Of a DNA stretch of 64,000 nucleotides, positions 1 through 64,000 are shown piece after piece (position 1 is the first letter of the stretch; each line of letters starts with the position of its first letter). The notes beneath the pieces are model-generated. The model searched no databases. It was not told the DNA's origin and was given only the letters and a program-made list of their open reading frames with translations. The translations under genes and the position numbers were made by a program. The stretch comes from Parundibacterium terreum (lineage in GTDB: Bacteria > Pseudomonadota > Gammaproteobacteria > Burkholderiales > Burkholderiaceae_D), in assembly GCF_014636315.1 (NCBI RefSeq), contig NZ_BMED01000003.1, positions 248,001 to 312,000 on the forward strand. The letters are read 5' to 3'.

Positions 1-262
1 TTTGGTATAAGGTTGTACTAGACAAAGAGTTGCTCTAGGATAATGCAAAAAGCACTTACTTGATACAGGGTGTTGTTGCCCGGAAACTCCTATAGCCTCA
101 GTAGTGAGGGTTTTCGGCCTTCTGTTACTTTTGTTACATATTTAAGGAGGTTTTCCGGCACTTATTTCCTACTTTCCTAGTATAAGACTGTTCTTGTGTT
201 TAGGGTAATTGTCCTTTGCCCCGGCGCACTTTCTGGAATTCTTAAACAGGAAATGTTGCGAA
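1..262. other. Intergenic edge region, no gene seen
   Basis: No credible coding region is visible on either strand. A small hairpin (CCTCA/TGAGG, 96-109) is followed by a short T run. In related bacteria the pil assembly genes often follow the corC-like gene, so this may be the start of that spacer, but nothing here proves it. Confidence 0.3.
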
Positions 263-1546
263 TTAGCTGGATTTGACGGTTTGTATTAGCTTAACCATCT
301 TGATCGCCTGATGCTGGACTTGCACCACCTCAATGATGCACCCGGGCATCTTGATGCAAATATTCGCTTCAGGGATGTCTTGTAAAATTTCCAATAGCAG
401 GCCATTCAGGGTTTTGGGCCCATCCAGAGGGAAGTCCAGTTGCAGGCGCTTATTGATGTCGCGCAAGGTTGTTGCGCCTTCCAGCATGCACTCGCCTTGC
501 TCGCTCCAGTGAAAGCTGTCGACGCCGGCATTGCCGGGTACGGAAGTAGTGAATTCGCCTATCATCTCCTCGATGATGTCTTCCAGCGTAACAAGGCCCA
601 ATACTTCTCCGTATTCATCCACGATGATGCCCAGCTTTTCGCGATTTTCCTGAAAGTACTGCAGCTGGGTAAATACGTCGGTGCCTTCAGGGATGAAGTA
701 GGGATCGCTCAACAATTCACGGAAATGCTCCGTTCTCAGGTCGTCTCCCTTGCTCAATAGTGCTGCCGCTTTGCGCACATGGAGTATGCCGATGATTTTG
801 TTGATCTCCCCTTCATACACGGGCAGCTTGTTGTGATAGCAGGTGACCAGTTGCTGTTTTATTTCCTCTACCGGCGTGGCAAGATTCAAGGCTTCCACTT
901 GAGTGCGCGGCGTCATGACATCATTGACCGAGATGCTCTCCAGATCAAACAGATTCAGCAAGATGCTTTTATGTTTTTGCTGGATGAAGTTGCCGCCTTC
1001 CAGCACGATAGAGCGCAATTCCTCAGGCGACAGGCGATGCTCGCGGGCCGCAGCACCGGTATTGATGCGCAGGATTCCCAGCAGCAGATTAACAAACAGG
1101 TTGACGAACCAGATCACCGGCTGGCCTATTGCCATCAGAGGCTTCAATATCAGGCTGGCCGGCAAAGAGATGCGTTCAGGGTAGGTTGCTCCTATTACCT
1201 TGGGGGCAATTTCGGCAAAAACGATGAGCAGGAAGGCGACGATGCCCGTGGCGATGGTGACTACCTTGTCATTGTTGCCGAAAGCCGAGATGGCAATTGA
1301 AGTCACCAAGGCGGTCACCAGCGCATTAATGACGGTATTGGCGATCAGGACTACGGAAAGCAGCTTGTTGACTCGTTCCAGCAACCATAGCGTGGTAATT
1401 GCCAGTTTGTTGTTGCGTTTGGCGAGATGGCGCAGGCGATGCCGGTTGGCCGCCATCAAGGCCGTTTCCGTCATCGAGAAAAAAGCGGATAGCAGGATCA
1501 AGCCTGCCAGACAGACGAGTTGCACCCACAAAGGAACGCTATTCAC
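263..1546 (-). CDS. CNNM/CBS-domain membrane protein, HlyC/CorC family
   Basis: 427 aa inner-membrane protein. An N-terminal CNNM (DUF21) domain with about four hydrophobic segments (residues 8-165) carries the small-residue stretch LLSAFFSMTETALMAANRHR typical of the family. A CBS pair follows (about 205-330, with the signature VDEYGEVLGLVTLEDIIEE), then a C-terminal CorC_HlyC domain. Members are linked to Mg2+/Co2+ export or resistance; the older 'hemolysin' name is misleading. The GTG start at 1544-1546 is the upstream-most in frame and no strong Shine-Dalgarno sequence precedes it, so the exact start is uncertain. The family is clear; the transported ion is not shown by the sequence. Confidence 0.9.
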   Translation of the reverse strand: MNSVPLWVQLVCLAGLILLSAFFSMTETALMAANRHRLRHLAKRNNKLAITTLWLLERVNKLLSVVLIANTVINALVTALVTSIAISAFGNNDKVVTIATGIVAFLLIVFAEIAPKVIGATYPERISLPASLILKPLMAIGQPVIWFVNLFVNLLLGILRINTGAAAREHRLSPEELRSIVLEGGNFIQQKHKSILLNLFDLESISVNDVMTPRTQVEALNLATPVEEIKQQLVTCYHNKLPVYEGEINKIIGILHVRKAAALLSKGDDLRTEHFRELLSDPYFIPEGTDVFTQLQYFQENREKLGIIVDEYGEVLGLVTLEDIIEEMIGEFTTSVPGNAGVDSFHWSEQGECMLEGATTLRDINKRLQLDFPLDGPKTLNGLLLEILQDIPEANICIKMPGCIIEVVQVQHQAIKMVKLIQTVKSS

Positions 1547-1646
1547 GATGAGTCTGAGCTAATAAGTTGAAGAAAACCGGAGTAGCCGGGAGGGGCGCTA
1601 GCTTGCAATAAAAAGGGAGATGCGTATCCGGCTCTGGCATGGCTTG

Positions 1647-2630
1647 TCAGTGGTTTCTGTCCACGGCGAAATTGCTCAAGGCCAATAGAGCTTCTTTATA
1701 CGGACTATCCGGCAGGGAGGCGACTGCAGCCGCGGCTCTGGATGCTGCCTTGTGCGCTTCTTCCTTGGTATAGTCCAGCGCTCCGGACTGCGTAATTGCC
1801 GTCAGGATCGCATTGAACTGGCTTTCATCGCCCTGTTCTATACAGGTGCGCACCAGTTCGCGTTGTTCCGGAGTACCGTTTTTCATCAAATAGATGAGAG
1901 GCAGTGTGGGTTTGCCTTCGCGCAGGTCGTCGCCGACATTCTTGCCTATGTCCGCAGCATTGCCGGAATAGTCGAGTACGTCGTCTATCAATTGGAATGC
2001 TGTGCCCAGCGAACGGCCGTATTCTGCTGCCGCTTCTATCTGTGCAGGATTGGCGCCGGCAATCAGGGCGCCTACTTGTGCTGCGGCTTCAAACAGTTTT
2101 GCTGTTTTGGAGCGGATGACTTGCAGATAGCGTTCTTCCGTTACGTCAGGATTATGCATATTCAGCAACTGCAGTACTTCGCCCTCGGCGATCACATTGG
2201 TGGCATCTGCCAGTATCTGCATGACCTGCATATTATTGATGGAAACCATCATCTGGAAGGCGCGTGAGTACAGGAAATCGCCTACCAGTACAGATGCCGC
2301 ATTGCCGAACAGCGCGTTGGCGGTCTTGCGCCCACGCCGCATTGATGACTCATCGACAACATCATCATGCAAAAGCGTTGCTGTATGGATAAATTCCACT
2401 ATCGCTGCCAGCTCGTGATGGTGAGTGCCCTTATATTGATAGGCATTCGCTACCAGCAGGACCAAAACCGGACGAATGCGCTTGCCGCCTGCGCTGATAA
2501 TATATTCTGCAATCTGGTTAACCAGAGGGACTTCGGAATGCAGCTTGGTTCTGATGACCTGGTTGACCGCGGCCATGTCGGTAGCGATCGTGTCGGAGAT
2601 GAGGTTCTGGGTAGTGGTTGTGGCAGACAA
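1647..2630 (-). CDS. ispB: Octaprenyl diphosphate synthase
   Basis: 327 aa trans-isoprenyl diphosphate synthase that elongates farnesyl diphosphate with isopentenyl diphosphate to make the ubiquinone side chain. Both aspartate-rich Mg2+-binding motifs are present: LLHDDVVDE (D89-D93) and LIDDVLDY near residue 216. GGKRIRP (about 48-54) is the substrate-binding stretch. Length and position next to the divergent rplU-rpmA genes match ispB of other proteobacteria. The start is TTG at 2628-2630, preceded by AGCAGG at suitable spacing; an internal ATG at codon 19 is the alternative. Chain length (C40) is inferred from the family and neighbourhood. Confidence 0.93.
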   Translation of the reverse strand: MSATTTTQNLISDTIATDMAAVNQVIRTKLHSEVPLVNQIAEYIISAGGKRIRPVLVLLVANAYQYKGTHHHELAAIVEFIHTATLLHDDVVDESSMRRGRKTANALFGNAASVLVGDFLYSRAFQMMVSINNMQVMQILADATNVIAEGEVLQLLNMHNPDVTEERYLQVIRSKTAKLFEAAAQVGALIAGANPAQIEAAAEYGRSLGTAFQLIDDVLDYSGNAADIGKNVGDDLREGKPTLPLIYLMKNGTPEQRELVRTCIEQGDESQFNAILTAITQSGALDYTKEEAHKAASRAAAAVASLPDSPYKEALLALSNFAVDRNH

Positions 2631-2816
2631 AGTGGTACCTGCTAAAAATGCGTGATCGATAAAGCAAATCGAAAAGAATAGCGAGATTATACGATGCCCG
2701 TGGCGTTGACGTGCGCTTCAGGCATCAATAGCGCCCTTGGCCCAGGTTTGAAACACATGGCAAAAAACAAATCTTGACTAAACGACAGAAAGCCAATCTA
2801 AATTTGCAGATTGTTT

Positions 2817-2845
2817 TTGACGGAAAAGCTAAGTCTATGTATAAT
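2817..2845 (+). promoter_or_regulatory. Sigma-70 promoter of rplU-rpmA
   Basis: TTGACG (2817-2822), a 17-bp spacer and a perfect TATAAT (2840-2845) lie about 75 bp before the rplU start. This is the best housekeeping-type promoter seen in the window. Confidence 0.8.
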
Positions 2846-2921
2846 TGGAGGTTTTCCCGATTTAAGTAGCATTTTTGGGTCTGGAAGAAAAATCCTTTTT
2901 TATAATTTGATGAGGTTTCAC

Positions 2922-3233
2922 ATGTACGCGGTCATAAAAACCGGTGGCAAACAATATAAAGTTGTCGCTGGTGAAAAACTTAAAATAGAACAGATACCTG
3001 CAGACATTGGCTCCGAAATCACCATTGATCAAGTGCTCGCTTTGGGCGCTGGTGACACCATTAAGTTTGGTGCTCCTTTGGTCTCCGGTGCTACGGTGCA
3101 GGCTACGGTATTGTCACAAGGTCGTCACGACAAAGTAAGAATTTTCAAGATGCGTCGTCGTAAGCATTACCAGAAGCGTCAAGGCCATCGCCAAAATTAC
3201 ACTGAAATACAAATCGTTTCGATCAACGGCTAA
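2922..3233 (+). CDS. rplU: 50S ribosomal protein L21
   Basis: 103 aa, the usual L21 length. The start ATG at 2922 gives [20 protein letters not shown], the conserved L21 N-terminus; a longer in-frame reading from 2811 has no family support. The basic C-terminal loop with [16 protein letters not shown] binds 23S rRNA. A GAGG element precedes the start. It is followed 44 bp later by rpmA, the near-universal L21-L27 pair, and is driven by the promoter at 2817-2845. Confidence 0.98.
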
Positions 3234-3277
3234 GCCGTTATTGTTAAAGTCTGAATAGTAGATACAAGGAGCTTTAA

Positions 3278-3547
3278 ATGGCACACAAAAAAGGCGGCGG
3301 CACCACGCGCAACGGCCGTGACTCAGAGTCAAAACGACTTGGCGTTAAAGTTTACGGCGGCCAGGCTATCAATGCAGGCGGCATCATCATTCGTCAACGC
3401 GGCACACGCGTACACGCTGGTGAAAATGTCGGCATGGGCAAGGATCACACTTTGTTCGCACTGGTTGACGGTAAAGTAAAATTCGCAATTAAAGGTGCTT
3501 CTCAGCACCAATACGCGATCGTAGAAGCTGTTCAAGAAGCTGCTTAA
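3278..3547 (+). CDS. rpmA: 50S ribosomal protein L27
   Basis: 89 aa, family length. Begins [20 protein letters not shown], the flexible N-terminal tail that reaches toward the peptidyl-transferase centre. A good AAGGAG ribosome-binding site ends 7 nt before ATG 3278. Second gene of the rplU-rpmA unit and followed by a rho-independent terminator at 3603-3630. Confidence 0.98.
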
Positions 3548-3602
3548 GCAAGCAGCCGCTACGGAAGGCTTTACAAGATAAGGCGTAAGCCTTGTTCAAT
3601 AG

Positions 3603-3630
3603 AGGCTCTGCCATTGGTAGAGCCTTTTTA
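3603..3630 (+). terminator. Rho-independent terminator after rpmA
   Basis: Perfect 7-bp stem AGGCTCT/AGAGCCT (3603-3609 and 3619-3625) with a 9-nt loop and a run of five T. It separates rplU-rpmA from obgE. Confidence 0.85.
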
Positions 3631-3691
3631 GTTTCAAGAGTCTCTTTATAAATCTGGTTTACCGGCCATATAGGCTGGAGCGGATTTATCG

Positions 3692-3747
3692 GAACTTATT
3701 TCATAAATGGCAGCGTGCAGCCTGGGTGCCATTCATGAAACGAGTTC
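3692..3747 (+). repeat. Long imperfect inverted repeat in the obgE leader
   Basis: Arms 3692-3712 and 3727-3747 pair over 21 positions with 18 Watson-Crick pairs, one G-T and two mismatches, around a 14-nt loop. The element ends 13 nt before the obgE ribosome-binding site and has no T run, so it is not an ordinary terminator. It could be a regulatory leader hairpin or a single copy of a dispersed palindromic repeat. Confidence 0.7.
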
Positions 3748-3761
3748 TAAGCTCTTTTTAG

Positions 3762-4880
<1,119 letters not shown>

Positions 4881-5175
4881 TAGTTTCAGACATCCTCGGC
4901 GGCAATGCCTGCTCACCTACCGGTGACACAGGTATCGCTGCCGAAGGCAGTACCCGTAATATCCATCGCGGCAGCCTTACCATGGCAGCCCGGCAAATAC
5001 AGCGCATTATCCTTGTGCTGGCATCATAATCAAGCTCATCTCCGATATATTGGCCCAAGCGCATTTTATTCGGCATGATCGCGTTTACACTAGCTTAAAT
5101 ACGCTAGCTTAAAAATTACAGGCTTCGGCCCGCCCAATTCATACGCAACTTCGCAAGCAGGACTTCATATTTTCT
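4881..5175 (+). other. obgE-proB spacer
   Basis: No gene seen. The first part can fold into nested short helices (CCTG/CAGG around CACC/GGTG, about 4907-4938) but has no T run. A direct repeat CTAGCTTAAA occurs at 5090-5099 and 5104-5113, where the proB promoter would be expected. No clear sigma-70 boxes were found. Confidence 0.3.
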
Positions 5176-6294
5176 ATGCATTCTGTCATCCAACAAGCCA
5201 AACGGCTGATCATCAAAGTAGGCTCTTCGCTGGTAACCAATGACGGCAAGGGCCTGGACCAGGCCGCGATACAAAAATGGGCTGCTCAGATAGCGCAGTT
5301 GCGCGCGCTGGGCAAGGAGGTTGTGCTGGTCAGTTCAGGGGCCATTGCCGAAGGGCGGCAAAGGCTGGGTTTTGACAAGCGGCCTACCGGCATCCATGAG
5401 CTGCAGGCTTGCGCCGCAGTAGGACAGATGGGGCTGGCGCAAATCTATGAAACCAGTTTTCGCGCACATGGGCTGGGGACGGCGCAAATTCTACTGACGC
5501 ATGCCGATCTGGCCGACCGCGAACGCTACCTGAATGCACGTTCGACACTGTTTACCCTGCTGCGTTTTGGCATCGTCCCCATCATTAATGAAAACGATAC
5601 GGTCGTTACCGATGAAATCAAGTTCGGCGACAACGATACCCTGGGCGCGCTAGTGGCCAACCTGATCGAGGGCGATGCGCTGATCATCCTGACAGACCAG
5701 CGCGGCTTGTATACCGCCGATCCGCGCAAGAATCCCGACGCACAATTCGTGCATGAGGCCAGGGCGGGCGATCCGGCGCTGGAGGCGATGGCGGGCGGCG
5801 CCGGTTCCAGCCTGGGTAGCGGCGGCATGTTGACCAAGATACTGGCAGCCAAGCGCGGCGCCAAATCCGGCACGCATACCGTGATCGCATGGGGGCGGGA
5901 AGACAATGTGCTGGTCAGGCTGGCCCATGGCGAGGCGATAGGCACGCAGCTTGTATCAGAGATGGCGCCACTGGCGGCGCGCAAGCAATGGATGGTGGAT
6001 CACCTGCAAACGGCAGGGCAACTGGTGCTGGATGCCGGCGCCGTGCAAAAATTGACTGCCGAAGGAAAATCACTGCTGCCGATAGGTGTGCTGGAAGTGA
6101 AAGGCGATTTTGGCCGCGGCGAAGTTGTCACCTGTTATAACGAGGCCGGTATCGCCATCGCCCGGGGCCTGAGCAATTATGCCGGGGCCGAGGCGCGCCG
6201 CATCAAGCGCCGGCCATCCTCGGAAATAGAATCCATCCTGGGATTTGTTGAAGAACCCGAACTGATTCACAGGGATAATCTGGTTTTGTTGTAG
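5176..6294 (+). CDS. proB: Glutamate 5-kinase
   Basis: 372 aa. Phosphorylates L-glutamate to gamma-glutamyl phosphate, the first and feedback-controlled step of proline synthesis. An amino-acid kinase domain (residues 1-255) carries the phosphate loop [21 protein letters not shown], the glutamate/nucleotide segment [18 protein letters not shown], and [15 protein letters not shown]-terminal PUA domain (about 278-355) is typical of full-length ProB. Gene order obgE-proB is common in Burkholderiales. It ends before the terminator at 6315-6343. Confidence 0.96.
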
Positions 6295-6314
6295 AGCTGC
6301 TCTTGCCGAATTGT

Positions 6315-6343
6315 AAAAAAGCCTCCTGAACGGAGGCTTTTTT
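6315..6343 (+). terminator. Bidirectional terminator between proB and the CNP1-like gene
   Basis: Twelve-bp perfect stem (6315-6326 with 6332-6343; core GCCTCC/GGAGGC) and a 5-nt loop. The A run and T run make it work in both directions, as expected between converging genes. Confidence 0.9.
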
Positions 6344-6367
6344 CTTTGAATTCCTAGTCTGCGGCTG

Positions 6368-6886
6368 TCAGTAATTCTTAATCACAGGCTGATTTTTCTT
6401 GATTCGCTCGATGATGGCCGGTGCCCTGCCGGCCACTGTCGTGCCTTCGCAAAAATAATCGACTGCCAGATTAGTGTGTTGCTTGTTGGCACCCAGGCTG
6501 GAAATCGGCGTCCATTCGTTGCGCCGCGAGCGCGACCAGGTGCCGTCAGGGCGTCCGAATGCATACAGCTTTTTCTCGAAAGATTCGCAGCGTATCGCTT
6601 CGTAGCTGATATTCCTGGCGCCGCCACGGCTGACCGATACCAGCGTGTAGCGTATGGTATTGTCGCTTGCGACGATGATGGATTTGATATCGATAGCGAA
6701 AGACTGGGTTCCGCTATCGTAAAACGGCACCAGGTTTTCCGTTTTGGGCGCTTCCGGCAATTGCGCTGCCACTTCCTTCCAGTCTTTTTCTATTTCATCC
6801 TCATCCCCCAATTGCTGGGCTGATGCAGTCACGCTAAAGAGACTAGCCGCTATCAGGGCAGATACGTACAGGGTTTTTTTCAACAT
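6368..6886 (-). CDS. CNP1-like family secreted protein
   Basis: 172 aa. A Sec signal peptide is clear (MLKKTLYVSALIAASLFSVTASA, cut after about residue 23), giving a periplasmic or surface protein of about 149 aa. The rest matches my memory of the CNP1-like family found beside proB/rppH in Burkholderiales, with the tryptophan-bearing GTWSRSRRNEWTPIS stretch. No catalytic motif is visible and its role is unknown. It starts 6 bp after the rppH stop, so the two are probably co-transcribed; its ribosome-binding site is weak, suggesting translational coupling. Confidence 0.75.
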   Translation of the reverse strand: MLKKTLYVSALIAASLFSVTASAQQLGDEDEIEKDWKEVAAQLPEAPKTENLVPFYDSGTQSFAIDIKSIIVASDNTIRYTLVSVSRGGARNISYEAIRCESFEKKLYAFGRPDGTWSRSRRNEWTPISSLGANKQHTNLAVDYFCEGTTVAGRAPAIIERIKKNQPVIKNY

Positions 6887-6892
6887 AAATTA

Positions 6893-7522
6893 TTACTTTG
6901 CGTTTTTTATATCGGACGTATTGTCAGCCGGAGCCGGCTGAGCGGATACGGTCGGTAATTGCTGCGATTCTTTTGTGTCGTCGCAGGGCTGGGCCTGGTG
7001 CTGCTGGCGCAGGTAGCGGCTGGTCTGGCGCGATGCGCTGCCATGGTCGGAGCGGTTCAGGAAGCGCGATAACTCCTGCAGCGCCAATTGATACACACCA
7101 CGTTTGAATTCAATCACGACATCCAGCGGCACCCAGTATTCATGCCAGCGCCAGGCGTCAAACTCGGGGTGGCTGCTGGCGCGCAGATTGACATCGCAAT
7201 CGCGGCCCACCATGCGTAGCAGAAACCAGATTTGTTTTTGCCCACGATAATGCCCACGGATTTCGCGTTTGATGAAATGATCGGGGACTTCATAGCGCAG
7301 CCAGTCGCGGGTGCGACCGATGACTTTGACGTGTTCTGGCCGCAAACCGGTTTCTTCTTCCAGTTCGCGGTACATCGCCTGTTCAGGAGATTCGCCGTAC
7401 TTGATCCCTCCCTGCGGGAATTGCCAGGAATGTTCACGTACGCGCTTACCCCACCAGACCTCATTGTTGGCGTTAAGCAATATAATGCCTACGTTAGGCC
7501 GAAAGCCTTCACGATCTAGCAT
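6893..7522 (-). CDS. rppH: RNA pyrophosphohydrolase (Nudix)
   Basis: 209 aa. Removes pyrophosphate from the 5' triphosphate end of mRNA and so opens it to RNase E decay. The Nudix box [20 protein letters not shown] begins near residue 38 and has all expected glutamates; [21 protein letters not shown] is the family N-terminus. ATG 7522 (MLDREGF) is chosen over an in-frame TTG at 7534 because GAGG lies 6 nt upstream. The tail after residue 165 is longer than in E. coli RppH and is Gln/Ser/Pro-rich and probably unstructured. Divergent from proS. Confidence 0.93.
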
Positions 7523-7740
7523 GTTCAACCTCAAAACTTTCTGTGGCTAAACGGCTTTCCCTGAGGATGTGAGGGCGACGCTGCGCTTATAAATAGGGTG
7601 CTTTTCTTCTGTTCGGCACGTTATTCAATAGATAAAACGCAGTTTCCGTCATCAAATATGCAAAGAGTGGGCGCATTAGCCAGCTAATCCTTTAAAATTG
7701 GGTTGATTATAACCCTCAATTTTTGAAAAGAATCATTGTC

Positions 7741-9477
7741 ATGCGCGCTACACGATTTTTTATTTCTACTTTAAAAGAAGCACCTGCCGATGCCGAAATC
7801 GTCAGCCACAAGCTGATGATGCGTGCCGGGATGATCAAGCGTTTGGGTTCGGGTATCTATAACTACATGCCCATGGGCTTGCGCGTGATACGCAAAGTAG
7901 AAAATATTGTCCGTGAAGAAATGAATCGCGCCGGCGCAATAGAAATGCTGATGCCTATCGTACAGCCGGCTGAGCTGTGGCAAGAAACCGGCCGCTGGGA
8001 CAAGATGGGCCCGGAATTGATGCGCGTGAAAGACAGGCATGGCCGCGACTATATTATCCAGCCGACCTCGGAAGAGGCGATTACCGATATCGTGCGCGCG
8101 GATATCAAGTCTTATCGTCAGTTGCCTATCAATTTTTATCATATCCAGACCAAGTTCCGCGATGAGCGCCGTCCGCGTTTCGGCTTGATGCGCGGCCGTG
8201 AATTCACGATGAAGGATGCCTATTCTTTCGACCGTGACCTGGCCGGCATGCAGCAGTCCTATCAGGTGATGTACGACGCCTATGTCCGTATCTTCAATCG
8301 TTTCGGCCTGCAGTTCCGCGCCGTGGCAGCGGACAATGGCGCGATTGGCGGATCCGGCTCGCATGAGTTCCATGTGATCGCCGAAACCGGTGAAGATGCG
8401 CTGGTCTATTGCCCAAGCTCCGATTACGCGGCCAATATGGAAGCCGCGGAAGCACTGCCGCTGGCCGATGAGCGTGCTCCTGCGCAGGCGGCGCTGCAAA
8501 AAACTGCTACTCCAGGCAAGGCGAAATGCGAAGACGTTGCGGAATTTCTTGGCCTGCCGCTGCAGCAGACAGTCAAGTCCCTGGTTCTGGCAGTAGAGAC
8601 TGAAGAGAAAGAAAAAGTCAGCAAACAGATCTGGCTGTTGCTGCTGCGCGGCGATCACGAGTTGAATGAGGTGAAAGCTGCCAAGGTTCCCGGCCTGGCC
8701 AACTACCGCTTTGCGACCGAAGCAGAAATTATCGAAACCTTTGGCACGCCGCCGGGCTACCTGGGTCCTATCAATACCAAGCTGCCGGTCAAGATTGTGG
8801 CCGATCGTACCGTGGCCCTGATGAGCGATTTCGTCTGCGGTGCCAATGAAGCCGATTTCCACTTCACCGGCGCCAACTGGGGCCGTGACATCCCGGAACC
8901 GCTGGTGGCTGACTTGCGCAATGTTGTCGCCGGCGATCCTTCGCCGGATGGCAAGGGCGTGCTGGCGATACAGCGCGGCATCGAGGTTGGGCACGTATTC
9001 CAGCTCGGCACCCGCTATTCGCAGGATATGAAAGCGACCTTCCTGGACGAGAACGGCAAACCGCAATTGATGCAGATGGGCTGCTACGGCATAGGCGTTA
9101 CCCGTATCCTGGGTGCGGCGATAGAACAAAACTTTGACGACAAGGGCATCATCTGGCCTACCGCCATTGCGCCGTTTGAAGTGGTGATCTGTCCTATGGG
9201 CATGGACCGCAGCGAAGCCGTGAAAGCCGAGACTGAGAAACTGTATGAGTCCCTGCTGGCTGCCGGTGTTGACGTCATCCTGGATGACCGCGGCGAACGG
9301 CCTGGTGCGATGTTTGCAGACTGGGAGTTGATTGGTGTACCGCATCGCATCGTGATCGGCGACCGTGGCCTGAAAGAAGGCAATCTGGAGTATCTGGGCC
9401 GCCGCGATGCCGCTGCCAGCAATATACCGGTACAAGAAATGCAGGCCTTCATTCTCCAGAAACTGCAAGGGAAGTAG
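7741..9477 (+). CDS. proS: Prolyl-tRNA synthetase, bacterial type
   Basis: 578 aa class II synthetase charging tRNA-Pro. Motif 2 region [20 protein letters not shown] and motif 3 [14 protein letters not shown] are intact. The inserted YbaK-like editing domain, which clears mischarged Ala-tRNA-Pro, lies between them (about 225-405), and an anticodon-binding domain ends the protein. ATG 7741 ([19 protein letters not shown]) fits the family; an in-frame TTG at 7723 would add six residues. No strong Shine-Dalgarno is visible. The next gene starts 3 bp downstream. Confidence 0.97.
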
Positions 9478-9479
9478 TA

Positions 9480-10112
9480 TTGTTGCATTTCTCAAGTAGG
9501 CGCTTGCAGGCTTCAGCCCTGCATCTGCTGCTGGCCGCCGCGCTCGGCGCCATCAGCAGTACTGCAATTGCCGGTAATCAGAAAGAAGAAGCAATGGCAG
9601 ATGCGGTACGCGTCGCGCTGGCGAAAGCCGTCAGCGAGTCGCGTCCGCCGCGTGTCAGCTTTCCAGACATTGATGAACGGATCAAATATCTGCAGTGGCT
9701 GGGTGAGATGTCCAGCCGTTTGAAAAAACGCCTGCCGGATAACCAGACGCGCCTGGAATTCCTGGAGACAGTCTGGTATGAATCCAAGAGGGCAGGGCTG
9801 GAACCGGCCCTGGTGCTGGGCCTGATACAGGTGGAATCGGCGTTCCGCAAATATGCGACGTCGGTAGTCGGCGCACGCGGTTATATGCAGGTGATGCCAT
9901 TCTGGTCGCGCGTGATAGGCGACAATGACGCAAAAAAACTGTTCGCGATGCAGACCAATCTGCGCTATGGCTGTGCAATCCTGCGCATGTATATCGATAT
10001 GGAAGGCGGTAATCTGTATCTGGCGCTGGGAAGATATAACGGCAGCCGCGGCCAGCCGGAATATCCGAATGCAGTGCTGGCGGCTTGGAAGCGCTGGGAA
10101 TATAAAGCCTAG
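9480..10112 (+). CDS. Lytic transglycosylase, SLT domain
   Basis: 210 aa exported protein. A signal peptide spans about residues 1-31 (ends SSTAIAG). The SLT/goose-lysozyme-like catalytic domain starts at LVLGLIQVESAFRKYATS, where the glutamate of VES is the expected acid catalyst, followed by GARGYMQVMPFW and LRYGCAILRMY and ending with ALGRYNGSRGQPEYP. It cleaves peptidoglycan between MurNAc and GlcNAc to leave 1,6-anhydroMurNAc. TTG start codons at 9480 or 9483 are the only options; GGGAAG in the proS 3' end serves as ribosome-binding site, so it is coupled to proS. Confidence 0.9.
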   Translation: MLHFSSRRLQASALHLLLAAALGAISSTAIAGNQKEEAMADAVRVALAKAVSESRPPRVSFPDIDERIKYLQWLGEMSSRLKKRLPDNQTRLEFLETVWYESKRAGLEPALVLGLIQVESAFRKYATSVVGARGYMQVMPFWSRVIGDNDAKKLFAMQTNLRYGCAILRMYIDMEGGNLYLALGRYNGSRGQPEYPNAVLAAWKRWEYKA

Positions 10113-10145
10113 AGAGTCCCGGTCTCAAGCTTCCTGAAGAGTAAA

Positions 10146-10180
10146 AACAAAAAAGCCCGCGCGATGCGGGCTTTTTTGTT
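10146..10180 (+). terminator. Bidirectional terminator
   Basis: Perfect 15-bp stem (10146-10160 with 10166-10180), 5-nt loop, T run on both strands. It ends the proS-transglycosylase unit and the converging SWIB gene. A second small hairpin (ATTGGGA/TCCCAAT, 10185-10204) lies beside it. Confidence 0.93.
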
Positions 10181-10242
10181 TGGGATTGGGATGATGGTCC
10201 CAATAAGTCTCCCAACGAAACTGCGGTACCGCCTGCTGTTGC

Positions 10243-10638
10243 TTAGGACAGGTGGCCGGAAATCAGCTTGGTCATTTCAAACATAGAGACTTGTTTCTTG
10301 CCGTCAAAAACAGCTTTCAACTTGTCATCAGCATTGATGTTGCGTTTGTTCGCTTCATCTTGCAGCTTGTGCTTCTTGATGTATTCCCATACTTTTTTGG
10401 TGACTTCTGTACGCGGGATTGGTGTTGCACCGATCACTGCTGCCAGAGTAGGGGAAATTGTCATTGGCTTCATGAACGCGGCGTTTGGCTTGCGTGCTGC
10501 GGCAGGTTTCGCTGCTGCTTTGGCTGCTGGTTTTGCTGCGGCTTTTTTAGGAGCTGCTGCTTTAGCTGGAGCCGCTTTCGCTGCCGGTTTTTTCGCAGCG
10601 GGCTTTTTTGCCTCTGGTGGTTTTGGTGCTGTTGCCAT
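10243..10638 (-). CDS. SWIB/MDM2-domain protein with Lys/Ala/Pro-rich tail
   Basis: 131 aa. Residues 1-50 are a low-complexity AAKPAAK-type tail resembling histone H1; residues about 53-131 form a SWIB domain (MTISPTLAAVIGATPIPRTE to MFEMTKLISGHLS). Bacterial SWIB proteins are known in chlamydiae and Burkholderiales and are thought to be DNA-associated; their role is not settled. GGAGG lies 7 nt before the ATG, a strong site. The N-terminal tail is nearly the same as that of the H1-like protein at 28797-29666, suggesting a shared origin or shared DNA-binding tail. Monocistronic, between two terminators. Confidence 0.9.
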   Translation of the reverse strand: MATAPKPPEAKKPAAKKPAAKAAPAKAAAPKKAAAKPAAKAAAKPAAARKPNAAFMKPMTISPTLAAVIGATPIPRTEVTKKVWEYIKKHKLQDEANKRNINADDKLKAVFDGKKQVSMFEMTKLISGHLS

Positions 10639-10843
10639 CTGTAAGCCTCCTTCACAAATATCGTGGAAAATGCGTCATTTCACGCATCGCTAATAGTGGT
10701 GGGGTTTTCCGGGCTATGCAAGTGTTTTTTGCTGCTTTTTGCTGAAAATGTATCCTATAGCACAGCCAGCAGCGACGGCGAGCGTAAAAAAGCTGATGAA
10801 GGGTGTTTACCGGAGGGGTTTCAGAGGGGAAAACGAAGAAAAA

Positions 10844-10867
10844 AACGGCGCCTGATCCGGCGCCGTT
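10844..10867 (-). terminator. Terminator of ffh
   Basis: Nine-bp stem AACGGCGCC/GGCGCCGTT with a 6-nt loop. Read on the minus strand it is followed by TTTTTC, directly after the ffh stop. Confidence 0.85.
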
Positions 10868-10894
10868 ATATCAAAACGAGTAAAAAAGCGGGGT

Positions 10895-12268
10895 TTAGCG
10901 TTTGCCTGGACCCGGCATCATGCCCTTCATGCCGCGCAACATCTTCATCATGCCGCCACCCTTGAGCTTTTTCATCATCGATTGCATCTGGTCGAATTGC
11001 GCCAGCATGCGATTCACTTCCTGGATTTGCACGCCGGCACCGGTGGCGATGCGGCGCTTGCGGGAGGCCTTGATCAGTTCCGGCTTTGCGCGTTCCAGAG
11101 GAGTCATAGAGTTGATCATGCCTTCCATGCGGCGCACCTGTTTTTCCGCCTGATCCATGTTCGCACCGTTGGCTGCCTGCTGCAATTGCGCCGGCAGTTT
11201 ATCCATCAGATTGGACAGGCCGCCCATTTTTTTCATTTGCGACAGCTGCAGCTTGAAATCGTTCATGTCGAACTTGCCGCCGACTTTCAGCTTTTGCGCC
11301 AGGTCCTGTGCCGCTGCAACGTCCATGCCTTTTTGCGCAGATTCCACCAGCGCCAGGATGTCGCCCATGCCCAGGATGCGGTTGGCCATGCGGGTAGGAT
11401 CGAAGGCTTCCAGCCCATCCAGCTTTTCTGCGACACCGGCAAATTTAATCGGCTTGCCGGTGATATGACGTACCGACAATGCAGCACCGCCGCGTGAATC
11501 ACCATCCAGCTTGGTCAGTACTATACCCGTCAACGGCAGCGCATCATTGAAGGCCTTTGCGGTATTGACCGCGTCCTGGCCCAGCATCGCGTCGACGACA
11601 AACAGGGTTTCTATAGGCTTGACCGCAGCGTGCAAGGCAGCGATTTCCTGCATCATCGCTTCGTCTATGCCCAGGCGGCCTGCAGTATCGATGATCAGCA
11701 CATCGTGATAATGCTTCTTGGCGAAGTCCAGTGCAGCCAGTGCGATATCCACTGGTTTGTCGGTCGGCAGCGAAGGGAAAAAATCGGCGCCTACTTGTTC
11801 AGTCACGGTCTGCAACTGGCCTATTGCTGCTGGACGGTATACGTCGGCGGATACAGTCAGGACTTTTTTCTTTTTCTGCTCTTTCAGGTATTTCGCCAGC
11901 TTGCCGACGGTGGTTGTTTTACCGGCACCTTGCAGGCCGGCCATCAGAATAATGGCGGGGGGCTGGGTCGCGAAACTCAGTTGCGACGCATCTTCGCCAA
12001 GGTCGGCACCCATGATGCTGGCCAGTTCTTTTTGTACTACGCCGACCAGCGCCTGTCCGGGTGTCAAAGAAGAAATAACTTCCTCACCCATCGCTTTTTC
12101 TTTCACGCGAGCAATCAGTTCGCGCACTGCAGGCAAGGCGACGTCGGCCTCCAGCAAGGCCATGCGCACCTCGCGCAGCATTTCCGCGGTATTGGACTCG
12201 GTCAGGCGAGCCTCGCCGCGCATGGTTTTGACAACTTTGGCTAGGCGTTGGGTGAGATTATCGAGCAT
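10895..12268 (-). CDS. ffh: Signal recognition particle protein Ffh
   Basis: 457 aa, typical length. The N domain is followed by the G domain with GLQGAGKTTTVGKLAKYL (about 111-128), DTAGRLGIDE and TKLDGDSRGG. The methionine-rich M domain (about 300-457, ending MMKMLRGMKGMMPGPGKR) binds 4.5S RNA and signal peptides. It directs nascent membrane proteins to the FtsY receptor. In many beta- and gammaproteobacteria ffh is divergent from a ccsA/ypjD-like gene; here the 12.6-18.6 kb ABC/two-component block separates them. Confidence 0.97.
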   Translation of the reverse strand: MLDNLTQRLAKVVKTMRGEARLTESNTAEMLREVRMALLEADVALPAVRELIARVKEKAMGEEVISSLTPGQALVGVVQKELASIMGADLGEDASQLSFATQPPAIILMAGLQGAGKTTTVGKLAKYLKEQKKKKVLTVSADVYRPAAIGQLQTVTEQVGADFFPSLPTDKPVDIALAALDFAKKHYHDVLIIDTAGRLGIDEAMMQEIAALHAAVKPIETLFVVDAMLGQDAVNTAKAFNDALPLTGIVLTKLDGDSRGGAALSVRHITGKPIKFAGVAEKLDGLEAFDPTRMANRILGMGDILALVESAQKGMDVAAAQDLAQKLKVGGKFDMNDFKLQLSQMKKMGGLSNLMDKLPAQLQQAANGANMDQAEKQVRRMEGMINSMTPLERAKPELIKASRKRRIATGAGVQIQEVNRMLAQFDQMQSMMKKLKGGGMMKMLRGMKGMMPGPGKR

Positions 12269-12504
12269 GGATGAGTATTTCTTGAAAATAAGTCAATGGA
12301 GCATGGACAAAATTGGATGGCGGCGTTGCACGCACACTATATATAGAGGGGCAATGCCGGGCCAGCTAGTCCGTCATTTTAACCGATGATGCCTTCCCAC
12401 TGAAAAATACCCGGCTGGCGGCCAATGCCAGGCTGCGTTTCTTATGGAGAAACCGGGAGATTGCCAATGCGATATGATGCGGAAAATCAGAAAATTTCTT
12501 CAGT

Positions 12505-12522
12505 ATTCTGATTTTTCAGAAT
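12505..12522 (+). promoter_or_regulatory. Candidate upstream activator site
   Basis: Perfect 7-bp palindrome ATTCTGA-N4-TCAGAAT centred about 82 bp before the -24 element of the sigma-54 promoter. AAATCAGAA just upstream (12484-12492) repeats one arm. This is a usual distance for an enhancer-binding activator; the DctD-like protein at 17230-18570 is the natural candidate. Confidence 0.45.
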
Positions 12523-12594
12523 TGCCGGACAGTTTTTGGTACAGATAAGCCAGCATAATCAATGCCTTAGTAAAACATTATCTGATCATAGTAT

Positions 12595-12610
12595 TGGCAC
12601 AAAGCATGCT
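12595..12610 (+). promoter_or_regulatory. Sigma-54 promoter of the ABC importer operon
   Basis: TGGCACAAAGCATGCT matches the -24/-12 consensus (TGGCAC-N5-TTGCW) with one mismatch in the -12 box and the required GG-N10-GC spacing. The predicted transcript start near 12621 lies 26 bp before the first gene. The operon is followed by a sigma-54 activator gene. Confidence 0.7.
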
Positions 12611-12646
12611 ATACCTGTTGCACAAACAATAAATCATGGAGACCTT

Positions 12647-13627
12647 ATGTTGAAAAAGACATTCGCAGTAAGCCTTTTGCTGTCCGCATTTGCCGCTTTG
12701 GCCGGCGCCCCGGCGCAAGCCCAAGAAGTTGTCCGGCTCGGCAATCTGAAATTCGCCCACTATGGCGCGGTTTCGTATATCAAGGAAATCGCTCCCAAAT
12801 GCGGCATCAAAATAGAAGAACATATGTTCGCCAAAGGCCCGGACATCATGCAGGCCATCCTGGCGGGTGAGCTGGATGTAGGCGCGGCTTCGTCGGAAGG
12901 CGCCATTTCCGCGCGTGCCAATGGCGCGCCTATTTATGTCGTCGGTGGTTTTGCCAAGGGCGGCGTGCGCCTGGTGGCGCGTGCCGACGCCGGTATCAAA
13001 AGCGTGAAAGACCTGAAAGGCAAAAAAGTCGGCGTCACCCGCGGCGTGATCCAGGATGTATTGCTGACTTCCGAGCTGGCGCAAAACGGGTTGACCGCAT
13101 CGGACAAGCCCGGCAAGGACGTATTGATTGTGTACCTGGCATTTGCCGACCTGAACCAGGCATTGCTGGGCAAGGATCTGGATGCGATCATGCAGTCGGA
13201 GCCGCAATCTTCGCAGGCAATCAATAAAGGCTTTGGCGTGGAGGTGATCAAACCTTATGACACGCCCATCGGCGAACCTATCCGTACTCTGGTAATGACC
13301 GAGAAATTTTATGCGGAGCGCCGTCCGCTGGCAGAAAAATTCATGCGCTGCTTTGTTGAGTCGACCAAGATGTTCATCGATAACAAGGGACTGGCTGAAA
13401 AGTATGTGCGTGAAACCGTGTTCAAGGGCCAGATCACTAAGGATGACTTCAACGACGCGATCGCCAATTCACCTTATTCCTACGACATCACGCCTGAACA
13501 CATCCAGATCACGACCGATGTGATGAGCAAGTACGGCATAGGCAAAATGGCCAAGCCTCCTGTTGCCAAGGATTGGGTGAAAACCGATCTGCTGGATGCC
13601 GCCAAAAAGAGCGTCGGCGTCAAGTAA
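12647..13627 (+). CDS. ABC importer substrate-binding protein (NMT1/SsuA-like)
   Basis: 326 aa. Signal peptide MLKKTFAVSLLLSAFAALAG..AQAQ (cut near residue 26) gives a periplasmic binding protein. The fold family is the NitT/TauT (NMT1-like) type: GELDVGAASSEGAISARANG and SVKDLKGKKVGVTRGVIQD are typical ligand-pocket and hinge stretches. ATG 12647 has GGAGA 4 nt upstream and begins the signal peptide; the longer in-frame reading from 12536 would run through the sigma-54 promoter. The ligand is not known. The adjacent sensor resembles DctB, so an organic acid is possible, but sulfonates, nitriles or pyrimidine-like ligands are also found in this family. Confidence 0.82.
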   Translation: MLKKTFAVSLLLSAFAALAGAPAQAQEVVRLGNLKFAHYGAVSYIKEIAPKCGIKIEEHMFAKGPDIMQAILAGELDVGAASSEGAISARANGAPIYVVGGFAKGGVRLVARADAGIKSVKDLKGKKVGVTRGVIQDVLLTSELAQNGLTASDKPGKDVLIVYLAFADLNQALLGKDLDAIMQSEPQSSQAINKGFGVEVIKPYDTPIGEPIRTLVMTEKFYAERRPLAEKFMRCFVESTKMFIDNKGLAEKYVRETVFKGQITKDDFNDAIANSPYSYDITPEHIQITTDVMSKYGIGKMAKPPVAKDWVKTDLLDAAKKSVGVK

Positions 13628-13638
13628 GGGAGCCGTCG

Positions 13639-14460
13639 ATGGCAAAGTTGAATTGGCGCGGAATCGTCGTCGGCCTGATCGTGCCGGCCGTCATCATTGC
13701 GGTATGGCAGTCGGTTTGCTCGGCGGGGCTGGTCAGCCCGCTGAAGCTGCCTTCGCCGCTGGCGGTGGCACACCGCTGGGTAGAGTATTTGCTGCCGGCC
13801 GAGCCTTACACTGCCGAGGCCGGCTCCTGGCTCTCCTGGGCGGTATCGGGTGAGCTGCTGCATGATGCTGCCGGCAGCATGTACAGGGTACTGATAGGTT
13901 TCCTGATCGGCGGCGGCCTGGCCCTGCCGCTGGGTATCATCATGGGCGCCAGCAAAAGGGTGTATTCGTATTTATATATCCTGATACAGGTGCTGCGGCC
14001 CATCCCTCCCAGCGCCTATACGCCGCTGGCCATGCTGTGGTTCGGCCTGGGTAATCCTCCCGCGGCCTTCATGATCTCGATTGCCGCTTTTTTCCCGGTG
14101 CTGATCAATACCATCACCGGCGTGCGTCAGGTCGATAGCATTTATCTGCGTGCCGCGCAAAATCTGGGTGCCAGCCGCACTACCTTGTTGCTGAAAGTGA
14201 TGCTGCCGGCTGCAACGCCGTATATCCTGGCGGGCGTAAGGATTGCGATAGGCTCCGCCTTCATGATCGTGATCGTATCTGAGCTGATTGCCGTGCCTAA
14301 TGGCCTGGGTTTCCGTATCAACGAAGCACGCGAGTATTCCTGGACAGACAAGGTCATGGCAGGCATGTTTACTATCGGCTTCATCGGTCTGGCGCTGGAT
14401 CTGGGCATGAACAAGCTGAATAATTATTTGCTGCGCTGGCACCGCGGCCTGGAGAATTGA
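13639..14460 (+). CDS. ABC importer permease (NitT/TauT type)
   Basis: 273 aa inner-membrane protein with about six hydrophobic segments. The EAA loop that docks the ATPase is visible as LRAAQNLGASRTTLLLKVMLPAATPYI (about residues 168-194). GGGAG precedes ATG 13639, 11 bp after the binding-protein stop. Forms the channel of the importer with the ATPase that starts 1 bp after its own stop. Confidence 0.88.
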   Translation: MAKLNWRGIVVGLIVPAVIIAVWQSVCSAGLVSPLKLPSPLAVAHRWVEYLLPAEPYTAEAGSWLSWAVSGELLHDAAGSMYRVLIGFLIGGGLALPLGIIMGASKRVYSYLYILIQVLRPIPPSAYTPLAMLWFGLGNPPAAFMISIAAFFPVLINTITGVRQVDSIYLRAAQNLGASRTTLLLKVMLPAATPYILAGVRIAIGSAFMIVIVSELIAVPNGLGFRINEAREYSWTDKVMAGMFTIGFIGLALDLGMNKLNNYLLRWHRGLEN

Positions 14461-14461
14461 G

Positions 14462-15259
14462 ATGAGTGGCACACAGATTAAAGTGAGCGCGGTCAACAAG
14501 GTCTTCCAGACTGCCGACAAGGAAGTGGTGGCACTGAAAGATATCAACCTGGAAATCCCACAGGGCCAGTTCGTCTGCCTGCTGGGGCCTTCCGGTTGCG
14601 GCAAATCCACGCTGCTCAATGCGGTGGCCGGCTTTTCACTGCCTAGCTCCGGCTCAATCACTACTGATGGCAAGCTGGTGCAAAAGCCGGGACCGGACCG
14701 TGGCATGGTATTTCAGGAATATGCACTTTTCCCTTGGATGACGGTAGAGGAAAATATCGCCTTTGGCCTGGAAATCAAGGGCAGCGGCAAGGCTGAAATA
14801 CAGCAGAAGGTGGGTGCTTTGCTGGGCATGTTGGGCCTGAGCGACTTCCGCCGCCGTTTTCCCAAGGACTTGTCCGGCGGCATGCGCCAGCGGGTGGCAA
14901 TTGCCCGCGTGCTGGCACTGGATTCACCGATCATGCTGATGGATGAACCCTTTGGTGCGCTGGATGCGCTGACCCGCCGCAATTTGCAGGATGAATTGCT
15001 GCGCATCTGGTCCGAGTTGAAAAAGACTATCATTTTCGTTACCCATAGTATCGAAGAAGCAATCTATCTGGCAGACCGCATTGTTGTGATGACCTATCGC
15101 CCGGGAACGGTCAAGCGCGACATCATGGTCGAACTGCCGCGCTTGCGCGATCCTTCTGCCGCCGAGTTCAATGCACTGAAGCGTGAATTGGGGCAATTGG
15201 TGATGGAAGAGCAGCAGCGCCACCATAATGATGAGATCAAGATGGCGGCTGTAGATTGA
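14462..15259 (+). CDS. ABC importer ATPase (NitT/TauT type)
   Basis: 265 aa. Walker A GPSGCGKST (about 42-50), Q-loop FQEYALFPWM, signature LSGGMRQRVAIARVLA, Walker B IMLMDEPFGALD and switch histidine VTHSIEEA are all intact. Energises the importer. The gene overlaps functionally with the permease (1-bp gap) and is followed by the GC-rich hairpin at 15304-15334. Confidence 0.92.
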   Translation: MSGTQIKVSAVNKVFQTADKEVVALKDINLEIPQGQFVCLLGPSGCGKSTLLNAVAGFSLPSSGSITTDGKLVQKPGPDRGMVFQEYALFPWMTVEENIAFGLEIKGSGKAEIQQKVGALLGMLGLSDFRRRFPKDLSGGMRQRVAIARVLALDSPIMLMDEPFGALDALTRRNLQDELLRIWSELKKTIIFVTHSIEEAIYLADRIVVMTYRPGTVKRDIMVELPRLRDPSAAEFNALKRELGQLVMEEQQRHHNDEIKMAAVD

Positions 15260-15303
15260 GGGCTTGCCAGCACAAGCGGCGTTAGATTGTAATAGGTGTA
15301 CCA

Positions 15304-15334
15304 CCGGCTCCGGAATGTCTTGTTCCGGAGCCGG
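15304..15334 (+). terminator. Strong hairpin between importer and sensor genes
   Basis: Perfect 12-bp stem CCGGCTCCGGAA/TTCCGGAGCCGG with a 7-nt loop. No T run follows, so it may lower read-through or protect the upstream mRNA rather than fully terminate. Confidence 0.6.
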
Positions 15335-15395
15335 GCGCTCGGCAAAAGGCGTAGCAGTAACGCGGTAGCGCAGTAAAAAAGGAAAAAATTAATTT

Positions 15396-17195
15396 ATGTC
15401 GGCTTCCAGGCGTATAACTCTGCTGGTATGCATGGCAGCAATCGCGGTTGCGCTGGTATTTGCCGCTTATCTGTTTGCATCCAAAAAAGCACGCGAAGAC
15501 TATCGCTATGCTGCCGAACGGCAATTGCAGATCATTGCCCTTGATCTGGAATCGACGCTGGAAAAATATGAGACACTGCCCTACTCAGTCGCCTATCTGC
15601 CGCTGACTTCGCAGCTATTGGCCTCCCCCGCAGACGCCGGACTGGTGCAGAACCTGAACGCCACGCTCAAAGATATCCAGGCGCATGCAAAAGTGGCAGC
15701 CATCTACCTGATGGACAGCAAGGGCCTGACTATTGCCGCCAGTAATTGGGATATGCCGCAGACCTTTGTCGGCCAGAACTTTAATTTCCGCCCTTATTTT
15801 ACCGAGGCTATCAAGGGGAATGCAGGGCGTTTTTATGCGGTTGGTAATACTACCAGCATACCCGGCTACTTTATTGCGCAGCCCGTTTATCCCGCCGGTG
15901 TGGCACGCGGTTCCACTGCGCCTGTCGGTGTCATCGCTGTCAAGATCAGCCTGAATGAGTTCGAACAAGCCTGGCGCAGCAGCGAGGAGGCCATTGCGCT
16001 GGCCGACAAGCACGGCGTCGTATTCCTGAGCAATCGCACCGCATGGCAATATCGCAGTTTGCATATGCTGGATGAAGTGGTGCAGCGCGATATCGCCAAT
16101 ACTCTGCAATATGTCGGCAGCAGGATTATGCCGATTTTTAGCTTGCCCAAGGCGGAGCGTGACGGCTTTGGCGCATATGTTGCCCGCCCCATAGGACGGC
16201 TGGGCTGGCAATTGATGCTGTTTCCGGCGGAGGGCAAAGCCATACGCGCCGGCTTGCAGGCTTCCGTGCTTTGCTGTCTGGTCCTGATCGTCGTTGCGGC
16301 TTTTCTGGGTGTCTATGACCAGCGCCGCCGCCGTTTGCAAGAGGGTATGGCGGCGCAAGTCGCGTTACAGCAAGCAGCGCAGGAGCTGGAGCATAAAATC
16401 GCTGAGCGCACTGGCCAGTTGATGACGGCCAACCAGCAGTTGGAACAAAAATACGGCAAGCTGAAAGAAACGGAGCTATTGCTGCGCTCTACGCAAAATG
16501 AACTGGTGCAGGCTGGCAAATTGGCCATGCTGGGCCAGATGGCGGCCGGGATTACGCATGAGCTGAACCAGCCGCTGACTGCAATCCGGGCTTTCGCCGA
16601 TAACGCCGGCACCTTTTTGTCCCAGGGGAAAGTCGCACAGGCCGCTGAAAATCTCGCCCATATCAGCCATGCCAGCGCACGCATGGGGCAGATAGTCGGG
16701 CAGTTGAAAGGCTTTGCCCGCAAGAGTCCGCAAGCGGTATCTGCGGTCGATGTCACGGAGGCTATTCATGCGGCAGTGCGCCTGCTGCACAGCGAATTTG
16801 AGCGTCAGGCAGTGCAACTTGAGCTGTCTTTGGGTGAGGGGCTGCATATACAGGGCGATCCGGTGCGGCTGGAGCAGGTGCTATTGAACTTGCTGCGCAA
16901 TGCGATGGATGCGGTAGAGAATTCTGCCATCAAGAAAATCTATATCCACCTCGGCACCGAGCAGGGCAAAGCCATCGTCAGGATACTGGATAGCGGCCCT
17001 GGTTTGCCGGACGAAGCGGTGCAGCACCTGTTTGAACCTTTCTTTACAACCAAGCCTTCCGGCAAAGGTTTGGGCTTGGGACTGGCAATCTCTTCGTCGA
17101 TTGTGCAGGCAATGAATGGCGTGCTGAGTGCGAGGAATAGCGCTGGCGGCGGGGCAGAATTCATTATAGCCATACCTGTGGGGCAGGCCGGCTAG
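15396..17195 (+). CDS. DctB-like sensor histidine kinase
   Basis: 599 aa. One N-terminal membrane helix (8-27), a periplasmic Cache-type sensor (about 35-280), a second helix (288-306), a coiled coil (about 310-375), HisKA with the phosphorylated H388 in AAGITHELNQPLTAIR, and an HATPase domain (DSGPGLPD, GKGLGLGLAIS). The sensor carries NFRPYFTEAIKGNAGRFYAVGNTT, a stretch shared with DctB C4-dicarboxylate sensors, so a carboxylate ligand is likely but not shown. It probably phosphorylates the regulator 34 bp downstream. The neighbour is an ABC importer, not the DctA or TRAP carrier usually controlled by DctB. Confidence 0.85.
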   Translation: MSASRRITLLVCMAAIAVALVFAAYLFASKKAREDYRYAAERQLQIIALDLESTLEKYETLPYSVAYLPLTSQLLASPADAGLVQNLNATLKDIQAHAKVAAIYLMDSKGLTIAASNWDMPQTFVGQNFNFRPYFTEAIKGNAGRFYAVGNTTSIPGYFIAQPVYPAGVARGSTAPVGVIAVKISLNEFEQAWRSSEEAIALADKHGVVFLSNRTAWQYRSLHMLDEVVQRDIANTLQYVGSRIMPIFSLPKAERDGFGAYVARPIGRLGWQLMLFPAEGKAIRAGLQASVLCCLVLIVVAAFLGVYDQRRRRLQEGMAAQVALQQAAQELEHKIAERTGQLMTANQQLEQKYGKLKETELLLRSTQNELVQAGKLAMLGQMAAGITHELNQPLTAIRAFADNAGTFLSQGKVAQAAENLAHISHASARMGQIVGQLKGFARKSPQAVSAVDVTEAIHAAVRLLHSEFERQAVQLELSLGEGLHIQGDPVRLEQVLLNLLRNAMDAVENSAIKKIYIHLGTEQGKAIVRILDSGPGLPDEAVQHLFEPFFTTKPSGKGLGLGLAISSSIVQAMNGVLSARNSAGGGAEFIIAIPVGQAG

Positions 17196-17229
17196 CCGGG
17201 CAGGTGAAGTCAGAAATAAAGGTGCAAAG

Positions 17230-18570
17230 ATGCAAGCAGTATTGATAGAAGATGAACAGGCAGTGCGCCTGGCGACAGCACAGACGCTGGAATTGGCGGG
17301 ATTTTCCGTACATGCCTGCGCCAGTGCCGAGCAGGCGCAACAATGGCTGCACGCCGCCTTTGCCGGCATCGTGGTGACTGATGTGCGCTTGCCCGGCTTG
17401 TCCGGCCTGGATGTGCTGACGCAAGTGGTGGCCACCGATGCCGATTTGCCGGTAATCGTGATAACGGGCCATGGCGACATCAGCATGGCGGTCAGCGTCA
17501 TGCGCAATGGCGCATACGACTTCATAGAAAAGCCGTATGCAGCAGAGCGTTTACAGGAAACCGCACTCAGGGCGCAGGAAAAACGCCGGTTGGTCATAGA
17601 AAATCGGGCCTTGAAGCAGACGCTGGCGGCACGCCCCGACATGCCCGATCTGATAGGACAATCCGCACCGATAGAAAAAGTGCGCAAATTCATCCAGAAC
17701 ATAGGGCCTACCCAGGCCGATGTGCTGATCAATGGCGCCACCGGCACCGGCAAGGAGGTCGTCGCGCGGTTATTGCATGCCTGTTCCGGCCGCAAAGGGG
17801 AGTTTGTCGCCATCAATTGCGGCGCTTTGCCCGAGTCCATGTTTGAAAGCGAGATCTTCGGCCACGAGGCGGGTGCTTTCACAAGCGCCCAGAAGCGTCG
17901 CATAGGCAAGCTGGAGTATGCCAATGGCGGGACGGTATTTCTTGATGAAATAGAAAGCATGCCGCTGGCCTTGCAGGTGAAGTTGTTGCGGGTATTGCAG
18001 GAGCGCCGCCTGGAAAGGCTGGGCGGCAATGCGCAGATAGACCTGGATTGCCGCATCATTGCCGCCAGCAAGATGGATTTGCTGGCCATGAGCGCCGACG
18101 GCAATTTCCGTGAAGACTTATATTACAGACTGAGCGTCGTCAGCCTCAGCTTGCCTCGCCTGAATGAGCGCAGGCAGGACATTCCTCTGCTGCTGGCGCA
18201 TTTTGTGCAAAAGGCTGCGCTGCGCTATCAAAAAGAGGTGCCGGATTGGCAAGGTGCTCAATTGGAGTTATGGAAGCAGCGCGACTGGCCGGGCAATGTG
18301 CGTGAATTGCGTAATTTTGCCGACAAGCTGGTGCTGGGTGTTCTGGATGACGACGCTGCGGACGCGGAAGGAGGCAGGGGAGGCGTTTCAGCCGGTGCCG
18401 ATACCCTGCCAAGAAGGATGGATGCTTTTGAGGCGACGCTGATCGCAGAGGCAATGAAACTGGCAGCCGGCAATGTTGCGGCTGCGTCGGAGAGCCTGGG
18501 TATCCCCAAAAAAACCTTGTACGACAAACTGAAGAAATATCAACTATCTGCGGCCCGCGGGTCAGACTAG
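17230..18570 (+). CDS. DctD-like sigma-54 response regulator
   Basis: 446 aa. Receiver domain (1-115) with phospho-acceptor D51 in VVTDVRLPG and K101; AAA+ domain with Walker A GATGTGKE (169-176) and Walker B VFLDEIESM; C-terminal Fis-type helix-turn-helix (NVAAASESLGIPKKTLYDKLKKY). The sigma-54 contact loop is GAFTSA (215-220) instead of the common GAFTGA. It should activate sigma-54 promoters, the obvious target being 12595-12610 before the importer operon. Confidence 0.9.
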   Translation: MQAVLIEDEQAVRLATAQTLELAGFSVHACASAEQAQQWLHAAFAGIVVTDVRLPGLSGLDVLTQVVATDADLPVIVITGHGDISMAVSVMRNGAYDFIEKPYAAERLQETALRAQEKRRLVIENRALKQTLAARPDMPDLIGQSAPIEKVRKFIQNIGPTQADVLINGATGTGKEVVARLLHACSGRKGEFVAINCGALPESMFESEIFGHEAGAFTSAQKRRIGKLEYANGGTVFLDEIESMPLALQVKLLRVLQERRLERLGGNAQIDLDCRIIAASKMDLLAMSADGNFREDLYYRLSVVSLSLPRLNERRQDIPLLLAHFVQKAALRYQKEVPDWQGAQLELWKQRDWPGNVRELRNFADKLVLGVLDDDAADAEGGRGGVSAGADTLPRRMDAFEATLIAEAMKLAAGNVAAASESLGIPKKTLYDKLKKYQLSAARGSD

Positions 18571-18707
18571 TACGCACCCTGTTTTTACAGTCCTGTCGTT
18601 ACAACCATATAGTGCCGGACAGTGCTGATCACACAGGAAATGAGGGTGGGCAAGGCAGAATATGGCGAGAATAGAATTTCATTGCTGACATAGTGTAAAC
18701 TTGTGTC

Positions 18708-19529
18708 ATGCAAACCTATCTTTCGTTTCTGGCAGCCGCACTATACCTGGGCTGCATCTTTATCCCTGCGCAAAAGCGCCTGCTAGTCTCCGTTACGACG
18801 GCCGCCGGCTGGCTGGTACACGGCCTGGCGCTCTGGCAAACCATGTTTTCACCGGATGCCGTCCGGGTCGGGTTTGCCATGATGCTCTCTGCAGCGTTGT
18901 GGGTGTCGGTGATGGTGTACTGGCTGGAGAGCCGCAATTTTTCGCTGGACGGCCTGCGCGTACTGCTATTGCCGAATGCGTCGCTGATGGCCATCCTGCC
19001 GGTATTCTTCCCGGGCAGCGTCATCACGCTGGCTGGCAAGACCGCAATGTTTCCATGGCATATAGCAATCGCCTTGCTGGCTTACAGTACTTTAACTATT
19101 GCTGCGTTTCACGCATTGGTGATGACACTGCAGGATGCGCACTTGCATATGCGCCGCCGTAATAAGCCGGCCAAATGGCTGAATGCGCGGCTGACTACGG
19201 CGGTGGAGCGCCTGCCGGCCTTACTGACGATGGAAAAAATCCTGTTTCGTCTGGTATCGATCGGTTTTCTGTTATTGAGCCTGACAGTACTGTCCGGCGT
19301 CATTTTTTCAGAGCAGGTATTAGGGGTTGCCTTCAAATGGGACCACAAGACCATACTGTCGCTGCTGTCCTGGGTACTGTTCGGCATCTTGCTGGCTGGC
19401 CGCCAGTGGCGCGGCTGGCGCGGTAAAACCGTATTGAGCTTTACATTGACGGGTTTCCTTACTCTGTTGCTGGCCTATGTCGGTAGCCGGTTTGTGCTGG
19501 AAGTCCTGCTGCACAGGAGCCTGGCATGA
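18708..19529 (+). CDS. Cytochrome c assembly-type membrane protein (CcsA/YpjD-like)
   Basis: 273 aa with about eight transmembrane segments. The family (CcsA/CcmF/HemX superfamily) handles haem; conserved residues include H113 in the AAFHALVMTLQDAHL stretch and the late WDHKTILSLLSWVLFGILL motif. Its exact job in proteobacteria that also carry Ccm genes is unclear. No Shine-Dalgarno is visible before ATG 18708. Its stop overlaps the next start (ATGA). Confidence 0.85.
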   Translation: MQTYLSFLAAALYLGCIFIPAQKRLLVSVTTAAGWLVHGLALWQTMFSPDAVRVGFAMMLSAALWVSVMVYWLESRNFSLDGLRVLLLPNASLMAILPVFFPGSVITLAGKTAMFPWHIAIALLAYSTLTIAAFHALVMTLQDAHLHMRRRNKPAKWLNARLTTAVERLPALLTMEKILFRLVSIGFLLLSLTVLSGVIFSEQVLGVAFKWDHKTILSLLSWVLFGILLAGRQWRGWRGKTVLSFTLTGFLTLLLAYVGSRFVLEVLLHRSLA

Positions 19530-19783
19530 GGATATTGATTTGGCTGGCCTTGTTTGTGCTGGTGATACTGGCGTTGAAGAAAAAAATACAAACTGTTTCT
19601 TCTCCGGAACGCGAACAGAAACCTGCTCCCCCTGCCGCCGGTAACGGTACCAGGGCCGGCGAGGCGGAAACGATGGTGTGCTGCGCCGCCTGCCAGGTGT
19701 ATATTCCGGCGTCGGAAGCTGTATACAAGGGGCGGCAAACCTATTGTTGCGAAGAGCACGCCAGCCAGGCAGACGCTCATTGA
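19526..19783 (+). CDS. PP0621-family small membrane protein
   Basis: 85 aa. One N-terminal membrane helix (3-18), a basic KKK stop, a linker rich in Pro/Ala, then a small cysteine cluster (VCCAACQVYIPASEAVYKGRQTYCCEEH, given here as C-C-x2-C and C-C-x2-H) that may bind zinc. The family name is from memory of this position between ccsA and pilS in Burkholderiales; function unknown. Overlaps ccsA by 4 bp and ends 5 bp before pilS. Confidence 0.75.
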   Translation: MRILIWLALFVLVILALKKKIQTVSSPEREQKPAPPAAGNGTRAGEAETMVCCAACQVYIPASEAVYKGRQTYCCEEHASQADAH

Positions 19784-19788
19784 AGCCG

Positions 19789-21555
19789 ATGCCCGGGCTT
19801 CCTTCGCCTTCCTTCAGGCCTAATAGCGCTACTTTCGGGCGCTCGCTGCAGACGCTCAACGTGTCGCGGGTGGTCGTGGCCCTGGTTTTATTGCTGTATC
19901 TGAATCTGAAAAGCCCCCACCTGTTCTGGTCGCTGGGGCCCCTGGTGTTCCGCGAGACCTGCGCCATCTATCTGGTTCTGGCGATAGGCTTTGTTTTGCT
20001 GAAAATGTACTGGCCGCGGCGCTTCATGCTGCAACTGGCAGCACAAACTGCGGTAGATATTAGCGTCATCTCCATACTGTATGTAGGGGCTAGCGGCGCC
20101 AAGAACGGTCTGGCCATTCTTTATCTGTTTCCGCTGGCAGGTGCTGGCGTGCTGGCACCGCTGGTCTGGGCCCTGTTTTTTACTTCTATCGTTGCCCTGT
20201 TCCTGCTGCTGGAAAGCGGATATCAGGCCCTGCAACTGGGTGAAGGTATTTCAATTTCGCAGGCTGGGCTATATGGAGCAGCCTTTTTTGCTGTTGTGTA
20301 TGTGCTCAACCGGCTGGCGCGCAAGCTGATCTGGCAGGAAGAGCTGGCGGCGCGGCGCGGTAAGGAGCTGGCGATCCAGCAAGCGATCAACCGTCTGGTC
20401 ATCAGCGACATGGGGGACGGTTTGCTGGTCGTGGACAGGGATGGCCGGTTGTTTGAAATCAATCCGGCAGCGGAACGCATGCTGGGAGGCCTGATTGCCG
20501 GCAGTGAAATCCAGTCCAGGCTGCAGGAGTCTGCCGGGTTGAGACCCATCTCGGATGCGCTGCTTGCCTGGCAGCGGCATGCTGAACCGCAATCCGATTT
20601 GGCCGATCCCGACACGGCGCTGGTGGCCATCAGGCTTTACGAGGAACCTAAGGATAATGAGCTCGCCGATACGCCCGGCAGGGACGGCAAACGGGATTTT
20701 GTTGCTCACCTGAAGCTGAGATTCGTCGCTGTCGACAATGACGACATTGCCGACATAGGCCGGGGGAGGGGCTCTTACAGCATAGTCTTCATGCAGGATG
20801 TATCAGAGATTGAAAACCAGGCTCAGCAGTTGAAACTGGCGTCGATGGGGCGGCTGACCGCAAGTATTGCCCATGAGGTCAGGAATCCGCTGTCGTCAAT
20901 TTCCTATGCGGCGTCCTTGCTCAGTGAAGATATCCCGCAAGACACGCAGGCACGCCGCTTATTGAAAATTGTCGATGATAATGTGCTGCGCCTGAACCAG
21001 TTGATCGAGGACATTCTCAAACTGTCCCGCAAGGCGCAAACCGATCCCGAGCCCTTCTTGCTGATTCCGGCCATCCAGGAAATCGTGCTGGACCTGAATG
21101 AAACGCGCGGGCTGGCGGCCAACCTGATTTATGTTGATCACAGTGTCAATTTCAAAGTACAGTTTGACCCCATGCACCTGCGTGAGATTGTGATGAACCT
21201 GTTATCGAACGCGACCCGCTATGCCAGCAATTCGCCGGCCAGCATACGGATATGGGCCAGTGCCAGCTCTCCCGACAGGAAAGAACTGCACATCCAGGAT
21301 GACGGACCGGGTATTTCTCATGAAGTGAGGTCGCACCTGTTTGAACCTTTTTATACTACGTCGAGCAAAGGGACGGGCCTGGGACTCTATATGGCACGCG
21401 AGCTTTGCCTGAACAACCATGCGCTGCTGGACTATGAATACCGTGTCGACGAGCCTCAGGATCCGCCGCAAGCCACTTTCCTGGTCATGTCGCCGGCAAA
21501 TGTTGTTCCCACCGGCCGTTTTGTGATCAATTTCTCTTTAGCCGATAAGCCATGA
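19789..21555 (+). CDS. pilS: PilS-type sensor histidine kinase
   Basis: 588 aa. Six hydrophobic segments in the first 190 residues, a PAS domain (about 215-330), HisKA with H in LTASIAHEVRNPLSSISY, and HATPase (DDGPGISHEVRSHLFEPFYT, GTGLGLYMARELC). ATG 19789 is used; the longer reading from 19678 would overlap the PP0621 gene in another frame and adds unlike sequence. In pseudomonads PilS/PilR control type IV pilin through sigma-54. Overlaps pilR by 4 bp. Confidence 0.87.
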   Translation: MPGLPSPSFRPNSATFGRSLQTLNVSRVVVALVLLLYLNLKSPHLFWSLGPLVFRETCAIYLVLAIGFVLLKMYWPRRFMLQLAAQTAVDISVISILYVGASGAKNGLAILYLFPLAGAGVLAPLVWALFFTSIVALFLLLESGYQALQLGEGISISQAGLYGAAFFAVVYVLNRLARKLIWQEELAARRGKELAIQQAINRLVISDMGDGLLVVDRDGRLFEINPAAERMLGGLIAGSEIQSRLQESAGLRPISDALLAWQRHAEPQSDLADPDTALVAIRLYEEPKDNELADTPGRDGKRDFVAHLKLRFVAVDNDDIADIGRGRGSYSIVFMQDVSEIENQAQQLKLASMGRLTASIAHEVRNPLSSISYAASLLSEDIPQDTQARRLLKIVDDNVLRLNQLIEDILKLSRKAQTDPEPFLLIPAIQEIVLDLNETRGLAANLIYVDHSVNFKVQFDPMHLREIVMNLLSNATRYASNSPASIRIWASASSPDRKELHIQDDGPGISHEVRSHLFEPFYTTSSKGTGLGLYMARELCLNNHALLDYEYRVDEPQDPPQATFLVMSPANVVPTGRFVINFSLADKP

Positions 21556-23081
21556 GCACCAAAGATACTCCCAGTGTGCCGCGCATACTCGTCGTGGATG
21601 ATGAGGCGCATCTGCGCGAATTGCTGGAAATTACCCTGATCAAGATGGGCCTGGATGTAGACAGTGCCGAATCTATCGAGGCGGCCCGGGCCTGCCTGGC
21701 AAAAAATAGCTATGCGCTGGTATTGACGGACATGCGCTTACCCGATGGCTCCGGCATGGAGCTGGTGCTGGAGGTTGGCGCCAGTTACAAGACGACGCCT
21801 ATCGCCGTGATCACGGCTTTTGGCAGCGCAGATAATGCGGTGGTGGCGCTGAAGGCTGGCGCTTTCGACTATGTGTCCAAGCCGGTTGCGCTGGACCAGT
21901 TGCGCAAACTGGTCAGGTCCGCACTGCAAATGAACGAAGTTCCGGCCAATGTTTCGCCCGGCCAGCCCGAATCTGCCGAGGTGGAAACTACCAGCGCTTC
22001 GGTGCTGATCGGTAATTCGGCGGGCATCCAGGGGGTGCGAGCCCAGATCAGCCGCCTGGCGCGCAGCATGGCGCCGGTGATCATCACCGGCGAGTCCGGC
22101 AGCGGCAAGGAGCTGGCTGCGCGTGAAATCCATGCCCATAGCGTGCGCACAGGCAAGCCCTTCATCGCCGTCAATTGCGGCGCAATCCCTGAAACCTTGA
22201 TGGAGGCTGAGTTTTTCGGCTACCGCAAGGGCGCTTTTACCGGCGCCCAGGATGACAGGGAAGGTTTCTTCCAGGCTGCCGGCGGAGGTACCCTGATGCT
22301 GGACGAGGTGGCCGATCTGCCATTGGCGATGCAGGTCAAATTGCTGCGTGCGATACAGGAGCGCAGGGTACGCAAGGTTGGCGCTACCGTTGAAGAACCG
22401 GTAGATGTCAGGATTATCAGCGCCACCCATCAGAACCTGGCAGATTGTGTTGCAGGCGGCAAATTCCGGCAGGATTTGTATTATCGGCTGAATGTCATCG
22501 AGTTGAGCTTGCCGCCTTTGCGCGAGCGGCTGGAGGACATTGCCGAGCTTGCGGCAGCGATATTGAAACGTCTGAGCCCGCCAGGCGACAGGATTGCGCT
22601 GTCTGCCCGGGCGTTGCAGGCGCTGCAGGACTATGATTTTCCGGGCAATGTGCGCGAACTGGAAAACATCCTGGAAAGGGCTGTTGCCTTTGCCGATAAC
22701 GGCATTATAGAGCCGGAAGATCTGGCCCTGCGCAGCGGCCGTGCCGCCGGGCTGCCTGCTATTTCTGATGCAGCGCCTGATGCGGAACCCGTTTCGCTGC
22801 CCGATGAGGTATCGCGGCCGGAACTGGAGTTTGTGGCGGAGGCCGGCAGCTACATGCCGGTTGCGCCTGCCAGTCAGGAATTGCGGACCGAGACGGCATT
22901 TGCCATGCCGGAATTTCCTTGCAGCCTGCCCGACTATCTGGAGAAGATAGAGCGGGAAGTCATACGGCGGGCATTGCTCAAGACCCGCAATAACCGCACT
23001 CAGGCTGCGGAATTGCTGGGGGTGAGCTTCCGCCAGCTACGCTATCAGATACAAAAATTGAAAATCGGCGATGAGGAATGA
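21552..23081 (+). CDS. pilR: PilR-type sigma-54 response regulator
   Basis: 509 aa. Receiver domain with DD in ILVVDDEAHLRELL and phospho-acceptor D in VLTDMRLPDGSG; AAA+ domain with GESGSGKE, intact GAFTGA and LMLDEVADLPL; C-terminal Fis-type DNA-binding helix (NNRTQAAELLGVSFRQLRYQ). An acidic, low-complexity linker of about 100 residues (400-470) precedes the DNA-binding end and is longer than in Pseudomonas PilR. Likely controls type IV pilus genes. Confidence 0.88.
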   Translation: MSTKDTPSVPRILVVDDEAHLRELLEITLIKMGLDVDSAESIEAARACLAKNSYALVLTDMRLPDGSGMELVLEVGASYKTTPIAVITAFGSADNAVVALKAGAFDYVSKPVALDQLRKLVRSALQMNEVPANVSPGQPESAEVETTSASVLIGNSAGIQGVRAQISRLARSMAPVIITGESGSGKELAAREIHAHSVRTGKPFIAVNCGAIPETLMEAEFFGYRKGAFTGAQDDREGFFQAAGGGTLMLDEVADLPLAMQVKLLRAIQERRVRKVGATVEEPVDVRIISATHQNLADCVAGGKFRQDLYYRLNVIELSLPPLRERLEDIAELAAAILKRLSPPGDRIALSARALQALQDYDFPGNVRELENILERAVAFADNGIIEPEDLALRSGRAAGLPAISDAAPDAEPVSLPDEVSRPELEFVAEAGSYMPVAPASQELRTETAFAMPEFPCSLPDYLEKIEREVIRRALLKTRNNRTQAAELLGVSFRQLRYQIQKLKIGDEE

Positions 23082-23096
23082 ACGAGGAATGGACTG

Positions 23097-23726
23097 ATGC
23101 GCGAGCCTGATCCAGACCATGGCCTGGCGATCAGCGATGACGGCTGGTGCGAGGGCGCTGAGCGGCTAGCCTCTCCCAATTTCAATTCCCGGCCGCCGGA
23201 CAGCGCGATTTCTTTGCTGGTGATCCATAATATCAGCCTGCCTGCCGGCCAGTTTGGCACTACTTATATAGCAGACCTGTTCCAGAACCGGCTGGAATAT
23301 TCTGCCCATCCCAGCTTCGAGTCTTTACGCGGCTTGCAGGTGTCTGCCCATTTCCTGATACGGCGTGACGGCAGGCTGCTGCAATTTGTCTCGGCCGCGC
23401 AACGCGCGTGGCACGCAGGAAAATCGTCCTTTGCAGGGCGTGAAGGCTGCAATGACTTCTCCATCGGCATAGAACTGGAAGGCAGCGATGAACTGCCTTT
23501 CGAGGAAGTGCAATACGAGACGCTGGCGGAGTTGAGCCTGGCCCTGGCCTCGGCTTATCCTTTGACTCACATTGTGGGACATGAGCATATCGCTCCCGGC
23601 CGCAAGACCGACCCCGGCCCCTGTTTCGACTGGAAACTCTACGCGCAGTTGTATCGGGAAAAATTCGCCACAGGGTCAAGGTTAGCGCTTACTCACGCGA
23701 TACCGACCTTTCCTTTCGGCCTTTGA
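23097..23726 (+). CDS. ampD: 1,6-anhydro-MurNAc-L-alanine amidase
   Basis: 209 aa cytoplasmic zinc amidase that removes the stem peptide from anhydro-muropeptides during wall recycling. Expected zinc ligands are H44 (LVIHN), H162 and D172 (GHEHIAPGRKTDPG); E126 (GIELEG) is the likely catalytic glutamate. The conserved HxDIAPG is HEHIAPG here, a conservative change outside the metal ligands. AGGA lies before ATG 23097. Starts 15 bp after pilR. AmpD also sets anhydro-muropeptide levels sensed by AmpR in bacteria that carry ampC. Confidence 0.94.
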   Translation: MREPDPDHGLAISDDGWCEGAERLASPNFNSRPPDSAISLLVIHNISLPAGQFGTTYIADLFQNRLEYSAHPSFESLRGLQVSAHFLIRRDGRLLQFVSAAQRAWHAGKSSFAGREGCNDFSIGIELEGSDELPFEEVQYETLAELSLALASAYPLTHIVGHEHIAPGRKTDPGPCFDWKLYAQLYREKFATGSRLALTHAIPTFPFGL

Positions 23727-23791
23727 AAAAGTCAATCGGCACAGCGACTTTTATATCGATTAAATAATTCTCTTTTTGGCAAAAAAAGCGG

Positions 23792-23820
23792 TTGCATAAG
23801 CGGCATAGCGGCACTAGAAT
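23792..23820 (+). promoter_or_regulatory. nrdA promoter
   Basis: TTGCAT (23792-23797), 17-bp spacer, TAGAAT (23815-23820). The -10 box lies inside the first NrdR box. Confidence 0.6.
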
Positions 23821-23826
23821 TAGTGC
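23811..23826 (+). promoter_or_regulatory. NrdR box 1
   Basis: GCACTAGAATTAGTGC, a near-palindrome close to the NrdR consensus (ACACTATATATAGTGT-like). It covers the -10 box, a position that fits repression of ribonucleotide reductase genes by NrdR. Confidence 0.6.
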
Positions 23827-23840
23827 AAATCAAAGCTTGC

Positions 23841-23856
23841 CCACTATATCTAGTGG
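23841..23856 (+). promoter_or_regulatory. NrdR box 2
   Basis: CCACTATATCTAGTGG, centred exactly 30 bp after box 1, i.e. about three helical turns, the spacing usual for paired NrdR boxes. Confidence 0.7.
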
Positions 23857-24062
23857 TTTTTTATTTGTTTTACCATCTTGCTTTTGTTTTCGGCCTGAAG
23901 TAAAAAAATGAAGTAATCCGCAAAAAAATGGCCGGAAAAGAAGTAAATCCGGCTTTGCAATACACCGCAACACTTTGTTTATATTGATTAATCCGGCAAT
24001 GGCCGCAACTAGTTTGTGACGCTGCCGATTTAGTACTTATTAATGCTGACCCTGGAGGCGAA

Positions 24063-26972
24063 ATGCACTCTTCAATTGAAATATCCACCCCATCGACACC
24101 TGACCTGACACCGGCCGCGTCTCAAGCAGCCCACAATGCGGCTGCGCAGAGCTCCGGCTACAGCGAATATCGCATCATTCGCCGCAATGGTGCAGTAGTC
24201 GGTTTCGAACCGTCCAAGATTTCCATCGCCGTGACCAAGGCTTTCCTGGCGGTGAACGGCGGTCAAGGTGCGGCGTCCGCGCGCGTGCGCGAACTGGTGG
24301 AGCAATTGACTTCCAGCGTTGTGTCGGCCCTGGTGCGTCGCCAGCCTACCGGCGGTACCTTCCATATTGAAGATGTGCAGGATCAGGTAGAACTGTCTTT
24401 GATGCGTTCCGGCGAACATGATGTTGCCCGCGCCTACGTGCTGTATCGCGCCAAGCGCATGGAAGAACGCCGTTCGCTGGAGGCACCTGTTGCGACAGAT
24501 ACCGTGGCTCCTACTCTGTATATGGTAGTTGACGGTCAGCGCATGCCGCTGGACGTGGCTCAGGTACGCGCACTGATCACTGCAGCTTGCGTAGGCCTGG
24601 AAAAACTGGTGGACGCTGAAGCGATCCTGGCCGAGACACTGAAAAACCTGTACGACGGCGTACCTGTAGAAGAATTGTACAAGTCGGCCATCCTGGCAGC
24701 ACGCGCATTGATGGAAAAAGAGCCTGCATATAGCCAGGTGACAGCCCGTCTGCTGCTGCATACAGTCCGTAAAGAAGTGTTCGGCAAGGAAGTAGCGCAA
24801 AAGGATGCGGCTGCCGAATACGTCGACTATTTCCCTAAATTCATCAAGAAGGGCATAGAAGCAGACCTGCTGGATGCCAAGCTGGCCCAGTTCGACCTGA
24901 AGAAACTGGCGGAAGCGCTGGTCGCCGACCGCGATCTGCAATTCGGCTACATCGGCCTGCAGACTCTGTATGACCGCTATTTCCTGCATATCCGCGATAC
25001 CCGTATTGAATTGCCGCAGGCTTTCTACATGCGTGTGGCGATGGGCCTGGCGCTGAACGAAATCAACCGCGAAGCGCGCGCGATCGAGTTCTACAACCTG
25101 CTGTCCTCGTTCGACTTCATGAGCTCGACGCCGACACTGTTCAACTCCGGCACCCAGCGTTCCCAGCTGTCTTCCTGCTACCTGACCACGGTTGCCGATG
25201 ACCTGGATGGTATCTACGAAGCAATCAAGGAAAACGCCTTGCTGGCCAAATATGCGGGCGGTTTGGGTAATGACTGGACGCCGGTACGTTCGCTGGGCGC
25301 GCACATCAAGGGCACCAACGGCAAATCCCAGGGTGTTGTGCCTTTCCTGAAAGTGGTGAACGACACGGCTGTTGCTGTCAACCAGGGCGGCAAACGCAAG
25401 GGCGCTGTCTGCGCCTACCTGGAAACCTGGCACATGGACATTGAGGAATTCCTGGATCTGCGTAAAAATACCGGCGATGACCGCCGCCGTACGCATGACA
25501 TGAATACTTCCAACTGGATCCCCGATCTGTTCATGAAGCGCGTGATGGAAAAAGGCGACTGGACCCTGTTCTCGCCATCCGACGTTCCTGATCTGCATGA
25601 CAAATACGGCAAGGCCTTTGAGCAAGCTTACACCGGCTACGAAGCCAAGGCTGCCAGCGGCGAGCTGAAACTGTCCAAGAAAGTGGCTGCGCTGGACCTG
25701 TGGCGCAAGATGTTGTCGATGCTGTTTGAGACCGGCCATCCATGGATCACGTTCAAAGATCCTTGCAATATCCGTTCGCCTCAGCAGCACGTCGGCGTCG
25801 TACACTCGTCCAACTTGTGTACAGAAATCACGCTGAACACCAACGACAGCGAGATCGCCGTATGTAATCTGGGCTCGGTCAACATGCCGGCGCACATGAA
25901 AGATGGCAAGCTGGATCACGCCAAATTGAAAAAAACTGTAAGTACAGCGATGCGCATGCTAGATAACGTGATCGACATCAACTATTATGCAGTGAAGAAG
26001 GCTCGTGACTCCAACCTGCGTCACCGTCCAGTTGGTCTGGGCATCATGGGCTTCCAGGATTGCCTGCATATGATGCGCGTGCCTTATGCATCTAACGACG
26101 CGGTACAGTTTGCCGATACATCGATGGAAGCGGTTTGCTACTACGCTTACCTGGCATCAACTGAACTGGCGGAAGAACGCGGCCGTTACAGCTCATATCG
26201 TGGTTCCCTGTGGGATCGCGGCATCCTGCCACAAGATTCGATGAAGCTGCTGGCCGAAGAGCGCGGCGGCTATCTGGAAGCGGATATGTCGGCAAGCATG
26301 GACTGGAGCCTGGTCCGTGACCGTATCAAACAGTACGGCATGCGTAACTCGAACTGTGTAGCGATTGCGCCTACGGCAACGATTTCCAATATTATTGGTG
26401 TTTCCGCCTGTATCGAACCGACTTACCAGAACCTGTATGTGAAGTCGAACCTGTCCGGCGAGTTCACTGAAATCAATGAACACCTGGTGCGTGACCTGAA
26501 AGAGCGCGGTCTGTGGGATGAAGTGATGATTGCCGACCTGAAGTACTTTGACGGCAGCCTGGCAAAAATCGACCGTATTCCTGAAGATCTGCGTGAACTG
26601 TATGCCACAGCGTTTGAAGTCAGCCCATCCTGGCTGGTGGAAGCAGCATCCCGCCGCCAGAAGTGGATTGATCAGGCCCAGTCCCTGAACATCTACATGG
26701 CAGGCGCATCCGGCAAAAAACTGGATGAGACTTACAAGCTGGCGTGGTTGCGTGGCCTGAAAACCACATACTACCTGCGTACCATAGGCGCAACACATAC
26801 TGAAAAATCGACCAGCAAGACTGGTGCACTGAATGCAGTAGCGGTAGACGGCGGTAATGGCGGCATGATGGCCAGCGCACCGGTAGCTGCGGCAGAACAG
26901 GAGCTCGACGGCCCAGCCTGCGTGCTGCGCCCTGGCGATGCAGGCTTTGAAGAGTGCGAAGCTTGCCAGTAA
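24063..26972 (+). CDS. nrdA: Ribonucleoside-diphosphate reductase, alpha subunit (class Ia)
   Basis: 969 aa, longer than E. coli NrdA (761) because it has an extended N-terminus with two ATP-cone domains (about 35-130 and 145-240), which sense ATP/dATP. The catalytic barrel carries the expected cysteines in SSCYLTTVADD and SNLCTEITLNT, the segment EIAVCNLGSVNM, and the C-terminal shuttle pair CEACQ. Makes deoxyribonucleotides with NrdB. Controlled by two NrdR boxes. The strong GGAGG site is 5 nt before the ATG. Confidence 0.97.
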   Translation: MHSSIEISTPSTPDLTPAASQAAHNAAAQSSGYSEYRIIRRNGAVVGFEPSKISIAVTKAFLAVNGGQGAASARVRELVEQLTSSVVSALVRRQPTGGTFHIEDVQDQVELSLMRSGEHDVARAYVLYRAKRMEERRSLEAPVATDTVAPTLYMVVDGQRMPLDVAQVRALITAACVGLEKLVDAEAILAETLKNLYDGVPVEELYKSAILAARALMEKEPAYSQVTARLLLHTVRKEVFGKEVAQKDAAAEYVDYFPKFIKKGIEADLLDAKLAQFDLKKLAEALVADRDLQFGYIGLQTLYDRYFLHIRDTRIELPQAFYMRVAMGLALNEINREARAIEFYNLLSSFDFMSSTPTLFNSGTQRSQLSSCYLTTVADDLDGIYEAIKENALLAKYAGGLGNDWTPVRSLGAHIKGTNGKSQGVVPFLKVVNDTAVAVNQGGKRKGAVCAYLETWHMDIEEFLDLRKNTGDDRRRTHDMNTSNWIPDLFMKRVMEKGDWTLFSPSDVPDLHDKYGKAFEQAYTGYEAKAASGELKLSKKVAALDLWRKMLSMLFETGHPWITFKDPCNIRSPQQHVGVVHSSNLCTEITLNTNDSEIAVCNLGSVNMPAHMKDGKLDHAKLKKTVSTAMRMLDNVIDINYYAVKKARDSNLRHRPVGLGIMGFQDCLHMMRVPYASNDAVQFADTSMEAVCYYAYLASTELAEERGRYSSYRGSLWDRGILPQDSMKLLAEERGGYLEADMSASMDWSLVRDRIKQYGMRNSNCVAIAPTATISNIIGVSACIEPTYQNLYVKSNLSGEFTEINEHLVRDLKERGLWDEVMIADLKYFDGSLAKIDRIPEDLRELYATAFEVSPSWLVEAASRRQKWIDQAQSLNIYMAGASGKKLDETYKLAWLRGLKTTYYLRTIGATHTEKSTSKTGALNAVAVDGGNGGMMASAPVAAAEQELDGPACVLRPGDAGFEECEACQ

Positions 26973-27023
26973 TCGGCTAAGGGACCAAGCCTGCCTGCGT
27001 TGCAGACAGGTACTAAAAAATAG

Positions 27024-27058
27024 GAAGGCCCGTGCAGCGCAAAACTGTTCGGGCTTTC
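27024..27058 (+). other. Hairpin between nrdA and nrdB
   Basis: GAAGGCCCG pairs with CGGGCTTTC (nine pairs, one G-T) in the 163-bp spacer; a second small hairpin lies at about 26990-27010. No T run follows. It may adjust nrdB expression or mRNA stability. Confidence 0.4.
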
Positions 27059-27135
27059 ACAGCAGATAGAAATACAGCAAGGCCGGAGTTCAGCAAGTCT
27101 GACCGCCGGCCCGGCAATGAAGAGGAAGATAAGAG

Positions 27136-28305
27136 ATGCTCTCTTGGGATGATGAAGTAGCACCGGCCGCACCGCGGCCAGCCAGCCAGCCGGATAATGC
27201 CTATCAGTCGCGCCTGCAAACGCAGGATGTCGCCCTGAACCCGGCTTTGGTGGTCAAGCAGTCCGCAGTTGCGCCGGCAGAACTGGCGCGTCGCGTCAAT
27301 GCCGCCGATAAACGTATTATCAACGGCAAGACCGACGTCAATCAGCTGGTGCCGTTCAAATACAAATGGGCCTGGGACAAATACCTGGCCGGCTGCGCCA
27401 ACCACTGGATGCCGCAAGAAATCAATATGCAGCGCGATATCGAGCTGTGGAAGAACCCGAACGGCCTGACGGAAGACGAGCGCCGCCTGGTCAAGCGTAA
27501 CCTTGGTTTCTTCGTGACAGCCGATTCCCTGGCTGCCAATAACATCGTGTTGGGTACCTATCGCCACATCACCGCGCCTGAGTGCCGCCAGTATTTGTTG
27601 CGCCAGGCATTTGAAGAAGCGATCCATACTCATGCCTACCAGTACATCGTCGAATCTCTGGGCCTGGATGAGGCCGAGATCTTCAACGCGTACAACGAAG
27701 TGGAGTCGATTCGCGACAAGGACCAGTTCCTGATTCCGTTCATCGACGTGCTGACCGACCCTGAATTCAAGACCGGCACTACCGAAGCAGACCAGACGCT
27801 GCTTAAGTCTCTGATCGTTTTCGCGTGTTTGATGGAAGGCCTTTTCTTCTACGTGGGCTTCACGCAGATCCTGGCGCTGGGCCGCCAAAACAAGATGATG
27901 GGTGCGGCAGAACAGTACCAGTACATCTTGCGCGATGAGTCCATGCACTGCAATTTCGGGATCGATTTGATCAACACAATCAAGATGGAAAACCCGCATT
28001 TGTGGACCGCTGAGTTTCGCGAGGAAATTAAATCGTTGTTTTTACGTGCAGTAGAGTTGGAATATCGTTACGCAGAGGATACAATGCCGCGTGGAGTGCT
28101 TGGCTTGAATGCGCCGATGTTCAAAGGATACTTGAGATTCATTGCAAATCGCCGCGCACAGCAAATCGGTCTTGACGCATTATTCCCGCAGGAAGAAAAT
28201 CCTTTCCCGTGGATGAGCGAAATGATAGACCTGAAAAAAGAGCGCAACTTTTTTGAAACACGTGTGATTGAGTATCAAACTGGTGGAGCACTGAACTGGG
28301 AATAA
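27136..28305 (+). CDS. nrdB: Ribonucleoside-diphosphate reductase, beta subunit (class Ia)
   Basis: 389 aa. Supplies the diferric-tyrosyl radical to NrdA. By alignment with E. coli R2, D130 (FVTADSL), E161 and H164 ([10 protein letters not shown]) are iron ligands and Y168 is the radical tyrosine; further ligands lie in LMEGLFFY and DESMHCNF. The C-terminus ends TGGALNWE, the kind of tail that docks on NrdA. An N-terminal extension of about 60 residues precedes the core. Confidence 0.97.
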
Positions 28306-28449
28306 TTTTTTTGGAATCCAAAGTTCTGAAGCACCACTCAAAGTTTGCACACCTTGAAGAGCCTGAGCAAAATTTCCAGGCTCCAAACGCGAGAGGCCTC
28401 ACCAAACTGAATGGACAGTCCTAGACCGAATAGCGCTGCTCTGAATTCG

Positions 28450-28484
28450 CCGCAATACCTGGCAAGGCCGGGTGTTGCGGTTTT
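28450..28484 (+). terminator. Terminator after nrdB
   Basis: Thirteen-bp stem (28450-28462 with 28468-28480, two G-T pairs), 5-nt loop, four T. It lies 145 bp after the nrdB stop. Confidence 0.65.
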
Positions 28485-28519
28485 GGTGTTGGAAAATCCG
28501 CCTGTAATACAGAATACCG

Positions 28520-28551
28520 ACGCCCGCATAGCATGTGCTGGCGTTTTTTTT
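28520..28551 (+). terminator. Second terminator-like hairpin
   Basis: ACGCC/GGCGT plus a four-pair inner helix (one G-T) separated by a 2-nt bulge, followed by eight T (28544-28551). May back up the first terminator or end a short transcript of its own. Confidence 0.55.
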
Positions 28552-28765
28552 GGCTAATTGAATAGCCGCCCGTTAAAGCCTTAACCCTTGATGCAGTAGC
28601 CTTGCATTTAACGGACGGAAATTAGCCAATATGGCTGAAGCGCTGCATCGATAGAGGGGATGCAGCAGTTCAGCTGGTGCCGAATTCATTAGCGCAAACA
28701 ACATTCTGTTTGTGCCGATGAATAATCCGCTCGTCTCATTGATCGGATTTTAATTTTTTAATTGA
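28550..28765 (+). ncRNA. Candidate structured RNA or leader element
   Basis: Three long hairpins in a row. P1: outer arms TTGGCTAATT/AATTAGCCAA (28550-28559, 28620-28629) enclosing 28566-28577 paired with 28607-28618 (11 of 12). P2: GCTGAA..GCTGCATC paired with GATGCAGC..TTCAGC (28634-28674). P3: ATTCAT..GCGCAAAC paired with GTTTGTGC..ATGAAT (28684-28723). Then AATCCG/CGGATT (28724-28749) is followed by a T-rich tract. It could be a small RNA with its own terminator or a regulated 5' leader of the H1-like gene. I do not recognise it as a known family. Confidence 0.4.
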
Positions 28766-28796
28766 TTTTTTCCATCTCAAGTGAAGGAGAAACAAA

Positions 28797-29666
28797 ATGG
28801 CAACAGCACCATATCCACCAGAAGCAAAGAAACCTGCAGCTAAGAAGCCGGCAGCCAAAAAAGCAGCAGCTAAGCCAGCAGCGAAAGCAGCAGCCAAGCC
28901 AGCGGCAAAACCTGCAGCTAAAAAAGCAGCAGCTAAGCCAGCAGCAAAAGCAGCAGCTAAGCCAGTAGCGAAAAAAGCGGCAGCTAAGCCAGCGGCAAAA
29001 CCTGCAGCTAAAAAAGCAGCAGCTAAGCCAGCAGCAAAAGCAGCAGCTAAGCCAGTAGCGAAAAAAGCAGCAGCTAAGCCAGCAGCAAAACCTGCAGCTA
29101 AAAAAGCAGCAGCTAAGCCAGTAGCTAAGAAAGCAGCAGCTAAGCCAGTAGCGAAAAAAGCAGCAGCTAAGCCAGCAGCAAAACCTGCAGCTAAAAAAGC
29201 AGCAGCTAAGCCAGCAGCTAAAAAAGTAGCAGCTAAGCCAGCAGCTAAAAAAGTAGCAGCTAAGCCAGCAGCTAAAAAAGCAGCAGCTAAGCCAGCAGCT
29301 AAAAAAGTAGCAGCTAAGCCAGCAGCTAAAAAAGTAGCAGCTAAGCCAGCAGCTAAAAAAGCAGTAGCTAAACCAGCAGCTAAACCAGCAGCTAAAAAAG
29401 CGGCAGCTAAGCCAGCAGCAAAGGCAGCGGCTAAGCCAGCAGCAAAAAAGCCGGCAGCTAAGCCAGCAGCGAAGGCAGCAGCTAAACCTGCGGCCAAACC
29501 TGCAGCGGCTAAGAAGCCAGCAGCGGCTAAAAAACCGGCAGCAGCCAAGCCAGCAGCAGCTAAACCTGCTGTAGTAGCAGCGGCCAAGCCAGCTACACCT
29601 GATGCAAAGACCGTTGTTAGCCCAACAGCAGCATGGCCTTTCCCTACAGGTGCACGTCCAGCATAA
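28797..29666 (+). CDS. Histone H1-like Lys/Ala/Pro-rich protein
   Basis: 289 aa, almost wholly built from AAKPAAKKAAAK-type units (residues 10-265), with the head MATAPYPPEAKKPAAKKPAA and a short non-repetitive end (TPDAKTVVSPTAAWPFPTGARPA, about 267-289). Such very basic proteins resemble eukaryotic histone H1 tails and the Bordetella BpH1 type and are thought to bind and compact DNA. No other domain is present. The strong site GAAGGAG precedes the ATG. The head is shared with the SWIB protein at 10243-10638. Flanked by a structured leader and a terminator, so monocistronic. Confidence 0.88.
   Translation: MATAPYPPEAKKPAAKKPAAKKAAAKPAAKAAAKPAAKPAAKKAAAKPAAKAAAKPVAKKAAAKPAAKPAAKKAAAKPAAKAAAKPVAKKAAAKPAAKPAAKKAAAKPVAKKAAAKPVAKKAAAKPAAKPAAKKAAAKPAAKKVAAKPAAKKVAAKPAAKKAAAKPAAKKVAAKPAAKKVAAKPAAKKAVAKPAAKPAAKKAAAKPAAKAAAKPAAKKPAAKPAAKAAAKPAAKPAAAKKPAAAKKPAAAKPAAAKPAVVAAAKPATPDAKTVVSPTAAWPFPTGARPA
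28836..29580 (+). repeat. Tandem DNA repeat encoding AAKPAAK units
   Basis: Imperfect tandem copies of a unit around gcagcagctaagccagc, mixed with gcagctaaaaaa, run through most of the H1-like gene. Several stretches are identical over more than 40 bp (for example near 28920, 29010 and 29160), so the length is likely to vary by slippage or recombination. Confidence 0.85.
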
Positions 29667-29705
29667 TTTAGCATGCTTGGAGGCCTGATCTTATTCAGGC
29701 ACAAT

Positions 29706-29744
29706 ACCCACTGTGTGATATCTGTCACCCAGTGGGTTTTTTTT
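29706..29744 (+). terminator. Terminator after the H1-like gene
   Basis: ACCCACTG/CAGTGGGT stem (29706-29713 with 29730-29737), an inner GTGA/TCAC helix, and eight T. The yggT ribosome-binding site AGGAGC begins directly after the T run. Confidence 0.85.
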
Positions 29745-29755
29745 AGGAGCAAGCT

Positions 29756-30304
29756 GTGCTGTACGGAATTTTTACCTTTGTCGTTGATACCATCGCCGGC
29801 TTGTTTGCGGGCTTCCTGCTACTCAGGTTCTGGATGCAGGTACAAAGAGTGCGCCCACCCATGGGATTGGCACAGTCCATCTATCAGCTGACCGATTGGC
29901 TGGTGCATCCTATACGCAGATTGATCCCCGGGTTTGCCGGGTATGATTGGGCAAGCCTGATCGCTGCCTTTCTGGTCGCCTTCCTGTCCACGCTGATTGA
30001 TATCTGGGCGATGCCGCAGTTTTCGTTCTATAGCCTGGCCCTGGTCGCCATATTCCGGTTGGTACAGTGGATTTTGTATGGTTTGATGGCCTTGCTGGTG
30101 ATCGAGGCCGTATTTAGCTGGGTTAACCCGCATGCACCGTTTGCACCGTTTATCCGCGCGCTGAACGAGCCCTTGCTGTCGCCTTTGCGCCGCTTGCTGC
30201 CGCCCTTGGGTGGGCTGGACTTTTCTCCACTGGTGGCGCTGATCCTGCTGCAGGTCTTGAACCGCATCCTGAACGAAATGCTGCCTGCCATCCTGATGTT
30301 GTAA
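29756..30304 (+). CDS. YggT-family membrane protein
   Basis: 182 aa with two YGGT repeats, each a pair of membrane helices plus an amphipathic segment (LVHPIRRLIPGFAG.DWASLIAAFL, and PLLSPLRRLLPPLGGLDFSPLVALI). Function is unsettled; members are linked to osmotic stress or membrane protein assembly. Starts with GTG 29756, with AGGAG 6-7 nt upstream. Confidence 0.88.
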   Translation: MLYGIFTFVVDTIAGLFAGFLLLRFWMQVQRVRPPMGLAQSIYQLTDWLVHPIRRLIPGFAGYDWASLIAAFLVAFLSTLIDIWAMPQFSFYSLALVAIFRLVQWILYGLMALLVIEAVFSWVNPHAPFAPFIRALNEPLLSPLRRLLPPLGGLDFSPLVALILLQVLNRILNEMLPAILML

Positions 30305-30315
30305 GCTTTAGCAAC

Positions 30316-30345
30316 GCGCCTGGGAAAGGACTATTCCTCAGGCGC
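30316..30345. terminator. Hairpin between converging yggT and lacI-type gene
   Basis: GCGCCTG/CAGGCGC, 7-bp perfect arms with a 16-nt loop that can pair further. No clear T run on either strand, so termination strength is doubtful. Confidence 0.4.
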
Positions 30346-30384
30346 TACGCTGTCTTTCGTCTCTCAGCTTCCCGTTCTCTCTTC

Positions 30385-31392
30385 TCAGCTGGATTTCAGC
30401 GGAGCGGTGGATTGCCTGACCGTCAGGCCGGTTGCCAGCAATTCACGGCGAAACGGCAGTTCCGAGTTATTGATCCTGTCCACCAGCACCCGCGCTGTCA
30501 GCACGCCGATATCGTATTTAGGCTGTACCACGGTAGTCAGCGGCGGCGTGCTGAAGGACGCCAGCGCGATATCATCGTAGCCTATCACCGACAACTCTTC
30601 CGGTATCTTGATTCCCGCCTGGTTGGCCGCGCAAATGCCGCCTATTGCCATCAGGTCATTGCTGACGAAGATGGCAGTGGGGGGATTGGCCAGCGCCAGC
30701 AGTTGCTGGAAGGCGGTGAACCCGCCCTGGCTGGTAAAGTCGCTATGCAGCAGATTGTCTTCCCGGAAAGCCACGCCGGCTTCTGCCAGCGCCTTCATAT
30801 AGCCGCTGACGCGGTCGCGGCTGGGCAGCAGGTCTTGCGGGCCGGAGACGCAGGCGATATTCCTGTGGCCCAGGTCCAGCAGGTATTTGGTCGCCAGGTA
30901 GCCGCCCTGTTCATGGTTGGATTCAATGAAATCCGCTGCCACGCCGGTCAATTCCCGGTCAACCAGCACCTTGGGGATGCTTTCATCGTCCAGCAACTGG
31001 CTCAGTTCCGCATCGGAGCCGGATGACACCAGGATCAGGCCGTCTATGCGTTTTTCCATCAAGACACGGATATAGGCGACCTGCTTCTTCGGGTCGTCAT
31101 AGGAATTGCACAGGATGATGTTATAGCCCAGCTTGAAAGACTCATCCTCTATGCCCTGTATCAATTCGGCGAAATAGGGATTGGAGTTATTGGGGATCAT
31201 CATCCCTATCGTATGTGTCCTGTCGTTCTTCAGGCTGCGCGCCACCGCGCTGGGTATATACCGCAATTCCTGGATGACGTTCAGCACCCGCTCGCGCACG
31301 TCGCTACTGACGACACGCGTGTTATTGATGACGTGGGATACCGTGGTAGTTGATACTCTTGCCTTCTCCGCTACCTGTTTCATTGTTGCCAT
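30385..31392 (-). CDS. LacI-family regulator, RbsR-like
   Basis: 335 aa. N-terminal LacI helix-turn-helix (MATMKQVAEKARVSTTTVSHVINNT), hinge helix RYIPSAVARSLK, then a periplasmic-binding-protein-like sugar domain (NPYFAELIQGIEDE, VDRELTG, IFVSNDLMAIGG, VIGYDDIALASFSTPPLTTV). The N-terminus is close to E. coli RbsR, so a ribose-type effector is plausible. ATG 31392 is chosen because it matches RbsR and has AGGCAGGG upstream; a TTG at 31416 is in frame. No sugar gene adjoins it. A LacI-type operator lies 23 kb away between rbsK and psuK, suggesting a target there. Confidence 0.85.
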   Translation of the reverse strand: MATMKQVAEKARVSTTTVSHVINNTRVVSSDVRERVLNVIQELRYIPSAVARSLKNDRTHTIGMMIPNNSNPYFAELIQGIEDESFKLGYNIILCNSYDDPKKQVAYIRVLMEKRIDGLILVSSGSDAELSQLLDDESIPKVLVDRELTGVAADFIESNHEQGGYLATKYLLDLGHRNIACVSGPQDLLPSRDRVSGYMKALAEAGVAFREDNLLHSDFTSQGGFTAFQQLLALANPPTAIFVSNDLMAIGGICAANQAGIKIPEELSVIGYDDIALASFSTPPLTTVVQPKYDIGVLTARVLVDRINNSELPFRRELLATGLTVRQSTAPLKSS

Positions 31393-31554
31393 AAATACCC
31401 TGCCTTTCTTCGACAAGATTATGACTCAGGAAATCAGATAAACCAAAATTTTTGGCGGGAATTCTTGCCGCAAACCGAATTCTTTTGCGAGAAAGCTGCG
31501 ATCCGTCATTTAGCCGCACTCTGGCGGTGCATATGAGCCGCCCGCAGAGCGCAC

Positions 31555-32256
31555 TTATGCGGCTGACGGCGGGGCGCTTTCCTTCAGGCTGATGCTCGCC
31601 AGTACCATGTCGGTAATCAGTTTTTCGGCATCGGCAAAGTCGCTGCGTGTCAGTTGCTTGCGGTTCAGTACCAGGCACATCTGGGTAGAAAAATCGGCAT
31701 AGGACTGCGTCATGGCCCAGATCGTGAACAGCAGATGGGTGGCGTTGACCGGTGCTATCTTGCCCTCGCTAATCCATTGTTCAAATACGGCAATGTCCTT
31801 GCGCAGCAAGGGGATCAGCTTCTTTTTGATTTCCTGGCCGTACATGGGCGCGCCGCCTATGACTTCCATCGCATACAGGCGGGAGCCCCAGGGATGCTCG
31901 CGGGAAAAACGCAGCTTCGCCTCGACATAGCTGCGCAGCACCTGCTGCGGCTCCTTACCGGCGTCCGCCAGCAGGTTCATGCGCTCCAGCCATTCGTCCA
32001 GCACATCATCCAGCACGCGTTTATACAATGCCTGTTTGTTCGGGAAGTAATACAGCAGATTTTGCTTGGACAAGCCTGCCTGTTCGGCGATGGTGGCGAT
32101 TGACGTGCCTTCATAGCCACATTCGGCGAATATCCGCACCGCTTGCGCCAGGATGTCTGCTTCCAGCTTGTCGCGATTGATCATGCGCCTGGTACTGGCG
32201 CTGGCACCGGTCGCAGCGCCGGAGCGGGCAGGCTTGTTCAATTCAGATAAGGTCAT
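31555..32256 (-). CDS. TetR-family regulator, RutR-like
   Basis: 233 aa. TetR helix-turn-helix ILAQAVRIFAECGYEGTSIATIAEQAGLSKQNLLYYFPNKQALY followed by a ligand domain (VEAKLRFSREHPWGSRLYAMEVIGGAP, LLFTIWAMTQSYADF) that resembles E. coli RutR, the uracil/thymine-responsive repressor of pyrimidine degradation. Given here by its key parts: SKQNLLYYFPNK and IWAMTQSYADF. ATG 32256 is chosen; the upstream in-frame reading runs into the MocR gene. Sits 34 bp after that gene, probably one transcript. Likely binds the TTTACCA-N2-TGGTAAA palindromes at 33968 and 36983. Confidence 0.85.
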   Translation of the reverse strand: MTLSELNKPARSGAATGASASTRRMINRDKLEADILAQAVRIFAECGYEGTSIATIAEQAGLSKQNLLYYFPNKQALYKRVLDDVLDEWLERMNLLADAGKEPQQVLRSYVEAKLRFSREHPWGSRLYAMEVIGGAPMYGQEIKKKLIPLLRKDIAVFEQWISEGKIAPVNATHLLFTIWAMTQSYADFSTQMCLVLNRKQLTRSDFADAEKLITDMVLASISLKESAPPSAA

Positions 32257-32290
32257 AGTGGTCTCGGCAACTGGCGGATCAGGATACGGA

Positions 32291-33820
32291 TCAGGATAGG
32301 GCGTTGAATCTATCATAGGTATTGCACAGGAAAGCATGTAGTTCCGGCGTATCGGCATAGGCGATATTGAAACGGAACCACACCGTTTCAGCGGGCGCCA
32401 GCGTGAAAAAATCGCTGGGCGACAGCAGTATGCCGGACTTGAGCGCCAGGTCTGAAACGAGTTTTCCGTTGAATTCTGGCGTCGGAGGGCAGCTCCAGCC
32501 GGCACTGATGAACATGCCGCCGCGTGGTCTGGCCAGCGGCGTCAGGCCGGCGTCCAGCAGATTGCCCAAGCTGCGCTCGCGCGCCGTATTCAGTTGCAGC
32601 CGCAGCTTTTCCAGCATGCGCTTATATGGTCTGGCCGAAATCGCGTGGTACACGGCCCTTTCATTGATCTCCGATGTCGTCAGCCCTACCAGCATTTTGA
32701 CCCTGACCAGTTCAGGCACCAGCGATGCCGACGCTGCAATCGAGCCTACCCGCAGGGTTGGCGACAGGGTCTTGGAAAAACTGCCGACCCGGATGACACG
32801 GCGCAAGCCGTCCAGTGCAGCCAATGAGGCTTCATTGCGCGAGGCCGGCGCCAGCAACTCGCGGTAGATATCATCTTCCACCAGCCAGAAATCAAACTGC
32901 TCCGCCAGTTGCAGCAGTTTGTGCGCCTGCGCCTGGCTCAACGAGGTGCCGAGCGGATTTTGCAGTACGGTATTGACGAACATCAGCTTGGGCTGATGTT
33001 CGGCGACCCGTTGCAGCAACACATCCAGATCCAAGCCGCTCTCCCGGCGCGGAATGCCGACCGGAATGCAGCCATGGTGGCGTATTAAAGAGATCAGGTT
33101 GCTGTAACCGGGGTCTTCGACAAATACCGTATCGCCGGGTTTGGTCAGGCTACGCAAGATCAGGTCAAACGCATGCGATGCGCCGTGCGTGAGCAGGATC
33201 TGCTCGGCCTCTACCTCAAACAATTCGTCGCTCAGTGTCGCTGCAAGATGCTGGCGCAGTGCAGGGAAACCCAGAGGGTTGCCATAACCGCGCAGCCGGC
33301 AGGCAGGAATGCGCATCGCATGGCGGACCGCATCCAGGATGGTGCTCTCGCCATACCATTCCGGCGGCAGCCAGCCTGAACCGGCGGGCAGGGCTTCGGC
33401 TACGCCGCTATATAAATCGGTGCTGAGTGCGTCTATGGTCGTCGCCAGTATCTGGTTGCCCGTGGCGGCTGCAGGCTGATGAGCGAGGCCTGGTTCGCTG
33501 CGCGCGACAAAATAGCCTGAGCCGCGGCGGGAAGACAGCAGGCCCATGGTCACCAGGCGGTCATAGGCCTCGACCACGGTAAAGGTGCTGATGCCATTGC
33601 TTTTCGCAAACTGGCGCACTGACGGCATCTTGCTGCCTATGCGCAACTCACCCTGTTGCACCAGCTTGCTGATGCTTGCCACGATCTGCTCAACCAGGCC
33701 GCCGCGCTTGGCCCGCTCCATGATCAACTGCGGCCATTGCGCGACGGACAAGGCGGGCTGCGCTGTCTGGTCCTCCCGTCTTGCCTGGTGCTTATCCTCT
33801 GCGCTCTTCGTATCCTGCAT
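32291..33820 (-). CDS. MocR-family regulator (GntR helix-turn-helix plus aminotransferase fold)
   Basis: 509 aa. GntR-type winged helix at about 40-105 (KMPSVRQFAKSNGISTFTVVEAYDRL), then a class I aminotransferase-like domain that binds PLP; the lysine of VGSFSKTLSP is the expected Schiff-base residue. MocR proteins commonly sense an amino compound with PLP and control a neighbouring aminotransferase or PLP-linked gene; the divergent omega-aminotransferase fits. ATG 33820 is preferred over GTG 33838 since GGGAG lies 7 nt upstream. Ligand unknown; beta-alanine is a reasonable guess from context. Confidence 0.87.
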   Translation of the reverse strand: MQDTKSAEDKHQARREDQTAQPALSVAQWPQLIMERAKRGGLVEQIVASISKLVQQGELRIGSKMPSVRQFAKSNGISTFTVVEAYDRLVTMGLLSSRRGSGYFVARSEPGLAHQPAAATGNQILATTIDALSTDLYSGVAEALPAGSGWLPPEWYGESTILDAVRHAMRIPACRLRGYGNPLGFPALRQHLAATLSDELFEVEAEQILLTHGASHAFDLILRSLTKPGDTVFVEDPGYSNLISLIRHHGCIPVGIPRRESGLDLDVLLQRVAEHQPKLMFVNTVLQNPLGTSLSQAQAHKLLQLAEQFDFWLVEDDIYRELLAPASRNEASLAALDGLRRVIRVGSFSKTLSPTLRVGSIAASASLVPELVRVKMLVGLTTSEINERAVYHAISARPYKRMLEKLRLQLNTARERSLGNLLDAGLTPLARPRGGMFISAGWSCPPTPEFNGKLVSDLALKSGILLSPSDFFTLAPAETVWFRFNIAYADTPELHAFLCNTYDRFNALS

Positions 33821-33967
33821 TTCCGCTCCCGAATTCACCGTCCCGCAGCATCGCTATTTACTTCGCCGGGCAAACTGTTCTGCTTCGGCTACCAATACGG
33901 TTGGCTGGATTTTCGCCTCCTGTATATGTTGCTGAGCGCTGTCTGCTGCCTACTATTGCACCATAGT

Positions 33968-33983
33968 TTTACCAATTGGTAAA
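33968..33983. promoter_or_regulatory. RutR-like operator before the aminotransferase
   Basis: Perfect 16-bp palindrome TTTACCAATTGGTAAA in the MocR/aminotransferase spacer. It shares the ACCA-N2-TGGT core of the E. coli RutR site (TTGACCA-N2-TGGTCAA). TTGCAC at 33956-33961 could be a -35 box just upstream. Confidence 0.65.
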
Positions 33984-34027
33984 TATTTTTTCCAAACTCT
34001 GTTGCCCTCAACTTTCAGGAGCCATCC

Positions 34028-35344
34028 ATGCTTGAATCACAACCCGCCGACCTCGCACCTTACTGGATGCCGTTTACAGCCAACCGCGACTTCAAGGCCA
34101 ATCCACGCTTGCTGGTGTCGGCCGAGGGCATGTATTACCGTGATGTGCACGGCAATAGCGTGCTGGACGGCGCCGCCGGATTATGGTGCGTACCGCTGGG
34201 GCATGCGCAGCCAAAAATTGTACAGGCCGTGCAAACCATGGTGGCCCAACTGGATTTCGCCCCTTCATTCCAGATGGGGCATCCGGCTGCTTTCGAGCTG
34301 GCAGAACGCCTGGATCAATACACCAATAAACGCTTCGGCAAGTTTTTTTATACCAACTCCGGCTCGGAAGCGGTAGACACCGCGCTGAAGATTGCGCTGG
34401 CCTACCACCGTGCGCGCGGTGATGCGGCGCGTACTCGGTTGATAGGCCGCGAACGCGGCTATCACGGCGTCGGCTTCGGTGGCATGTCGGTGGGCGGTAT
34501 TGCCGGCAACCGCAAGACTTTTGGCAGCCTGCTGCCTGGCGTCGACCACCTGCCGCATACGCACAACCTGGAGCAGAACAGCTATAGCCGCGGTGAGCCG
34601 GAGTGGGGCAGCCATCTGGCGGATGAGCTGGAGCGCATTGTCGCGCTGCATGACGCGTCAACGATTGCCGCTGTCATCGTCGAGCCGGTGGCGGGCTCCA
34701 CCGGCGTGCTGGTACCGCCGAAAGGCTACCTGAAGCGCCTGCGCGAAATCTGCACCAAGCACGGCATCCTGCTGATTTTCGATGAAGTCATCACCGGCTT
34801 CGGCCGCCTGACGACACCCTTTGCATTTGACTACTTTGATGTAGAGCCGGACATGGTCACCACCGCCAAGGGGCTGACCAATGGCACTGTCCCAATGGGG
34901 GCGGTATTCGTCAAGCAGCGCATCCATGATGCCTTCATGTATGGTCCGGCTGGCATAGAGTTGTTCCATGGCTATACCTATTCCGGCCATCCGCTGGCTT
35001 GCGCCGCCGGGCTGGCGACGCTGGAAGTTTTTGAGGAACAGAAAGTGCTGGAGCATGCGCGTGGCATGGCCGGGTACTGGGAAGAAGCCGTGCATTCGCT
35101 CAAAGGGCTGCCGCATGTGGTTGACCTGCGCAGCATAGGTCTGATCGCGGGCATAGAGCTGGCGCCTATCGCCGGTAAGCCGGGTGCCCGCGCCTTTGAG
35201 GCTTTCAAACGGGCCTTTGAACAGGGTGTGCTGATACGGGTGACCGGCGACATCATCGCGCTATCGCCGCCGCTGATCCTGGAGAAAAAGCATGTCGACG
35301 AGCTGTTCGGCAAGCTCAGAGACATCCTGAAAACCCTGCCGTGA
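34028..35344 (+). CDS. Omega-amino acid:pyruvate aminotransferase
   Basis: 438 aa class III aminotransferase. PLP-lysine lies in TTAKGLTNGTVPMGAV; FYTNSGSEAVDTALK and ILLIFDEVITGFGR are family motifs. In context it should convert beta-alanine plus pyruvate to malonate semialdehyde and L-alanine, the exit step of uracil degradation; 3-aminoisobutyrate from thymine would give methylmalonate semialdehyde. Ends 43 bp before mmsA. The exact substrate is inferred from context. Divergent from a MocR gene and preceded by a RutR-like operator. Confidence 0.9.
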   Translation: MLESQPADLAPYWMPFTANRDFKANPRLLVSAEGMYYRDVHGNSVLDGAAGLWCVPLGHAQPKIVQAVQTMVAQLDFAPSFQMGHPAAFELAERLDQYTNKRFGKFFYTNSGSEAVDTALKIALAYHRARGDAARTRLIGRERGYHGVGFGGMSVGGIAGNRKTFGSLLPGVDHLPHTHNLEQNSYSRGEPEWGSHLADELERIVALHDASTIAAVIVEPVAGSTGVLVPPKGYLKRLREICTKHGILLIFDEVITGFGRLTTPFAFDYFDVEPDMVTTAKGLTNGTVPMGAVFVKQRIHDAFMYGPAGIELFHGYTYSGHPLACAAGLATLEVFEEQKVLEHARGMAGYWEEAVHSLKGLPHVVDLRSIGLIAGIELAPIAGKPGARAFEAFKRAFEQGVLIRVTGDIIALSPPLILEKKHVDELFGKLRDILKTLP

Positions 35345-35387
35345 TATTCCGGACATTTAGACCTTACCTACTATATAGAAGAGAGAC

Positions 35388-36881
35388 ATGGAAACAATTA
35401 CCCATTTCATCGGCGGCAACCGAGTCGATACGCAGAGCGGACGCTATGCCGACGTATTCAATCCGGCCCTGGGTGTTGCCATAGCGCGTGTTGCGCTGGG
35501 CAGCGCGGACGAGGTTGCTGCGGCAGTCGCATCCGCCAAGGCGGCATTTCCTGCATGGTCCAATACGCCGCCGCTGGCCAGGGCCCGCGTGCTGTTCAAC
35601 TACCTGCACCTGATGCGCCAGCATGCGGATAAATTTGCCGAATTACTGACCCGCGAGCATGGCAAGACCTTTGCCGATGCACAGGGGGAAGTCGCGCGCG
35701 GCATAGAAGTGGTCGAGTTCGCGGTGGGCATACCGCAATTGTTGAAGGGCGAGTTCAGCGACCAGATCGCGCGCGGCATTGATGCCTGTTCCATGCGCCA
35801 ACCGCTGGGCGTTATCGCCGGCATCACGCCTTTCAATTTCCCGGCAATGGTGCCGATGTGGATGTTCCCTATCGCTTTGGCTTGCGGTAACACATTCATA
35901 CTGAAGCCCTCCGAGCGCGATCCTTCGCCTTCTCTGCTGCATGCAGAATTGCTTAAGCAGGCGGGTTTGCCGGATGGCGTCTTCAACGTGGTGCAGGGCG
36001 ACAAGCTTGCCGTGGATGCGCTGCTGGACCATCCCGACGTGCAGGCCATCAGCTTTGTCGGTTCTACGCCGATTGCCGAGTATATCTATAGCCGCGGTAC
36101 TGCCTGCGGCAAGCGGGTACAGGCGCTGGGTGGCGCCAAGAACCATATGGTGGTGATGCCGGATGCCGATATGGAGATGGCGGTGGATGCTCTGACAGGG
36201 GCTGCCTACGGCTCCGCCGGCGAGCGCTGCATGGCGATCTCGGTTGCGGTAGCTGTCGGCGATGCGGCCGACAAGCTGGTGGCTGCATTGGCACAGCGTA
36301 CCAGGGCCTTGAAAATCAATGACGGCATGGCTGCAGGTGCAGAAATGGGGCCGGTGGTATCGGCAGCAGCGAAAAAACGCATAGAAAGTCTGATAGGACA
36401 GGGCGTGGAAGAAGGGGCGACGCTGGTCGTGGACGGGCGCGGCTACAAGGTACCGGGGCGGGAGGCAGGCTATTTTGTCGGCGGCACACTGTTTGACCAT
36501 GTCACCGCAGACATGACAATTTACAAGGAAGAAATCTTTGGTCCTGTGCTGTGCGTATTGCGGGCACCAGACGTGGCCACGGCAGTGGAACTGGTCAACA
36601 AACATGAATATGGCAATGGCGTCGCGGTATTTACCCGTGATGGCGGCGTGGCAAGGGAGTTTGTGCGCCAGATACAGGTAGGCATGGTTGGCGTGAATAT
36701 TCCTTTGCCTGTGCCTATGGCTTTCCATAGTTTTGGCGGATGGAAACGCAGCCTGTTTGGCGATCACCATGTATATGGCCCGGAAGGTGTGCGCTTCTAT
36801 ACCCGCGTCAAGGCGGTGATGCAGCGCTGGCCGGATAGCCAGAGCTCAGGCGCTGAATTTGCCTTCCCGCAAATGAAATAA
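35388..36881 (+). CDS. mmsA: Methylmalonate/malonate-semialdehyde dehydrogenase (acylating)
   Basis: 497 aa, family length. CoA-dependent aldehyde dehydrogenase oxidising malonate or methylmalonate semialdehyde to acetyl- or propionyl-CoA with NAD+ and CO2 release. Catalytic cysteine in [14 protein letters not shown]-fold segment [16 protein letters not shown], and the MmsA-type [17 protein letters not shown] stretch are present. Uses the product of the upstream aminotransferase, completing uracil carbon flow into acetyl-CoA. Confidence 0.93.
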
Positions 36882-36924
36882 GTCCTGAGCCAGACCCAAT
36901 CCAGTGCGGTAAAAGCACCACACC

Positions 36925-36962
36925 GCAGCGCTGAAAACCAAAAATTTTCACAACAGCGCTGC
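36925..36962. promoter_or_regulatory. Paired CAGCGCTG palindromes upstream of preT
   Basis: GCAGCGCTG (36925-36933) and CAGCGCTGC (36954-36962) form a perfect 9-bp inverted repeat with a 20-nt spacer; each half is itself an 8-bp palindrome, 28 bp apart centre to centre. TGCGGT/ACCGCA (36905-36927) and the NtrC-like half site GGTGCA (36969-36974) lie beside it. Could be activator sites for the sigma-54 promoter or a hairpin ending mmsA transcription. Confidence 0.35.
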
Positions 36963-36982
36963 AGTTTGGTGCAATATTAGTT

Positions 36983-36998
36983 TTTACCAGTTGGTAAA
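36983..36998. promoter_or_regulatory. RutR-like operator before preT
   Basis: TTTACCAGTTGGTAAA, differing from the site at 33968 only at the centre. It ends 3 nt before the sigma-54-type promoter at 37002. Confidence 0.7.
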
Positions 36999-37001
36999 AG
37001 T

Positions 37002-37017
37002 TGGTACAGGATTTGCT
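37002..37017 (+). promoter_or_regulatory. Sigma-54-type promoter of preT-preA
   Basis: TGGTACAGGATTTGCT fits the -24/-12 pattern with the GG-N10-GC spacing and an intact TTGCT; C4 is T. Predicted start near 37028, about 94 nt before preT. Confidence 0.55.
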
Positions 37018-37121
37018 TATTCGTTGTCAGTAGGCAAGCTTGCAGTCCACGAGCAAAGTATCAGGTAGTACGGTTCCAGTAGCGATGAGTAAACAGGTAT
37101 TTACTAGCCAGGAATATAAAC

Positions 37122-38507
37122 ATGATCGAGTCTCTCCAACATCTGGCCCAGGCCGGATCCACCAACGAAGCGCTCGCTGCGCAGTTCACCGATCTGGCGC
37201 CGCCGCTGACGATGCGCCAGGCGCTGATAGAAAGCCAGCGCTGCCTGTATTGTTACGACGCACCCTGCACCCGCATCTGCCCCTCAGACATTGATGTGGC
37301 CAACTTCATCGGCAATATCGCGCAGGGCAATATCAACGGCGCGGCCCAGGTCATCCTGCGGGAAAATATCCTGGGCGGCAGTTGCTCACGCGTTTGTCCT
37401 ACCGAGATACTGTGCGAACAGGCTTGCGTGCGCAACCATGATGCCGAAGCGCAGCCGGTGAAGATAGGCCTGCTGCAAAGGCATGCAATTGATCATATGC
37501 AGTTTTCGCAACATCCTTTCCAGCGCGCTGCGGCGACCGGCCGCACGGTAGCTGTGGTTGGTGCCGGCCCTGCCGGGCTGGCTTGTGCGCACCGGCTGGC
37601 GATGCTGGGCAATGAGGTAGTGATCTTCGAGGCGCTGCAAAAACCGGGCGGCCTGAATGAATTCGGCATCGCCAAATACAAGTTGACCGACGACTTTGCG
37701 CAAAAGGAAGTCGAATTCCTGCTGCAGATAGGCGGCATACAGATACGCTACGGCGAAATCCTGGGCGACAAGCTGAGCCTGAAGCAATTGAAACAGGACT
37801 ACGATGCGGTCTTCCTGGGTCTGGGTCTGGGCGCCAGCCGTAAGCTGGGCTTGGTCGGCGAGGATGCGCCGGGTCTGATGGCTGCGGTCGACTATATCTC
37901 CGTGCTGCGCCAGGCAGAAGACCTGAGCAGCCTGCCGCTGGCTTCGCGCTGCCTGGTGATAGGCGCCGGCAACACCGCCATCGATATGGCAGTGCAAATG
38001 GCCAGGCTGGGTGCGGAGGACGTATCTATTGTATACAGGCGCGGCGTGGAGGCTATGTCCGCCACCGGCCACGAGCAGGATATCGCCAAGGCGCACCAGG
38101 TCAGGTTGCGCACCTGGGCCCAGCCGCAGCAGGTATTGCTGGATGAGGCCGGCCGCGTGCGCGGTATGCGCTTTGAGAAAACACAGATGGCTGATGGCAA
38201 ACTGAAGGGCACGGGAGAAACTTTCGAACTGGCCGCCGATGCGATATTCAAGGCCATAGGCCAGACGCTGGATGAAGATCTGGCGCATGATGTATTGGGT
38301 AGTGAGATCAAACTGGCTGGCGACAAGATCCTGGTGGACGAGCATTTTCAGACCTGTATTCCAGGCATCTATGCCGGCGGTGATTGCGTGCAGGCGGGGC
38401 AGGACTTGACCGTGCAAGCGGTGCAGCACGGCAAGCTGGCTGCCCAGGCAATACACCGGCATCTGAGTTCGAACTCCGTCAACGCTACCAGTAAGGAGGC
38501 CGCATAA
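37122..38507 (+). CDS. preT: Dihydropyrimidine dehydrogenase (NAD+), PreT subunit
   Basis: 461 aa flavoprotein of the PreTA enzyme that reduces uracil/thymine to dihydropyrimidines with NADH. N-terminal Fe-S domain with cysteine sets C41, C44, C49, C53 and C88, C92, C98, C102; FAD site VAVVGAGPAGLACA (about 143-156); a second nucleotide fold at LVIGAGNTAIDMAV for NADH. Its stop overlaps the preA start by one base (TAATG), so translation is coupled. Controlled from 36983-37017. Confidence 0.93.
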   Translation: MIESLQHLAQAGSTNEALAAQFTDLAPPLTMRQALIESQRCLYCYDAPCTRICPSDIDVANFIGNIAQGNINGAAQVILRENILGGSCSRVCPTEILCEQACVRNHDAEAQPVKIGLLQRHAIDHMQFSQHPFQRAAATGRTVAVVGAGPAGLACAHRLAMLGNEVVIFEALQKPGGLNEFGIAKYKLTDDFAQKEVEFLLQIGGIQIRYGEILGDKLSLKQLKQDYDAVFLGLGLGASRKLGLVGEDAPGLMAAVDYISVLRQAEDLSSLPLASRCLVIGAGNTAIDMAVQMARLGAEDVSIVYRRGVEAMSATGHEQDIAKAHQVRLRTWAQPQQVLLDEAGRVRGMRFEKTQMADGKLKGTGETFELAADAIFKAIGQTLDEDLAHDVLGSEIKLAGDKILVDEHFQTCIPGIYAGGDCVQAGQDLTVQAVQHGKLAAQAIHRHLSSNSVNATSKEAA

Positions 38508-39781
38508 TGGCTGATCTGAGCATCAATTTCGCCGGCATCAAGGCACCAAATCCTTTCTGGCTGGCTTCCGCACCTCCTACCGACAAGGCCTATAACGTCA
38601 TCCGCGCTTTTGAGGCCGGCTGGGGCGGCGTCGTGTGGAAGACCCTGGGCGAGGACCCGGCGCCGGTCAATGTCTCTTCACGCTATTCCGCGCATTACGG
38701 CAAGAACCGCGAAGTGATGGGCTTCAATAATATCGAGCTGATCACCGACCGCAGCCTGGAAATCAATCTGCGTGAAATCACGCAGGTGAAAAAAGACTGG
38801 CCGGACCGCGCGATGATCGTGTCGATGATGTATCCCTGCGAAGAGGAAAGCTGGGCCAAGGTGTTGCCACTGGTGGAAGCTACCGGTGCCGATGCCATAG
38901 AACTGAACTTCGGCTGTCCGCACGGCATGCCGGAACGCGGCATGGGCGCGGCTGTGGGGCAGGTGCCTGAATATGTGGAAATGGTCACGCGTTGGTGCAA
39001 GAAATATTGTTCGCTGCCGGTGATCGTCAAGCTGACGCCGAATATTACCGATGTACGCCTGCCCGCCCGGGCGGCACTGAATGGCGGTGCCGACGCAGTA
39101 TCGCTGATCAACACCATCAACTCCATTACCTCGCTGGACCTGGACAATATGGTGGCCCGGCCCATTGTTGGCGGCCGCAGCACGCACGGCGGCTATTGCG
39201 GCTCGGCCGTCAAGCCGATCGCGCTGAACATGGTGGCCGAAATTGCTCGCGACCCGGCCACGCATGGCTTGCCTATTTCCGGCATAGGCGGTATTTCCAA
39301 CTGGCGGGATGCGGCGGAATTTATCGCGCTTGGGTCCGGTTCGGTACAGGTGTGCACTGCGGCAATGCTGCATGGTTTTCGCATCGTAGAGCAGATGAAG
39401 GATGGCTTGTCGCGCTGGATGGATGAAAAGGGCTATGCCAGCATAGAAGATTTTCGCGGCAAGGCGGTGGCCAATACGACGGACTGGAAATACCTGGACA
39501 TGAACTACCAGGTGATCGCGCAGATAGACCAGGACAAATGCATACAATGCGGCCGCTGCTATATCGCCTGCGAAGACACCTCGCACCAGTCCATCTCGCA
39601 ACTGATTGCCGATAACGGCGCCAGGAAGTATGAAGTGATCAAGGAAGAATGCGTAGGCTGCAATCTGTGCGAGATCACTTGCCCGGTAGAGCATTGCATC
39701 ACGATGGTGCCGCAAGCCAGCGACAAGCCCTATATGAACTGGACCCAGGATCCGCGCAATCCGCGCGCCGTGGCCGCTTGA
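38507..39781 (+). CDS. preA: Dihydropyrimidine dehydrogenase (NAD+), PreA subunit
   Basis: 424 aa. FMN-binding dihydroorotate-dehydrogenase-like barrel (1-310; ELNFGCPHGMPERGMG, GVVWKTLG) where the pyrimidine is reduced, plus a C-terminal 2[4Fe-4S] ferredoxin part (CIQCGRCYIAC and CVGCNLCEITCP). Partner of PreT. First committed step of the reductive pyrimidine route in this island. AAGGAGG lies in the preT 3' end. Confidence 0.94.
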   Translation: MADLSINFAGIKAPNPFWLASAPPTDKAYNVIRAFEAGWGGVVWKTLGEDPAPVNVSSRYSAHYGKNREVMGFNNIELITDRSLEINLREITQVKKDWPDRAMIVSMMYPCEEESWAKVLPLVEATGADAIELNFGCPHGMPERGMGAAVGQVPEYVEMVTRWCKKYCSLPVIVKLTPNITDVRLPARAALNGGADAVSLINTINSITSLDLDNMVARPIVGGRSTHGGYCGSAVKPIALNMVAEIARDPATHGLPISGIGGISNWRDAAEFIALGSGSVQVCTAAMLHGFRIVEQMKDGLSRWMDEKGYASIEDFRGKAVANTTDWKYLDMNYQVIAQIDQDKCIQCGRCYIACEDTSHQSISQLIADNGARKYEVIKEECVGCNLCEITCPVEHCITMVPQASDKPYMNWTQDPRNPRAVAA

Positions 39782-39812
39782 GCCGGGGAAATCACCGGAG
39801 AAACTGAAATTC

Positions 39813-39827
39813 TTTACCCAGAGTAAA
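39813..39827. promoter_or_regulatory. Degenerate RutR-like site before the NCS1 gene
   Basis: TTTACCCAGAGTAAA keeps the TTTAC/GTAAA arms but is one base shorter and lacks the ACCA/TGGT core on one side. It ends exactly 3 nt before the sigma-54-type promoter, the same layout as at preT. Confidence 0.4.
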
Positions 39828-39830
39828 AAT

Positions 39831-39846
39831 TGGCATGGGGATTGCA
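39831..39846 (+). promoter_or_regulatory. Sigma-54-type promoter of the NCS1-hydA operon
   Basis: TGGCATGGGGATTGCA matches the consensus except one base in the -24 box, with an intact TTGCA and correct spacing. Predicted start near 39857. Confidence 0.6.
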
Positions 39847-39856
39847 TGCTGATGTG

Positions 39857-39894
39857 CAGCATAGCAGGCAGTTTCAAACTGTCCTGCCGTGCTG
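39857..39894 (+). other. Hairpin at the predicted 5' end of the NCS1 mRNA
   Basis: Arms 39857-39874 and 39876-39894 pair nearly throughout (one G-T, one mismatch, one bulge; apical loop about TTCAA). It begins at the base predicted to be +1. No T run follows. May stabilise the mRNA or respond to a ligand. Confidence 0.5.
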
Positions 39895-39979
39895 TATATT
39901 TGTTTCAGCCGAACTCAACAAAAGAAAATTCAGAGGCTGTTGCGTGTTTTAAAAATCCACCCCTAGGGAGATGCGAACC

Positions 39980-42932
<2,953 letters not shown>

Positions 42933-43284
42933 AAAGAAAATTCGTCGGAATCCGGTTTAAAAGTATGACGGACTGATTTTGCAGTTGTCGTTGTTTTTGA
43001 CCTTCAACCGCTCGGGATGCAGCAATTTGTGCTTTACAGAAAATGGATCAGAAATGAACGTTGTTTGAGCCGCAGGCGAGTTTCGTTCATTTCCCATTTT
43101 ATGTAATGCATAAATTGGACAGGAGCAAAGCGCCTGTCCCCGAAGGGCAAGTCTGCGGTCGCCTTCTTTTTGCTTACTTTTTCTTGGCGAAGCAAGAAAA
43201 AGTGAGTGGCTGTCGGGCCACCCCCGACCTGTACCAACGAAGCGCAGGCGTATAGCACGTAGCGAAAGCATAGGAATGCAGACC
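42933..43284. other. hydA-amidohydrolase spacer with repeat-like element
   Basis: No convincing gene; short open frames here lie within a palindromic element. It includes the hairpins GGACAGG/CCTGTCC (43117-43139) and the 14-bp inverted repeat at 43173-43206. Confidence 0.5.
43110..43262. repeat. Candidate dispersed palindromic repeat
   Basis: Contains CTTACTTTTTCTTG and CAAGAAAAAGTGAG (43173-43186 and 43193-43206; 13 of 14 paired plus a G-T) around a 6-nt loop, and the smaller GGACAGG/CCTGTCC hairpin. The text, with its translated AYFFLAKQEKVSGCRATP frame, looks like a repeat I recall from many intergenic regions of Oxalobacteraceae. Only one copy is in this window, so repeat status is from memory. 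Confidence 0.5.
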
Positions 43285-44529
43285 ATGACCCAAGATACCC
43301 TCAAAATCAACGGCGACCGCCTCTGGAAATCCCTGATGGAATTAGCCCAGATCGGCGCCACCCCCAAAGGCGGCGTCAAGCGCCTGGCCCTGACCGACCT
43401 CGACAAGCAAGGCCGCGACCTGGTCACCGGCTGGGCCAGGCAAGCCGGCATGTCCGTCACGGTGGATCAGATAGGCAATGTGTTCATGCGCCGCGACGGC
43501 AAGAACAATGCGCTGCCGCCCATCATGTCCGGCAGCCACATCGACACCCAGCCTACCGGCGGCAAGTTCGACGGCAATTACGGCGTGCTGGCCGCGCTGG
43601 AAGTGGTGCGCACGTTGAACGACCACAAGATACAAACCGAAGCGCCGATAGAAGTCGCCTTCTGGACCAATGAAGAGGGATCACGTTTTGTGCCCGTGAT
43701 GATGGGATCCGGCGTATTCTGCGGCGCCTTTACGCTGGAGCATGCCTATGCCGCCAAGGACACCGAGGGCAAGTCGGTGAAGGATGAATTGAGCCGCATA
43801 GGCTATCTGGGCGAACAGGTGCCTGGCGACCATCCCATAGGTGCGTATTTTGAAACCCATATAGAACAAGGCCCGGTGCTCGAAGATGCCGACAAGGTCA
43901 TCGGCGTGGTGCCTGCCGTGATGGGTCTGTCCTGGTATGACTGCGTGGTCACAGGCATGGAAGCGCATGCAGGCCCGACGCCCATGCATTTGCGCAAGGA
44001 TGCATTGCAGGTCGCCACTAAAATCATGCAGGAAGTCGTCAATATCGGTAACCGCTATCCGCCTTACGGCCGCGGCACCGTGGGCATGGTGCAGGTATTT
44101 CCGAATAGCCGCAATGTCATCCCAGGAGAGGTCAAGTTCAGCATAGACCTGCGCAATGTGAACGACGAGCTGCTGAACAAGATGCATGAAGAGATACTGG
44201 CCTTTGTCGACCAGACCAGCAAGGCGACGGGTCTGGGTGTGACGGTAGAGCGCGTATCCTATTACCCGCCATGCCCCTTCCATCCGGAATGTGTGGATGC
44301 GGTAAGAAGCGCCACCGCCAAGCTCGGCTATTCAACGATGGATGTGGTATCCGGCGCAGGACACGATGCGATCTATGCGGCACGGCTGGCACCGGCCGGC
44401 ATGATCTTCGTTCCCTGCAAGGACGGCATCAGCCACAATGAGATAGAGGACGCCAAATCAGAGCATCTGGAAGCGGGCTGCAATGTGCTGTTGCATGCAA
44501 TGCTGGACCGCGCAAAAATAGTTTCCTGA
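43285..44529 (+). CDS. N-carbamoyl-beta-alanine amidohydrolase (beta-ureidopropionase), M20-type
   Basis: 414 aa zinc-dependent amidase of the hydantoinase/carbamoylase family. Metal-site stretches: SGSHIDTQPTGGKFDGNYGVLAA, FWTNEEGSRF, EQGPVLE and GAGHDAIYA; a dimerisation insert lies between (TGMEAHAGPTPMHLRKDAL). Releases beta-alanine, CO2 and NH3 from the product of dihydropyrimidinase. Allantoate or L-carbamoyl-amino acid activity is possible for this family, but context favours the pyrimidine route. ATG 43285 is preferred over ATG 43276, which touches the AGGA site. Confidence 0.88.
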   Translation: MTQDTLKINGDRLWKSLMELAQIGATPKGGVKRLALTDLDKQGRDLVTGWARQAGMSVTVDQIGNVFMRRDGKNNALPPIMSGSHIDTQPTGGKFDGNYGVLAALEVVRTLNDHKIQTEAPIEVAFWTNEEGSRFVPVMMGSGVFCGAFTLEHAYAAKDTEGKSVKDELSRIGYLGEQVPGDHPIGAYFETHIEQGPVLEDADKVIGVVPAVMGLSWYDCVVTGMEAHAGPTPMHLRKDALQVATKIMQEVVNIGNRYPPYGRGTVGMVQVFPNSRNVIPGEVKFSIDLRNVNDELLNKMHEEILAFVDQTSKATGLGVTVERVSYYPPCPFHPECVDAVRSATAKLGYSTMDVVSGAGHDAIYAARLAPAGMIFVPCKDGISHNEIEDAKSEHLEAGCNVLLHAMLDRAKIVS

Positions 44530-44553
44530 TCAATCGCAACGGCGCAGAATAAT

Positions 44554-44586
44554 GGGGTGGACGATTGTCGTCCGCCCCTTATTATT
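44554..44586 (+). terminator. Terminator-like hairpin before codA
   Basis: GGGGTGGACGA/TCGTCCGCCCC, 11 pairs with one G-T, 3-nt loop, then a T/A-rich tract TTATTATT. It ends the NCS1-hydA-amidohydrolase unit and argues against any codA start inside it. Confidence 0.65.
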
Positions 44587-44616
44587 AACAACGCAAATAT
44601 CCTGGCAGAAGCGAAC

Positions 44617-45894
44617 ATGACCGATATCATCATCCGTAACGCCACGCTGCCGGACGGCAGAAAATCCACAGACATTGCGATCGCCGGCGGCCTCATTACA
44701 GCGGTCGGCCCGCGTCTACCTCTTACCGCGGCGCAGGAAATAGACGCTGCCGGCAATCTGGTCACGCCGCCTTTCGTCGATGCCCACTTCCATATGGACG
44801 CCACGCTCAGCTATGGCCTGCCGCGCGTGAACCAGTCTGGCACCTTGCTGGAAGGGATAGCACTATGGGGTGAACTGAAGCCTTTGCTGACCCAGGAAGC
44901 CCTGATAGAAAGGGCGCTGGAGTATTGCGACTGGGCGGTGGGACGCGGCCTGCTGGCGATACGCTCGCACGTCGATATCTGCGATGACAGCCTGCTGGCG
45001 GTAGAGGCCTTGTTGCATGTTAAAAAACAGGTAGCGCCTTATCTGGATCTGCAACTGGTGGCTTTCCCGCAGGATGGCATCTTGCGCAGCGCGACCGCTT
45101 TGTCCAACCTGAAGCGGGCAATTGCGATGGGCGTCGATGTGGTCGGCGGTATTCCGCATTTTGAACGCACGATGGCAGACGGTGCTGAATCGGTACGCCT
45201 GCTGTGTGAGTTTGCCGCAGACAAGGGCCTGCGGGTGGATATGCACTGCGACGAATCGGACGATCCGCTGTCGCGCCATATAGAAACGCTGGCTTACCAT
45301 ACGCACAGGCTGGGCATGCAGGGCAGGGTGACAGGTTCGCACCTGACGTCCATGCATTCGATGGACAATTATTACGTCAGCAAGCTGCTGCCCCTGATGC
45401 GCGAATCCGGCGTCGCCGCGATCGCCAATCCCTTGATCAACATCACCTTGCAAGGCCGGCACGATACCTATCCGAAGCGGCGCGGCATGACCCGCGTGCC
45501 GGAGATGCTGGCCGCTGGCATCCCGGTGGCTTTTGGCCAGGACTGCACGATGGACCCCTGGTATAGCCTGGGGTCCGGCGACATGCTGGAAGTAGCGCAT
45601 ATGGGCCTGCATGTGGCGCAGATGACAGGGCAGGATGCGATGCGCGCCTGCTTCAAGGCAGTGACGGAAACACCGGCCCAGATACTCGGGCTGCAAGGTT
45701 ATGGGTTGGAAGTCGGCTGCAATGCCGATATGGTGATGCTGGATGCAGGGGATGCTATCGAGGCAATACGCCTGCGCGCAGCCCGGCTGTTTGTGATCCG
45801 GCGTGGCAAGATCATCAGCCGTATGCCGGCCCCGCATGCCACGCTTGATCTGGCGGGAAGGCCGTCACTGACGGGCTTCAGGCTGGGCCGGTAA
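44617..45894 (+). CDS. codA: Cytosine deaminase
   Basis: 425 aa amidohydrolase converting cytosine to uracil and ammonia. Metal ligands HFHMD, MHCDESDD and SHLTSMH are present, and GQDCTMDPWYSLGSGDMLEV parallels the E. coli CodA stretch GHDDVFDPWY with D-D replaced by D-C. ATG 44617 is used; a longer frame from 44557 would start in the terminator hairpin. Feeds the uracil route encoded upstream. Related deaminases (creatinine, isocytosine) cannot be excluded. Confidence 0.85.
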   Translation: MTDIIIRNATLPDGRKSTDIAIAGGLITAVGPRLPLTAAQEIDAAGNLVTPPFVDAHFHMDATLSYGLPRVNQSGTLLEGIALWGELKPLLTQEALIERALEYCDWAVGRGLLAIRSHVDICDDSLLAVEALLHVKKQVAPYLDLQLVAFPQDGILRSATALSNLKRAIAMGVDVVGGIPHFERTMADGAESVRLLCEFAADKGLRVDMHCDESDDPLSRHIETLAYHTHRLGMQGRVTGSHLTSMHSMDNYYVSKLLPLMRESGVAAIANPLINITLQGRHDTYPKRRGMTRVPEMLAAGIPVAFGQDCTMDPWYSLGSGDMLEVAHMGLHVAQMTGQDAMRACFKAVTETPAQILGLQGYGLEVGCNADMVMLDAGDAIEAIRLRAARLFVIRRGKIISRMPAPHATLDLAGRPSLTGFRLGR

Positions 45895-45918
45895 AATTAC
45901 GTCTGGAAGTGTGGGCAA

Positions 45919-46320
45919 TTAAGCTTCAGGCTTCAGATAAAATGCATCCGGCAATTGCTTGGCTGCGGTAGTCAGCTTGATATCGCCTTTCAGGTTGGTC
46001 AATATCACTTCCAGTTCAGGTCCACCCAATTCGATGATGACCTGGCGGCAGGCACCGCAAGGGGCGATAGGGTCTTCGGTATCGCCGACCACAGCGATCT
46101 TGCTGAAATCGCCTGGTTTGTAGCCGGAGGCTACAGCGCTGAAGAAGGCGGTGCGCTCTGCGCAATTGCACAGGCCATAGGATGCATTTTCCACGTTGCA
46201 GCCGTGGAAGACCTTGCCGTCCTTGCCCAGCAGCGCTGCGCCTACCTTGAATTTGGAATACGGTGTGTAGGCTTTCAGGCGGGCCGCGACGGCTTCCTGG
46301 ATTAACTGTTCTTGGTTCAT
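45919..46320 (-). CDS. cdd: Cytidine deaminase
   Basis: 133 aa, the small homotetrameric type. Zinc site: NCAERTAFFSA (Cys and catalytic Glu) and PCGACRQVI (two Cys). Deaminates cytidine and deoxycytidine. ATG 46320 (MNQEQLIQEAVAARLKAYTPYS) matches the family; upstream frame is spurious. Last gene of the leftward nucleoside operon, separated from the oxygenase gene by an 11-bp hairpin, converging on codA with a 24-bp gap. Confidence 0.95.
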   Translation of the reverse strand: MNQEQLIQEAVAARLKAYTPYSKFKVGAALLGKDGKVFHGCNVENASYGLCNCAERTAFFSAVASGYKPGDFSKIAVVGDTEDPIAPCGACRQVIIELGGPELEVILTNLKGDIKLTTAAKQLPDAFYLKPEA

Positions 46321-46384
46321 GGGATGCTTTCGGAATTTGGTATGGCGGATATTTAATTGCGGTACGGATGCTTTGCCAGGAAAT

Positions 46385-46410
46385 GAAATGCGGCCAACAG
46401 GCCGCATTTC
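46385..46410 (-). terminator. Hairpin between oxygenase gene and cdd
   Basis: Perfect 11-bp stem GAAATGCGGCC/GGCCGCATTTC with a 4-nt loop. No long T run on the minus strand, so partial termination or mRNA end protection is likely. Confidence 0.55.
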
Positions 46411-46421
46411 TTATTTGCCGA

Positions 46422-47273
46422 TTACTGCTTCGGTTTCTTGGCACCCAGTTCTATCAGGCGCTCTTCCAGGTACTCGCCGGCGGTGTAGCGGTCGGACAGT
46501 TTTACGTCCAGGCGCGGGTGCAGGAACAGCGGCAGCGACACGCGCGATTTCTTCGCTTCGTCGCCGGTCGGGTTCAACACACGGTGGCTGGTAGAAGGAT
46601 AGTAGCCTTCCGATGCTTCATCCAGCATGTCGCCGATGTTGACGACCAGCATGCCGAAATCGCAAGGTACGTTAAACCACTTGTCATCCTTGCCCTGCAC
46701 TTGCAGGCCGGCTTGCGTTGCCGCAGGCAGGATGGTCAGCAGGTTGATGTCTTCATGCGCTGCGGCACGTACCGAGCCCGGCTCTTCATCACCGGTCAGT
46801 GGCGGGTAATGCAGTACGCGCAGCAAGGTCTGTTCGCTGCCGGTGATCATGTCCGACAAAGGCATGGAGTACTTGGCCTTGATGTCTGCCGGTGTGTGGT
46901 CTTCCACCCATTGCAACAGTTCTGCCGCCAGCTTGGCGCCGTCGTCATAGTATTTGCGTGCAGCTTCCGACACTTCTGCCGGGAAACGGCCCCAAGGGTA
47001 GATGTGGTAAAACTCTTTCAGGTCGCGCTTGGTGTTGCCCTTGGCGGTTTCCGATACCTTGGGCGAGAAATAGCCGTCCATCTTTTCCGGATGGAAGGCG
47101 TATTTGCTCTTGGCGTCGGTCTGGAAGAAGTCGTACCATTCCTTGTAGATGGTTTCCAGCGTTGCTTGCGACAGCGGATGGTTCTTCAGTACGCCAAAGC
47201 CGGTGCGGTGCAGGCTTTCAGTAAACTTCTGTGCTGCATCCGGTGCCAGGTAATCAACAGGTTCTATATGCAT
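46422..47273 (-). CDS. 2-oxoglutarate/Fe(II) oxygenase, isopenicillin N synthase-like
   Basis: 283 aa. The double-stranded beta-helix core has the iron triad H173, D175 (HED) and H230 (TSHRV), and R244-x-S246 to hold 2-oxoglutarate. An N-terminal DIOX_N-like part (1-110) precedes it. It lies 22 bp after iunH and before cdd, inside the nucleoside uptake/catabolic operon, so the substrate is probably a nucleoside, nucleobase or sugar part. Fungal enzymes of this superfamily hydroxylate thymine (thymine-7-hydroxylase) or pyrimidine deoxynucleosides at C2'. The function here is inferred only from place. Confidence 0.88.
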   Translation of the reverse strand: MHIEPVDYLAPDAAQKFTESLHRTGFGVLKNHPLSQATLETIYKEWYDFFQTDAKSKYAFHPEKMDGYFSPKVSETAKGNTKRDLKEFYHIYPWGRFPAEVSEAARKYYDDGAKLAAELLQWVEDHTPADIKAKYSMPLSDMITGSEQTLLRVLHYPPLTGDEEPGSVRAAAHEDINLLTILPAATQAGLQVQGKDDKWFNVPCDFGMLVVNIGDMLDEASEGYYPSTSHRVLNPTGDEAKKSRVSLPLFLHPRLDVKLSDRYTAGEYLEERLIELGAKKPKQ

Positions 47274-47295
47274 GATTTGCCTCCGATGTTGATCG

Positions 47296-48300
47296 TTACT
47301 TGGTCAGCGCAGGCAACAACCAGCCGCTGCTCAGGGTTTGATCGATCAGGTTTTCGCAAGCTTTGGCATCGACTTCCATGCAGACGCGCGTTTCCGGTTT
47401 GTCTTTTTCCCAGCCGGCTTGCGGATAAGGGATGGTGCCTATCTTGTCCATCATGGTCTGGCCGTTGGCGATGCCATCCATTGCCACGCGCACGCGGCCG
47501 GATTTGGTCTTGAACATTTCCGGTGCGACCAGCCATACAAAAGCCAGTACATCGTGGCCGAAGCAGCCGTGGCCCATGTTAGGACGGATGCTGCTATAGA
47601 AATCGCTGTAGAAATTCACTGCGTGCGACAAGGTGTCCATCGCCACATGCTTATGCTGTTCTGCCAGACGCTTGAAGAAGCTGGACATCAATACCACGCG
47701 GTGCGTGACATCCAGGCCTACCATGGTCAGGTCCCAGCCTGCAGTGAATACCAGGTCCGCTGCATCAGGATCGTTCCATACATTGGCTTCTGCCACCGGC
47801 GATACATTGCCGGGTTCATCGACCGTGCCCGCCATCAAGACCACTTGCTTCAGCAGCTTGGGCAGCTTGGGTTCCAGCTTCAGTGCCAGGCCGAGGTTGC
47901 CCAGCGGGCCGACTGCGACCAGCGTGATTTCGCCTGGGTGCTTGCGCGCCATATCGACGATAAATTCAGCCGCGCTGCGTTCTTCTGCCTTACCTTCTAC
48001 GGTCACGCGGCTAGGCAGGTTGCCCAGGCCGTCGGCGCCGTGGATAAATGCGGGAGGAACGCCGGGAGCCTTGGCGAAAGGCACAGGCACGCCCTGGGCG
48101 ACAGGAATTTCACGGCCGGCGATACGGGTCAGGTACAGGGCATTGATGGTTGCCTGCTCTACCGTGACATTGCCGAAAGTCGTCGTGATACCGATCAGGT
48201 CGATGTCCGGGTGAGCCAACGCAAAGTACAGCGCCATTGCGTCATCGACACCTGGATCGGTGTCAAAGATGACCTTATGTTTTGCTGTGACATTTTGCAT
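47296..48300 (-). CDS. Nucleoside hydrolase (IunH family)
   Basis: 334 aa. Splits ribonucleosides to base and ribose. The calcium-binding N-terminal motif DTDPGVDDA is intact; EANVWNDPDAADLVF and later GHGCFGHDVLAF (catalytic His region) follow. Base preference cannot be read from the sequence; pyrimidines fit the cluster. ATG 48300 is chosen over ATG 48306, which abuts AGGAGA. In the 126-bp gap upstream an inverted repeat TCTGGTA/TACCAGA (48319-48354) may modulate expression. Confidence 0.92.
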   Translation of the reverse strand: MQNVTAKHKVIFDTDPGVDDAMALYFALAHPDIDLIGITTTFGNVTVEQATINALYLTRIAGREIPVAQGVPVPFAKAPGVPPAFIHGADGLGNLPSRVTVEGKAEERSAAEFIVDMARKHPGEITLVAVGPLGNLGLALKLEPKLPKLLKQVVLMAGTVDEPGNVSPVAEANVWNDPDAADLVFTAGWDLTMVGLDVTHRVVLMSSFFKRLAEQHKHVAMDTLSHAVNFYSDFYSSIRPNMGHGCFGHDVLAFVWLVAPEMFKTKSGRVRVAMDGIANGQTMMDKIGTIPYPQAGWEKDKPETRVCMEVDAKACENLIDQTLSSGWLLPALTK

Positions 48301-48426
48301 ATTCATTCTCCTAACTATTCTGGTACTAGCCGTGTTACTGAACCTAATACCAGAGTTTGTCTTAAGTGGACCCGGTTCAAGGAGGCCTTAGGAACTTGTG
48401 TGCTTTAGATTGCTTTAGTGTGATTC

Positions 48427-49404
48427 TTAGCGTGACTTGACGAAAGGTATGCCGATTGCCTTGGGCGCCACCGACTTGGCCATGAAACCTGCCAGCACGA
48501 TGACTGTGACAACATAAGGAATCATCTGTATCAGCGAGCCGGGGATCTTGCCTATGCCGGGCAATTCTACGCCTTCCATCTGGATTTGCAGCGCAGCGAA
48601 AAAACCGAACATCAGGCAGCCCATGGCGGTGTACAGCGGGCGCCAGTTGCCGAATACCAGCGCGGTCAAGGCCAGGAAGCCGTTACCGGCCGACATGTCG
48701 CGCAGGAAGAAGCCGCTTTGCACAATGGCCAGGTAGGCGCCGGAGAAAGAGCACAGTACGCCGGCGCACATCATTGCCAGGAAGCGGGTGCGCTCCACAT
48801 GGATACCGGCGGCATCGGCCGCGTGCGGGTTTTCACCCACTGCGCGCAGGCGCAGGCCGAAGCGGCTATGGTAGATGGTCCAGTGCACAACCGGGATCAG
48901 CGCAAATGCCAGATAGACCAGCGCGGTGTGGCCGCCTATCAGCTTGCCGTAAAACCAGCCCAGGAAAGGAATATTGGCCACTGCATCCGTACCCGGCAAG
49001 ATGATGTCGAACAGGCGCGCCTGGCCCAGGTCCGGCGTACGTCCGCCCTGGCCGAAAAAGAATTGCGCCAGCACAAAAGACAGGCCGCTGACGGCAATAT
49101 TGATGGCGATACCGGCAACCAGCTGATTGCCACGTTGCGTGATGCTGACATAACCCTGCAGCAAGGCGATCACCAGGGAGATGCCTATGCCCGCGGCGAT
49201 GCCCAGCCAGGGGTTTTGGGTTACATACGCGACCGACGCGGAAACGAAGGCGCTGGCCAGCATCTTGCCTTCCAGTGCGAGATCGATCACGCCGCTGCGT
49301 TCTGCAAACAGGCCGGCCATCGCGGCGAATATCAGTACCGGCGCATTGCGTATGGTGGAAACCAGGATGCTGGCTAGATGAAAGTCTTCAAACATGGCTG
49401 TCAC
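48427..49404 (-). CDS. Nucleoside ABC importer permease 2
   Basis: 325 aa, about eight to ten membrane helices; BmpA-associated branched-chain/ribose-type permease fold (FAAMAGLFAERSGVIDLALEGKML near the start, NPHAADAAGIHVERTRFLAMM coupling loop). Pairs with the next permease. Starts with GTG 49404 overlapping the TGA of that gene (GTGA); an ATG three codons in is an alternative. Confidence 0.9.
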   Translation of the reverse strand: MTAMFEDFHLASILVSTIRNAPVLIFAAMAGLFAERSGVIDLALEGKMLASAFVSASVAYVTQNPWLGIAAGIGISLVIALLQGYVSITQRGNQLVAGIAINIAVSGLSFVLAQFFFGQGGRTPDLGQARLFDIILPGTDAVANIPFLGWFYGKLIGGHTALVYLAFALIPVVHWTIYHSRFGLRLRAVGENPHAADAAGIHVERTRFLAMMCAGVLCSFSGAYLAIVQSGFFLRDMSAGNGFLALTALVFGNWRPLYTAMGCLMFGFFAALQIQMEGVELPGIGKIPGSLIQMIPYVVTVIVLAGFMAKSVAPKAIGIPFVKSR

Positions 49405-50492
49405 TTGGAACGTGAGGGTAAGCGTTTAATCAGGGCCACGATGGCCGGCGCATAGAAGTTTTCCATGGCGCCGCAAAACAGGATGATCAGGCCCTGGATG
49501 AAAATAAAGGTTTCAGGCGGAATGTTCGATTTTTCCAGCGACAGGTCGAAGCCACCCTGTATCAGCGCGCCGAACAAAATAGATGACAGCAGGATGCCGA
49601 CCGGATGCTGCCTGCCCATCAGCGCAATCGCAATCCCGATGAAGCCGGCGCCAGCCGGGAAGTTCAGCGCCAGGTAATGGGTAGAGCCCATCAATGCGTT
49701 GACCGAACCTAGGCCCGCCAGCGCGCCGGAAATCAGCATTGCGACGATGATCATCTTGGTAATGGAAACGCCTGCATAGTGCGCAGCGTGCTTGTTCAGG
49801 CCGGTAGCGCGCAACTGGTAGCCCCAGGAAGAGCGCCATACGGCGACGCCGTAGATCACCAGCGCCAGCAGGGCCAGCAGGAAGCTGATATTCAGCGGCG
49901 TGTCGCCAAGGATAGGGAACCAGGAGCTGATCTTGGGCAGCCATGCGGTTTCTGCAAACAGGCGGCTGGCCGGATTTTGCTGACCCGCAGGAATCAGATA
50001 GGTAACGATGATGAAGTTCATCAGGCTGGCAGCGATGAAGTTGAACATGATCGTCGTCACGACGATATGGCTGCCGCGTTTGGCTTGCAGGTAAGCCGGC
50101 AACCATGCCCATGCTGCGCCGAACAAGGCGCTGCCCAGCATCGCCAGCGGGATCAGGGCCCAGGCCGGCAGGCTGGAATCCAGCCACAGGATGACCATGG
50201 TCAAGCCCAGGCCGCCCAGATACATCTGGCCTTCGGAACCGATATTGAACAGGCCGGCTTGCATGGCGATCGATACCGACAGGCCGGTGAAGATAAAGGT
50301 GCTGGCGTAAAACAGCGTATAACCTAGTCCTTCCGGGTTCATCACGGCGCTATTGACCAGGATGCCCAGCGATTCCAGCGGATTTTCACCCAGCAGGTAG
50401 ATCACCAGTGCCGCCACCAGCAGGGCGGACAGCAGGTTCAGTACCGGCAAGACTACAGCGGTGGCCCAGCGCGGGAGATCGTTCGTACTCAT
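49401..50492 (-). CDS. Nucleoside ABC importer permease 1
   Basis: 363 aa, about ten membrane helices, same family (FTGLSVSIAMQAGLFNIGSEGQMYLGG; coupling loop RATGLNKHAAHYAGVSITKM). ATG 50492 overlaps the ATPase stop by 4 bp. Resembles permeases of BmpA/Med-type purine and pyrimidine nucleoside importers such as YufP/NupP. Confidence 0.9.
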   Translation of the reverse strand: MSTNDLPRWATAVVLPVLNLLSALLVAALVIYLLGENPLESLGILVNSAVMNPEGLGYTLFYASTFIFTGLSVSIAMQAGLFNIGSEGQMYLGGLGLTMVILWLDSSLPAWALIPLAMLGSALFGAAWAWLPAYLQAKRGSHIVVTTIMFNFIAASLMNFIIVTYLIPAGQQNPASRLFAETAWLPKISSWFPILGDTPLNISFLLALLALVIYGVAVWRSSWGYQLRATGLNKHAAHYAGVSITKMIIVAMLISGALAGLGSVNALMGSTHYLALNFPAGAGFIGIAIALMGRQHPVGILLSSILFGALIQGGFDLSLEKSNIPPETFIFIQGLIILFCGAMENFYAPAIVALIKRLPSRSK

Positions 50493-52015
50493 TTATTCAG
50501 GCCCCCCATCATCAAGCCTATTTTGGTTGTATCAAATTCATTGGCGGCCAGCTCGCCGGTAATGCGTCCACCGCACATGACCAGGATGCGGTCGGCGAGG
50601 GATTTCACTTCTTCCAGTTCCACCGATACCAGCAGGATGGCTACGCCAGAGTCGCGCATCTTCAGCAACTGCGCGTGTATGCTTTCTATCGTGCCTATGT
50701 CCACGCCGCGGGTAGGCTGGCCAACCAGCATCAGCTTCGGCGCGGCTTCCATTTCGCGCGCGATGACCACTTTTTGCTGGTTGCCACCGGACAGCAGGGC
50801 GATGCGCAAGCCGGGGTTGGCCGGGCGCACGTCAAACATCTTCAGCAGGTCAGCGCAGCGGCGCATCACCGATTTGAAATCGATCAGGCCGAAACCCTTG
50901 CTGGCCTTGCGCTGGTAGCCCAGCATCAGATTCATCATCACCGAAAAGTCCTTGACGACGCCGTCGCGCAAGCGGTCTTCCGGTATATGCGAAATGCCGA
51001 GCTGGCGGAATTCCGCAGGCAGGCCGTCGGCATCGCGGCGGCGGCCAAACGGCAGCAGCTTGTCGAGGAAACTGATCTTGCCCTTGCTGGGCAGGCGCAT
51101 GCCGCTCAGCACTTCCAGCAATTCAGTCTGGCCGTTGCCGGAGACCCCGGCGATCGCGACGATTTCACCGGCACGGATATTAAAATTGATATTGTCCAGC
51201 AGCGTCACGTTCTGGCCGTTCTGCAGGTTCAGGCCTTCCACGGTCAGCACGGTGGCGCCCGGGTTGTAGGGCGCGCGCGGCAACTGGGTTTCTATAGGAC
51301 GGCCGACCATCATATTGGCCAGCTCTTCCTTATTGGTATTGGCTGTCTGCACCGCACCGACCACGCGTCCGGCGCGCATCACCGTCACGTTGTCCGTGAT
51401 GGCCAGGATTTCCTGTAGCTTGTGCGTGATCAATACGATGGTCTTGCCCTGCTGCTTGAACAGGCGCAACACTTCAAACAGCGATTCGGTTTCCTGTACC
51501 GTCAGCACCGCGGTGGGCTCATCCAGGATCAGGATGTTGGCGCTGCGATAAATCTGCTTCAGGATTTCCACCCTTTGCTGCGCGCCGACCGACAAGTCCT
51601 GTATGGTTGCCAGCGGATCGATATCCAGCGAATAGCGCTGGCAGATTTCCCTCAGCTTGGCTTCCACGTCCTTGCGATGGGCCTTCAGGCGCACACCGCC
51701 TTCAGAACCAAGCATGACGTTGTCCAGCACCGTCATGTTTTCCACCAGCATGAAATGCTGGTGCACCATACCTATGCCCAGGCGTATCGCTTCCTGGCTG
51801 CTGCGGATGTGGCGCTCTTCGCCATTCAGCAGTATCTGCCCACTGTCGGACTTGTAATAGCCATACAGAATGCTCATCAGCGTTGACTTGCCTGCACCGT
51901 TCTCGCCGATCACGCCATGTATCGATCCCTGCGCGATGGAAAAACTCACATCGGCATTCGCTTGCACTGCTCCGAAGCGTTTGGAAATATGTCGAAATTC
52001 TACTGCTGGCTGCAT
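50489..52015 (-). CDS. Nucleoside ABC importer ATPase (double domain)
   Basis: 508 aa with two fused ABC domains. The first has Walker A GENGAGKST, signature LSVGAQQRVEILKQIYR and Walker B ILILDEPTAVLT. The second has GVSGNGQTELLEVL in place of a classical Walker A and LSGGNQQKVVIAREM with LMLVGQPTRGVD, the usual degenerate second half of sugar/nucleoside importers of the RbsA type. ATG 52015 is used; GTG 52024 is in frame. Confidence 0.93.
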   Translation of the reverse strand: MQPAVEFRHISKRFGAVQANADVSFSIAQGSIHGVIGENGAGKSTLMSILYGYYKSDSGQILLNGEERHIRSSQEAIRLGIGMVHQHFMLVENMTVLDNVMLGSEGGVRLKAHRKDVEAKLREICQRYSLDIDPLATIQDLSVGAQQRVEILKQIYRSANILILDEPTAVLTVQETESLFEVLRLFKQQGKTIVLITHKLQEILAITDNVTVMRAGRVVGAVQTANTNKEELANMMVGRPIETQLPRAPYNPGATVLTVEGLNLQNGQNVTLLDNINFNIRAGEIVAIAGVSGNGQTELLEVLSGMRLPSKGKISFLDKLLPFGRRRDADGLPAEFRQLGISHIPEDRLRDGVVKDFSVMMNLMLGYQRKASKGFGLIDFKSVMRRCADLLKMFDVRPANPGLRIALLSGGNQQKVVIAREMEAAPKLMLVGQPTRGVDIGTIESIHAQLLKMRDSGVAILLVSVELEEVKSLADRILVMCGGRITGELAANEFDTTKIGLMMGGLNK

Positions 52016-52109
52016 GCTGATCACTAAGTAGGTTCAGGGAGGGGCATGGATGCGGCAAAAGCTCTGGGTTCTTGCCGCATATCCTCGGTCGGGTCGCTGG
52101 TTTGCTAAA

Positions 52110-53126
52110 TCAGATAGGGCATTTATTGTTTTCGCGGTAGTCAACTACTTTGACCTTGCCGCTGACGATGTCCTGCTTGGCTGCGTTGATGCGTTTTTCC
52201 ATGTCGGCGCTGATCAGGCTGCGGTTATCCTTGTCCAGTGCCCAGTCCACGCCGCCTTCTTTCAGGCCCTTGTTGGTGACGCCGGCTTGCCAAGTACCGT
52301 TTTTGACTTGCATGAAGCTGTCATACACGGCATTGTCCACACGCTTCATCATCGAAGTCAGCATCGTGCCCGGATGCAGGTAGTTCTGGTTGGAATCGAC
52401 GCCGATGGCCAGCTTGCCTTTTTCCTTGGCTGCCTGCAGCGTGCCCATGCCGCTACCGCCGGCGGCTGCGAATACCACGTCCACACCGCGTTCAAACTGC
52501 GCGCGCGCCAGTTCGCTGCCCTTGGCCGGATCGTTCCATGCAGTTGGCGTTGTGCCCACCATGTTCTGGGTCACGTCGATTTTTGCATCCACCGATTTCG
52601 CGCCTTGCGCATAGCCGCAGGCGAACGAACGTATCAGCGGGATATCCATGCCGCCGACAAAGCCGACTTTCTTGGTCTTGCTGGCCAGCGCTGCCGCCAC
52701 GCCTACCAGGTAGGAGCCTTCCTGCTCCTTGAACAGCACCGAGTTGACGTTGGGGCCTGCAGCCACGCTGTCAATGACGACAAATTTCACTTTTGGAAAT
52801 TCTTTGGCGACTGTCTGTACAGCCTGGCCTTGTGCAAAGCCGATGGCGGCGATCAGATCCATGTTCTTGCGGGCCAGGTTGCGCAATACCTGCTCGGTCT
52901 GGGTATCGCTGCTGACCTGTACTTCCAGGAAGTTGATCTTGGTTTCCTGCTTGAAGCGGCTTGCGCCTTCGGAAGCGGACTGATTGAACGATTTGTCGAA
53001 CTTGCCGCCCGCATCGTAGACCACCGCCAGTTTAGGATCGGCTGCGTACGCATTGACTACGGCGCCGGCACTGAACAGGGCCGCAACGGCGAAGCAAAGG
53101 CGATTGAGTTTTACGTTCAAATTCAT
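52110..53126 (-). CDS. Nucleoside-binding protein, BmpA/Med family
   Basis: 338 aa. Signal peptide through about residue 28 (AVVNAYA|ADPK). Family motifs: YDAGGKFDKSFNQSASEG, IAAIGFAQGQAVQTVA, VGFVGGMDIPLIRSFACGY and DVVFAAAGGSGMGT. Periplasmic partner of the ATPase and permeases 86 bp downstream. AGGA lies 7-8 nt before ATG 53126. BMP-family importers carry purine or pyrimidine nucleosides. Confidence 0.93.
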   Translation of the reverse strand: MNLNVKLNRLCFAVAALFSAGAVVNAYAADPKLAVVYDAGGKFDKSFNQSASEGASRFKQETKINFLEVQVSSDTQTEQVLRNLARKNMDLIAAIGFAQGQAVQTVAKEFPKVKFVVIDSVAAGPNVNSVLFKEQEGSYLVGVAAALASKTKKVGFVGGMDIPLIRSFACGYAQGAKSVDAKIDVTQNMVGTTPTAWNDPAKGSELARAQFERGVDVVFAAAGGSGMGTLQAAKEKGKLAIGVDSNQNYLHPGTMLTSMMKRVDNAVYDSFMQVKNGTWQAGVTNKGLKEGGVDWALDKDNRSLISADMEKRINAAKQDIVSGKVKVVDYRENNKCPI

Positions 53127-53608
53127 TTGTAATCCTAATCTCGATAAAGGTTATTGAGAGATTGCGGCACCGGATGATATCCGTCCGCGCGATATTGCCT
53201 AAAGATTGCTTAAAATTTCCCGAACCACTGAAATTCCGCCCAGTGCTTTCACAGCAAAATGGACGCCTTCAGCAAGCTAGCACGAAGTCTGCCAGAAAAG
53301 CACGGCGGCGCGACTTTGTTTATCATTTTTCAAGTAAAGGCAGTCAATTTCTGATTACTTCGTCCTGCCCGCTTCGTCGAATTGTTTCAGGTCCGCAGGC
53401 TGCCGACGTCTTGCAAATGGGGCAATAGCGGCTTGCTGAAACGCTAATCAAGACTAAAGCAGCCTACTTGCAATCCCATCAAGCCTGCGCAATCAGGCTG
53501 CATGCTTGCGGAACGCATTATAAAAGATTGCAGCCAGCGACGTAGTGCGAGCTTCCATATACGTAGTGCCGGCTTCCACACAGGCTTTCCTTGCCTTCGG
53601 GCCCAGGC
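53127..53608 (-). other. rbsK-bmpA spacer with promoter candidates
   Basis: No real gene. On the minus strand a sigma-54-like element lies at 53279-53294. Near the rbsK end an 18-bp sequence, ACGTAGTGC..GCTTCCA, occurs twice 21 bp apart (53540-53557 and 53561-53578, two mismatches). Confidence 0.5.
53279..53294 (-). promoter_or_regulatory. Sigma-54-like promoter of the nucleoside operon
   Basis: On the minus strand TGGCAGACTTCGTGCT keeps GG-N10-GC with two mismatches to TGGCAC-N5-TTGCT. Predicted start near 53268, about 140 nt before bmpA. Confidence 0.35.
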
Positions 53609-54538
53609 CTAGACAGCCGCCCGGCTTTGCATGAACTGCTCCACCTCGCTGCGTTGCGGAATAGAAGTCTGGGCTCCCAGCTTGGTCACCGTCAGGGCTG
53701 CGGTATATTGCGCTTCCATGCTGGCGGTGCGGATATCCAGTCCCTTGGCGATGCCGACCGCAAATGCGCCGACAAAGGTATCGCCTGCGGCGGTGGTATC
53801 CACGACATCAACCTTGATAGCGGCGATGAACTGGCTGCCGCCTTGTTCCGTGATGCACACGCCATGCTCGCCCATGGTCAGCAATACGACGGCGACGCCG
53901 CGTTGCAGCAGTTGCTCCGAGGCGCGCTGTGCGCTTTCCTGATTGCTGACCTGGATACCGCTTAATTGGGATGCCTCGGTTTCATTGACGACCAAATAGT
54001 CCACCTGCTTCAGCAAATCATCGCTAAGCGCCTGTACTGGCGCAGGATTCAGGATGACTTTGACGCCATGCTGCTTTGCCAATTGGATGGCACGGGTGAC
54101 GGTAGAAAGAGGAGTTTCCAGCTGGCACACCAGCAGTTGTGCGGAGGAGATGGCGGGCAATGCCGCTTCTACGTCTTCCGCCGACAGCGATGCATTGGCG
54201 CCGGCGGCCAGCACGATGCTGTTGTCGCCCTGGTCGGTCACGATGATGCCGGCTACACCGGTGGCGGTATCCACTACTGCAGACAGGTTGCTGACGTCGA
54301 TGCCGTCATTTGCCAGGCAGCGCAAAGAGTATTGGCCGAAGCCGTCATCGCCTACGCGGCCGATAAAGGCTACATCGGCTCCCTGGCGCGCAGCGGCAAC
54401 AGCCTGGTTGGCACCCTTGCCGCCGGGAATTTGCCGGAATTCATGACCGCTTAAAGTCTCACCTAGGGCTGGCATGCGCGGTGTACGAAACACCAGATCC
54501 ATGTTGACGCTACCAACAACAGCGATGCGTGGCTTCAT
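53609..54538 (-). CDS. rbsK: Ribokinase
   Basis: 309 aa PfkB-family kinase forming ribose 5-phosphate. N-terminal VVGSVNMDLVFRTPRMPALGETLSG and GGKGANQAVAAARQGA bind the sugar; VVDTTAAGDTFVGAFAVG holds the anion hole and catalytic Asp. It disposes of ribose freed by the nucleoside hydrolase. Divergent from psuK across a 408-bp spacer that has a LacI-type operator; may be co-transcribed with the importer genes downstream. Confidence 0.93.
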   Translation of the reverse strand: MKPRIAVVGSVNMDLVFRTPRMPALGETLSGHEFRQIPGGKGANQAVAAARQGADVAFIGRVGDDGFGQYSLRCLANDGIDVSNLSAVVDTATGVAGIIVTDQGDNSIVLAAGANASLSAEDVEAALPAISSAQLLVCQLETPLSTVTRAIQLAKQHGVKVILNPAPVQALSDDLLKQVDYLVVNETEASQLSGIQVSNQESAQRASEQLLQRGVAVVLLTMGEHGVCITEQGGSQFIAAIKVDVVDTTAAGDTFVGAFAVGIAKGLDIRTASMEAQYTAALTVTKLGAQTSIPQRSEVEQFMQSRAAV

Positions 54539-54946
54539 TTAAGTTCTCGCAAAAAGGCAAAGCCAGAGGACTGGCCAAAAAACGGGTAAAGATCAAGCAA
54601 GATCAGCGAAAGTTCATGCTGTTTTCAGCGAAGAACGGGATTTCGCATTGCTGCTAAAAGACAAAAAAATAGGCCGCGCAATCGTTTGCGTAGCCGATTC
54701 TCTATTTAACTATGGCGCGGCAAAGCAAGTCAAGAATTAATTCCTCAGGTTTTACTTTTTAGACGCATTCCCCAAAACAATTAGGCATCCTGCATTATTT
54801 TGGTGAGGGAAAATAACTTAGCCCATTCATCAATAAACAAATGTCGTGCGTGATAAACTAATGTTTTATTTGGCTGTTTGAGTCGCGACAACCGCGAATT
54901 CCTACTCTCTTTTTTTCCACTTTCTTCTTCGATAAGACCCTGCACC
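54539..54946. other. rbsK-psuK divergent control region
   Basis: No gene seen. Contains the LacI-type palindrome at 54677-54690 and a GCCAG/CTGGC hairpin near 54563. No clear -35/-10 pair was found. Confidence 0.5.
54677..54690. promoter_or_regulatory. LacI/RbsR-type operator
   Basis: CGCAATCGTTTGCG, a palindrome broken only at one symmetric pair, with the AANCGNTT core usual for LacI-family sites. It lies between divergent rbsK and psuK. The RbsR-like protein at 30385-31392 is the only LacI regulator in the window. Confidence 0.5.
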
Positions 54947-56053
54947 GTGACGGATGTTTCAAAAAAAGACCAGCTATTCCAGTTGATACAGGCCAACCCT
55001 TTCATATCGCAACAAGAGCTGGCCGGACAGCTGCAATTGTCGCGTTCAGCGGTGGCCGGCTATATTGCGGGCCTGATACGCGAGCGCAGGATACTTGGGC
55101 GCGCCTATGTGCTGCCGGGTGAAAATCCTGTTGTCTGTATAGGCGGTGCCAATATGGACCGCAAGGTACGTACGCTGGGGGCTTTGCAGATGGGCACCTC
55201 CAATCCCGTTTCTCAGCATGAGAGCCTGGGCGGGGTAGCGCGCAATATTGCAGAAAACCTGGCGCGGCTTGGCGCACCGGTCAGCCTGCTGACGGCACTG
55301 GGCGACGACGCTGCGGCGCAGGCCATGCTGGCGCAGGCAGAGTCAGTGGGAATGGACATGCGCGGCAGCCTGCAACTGGCGGGTAGTGCCAGCGGCAGTT
55401 ATACAGCAGTGCTGGATGATCTTGGAGAGATGGTATTGGCCCTGTCTCATATGCAACTGTGTGATGAGCTGACGCCGCAGTTCCTGGCATCGCGGCAGCC
55501 GCAGCGCGCCGCAGCTGCCATGACCATTGCCGACCTGAACTTGCCTGAAGCCAGTATCCGGCTCTTGCTGCAGGATGCTGCACGCGATGCCGTCCCGCTG
55601 GTATTGGTGGCGGTATCGCAACCGAAGATGGCGCGCCTGCCGGCAGACCTGCATGGCCTGCGTCTGCTGATCCTGAACCAGGGCGAGCTGGAGGCGCGCG
55701 TCGGCAAGACATTAGAAAATGAAGAGCAGATCGCCGAAGCTTGCCGTGTGGTGCAGCAGCAGGGCGCGCAAGACCTGATCGTTACTTTTGGCGGCGACGG
55801 CGTGCTGTATACGTCGCCAAATACGTCGCCGCTCGGCGTGCAGAGGCTGGCGGCGCCCAAGGTCGCTGTTGTTGACGTGACCGGTGCCGGCGATGCATTT
55901 TCTGCCGCCGTATGCTGGTCGCTGAGCCGCGAGCCAGGTGACCTGGCGCTGGCTTGCCGGCACGGGCTGACGCTGGCTGCAATGACAATACAAAGCGCTG
56001 CAACCGTGTGCACGGATCTGACGCCGGCCAGCCTGGCTGAATTATTGGCGTAG
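54947..56053 (+). CDS. psuK: Pseudouridine kinase with N-terminal helix-turn-helix
   Basis: 368 aa. Residues about 4-60 form a winged helix-turn-helix (KDQLFQLIQANPFISQQELAGQLQLSRSAVAGYIAGLIRERRI), and the rest is a PfkB kinase with GGVARNIAENLARLG and VVDVTGAGDAFSAAV. Same layout as E. coli YeiI. Next to psuG, it should phosphorylate pseudouridine at 5'. GTG 54947 is chosen so the protein begins just before the DNA-binding domain; a longer frame from 54878 lacks support. The fused DNA-binding domain may make it its own regulator. Confidence 0.85.
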   Translation: MTDVSKKDQLFQLIQANPFISQQELAGQLQLSRSAVAGYIAGLIRERRILGRAYVLPGENPVVCIGGANMDRKVRTLGALQMGTSNPVSQHESLGGVARNIAENLARLGAPVSLLTALGDDAAAQAMLAQAESVGMDMRGSLQLAGSASGSYTAVLDDLGEMVLALSHMQLCDELTPQFLASRQPQRAAAAMTIADLNLPEASIRLLLQDAARDAVPLVLVAVSQPKMARLPADLHGLRLLILNQGELEARVGKTLENEEQIAEACRVVQQQGAQDLIVTFGGDGVLYTSPNTSPLGVQRLAAPKVAVVDVTGAGDAFSAAVCWSLSREPGDLALACRHGLTLAAMTIQSAATVCTDLTPASLAELLA

Positions 56054-56097
56054 TTACCAAGATTTGAAAATTGTTTGAACGTATAGAGGAATAGAAA

Positions 56098-57006
56098 ATG
56101 CAGAATTACCTGGTGTATTCGGAAGAAGTATTGCAGGCGCGTGCTGCCGGCAAGCCTGTTGTGGCGCTGGAGTCCACGATTATTTCGCACGGCATGCCGT
56201 ATCCGCAAAACGTACAGACTGCGCGCGAAGTAGAGCAGATCATACGTGATGCCGGCGCGGTACCGGCGACCATCGCGATCATAGGCGGCAAGATCCGGGT
56301 CGGCCTGTCGCCGGATGAATTGGAGTTGCTGGGGACGACGCCGAATGTGATGAAAGTCAGCCGGCGTGATCTGCCTTATGTGCTGGCGACCGGGCAATTT
56401 GGCGCCACGACGGTAGCGGCAACGATGATCTGCGCCGAGCTGGCGGGCATCAAGGTATTCGTTACCGGCGGCATAGGCGGCGTGCATAGAGGTGCGGAAA
56501 CCAGCTTCGATATCTCGGCCGATTTGCAGGAGCTGGCGCAGACTTCGGTAGCGGTGGTGTGCGCAGGCGCCAAATCGATACTGGATCTGGGGCTGACCCT
56601 AGAATATCTGGAAACCCATGGTGTGCCGGTGGTCAGCGTCGGTCAAAAGCAGTTCCCTGCGTTTTTTACGCGCGATAGCGGCTTTAACGCCGATTTCCAG
56701 TTGGATAGCGCAGCACAGCAGGCAGATTTCATCCGTACCAAATGGCAACTAGGTCTGCGCGGCGGTATCGTGATCGCCAATCCTGTGCCTGAAAGCGACG
56801 CGATGCCGAAGGAAGAGATCGATGCGATCACGCAGCAGGCTTTGCAGGAAGCGGATCAGCAGGGCGTGGCCGGTAAGGCCGTGACGCCTTTCCTGCTGGA
56901 TCGCATCAAGCAGTTAACCGGCGGCCGCAGCCTGGCGACCAATATTGCGCTGGTCAAAAATAATGCGAGGGTGGGAGCGCAGTTGGCGTTGGCTTTGAAA
57001 GTTTGA
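56098..57006 (+). CDS. psuG: Pseudouridine-5'-phosphate glycosidase
   Basis: 302 aa. Breaks the C-C glycosidic bond of pseudouridine 5'-phosphate to uracil and ribose 5-phosphate. K159 (CAGAKSILD) corresponds to the Schiff-base lysine of E. coli PsuG (K166); E25 (ALESTI) to its acid/base glutamate; [19 protein letters not shown] binds phosphate and metal. AGAGGAA precedes ATG 56098, 44 bp after psuK. The uracil formed enters the PreTA route of the same island. Confidence 0.96.
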
Positions 57007-57041
57007 GCGGCGATGGCTGTTCGTTCCTGTAGCGCCAAACC

Positions 57042-57074
57042 GCCTGGATCGCTGTAGGACCGGTCCAGGCTTTT
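57042..57074 (+). terminator. Terminator after psuG
   Basis: GCCTGGA/TCCAGGC, 7-bp perfect arms, 15-nt loop, then TTTT. It overlaps the stop of the converging DUF3426 gene. Confidence 0.65.
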
Positions 57075-58593
57075 AGGGATAGAACAGCCAGACGTGGTAG
57101 CCGGCTGCCTTGATGGTTTCCAGTTCAAAATACAATTTGACCGGTTGCTCGGATGAGCCGGCAAAACCTTTGATTAGGTCAGACTTATTGGCCAGATACT
57201 CGGCCGGCGTGAAGACCTTGCGCAGCACAGGCTGCTCCTTGTCATTGTCCAGCGTCAGTTCCAGCATGGGCCAGGCCTGCGTGGTGCTGCCCTTGTTGCG
57301 CAGCAGGAGCACCAGCGAAAACACATTCTTGTTGGGTGCCAGCGCCTGCAACTCGTTGGATTCCATCGAGATCGCGTCTATCTGCGTCAATAGCGTGATC
57401 TGGCAATTCAGTATCTTGCAGGCATCCGCCAATGCAGGCCGGGCTTGCGGGAACCACGCGGCCAGTTGATTGCGCATGGTGTAGGTGACCTGGGCCAGCA
57501 GGCCGAAGAACAGCAGTACCGACAGTACTGCCATTGTGATGCGCACAGCTTTGCTGCGTGCCTGCCTGCGTTCTGCCTGCAAGACAAAAGCGGGCGCCTC
57601 GGATTCAGACAGGCTGGATACTTGTTCGTCGATCAGTTCCGGATGGACAGACGCAGCTTCCAATGCTTCTTCTGCATCTGCATCCAGGGTTTCCGGTGCC
57701 GCGCCTTCATCGCCAGCATGTGCGGTATCGGCCAGCAGCAATTGCGCGTCCGCTTCCTCCGCATTGCCTTCATCAGTCTGCAATTCATCCGGTGCCGGAT
57801 CATCTTCCGGCTCCGCCAGTGAGACCGCCTGTGCATGGTCTTGCATATTGTCCTGCACAGCTTCGGTACCGATCTCTTCCTCGAATACGCTCTCGAATTC
57901 CGACAGGAATTCTGGCTCAAACTCAGGTTCGAATTCAGATTCTTCGTGTTTGATGTCGGCCGCAGGTGCGGCAGGCAATGCATACTCGGAGCTGCCGGAG
58001 GGTTCGGATACCAGCCCTGCATGAAGAGCGGGCTGGAATTCATCTGCGTCCGGCGTCAGCGGCGGGTCTTCCGGCGGTTCTTCTGTCTTGGCGACGACGC
58101 CCTCATCCGAAACTGACCAGTCTTCTTCGGCAGCGGCCAGCAAAGCCATGCGCTGCTGCAGCTCCGCATCCTCGTCAGCCAGCGACACTGCGGCGGCTTC
58201 GGGCGCTGGTTCCAATATCGGTTCCAGCTTGGGCTCGCGTTTTTCCTCAACAGGCTTAGCCGGGCTTTTTGCCAGTGGAAGCGGATTGTCGTCGAAAATA
58301 CCCAGGTCAAAATCCAGGGAATCGGCTTCGGCGGGTGCTGGTGATTCTGTATGTGCTACGGCAGCGGTTGTTGCTGCTGCTGCGGCGGCTACCGGTTCCG
58401 GTATCGCTGGCGTGGTTCGTGCAGCAGGCGTAGCCGGAGTGGCGGGTGTTGCGCCCGGCGCCACCAAATGCTCTATACCGTTGAAAATCTGCTGGCAGGA
58501 ACCGCAACGGACTATGCCTGCGTGCAGTTTTAGCTGGTCATTGGCGACCCTGAAGGTCGTTTGACAGTGGGGGCATTGGGTGGCGAGGGCCAT
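57073..58593 (-). CDS. Zinc-ribbon (MJ0042) and DUF3426 membrane protein
   Basis: 506 aa. N-terminal zinc ribbon CPHCQTTFRV..RCGSCQQIF (C8, C11, C31, C34), a long acidic Ala/Glu/Pro-rich linker (about 45-340), one membrane helix (ITMAVLSVLLFFGLLAQVTYT, near 350-370), and a C-terminal DUF3426 domain. Common downstream of prmA in betaproteobacteria; function unknown. Starts 20 bp after prmA. Confidence 0.88.
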   Translation of the reverse strand: MALATQCPHCQTTFRVANDQLKLHAGIVRCGSCQQIFNGIEHLVAPGATPATPATPAARTTPAIPEPVAAAAAATTAAVAHTESPAPAEADSLDFDLGIFDDNPLPLAKSPAKPVEEKREPKLEPILEPAPEAAAVSLADEDAELQQRMALLAAAEEDWSVSDEGVVAKTEEPPEDPPLTPDADEFQPALHAGLVSEPSGSSEYALPAAPAADIKHEESEFEPEFEPEFLSEFESVFEEEIGTEAVQDNMQDHAQAVSLAEPEDDPAPDELQTDEGNAEEADAQLLLADTAHAGDEGAAPETLDADAEEALEAASVHPELIDEQVSSLSESEAPAFVLQAERRQARSKAVRITMAVLSVLLFFGLLAQVTYTMRNQLAAWFPQARPALADACKILNCQITLLTQIDAISMESNELQALAPNKNVFSLVLLLRNKGSTTQAWPMLELTLDNDKEQPVLRKVFTPAEYLANKSDLIKGFAGSSEQPVKLYFELETIKAAGYHVWLFYP

Positions 58594-58613
58594 CTCGTCT
58601 TTGTGATGTTGGT

Positions 58614-59525
58614 CTAGGTTGCCAGCTTGCCGGACAAGGCAACCCAGCCTTCATGCTCGGCCCATACCGACAGCTTGATATAGGGAGCGTAAGCTGCGGC
58701 GACTTCTTCTGCCTGCCTTGACAGTACGCCGGATAAAATCAGCGAGCCACCTGCAGCCAAACGGCCCGACAGCATCGGCGCCATCAGTTTCAGCGGGCTG
58801 GACAGGATGTTGGCGACCACCACGTCAAACTTGTGGCTGGCAGGATGGGTAACCGAAAAATCTTCCGGCAACGCATAATGGATTTCGCAGTGGTTGCGTT
58901 CCGCGTTGTAGCGCGCAGATTCTATCGCTTGCGGATCGATATCGACGCCGACGACATCCTTTGCGCCCAGTTTTTGCGCGACCATCGCCAGGATGCCGGA
59001 ACCGCAGCCGTAGTCGAGTACGGTCAGGTCCTTCGGTGCATTGGCTTCCAGCCATTCCATGCACAGGCGTGTGGTCGGATGGCTGCCGGTGCCGAAGGCG
59101 AGGCCGGGATCCAGCTCCAGTATCAGGGCATCGGGGTCAGGGGCATCGTGCCAGCTAGGCACGACCCAGATATTCTTGCCTATATGAATAGGCTCGAACT
59201 GGGATTGGGTCAGACGCACCCAATCCTGTTCTTCCACGGAGCGTGTCGTATAGGCTGGTGTCGTTGCCAGTGAAATTGCGGCGGCGGCATCGGCCACGAT
59301 CGCAGCATGATCGCTGTCGATATCGGCCAATGCAACCACACGGCTGCGATCCCATGCGGTTTCGTCCGGCTCCATGCCGGGTTCGCCGAACAGGGGATTC
59401 TCCGCATCGGTACCTTCATCGGCGTCTTCTACAGACACCGATAAGGCGCCCGCTTCCATCAAAGCATCGGAAAGCGGCTCTGCGTGCTCGCGTGCAACTT
59501 CAATAACAATTTCTATCCAGCCCAT
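58614..59525 (-). CDS. prmA: Ribosomal protein L11 methyltransferase
   Basis: 303 aa. N-terminal L11-recognition domain and a SAM-binding methyltransferase domain with [18 protein letters not shown] (motif I) and the [10 protein letters not shown] (N-[IL]-L catalytic stretch). Trimethylates L11. Fourth gene of the accB-accC-prmA-DUF3426 unit, 53 bp after accC. Confidence 0.95.
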
Positions 59526-59578
59526 TACTTTACTTCTCCAGGTTTACTTCTGTTACCGCCGCTTGTTTCGGTGCTTGC

Positions 59579-60958
59579 TTATTTCTTGCCGGCTTTGGCG
59601 TCTTTAGGCAAATCCGGCTTGTCGGCGAGCTTCTGTTCCAGGTAATGGATATTGGTGCCGCCTTCGATAAAGCGGGCATCGATCATCAGTTCGCGGTGCA
59701 GCGGGATATTAGTCTGTATGCCTTCAACCACCATTTCGGACAGCGCGATCTGCATGCGCTTGATGGCTTGCTCACGGGTTGCGCCGTAAGAAATCACCTT
59801 GCCTATCATGGAGTCGTAATTCGGCGGTACGAAATAGCCTGCATAAGCGTGCGAATCCACGCGTATGCCAGGGCCGCCCGGTGCGTGCCAGGAAACGATG
59901 CGTCCCGGGGAAGGCGTAAACTTGAACGGGTCTTCGGCATTGATACGGCACTCTATGGAGTGGCCTTTCAATTCGATATCTGCCTGGCGATAGCGCAGTT
60001 TTTCGCCGAAAGCGATGCGTATCTGTTCCTGCACGATATCGACGCCGGTGATCATTTCTGTGACCGGATGTTCTACCTGTACGCGGGTATTCATTTCGAT
60101 GAAATAGAATTCCTCGTTTTCATACAGGAATTCAAAGGTGCCCGCGCCGCGGTAGCCCAGCTTGCGGCAGGCTTCTGCACAGCGGTTACCGATTTTTTCT
60201 ATGATCTTGCGGGGAATGCCTGGCGCCGGTGCTTCTTCTATCACCTTCTGGTGACGGCGCTGCATCGAGCAATCGCGCTCGCCCAGCCAGATCGCATTTT
60301 TATGCTCGTCGGCCAGGATCTGGATTTCCACGTGGCGTGGATTCTCCAGGAACTTCTCCATATAGACTTCTGGATTGCCGAAGGCTGCGCCGGCTTCTGC
60401 CTTGGTCATCGTCACGGCGTTCAGCAGTGCCGCTTCGGTATGCACCACGCGCATGCCGCGTCCACCGCCGCCGCCCGCTGCCTTGATGATGACAGGGTAG
60501 CCGACCTTGCGCGCGATCTGGACAATCGCTTTAGGATCATCCGGCAATGCGCCTTCGGAACCTGGTACGCAAGGTACGCCCGCCTTGATCATTGCATGCT
60601 TGGCCGATACCTTGTCACCCATCATGCGGATGGATTCTGCGCGAGGGCCGATGAAGACAAAGCCGGATTGCTCCACGCGCTCTGCAAAATCGGCGTTCTC
60701 AGACAGGAAACCGTAGCCCGGATGAATAGCCTGAGCGTCAGTGACTTCTGCCGCGCTGATGATGGCGGGCATGCTCAGATAGCTTAAGTTGGAAGGGGCT
60801 GGACCGATGCAGACCGATTCGTCTGCCAGTTTGACGTACTTGGCTTCGCGGTCGGCCTCGGAGTGGACAACCACCGTTTTAATGCCCATCTCGCGGCATG
60901 CGCGCTGGATACGGAGCGCGATTTCACCACGGTTGGCGATAAGAATTTTTTCAAACAT
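59579..60958 (-). CDS. accC: Acetyl-CoA carboxylase, biotin carboxylase subunit
   Basis: 459 aa ATP-grasp enzyme carboxylating biotin on AccB. N-terminal [21 protein letters not shown], glycine loop [15 protein letters not shown], metal-site [22 protein letters not shown] are intact. A C-terminal Lys/Ala tail ends the protein. First step of fatty-acid synthesis with AccB; 102 bp after accB. Confidence 0.97.
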
Positions 60959-61060
60959 AGTATTAATCTGTAGTGATTGCAGCGCTTGATTGCGGTGCAG
61001 AGATAATGCTGCTGAACAACGCCGGAGTTCATACCAGCCGCAAATGCGGCCGCAAGGCGT

Positions 61061-61519
61061 TTAGCCAATCACAAACAAAGGTTGACCATATTCGACTGGC
61101 TGACCGTTTTCTACCAGGATCTGTTTTACTACGCCGGTCGTGTCACTGTCGATTTCATTCAAAAGCTTCATGGCTTCGATGATGCACAGGGTGTCGCCGG
61201 ACTTCACGCTGCTGCCGACTTCCACGAAAGGCGAAGCGCCTGGAGCGGAGGAGCGGTAGAAAGTGCCTACCATAGGGGACTTGACGATATGGCCTTCTGG
61301 GGCAGCCGGTGCTGCCGGAGCAACTGGCGCGGCGGCTACAGGGGCTGCCGCAGGCATCGCTTGCTGCATGCCTTGCGGCTGCATCATGACTACTTGATTC
61401 TGGGGTATTGCAGAAGTTTTAACGATGCGAACCTTGCCTTCGCCTTCAGTCACTTCGAGTTCTGCAATATCAGACTCGGCAACGAGGTCGATCAAGGTTT
61501 TTAGTTTTCTTAAATCCAT
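61061..61519 (-). CDS. accB: Acetyl-CoA carboxylase, biotin carboxyl carrier protein
   Basis: 152 aa. Biotinylation site K118 in [13 protein letters not shown], preceded by an Ala/Pro-rich linker (52-77). AGGGGA precedes ATG 61519. A TATAAT on the minus strand (61601-61606) is a likely -10 box with no good -35, so the unit may have its own promoter or be read from aroQ. Confidence 0.97.
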
Positions 61520-61642
61520 GTGGAATTCCCCTGGGAATAATGGTTTTTAAATTATTGGATGCACAATCGACAAAATGGCGATTGGCAATCGTAGGGCGCG
61601 ATTATAAGCCAATATCGGCAAATTGCGTGAAGATGGACGAAT

Positions 61643-62080
61643 TTAAAGACTTTTTAATGCAAAGTCAATCGCCAGTCGGTAACCGTCTGTGCCTAGGCCG
61701 CAAATAACGCCTGTGGCAATCGCAGACAGAAAAGAGTGGTGGCGGAATGCCTCTCTCTGGTGCACATTGGAAATATGCACTTCAATGAATGGTATCGCCA
61801 CACCGGCTAGCGCATCCCTCAATGCGACGCTGGTATGGGTCAATCCACCCGGATTGATAATGATGGCATCTACCTTTTCATCACGGGCAGCATGGATACG
61901 ATCTATCAGCATGCCCTCGTGATTGCTCTGGAAAGTATGCAGCCTGGCATGGGCAGCTTCTGCCTGTTGCCTGGCTGCCGATTCCACGTCTGCCAACGTC
62001 GTATAACCATAGACCTCGGGCTCTCTGGTGCCGAGCAGGTTCAGGTTTGGTCCGTTGAGCAGCAGGATGTTACTTGCCAT
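61643..62080 (-). CDS. aroQ: 3-dehydroquinate dehydratase, type II
   Basis: 145 aa. Third step of the shikimate pathway. [17 protein letters not shown] contains the catalytic tyrosine, [17 protein letters not shown] and VEVHISN-like [21 protein letters not shown] hold the substrate. ATG 62080 ([12 protein letters not shown]) fits the family; the longer frame from 62140 lacks support. Usual place before accB in many proteobacteria. Confidence 0.96.
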
Positions 62081-62155
62081 AATACCAATTGGTTCATCGA
62101 CGATAGGCGCATTTTGCCGCCATTTACCCCCGATTGGCAAGGAAAAATCGCTGTC

Positions 62156-62686
62156 TTACATAGTCAGTTTTGTTATATCGGCACGTAATTCGTCCATTTT
62201 CAGGCGGCCTAAATAGCTTTTTGCTAAGCTCCCGTCCGGTGCGATGAGCACGGTGAACGGTAGTCCGCCAGCCTGATTGCCCAGCTGGCGCGAGAGTTCG
62301 GTGCCTTCCATGCCGGCTGCAAACAGCGGATAGGTGATTTTGTATTTGTTTGCAAATTCGGCAATATTGCTTGGGCTGTCTATGCCCAGGCCCAGCAATT
62401 GAATATTTTTGGCAGCCAGTTCATTTTGCAAGGCAGACAACTCAGGCATTTCCTGCACGCAGGGCCCGCACCAGGTTGCCCAAAAATTCACGACCAGGAA
62501 TTTTCCTTGCCATTGAGATAATTTTTGCTGCTGACCCTTGCTATCCGACAGGGTCATCGTCATCAATTGCTGGATGGCAGGAGATTGCGGCTTGGCTGGT
62601 GTAGTGTGCTTATTGCCCAGATAGACGCCGATGCCGGCAAACAGGATGGCCACGACGGCGGCGCTGGCGATAAAACTTTTTTTCAT
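62156..62686 (-). CDS. TlpA-like thioredoxin-fold protein
   Basis: 176 aa. N-terminal signal anchor (about 5-23), then a thioredoxin fold with W72-C73-G-P-C76 (FWATWCGPCVQEMPEL) and cis-Pro loop GGLPFTVLIAPDG. Periplasmic thiol-disulfide exchange, for example in cytochrome c or copper-site assembly. ATG overlaps the upstream gene's stop by 4 bp. Confidence 0.9.
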   Translation of the reverse strand: MKKSFIASAAVVAILFAGIGVYLGNKHTTPAKPQSPAIQQLMTMTLSDSKGQQQKLSQWQGKFLVVNFWATWCGPCVQEMPELSALQNELAAKNIQLLGLGIDSPSNIAEFANKYKITYPLFAAGMEGTELSRQLGNQAGGLPFTVLIAPDGSLAKSYLGRLKMDELRADITKLTM

Positions 62687-63285
62687 TCTGCGGTGCTTTC
62701 TATAGTGCTGTCTTGGATCAGGCTGCGTACTGCAGCGATATTGGCGCGTTCGGTACGGCCGCCGGAACGCAGGTCGTCGGTGTTATAAAGCGCCAGATGC
62801 ACGCCTTCCTGCTGGTGCAGGAAACTCAGGGTTTCTATCATCTCGTTGCGGCTGCTGACAGTTTCCGAGACCTCGAAATTGACGTCCTTGTTCAGCAGGA
62901 AGATAGTCACATCCTTGGTATTGTCGGTAAATAGCTGCAAATGGATGTCACTATGCTGGCCGGCAGTGCCGTTTAATACCGCGCCGGTCAGGTAGGGCTG
63001 GAATCTTTCCAGCTCCAGCATCAGGCCGAGTGCAATTTGCCGCAACAGCAACAGGCGCTGCGGCTGGGTATCGCCGAAAAACAGCGCATTGTATTCGCGG
63101 ACTTCCTGCTCTATCTGGCTATTGTCGGGCAAGATGTCGCCTTTCGGCTTCTTGTTGCCCAATATCTGCTTGGCAGCCTTGCGCTTGGCGGAGCCATAGT
63201 CGGCGCCGTCTTCCGCGATCATGCGGGCTGCCAGCATAGCAATTTCGCTACGCAGCATTTCGGCATCACTAGGGTAATTGAGCAT
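62683..63285 (-). CDS. Conserved protein of unknown function
   Basis: 200 aa soluble protein, no signal or membrane segment. The first 60 residues are Ala/Lys-rich and helical. The middle LTGAVLNGTAGQHSDIHLQLF resembles the Gly-Ser/Thr plus S-D-x-D-L pattern of pol-beta-type nucleotidyltransferases, but the second acid is His (SDIHL), so it may be a catalytically dead relative. I cannot name the family with confidence. Coupled to the tlpA-like gene and divergent from mpl. Confidence 0.65.
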   Translation of the reverse strand: MLNYPSDAEMLRSEIAMLAARMIAEDGADYGSAKRKAAKQILGNKKPKGDILPDNSQIEQEVREYNALFFGDTQPQRLLLLRQIALGLMLELERFQPYLTGAVLNGTAGQHSDIHLQLFTDNTKDVTIFLLNKDVNFEVSETVSSRNEMIETLSFLHQQEGVHLALYNTDDLRSGGRTERANIAAVRSLIQDSTIESTAE

Positions 63286-63473
63286 GGCTGGACTATTTGT
63301 GATTTGTAGAACGGGTTCCAGAATAATAGCCCAGACTCTTAAAGTCTGCCTCTGCTTATCCCCGTCAGGTAGAATTGCGGGATTCTGGAATTTGGCCTGT
63401 TTTGCTTGGAGCGTACGGGCGGCATAAAAGTTTCAGGCGGCTGGCTGATCAAAGATTTCCTTATCAATTAAAT

Positions 63474-64000
63474 ATGCATATTCACATACTAGGTATTTGC
63501 GGTACTTTCATGGGCGGTCTGGCAGTGCTGGCGAAGGAGGCCGGACATAAGGTGACCGGTTGCGATGCCAATGTCTACCCGCCCATGAGCACGCAGTTGC
63601 AGGCGCAAGGCATAGAGCTGACTGAGGGCTACGGCCCCGAGCAAATCCACCTGCAGCCTGACTTGTTTGTGATCGGCAATGTGATTTCGCGCGGCAATCC
63701 GCTGATGGAAGAAATATTAAACCGCGGCCTGCCTTATATATCCGGCCCGCAATGGATGGGCGACCATATCCTGCGCGACCGCTGGGTGCTGGCAGTGGCG
63801 GGTACCCACGGCAAGACCACCACGTCGGCAATGCTGGCCTGGATACTGGAATCTGCCGGCTACGCGCCAGGCTTCCTGATCGGCGGCGTGCCTCTGAATT
63901 TTGGCATCTCTGCGCGGCTGAGCGGTGCCGGCCAGCAATCCGACTTCTTCGTGATCGAGGCCGATGAATACGATACGGCCTTCTTCGACAAGCGCAGCAA
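63474..64000 (+). CDS. mpl: Murein peptide ligase Mpl (5' part, cut by window end)
   Basis: The first 175 codons are visible and no stop is reached. MHIHILGICGTFMGGLAVLAKEAGH is the N-terminal Rossmann start, GTHGKTTTSAML the ATP loop, and IEADEYDTAFFDKRSK the ligase motif, matching Mpl rather than MurC. Mpl attaches recycled L-Ala-D-Glu-mDAP tripeptide to UDP-MurNAc. Works in the same recycling route as AmpD at 23097-23726. No clear ribosome-binding site is seen before ATG 63474. Confidence 0.93.
   Translation, partial: MHIHILGICGTFMGGLAVLAKEAGHKVTGCDANVYPPMSTQLQAQGIELTEGYGPEQIHLQPDLFVIGNVISRGNPLMEEILNRGLPYISGPQWMGDHILRDRWVLAVAGTHGKTTTSAMLAWILESAGYAPGFLIGGVPLNFGISARLSGAGQQSDFFVIEADEYDTAFFDKRS

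Follow-up and report, generated by a model that had tools for sequence, protein, structure and literature searches.

A 2-oxoglutarate/Fe(II) oxygenase recurrently linked to bacterial nucleoside genes and its possible action on the ribose 2' position

Known oxygenases and routes of nucleoside use

Pyrimidine nucleoside 2'-hydroxylase (EC 1.14.11.3) acts in fungi, where 2'-hydroxylation of pyrimidine nucleosides is followed by nucleoside hydrolysis, the step that the nucleoside hydrolase IunH would carry out on the product of the oxygenase described here (OXY). For the pyrimidine nucleoside 2'-hydroxylase of Neurospora, PDN2'H, the title of the original report and the sentence citing it indicate the same reaction as was proposed for OXY in an earlier note on this DNA (Genz et al., ACS Catal 2025, cited in PMC12709175). 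In the excerpted text of the citing paper, FJS/PHYHD1 (PF05721) is described as catalyzing the 2-oxoglutarate-dependent 2'-O-demethylation of free nucleosides, a bacterial FJS is said to have been selected for feeding a pyrimidine auxotroph, and the catabolism of 2'-O-methyl nucleosides is termed largely unexplored (PMC12709175). The Deo pathway (deoCABD) also serves the use of deoxynucleosides, but by phosphorolysis and an aldolase, without an oxygenase. The enzyme superfamily and both chemistries considered below are already known, in other enzymes. The crystal structure 3on7, released in 2010, is listed among enzymes of still undefined function in the part of an ethylene review that mentions it (PMC10467617). 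A literature search, which had most subscription journals outside its reach, returned no function for the OXY family and no account of operons of the kind described here.

The oxygenase, its operon and its predicted structure

OXY is encoded at positions 46422-47273 on the minus strand of the window, i.e., the whole stretch of 64,000 nucleotides that was analysed; the open reading frame has an ATG start, is free of internal stops and specifies 283 amino acids. It was recognized as a 2-oxoglutarate/Fe(II) oxygenase from the reading frame and from Pfam. The Pfam domains 2OG-FeII_Oxy (PF03171; 64.3 bits, cut-off 23) and DIOX_N (PF14226; 40.5 bits, cut-off 27.3) were the only ones reported at E values up to 0.001, and NCBIfam models gave zero matches. 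The metal ligands are H173, D175 and H230 (H173-E-D175), the 2-oxoglutarate site comprises R244/S246 and Y156, and the HxD...H triad, the RxS motif and the jelly-roll fold place the protein in the 2OG/Fe(II) oxygenase superfamily, PF03171 type. The earlier description of an intact oxygenase with H173, D175, H230 and R244/S246 was borne out by the reading frame, the residues and both domains. Membership of the PHYHD1/FJS family was ruled out, the PF05721 domain not being found on OXY at E values up to 0.001.

The stop of iunH (47296..48306, minus strand; PF01156) at 47296 leaves 22 bp to OXY; the nearest NCBIfam models of this nucleoside hydrolase, RihC, UriH and RihA, each scored below cut-off. 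Cytidine deaminase (cdd, 45919..46320, minus strand; Pfam and NCBIfam) follows 101 bp downstream. Upstream of iunH and on the same strand, Pfam identified a nucleoside-type ABC importer with two BPD_transp_2 permeases (48427..49404 and 49401..50492), an ATPase with two ABC domains (50489..52024) and a PnrA/Bmp-type substrate-binding protein (52110..53126). The placement given in the earlier note, on one strand 22 bp after iunH, before cdd and downstream of the Bmp-ABC importer, was confirmed by Pfam. The ribokinase gene rbsK (53609..54538, minus strand) exceeds the cut-offs of TIGR02152 and NF008353; since 482 bp separate it from bmp, it possibly has its own transcript. Divergent from rbsK is a pair (54878..57006, plus strand; Pfam and NCBIfam) consisting of a psuK-like kinase (HTH and PfkB), for which the 'pseudouridine kinase' model stayed below cut-off, and a psuG-like pseudouridine-5'-phosphate glycosidase (PF04227), so that pseudouridine catabolism adjoins nucleoside uptake. 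This pair is context for the use of RNA-derived nucleosides. On the other side, a run of reductive pyrimidine catabolism genes (preT-like, preA, NCS1 permease, dihydropyrimidinase, carbamoylase and cytosine deaminase-like; 37122..45894, plus strand; NCBIfam) converges on cdd, and the gene content as a whole marks the region as a pyrimidine nucleoside and base catabolic island.

Some further features of the window were recorded. A 19-nt inverted repeat, 89% complementary, lies upstream of preT (36915-36972) and is a possible operator; a comparison of inverted repeats across the intergenic regions gave no clear operator common to them. A LacI-family regulator (30385-31416), nearest to the RbsR/PurR models though below cut-off, lies about 15 kb from the operon and is a possible regulator. 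A Lys/Ala/Pro-rich repeat protein with KPAAKKAAAKPAA units and a histone H1-like make-up is encoded at 28797-29666.

The best NCBIfam models for the importer ATPase, permease and binding protein are putative vitamin B6 importer subunits, far below cut-off. These matches would suit an oxygenase acting on a nucleoside-like compound that is not a nutrient, such as a nucleoside antibiotic, a 5'-modified nucleoside or a cofactor fragment taken up by the Bmp-type transporter, and the related family includes AdaV, which we take to have a nucleotide substrate. The general salvage company of OXY (cdd, udk and rbsK, with deoD and add near two Colwellia copies) and its wide distribution suggest instead a common substrate, and we consider a non-nutrient substrate very unlikely.

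An AlphaFold2 model of OXY, built from a 30-sequence alignment, reached a pLDDT of 89.6 and a pTM of 0.90, with residues 76-80 below 50. Its fold matches were 3on7 (Z 37.0), 3oox (30.9), thymine 7-hydroxylase 5c3p (29.4), SpoC (28.5) and gibberellin 2-oxidase (27.7), where Z-scores less than 1 apart count as tied and fold likeness alone does not establish function. The best match of known function is 5c3p, with an rmsd of 2.2 over 263 residues; that SpoC and gibberellin 2-oxidase score nearly as high counts against reading a nucleoside function from this match. In thymine 7-hydroxylase, the substrate is contacted by N87, E122, R190, Y217, F292 and N294, according to the section consulted (PMC4787775). 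In the HMMER alignment, where the chain index is the number used in that paper plus 2, R190 and the stacking F292 correspond to the identical R152 and F250 of OXY, while N87, E122, Y217 and N294 correspond to M65 (Q in most homologues), H90, I176 and H252; R152, H90, I176, F250 and H252 accordingly make up the predicted substrate pocket. OXY therefore keeps the stacking Phe and the Arg at 2-oxoglutarate but differs in the other contacts, and with only two of six substrate residues identical, plain thymine 7-hydroxylase identity was ruled out. The kept Phe occurs in all five chains of the alignment and the kept Arg in at least four, which makes them weak and not base-specific evidence for a base ligand.

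These comparisons bear on the view that OXY oxidizes the base rather than the sugar, as a methyl-pyrimidine or modified-base oxygenase resembling thymine 7-hydroxylase or an N-demethylase, with the free base or the nucleoside as its substrate. Among solved relatives of known function, thymine 7-hydroxylase is nearest in fold, and its profile match ranks with the best; R190 and F292 are retained, and the uracil/thymine PreTA genes adjoin the operon in the window and stand in the same run at one further locus (L244). Against this, N87, E122, Y217 and N294 are replaced, R190 and F292 are common to other family enzymes, the partners Udk and RbsK point to nucleoside and ribose, and PreTA processes thymine without oxidation. 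Base oxidation is thus judged unlikely, and the oxidation of thymine, offered as an option in the earlier note, has lost ground because four of the six substrate residues differ.

Distribution and gene linkage of the family

Of 245 home-family genomes, 24 carry OXY (E <= 1e-60); the counts are 39 of 369 for the home class (E <= 1e-50) and 32 of 398 for the home phylum (E <= 1e-45), these three samples overlapping. In the class of genome G798, read as Alphaproteobacteria, it occurs in 18 of 385 genomes (E <= 1e-50, with the L200 protein as query). Among the best 80 of 572 confirmed relatives, the closest named relatives of the gene are from Undibacterium and Solimicrobium. A search of plasmids gave 12 records at 58-62% identity and a Tistrella record at 44.6%, the other listed matches being below 30%. 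A tandem pair of OXY genes with a 23 bp gap, sharing 43% and 52% identity with the window protein, was seen at L175:7596-9382, and two copies are also present in genomes G273 and G290.

Each of the 24 home-family OXY genomes has a nucleoside hydrolase gene directly upstream of OXY, including one in which IunH is just 38% identical to that of the window; L205 and L216 were scored as linked by hand, because a longer antisense reading frame masked IunH. Outside the family, 3 of 39 loci of the home class (from 37 genomes; L162, L167 and L168) are nucleoside-linked by a same-strand rule applied to L161-L199, a fragment from G336 being excluded. Among 26 further loci of the phylum sample, viewed with about 1.5 kb on either side only, nupC lies directly upstream on the same strand in six (L147, L151, L154, L156, L157 and L158). 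In the collection of named genomes, 13 of the best 80 of the 572 confirmed relatives are linked (L001-L004, L015, L023, L025, L028, L049, L052, L065, L066 and L068). Chance neighbourhood of OXY and nucleoside genes was ruled out by the 24 of 24 in the family together with the recurrence elsewhere.

In the second class, 8 of the 18 loci are nucleoside-linked according to BLAST labels. The order rbsK-iunH-OXY-bmp-ABC-permease-permease, optionally ending in cdd, is found in six of them (L200, L243, L244, L245, L248 and L252, with rbsK not found in L252); in L244, it is preceded by preT-preA, whose products are 55% (PreT) and 70% (PreA) identical to those of the window. L256 holds the tail of such a bmp-ABC operon at a contig end, and L253 has nupC-OXY, with 33% identity to the NupC query. 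Other arrangements include udk-rbsK-bmp-ABC-perm-perm-iunH-OXY, udk-nupC-OXY in Alteromonadaceae and iunH-ECF component-OXY-iunH in Kaistia. The cut-offs for Udk were exceeded in L023, one of the two was exceeded in L168 and neither in L212. The importer beside OXY can thus be of the Bmp-ABC or the NupC type, or possibly an ECF component (L015), with either IunH or Udk as the next enzyme. The nucleoside role suggested earlier gains from this recurrence of OXY with IunH, RbsK, Udk, NupC, Bmp-ABC, Cdd and once PreTA in unlike gene orders; the co-occurrence with iunH and bmpA, which the earlier note had proposed as a check, was found both in the complete OXY-IunH pairing of the family and in the Bmp-ABC operons of the second class.

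At some loci, the surroundings extend further into nucleic acid breakdown. In some Undibacterium-type genomes, the same-strand run reaches TonB-receptor-like, 5'-nucleotidase, S1/P1 nuclease and adenosine deaminase-like genes; the S1/P1 nuclease and 5'-nucleotidase genes belong to the runs of L210-L213 and L003 (Pfam at L212 only), and they make the input of the operon look like nucleic acid. At two Colwellia loci (L022 and L045; models checked at L022 only), deoD, add and a nuclease-like gene are divergent from OXY, with nupC and udk farther off. One type of TonB-dependent receptor (cluster c104) is common to OXY loci of unlike bacteria (L220:5639-7885, L022:2968-5301, L045:3063-5396 and L222:2462-3487), and a protein resembling it by eye is encoded next to a weak PF00591 match at another place in the home genome. 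Such a receptor is a possible outer-membrane route for pieces of nucleic acid.

At 58-65% identity, OXY lacks nucleoside neighbours in the loci seen from Vibrio, Shewanella and Aeromonas and in most of those from Colwellia and Thalassotalea. The earlier note had named frequent occurrence of close homologues in unrelated operons as evidence that would count against it, and this applies in part, since most of these gammaproteobacterial copies lack a nucleoside neighbour. In small genomes of the home class, the gene immediately before OXY and on its strand resembles dihydrouridine synthase (Dus-like, cluster c44) in five loci (L176, L179, L181, L182 and L194), and OXY follows a DsrE/TusC-like run in two small genomes (L169 and L177) and purM-purN-like genes in three. 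The Dus, DsrE and formyltransferase domains were confirmed by Pfam at one locus each, and the names of the remaining neighbours at these loci are presumed from their sequences. At L254:5706-9307, OXY lies between what we take to be hscB/hscA-like genes and a ferredoxin-like gene, and at L257 (7015) and L258 (8939), a gene presumed to be ferredoxin-like directly follows it.

These loci raise the alternative that OXY has a general role outside imported nucleosides, e.g., in RNA modification or the repair of damaged nucleotides, and was recruited to nucleoside operons in some lineages. The stand-alone copies of Vibrio, Shewanella, Aeromonas, Colwellia and Thalassotalea and the Dus-like, DsrE/TusC-like and hscA-like/ferredoxin-like neighbours speak for it; however, none of these pairings was observed as widely as that with nucleoside genes, in which two or three types of transporter and two kinds of subsequent enzyme take part, and the pocket is near-invariant in linked and stand-alone copies alike. 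In 133 aligned sequences (35 linked and 98 stand-alone), R152, Y156, R169, H173, D175, H230, R244 and K86 are invariant, and I176 and F250 (132 each), H252 (130), S246 (128) and H90 (125) are nearly so. The two groups differ at position 65, which is Q in 85 of 98 stand-alone sequences and M in 12, Q in 8, Y and F in 5 each, L in 2 and other residues in 3 of the 35 linked ones, and at position 174, where G predominates in the linked sequences (21 of 35) and E in the stand-alone ones (88 of 98). Near-identical pockets suggest one substrate class for both groups, and a general role is considered quite unlikely.

A FastTree tree of 147 sequences required seven changes of the linkage label, three of them forced by supported branches; the OXY trees have long branches, so that six or seven changes is a soft figure and two or three are forced. 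Absent from the trees are the six loci of the phylum sample in which nupC precedes OXY, and nine sequences for which no reading frame was called (L001, L014, L016, L027, L035, L046, L055, L066 and L105); L196 entered the linkage, pocket and deoC comparisons and is absent from the 132-row alignment.

Deoxyribose genes, proposed role and comparison with known systems

The home genome is a draft of 6.37 Mb in 16 contigs, 99.31% complete. A search across it for deoC (TIGR00126) found none, and a PF00591 search for thymidine phosphorylase returned two matches, one below cut-off and one strong, which was read as TrpD from its sequence and a TrpC-like neighbour; thymidine kinase is present. The lack of thymidine phosphorylase and deoxyribose genes, previously noted for the window, therefore extends beyond it. 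In the home family, deoC is missing in 21 of 24 OXY genomes and in 22 of 28 controls without OXY, so its absence is a habit of the family. Outside the family, deoC is present in 35 of 56 OXY genomes vs 3 of 52 controls not matched for relatedness. This difference argues that OXY does not simply stand in for deoC and that it is tied to nucleoside catabolism generally. Of 50 genomes behind named loci, 39 carry deoC. Among OXY sequences with data on both linkage and deoC, 36 of 41 linked cases lack deoC vs 20 of 80 stand-alone cases (Fisher p 2e-11, uncorrected for relatedness), i.e., 60 of the 80 stand-alone cases have it; an earlier set, before the second class was added and three cases were dropped (L195 and L199 as second copies in one genome, L219 as identical to L004), gave 30 of 35 vs 14 of 72. 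L066 is linked with a weak deoC match, and L022 and L045, which have deoC, were scored as stand-alone. In the second class, deoC occurs in 3 of the 10 unlinked genomes and in none of the 8 linked ones. Once corrected for relatedness, the contrast rests on three independent pairs on supported branches, a mean of 1.4 of which ran in the expected direction, and it is not significant. The contrasts within OXY genomes and between OXY and non-OXY genomes point in opposite ways, and neither is taken as proof.

The gene is intact, its predicted fold is confident, the metal and 2-oxoglutarate site is conserved, the linkage recurs, and the home genome has no deoC or thymidine phosphorylase. IunH and Udk are ribonucleoside enzymes, and for an oxygenase standing between import and such enzymes, the simplest role would be to make a ribonucleoside from something that is not one. 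We give an even chance to the proposal that we prefer, drawn from gene context and sequence, in which imported nucleosides, probably pyrimidine ones, are oxidized by OXY at the ribose 2' position, yielding ribonucleosides for IunH, Udk and RbsK. Nucleosides from environmental DNA and RNA would enter through Bmp-ABC (NupC in other lineages); OXY, with Fe(II), 2-oxoglutarate and O2, would take a nucleoside unsuited to IunH and Udk and oxidize its ribose at the 2' position, and the product would be an ordinary ribonucleoside. IunH would cleave this to base and ribose, the ribose passing to RbsK and a pyrimidine base to the PreTA pathway; alternatively, Udk would phosphorylate it. We infer the substrate, the 2' position and the direction of flux, and the sequence itself does not single out the 2' position.

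Two versions of the 2' proposal were considered: OXY may hydroxylate C2' of (pyrimidine) 2'-deoxynucleosides, or it may strip the 2'-O-methyl group from nucleosides as formaldehyde. Hydroxylation is favoured by the abundance of deoxynucleosides, the runs with S1/P1 nuclease and 5'-nucleotidase and the missing deoC of the home genome, although it would seem redundant in the many OXY genomes with deoC; demethylation, absent from the earlier note, is favoured by how often OXY and deoC occur in one genome and fits as well as deoxynucleoside conversion. The deoC tests, meant to part the two versions, do not separate them. The deoC counts in OXY genomes and controls lead us to hold them even, and each on its own is doubtful.

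Compared with described systems, the closest is SO_2589 of Shewanella oneidensis (PDB 3on7), a full-length homologue (phmmer E 1.4e-113 over residues 1-278 of 283) that belongs to the same homologue group with 56-58% identity by Foldseek and a VIA Z of 37.0. In the loci seen from other Shewanella genomes, its relatives stand alone. Fungal thymine 7-hydroxylase (PDB 5c3p-5c3s) shares with OXY the fold (Z 28.8-29.4), the HxD...H and RxS motifs and the equivalents of R190 and F292; it differs in about 25% identity and four of six substrate residues, and in that OXY adjoins nucleoside enzymes. FJS/PHYHD1 belongs to PF05721, whereas OXY matches PF03171 and PF14226 only; what they share is the class of 2OG/Fe(II) chemistry. 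Of the Deo pathway, deoC and thymidine phosphorylase are absent from the home genome, while deoC is present in many other OXY genomes. It may be advanced tentatively, again from sequence and gene order, that the proteobacterial OXY family turns DNA-derived deoxynucleosides (or 2'-O-methyl nucleosides of RNA) into ribonucleosides by an O2-dependent route parallel to the Deo pathway, and that 3on7 has this function too. The idea is readily testable, given a short substrate list, simple assays and the solved homologue 3on7. If true, bacteria, many of them without the deoxyribose aldolase route, could live on nucleic acid using ribonucleoside enzymes alone; an oxygen-dependent step, for deoxynucleosides or 2'-O-methyl nucleosides, would join bacterial nucleic-acid scavenging, and an oxygenase family spread over two proteobacterial classes, 3on7 included, would gain a function.
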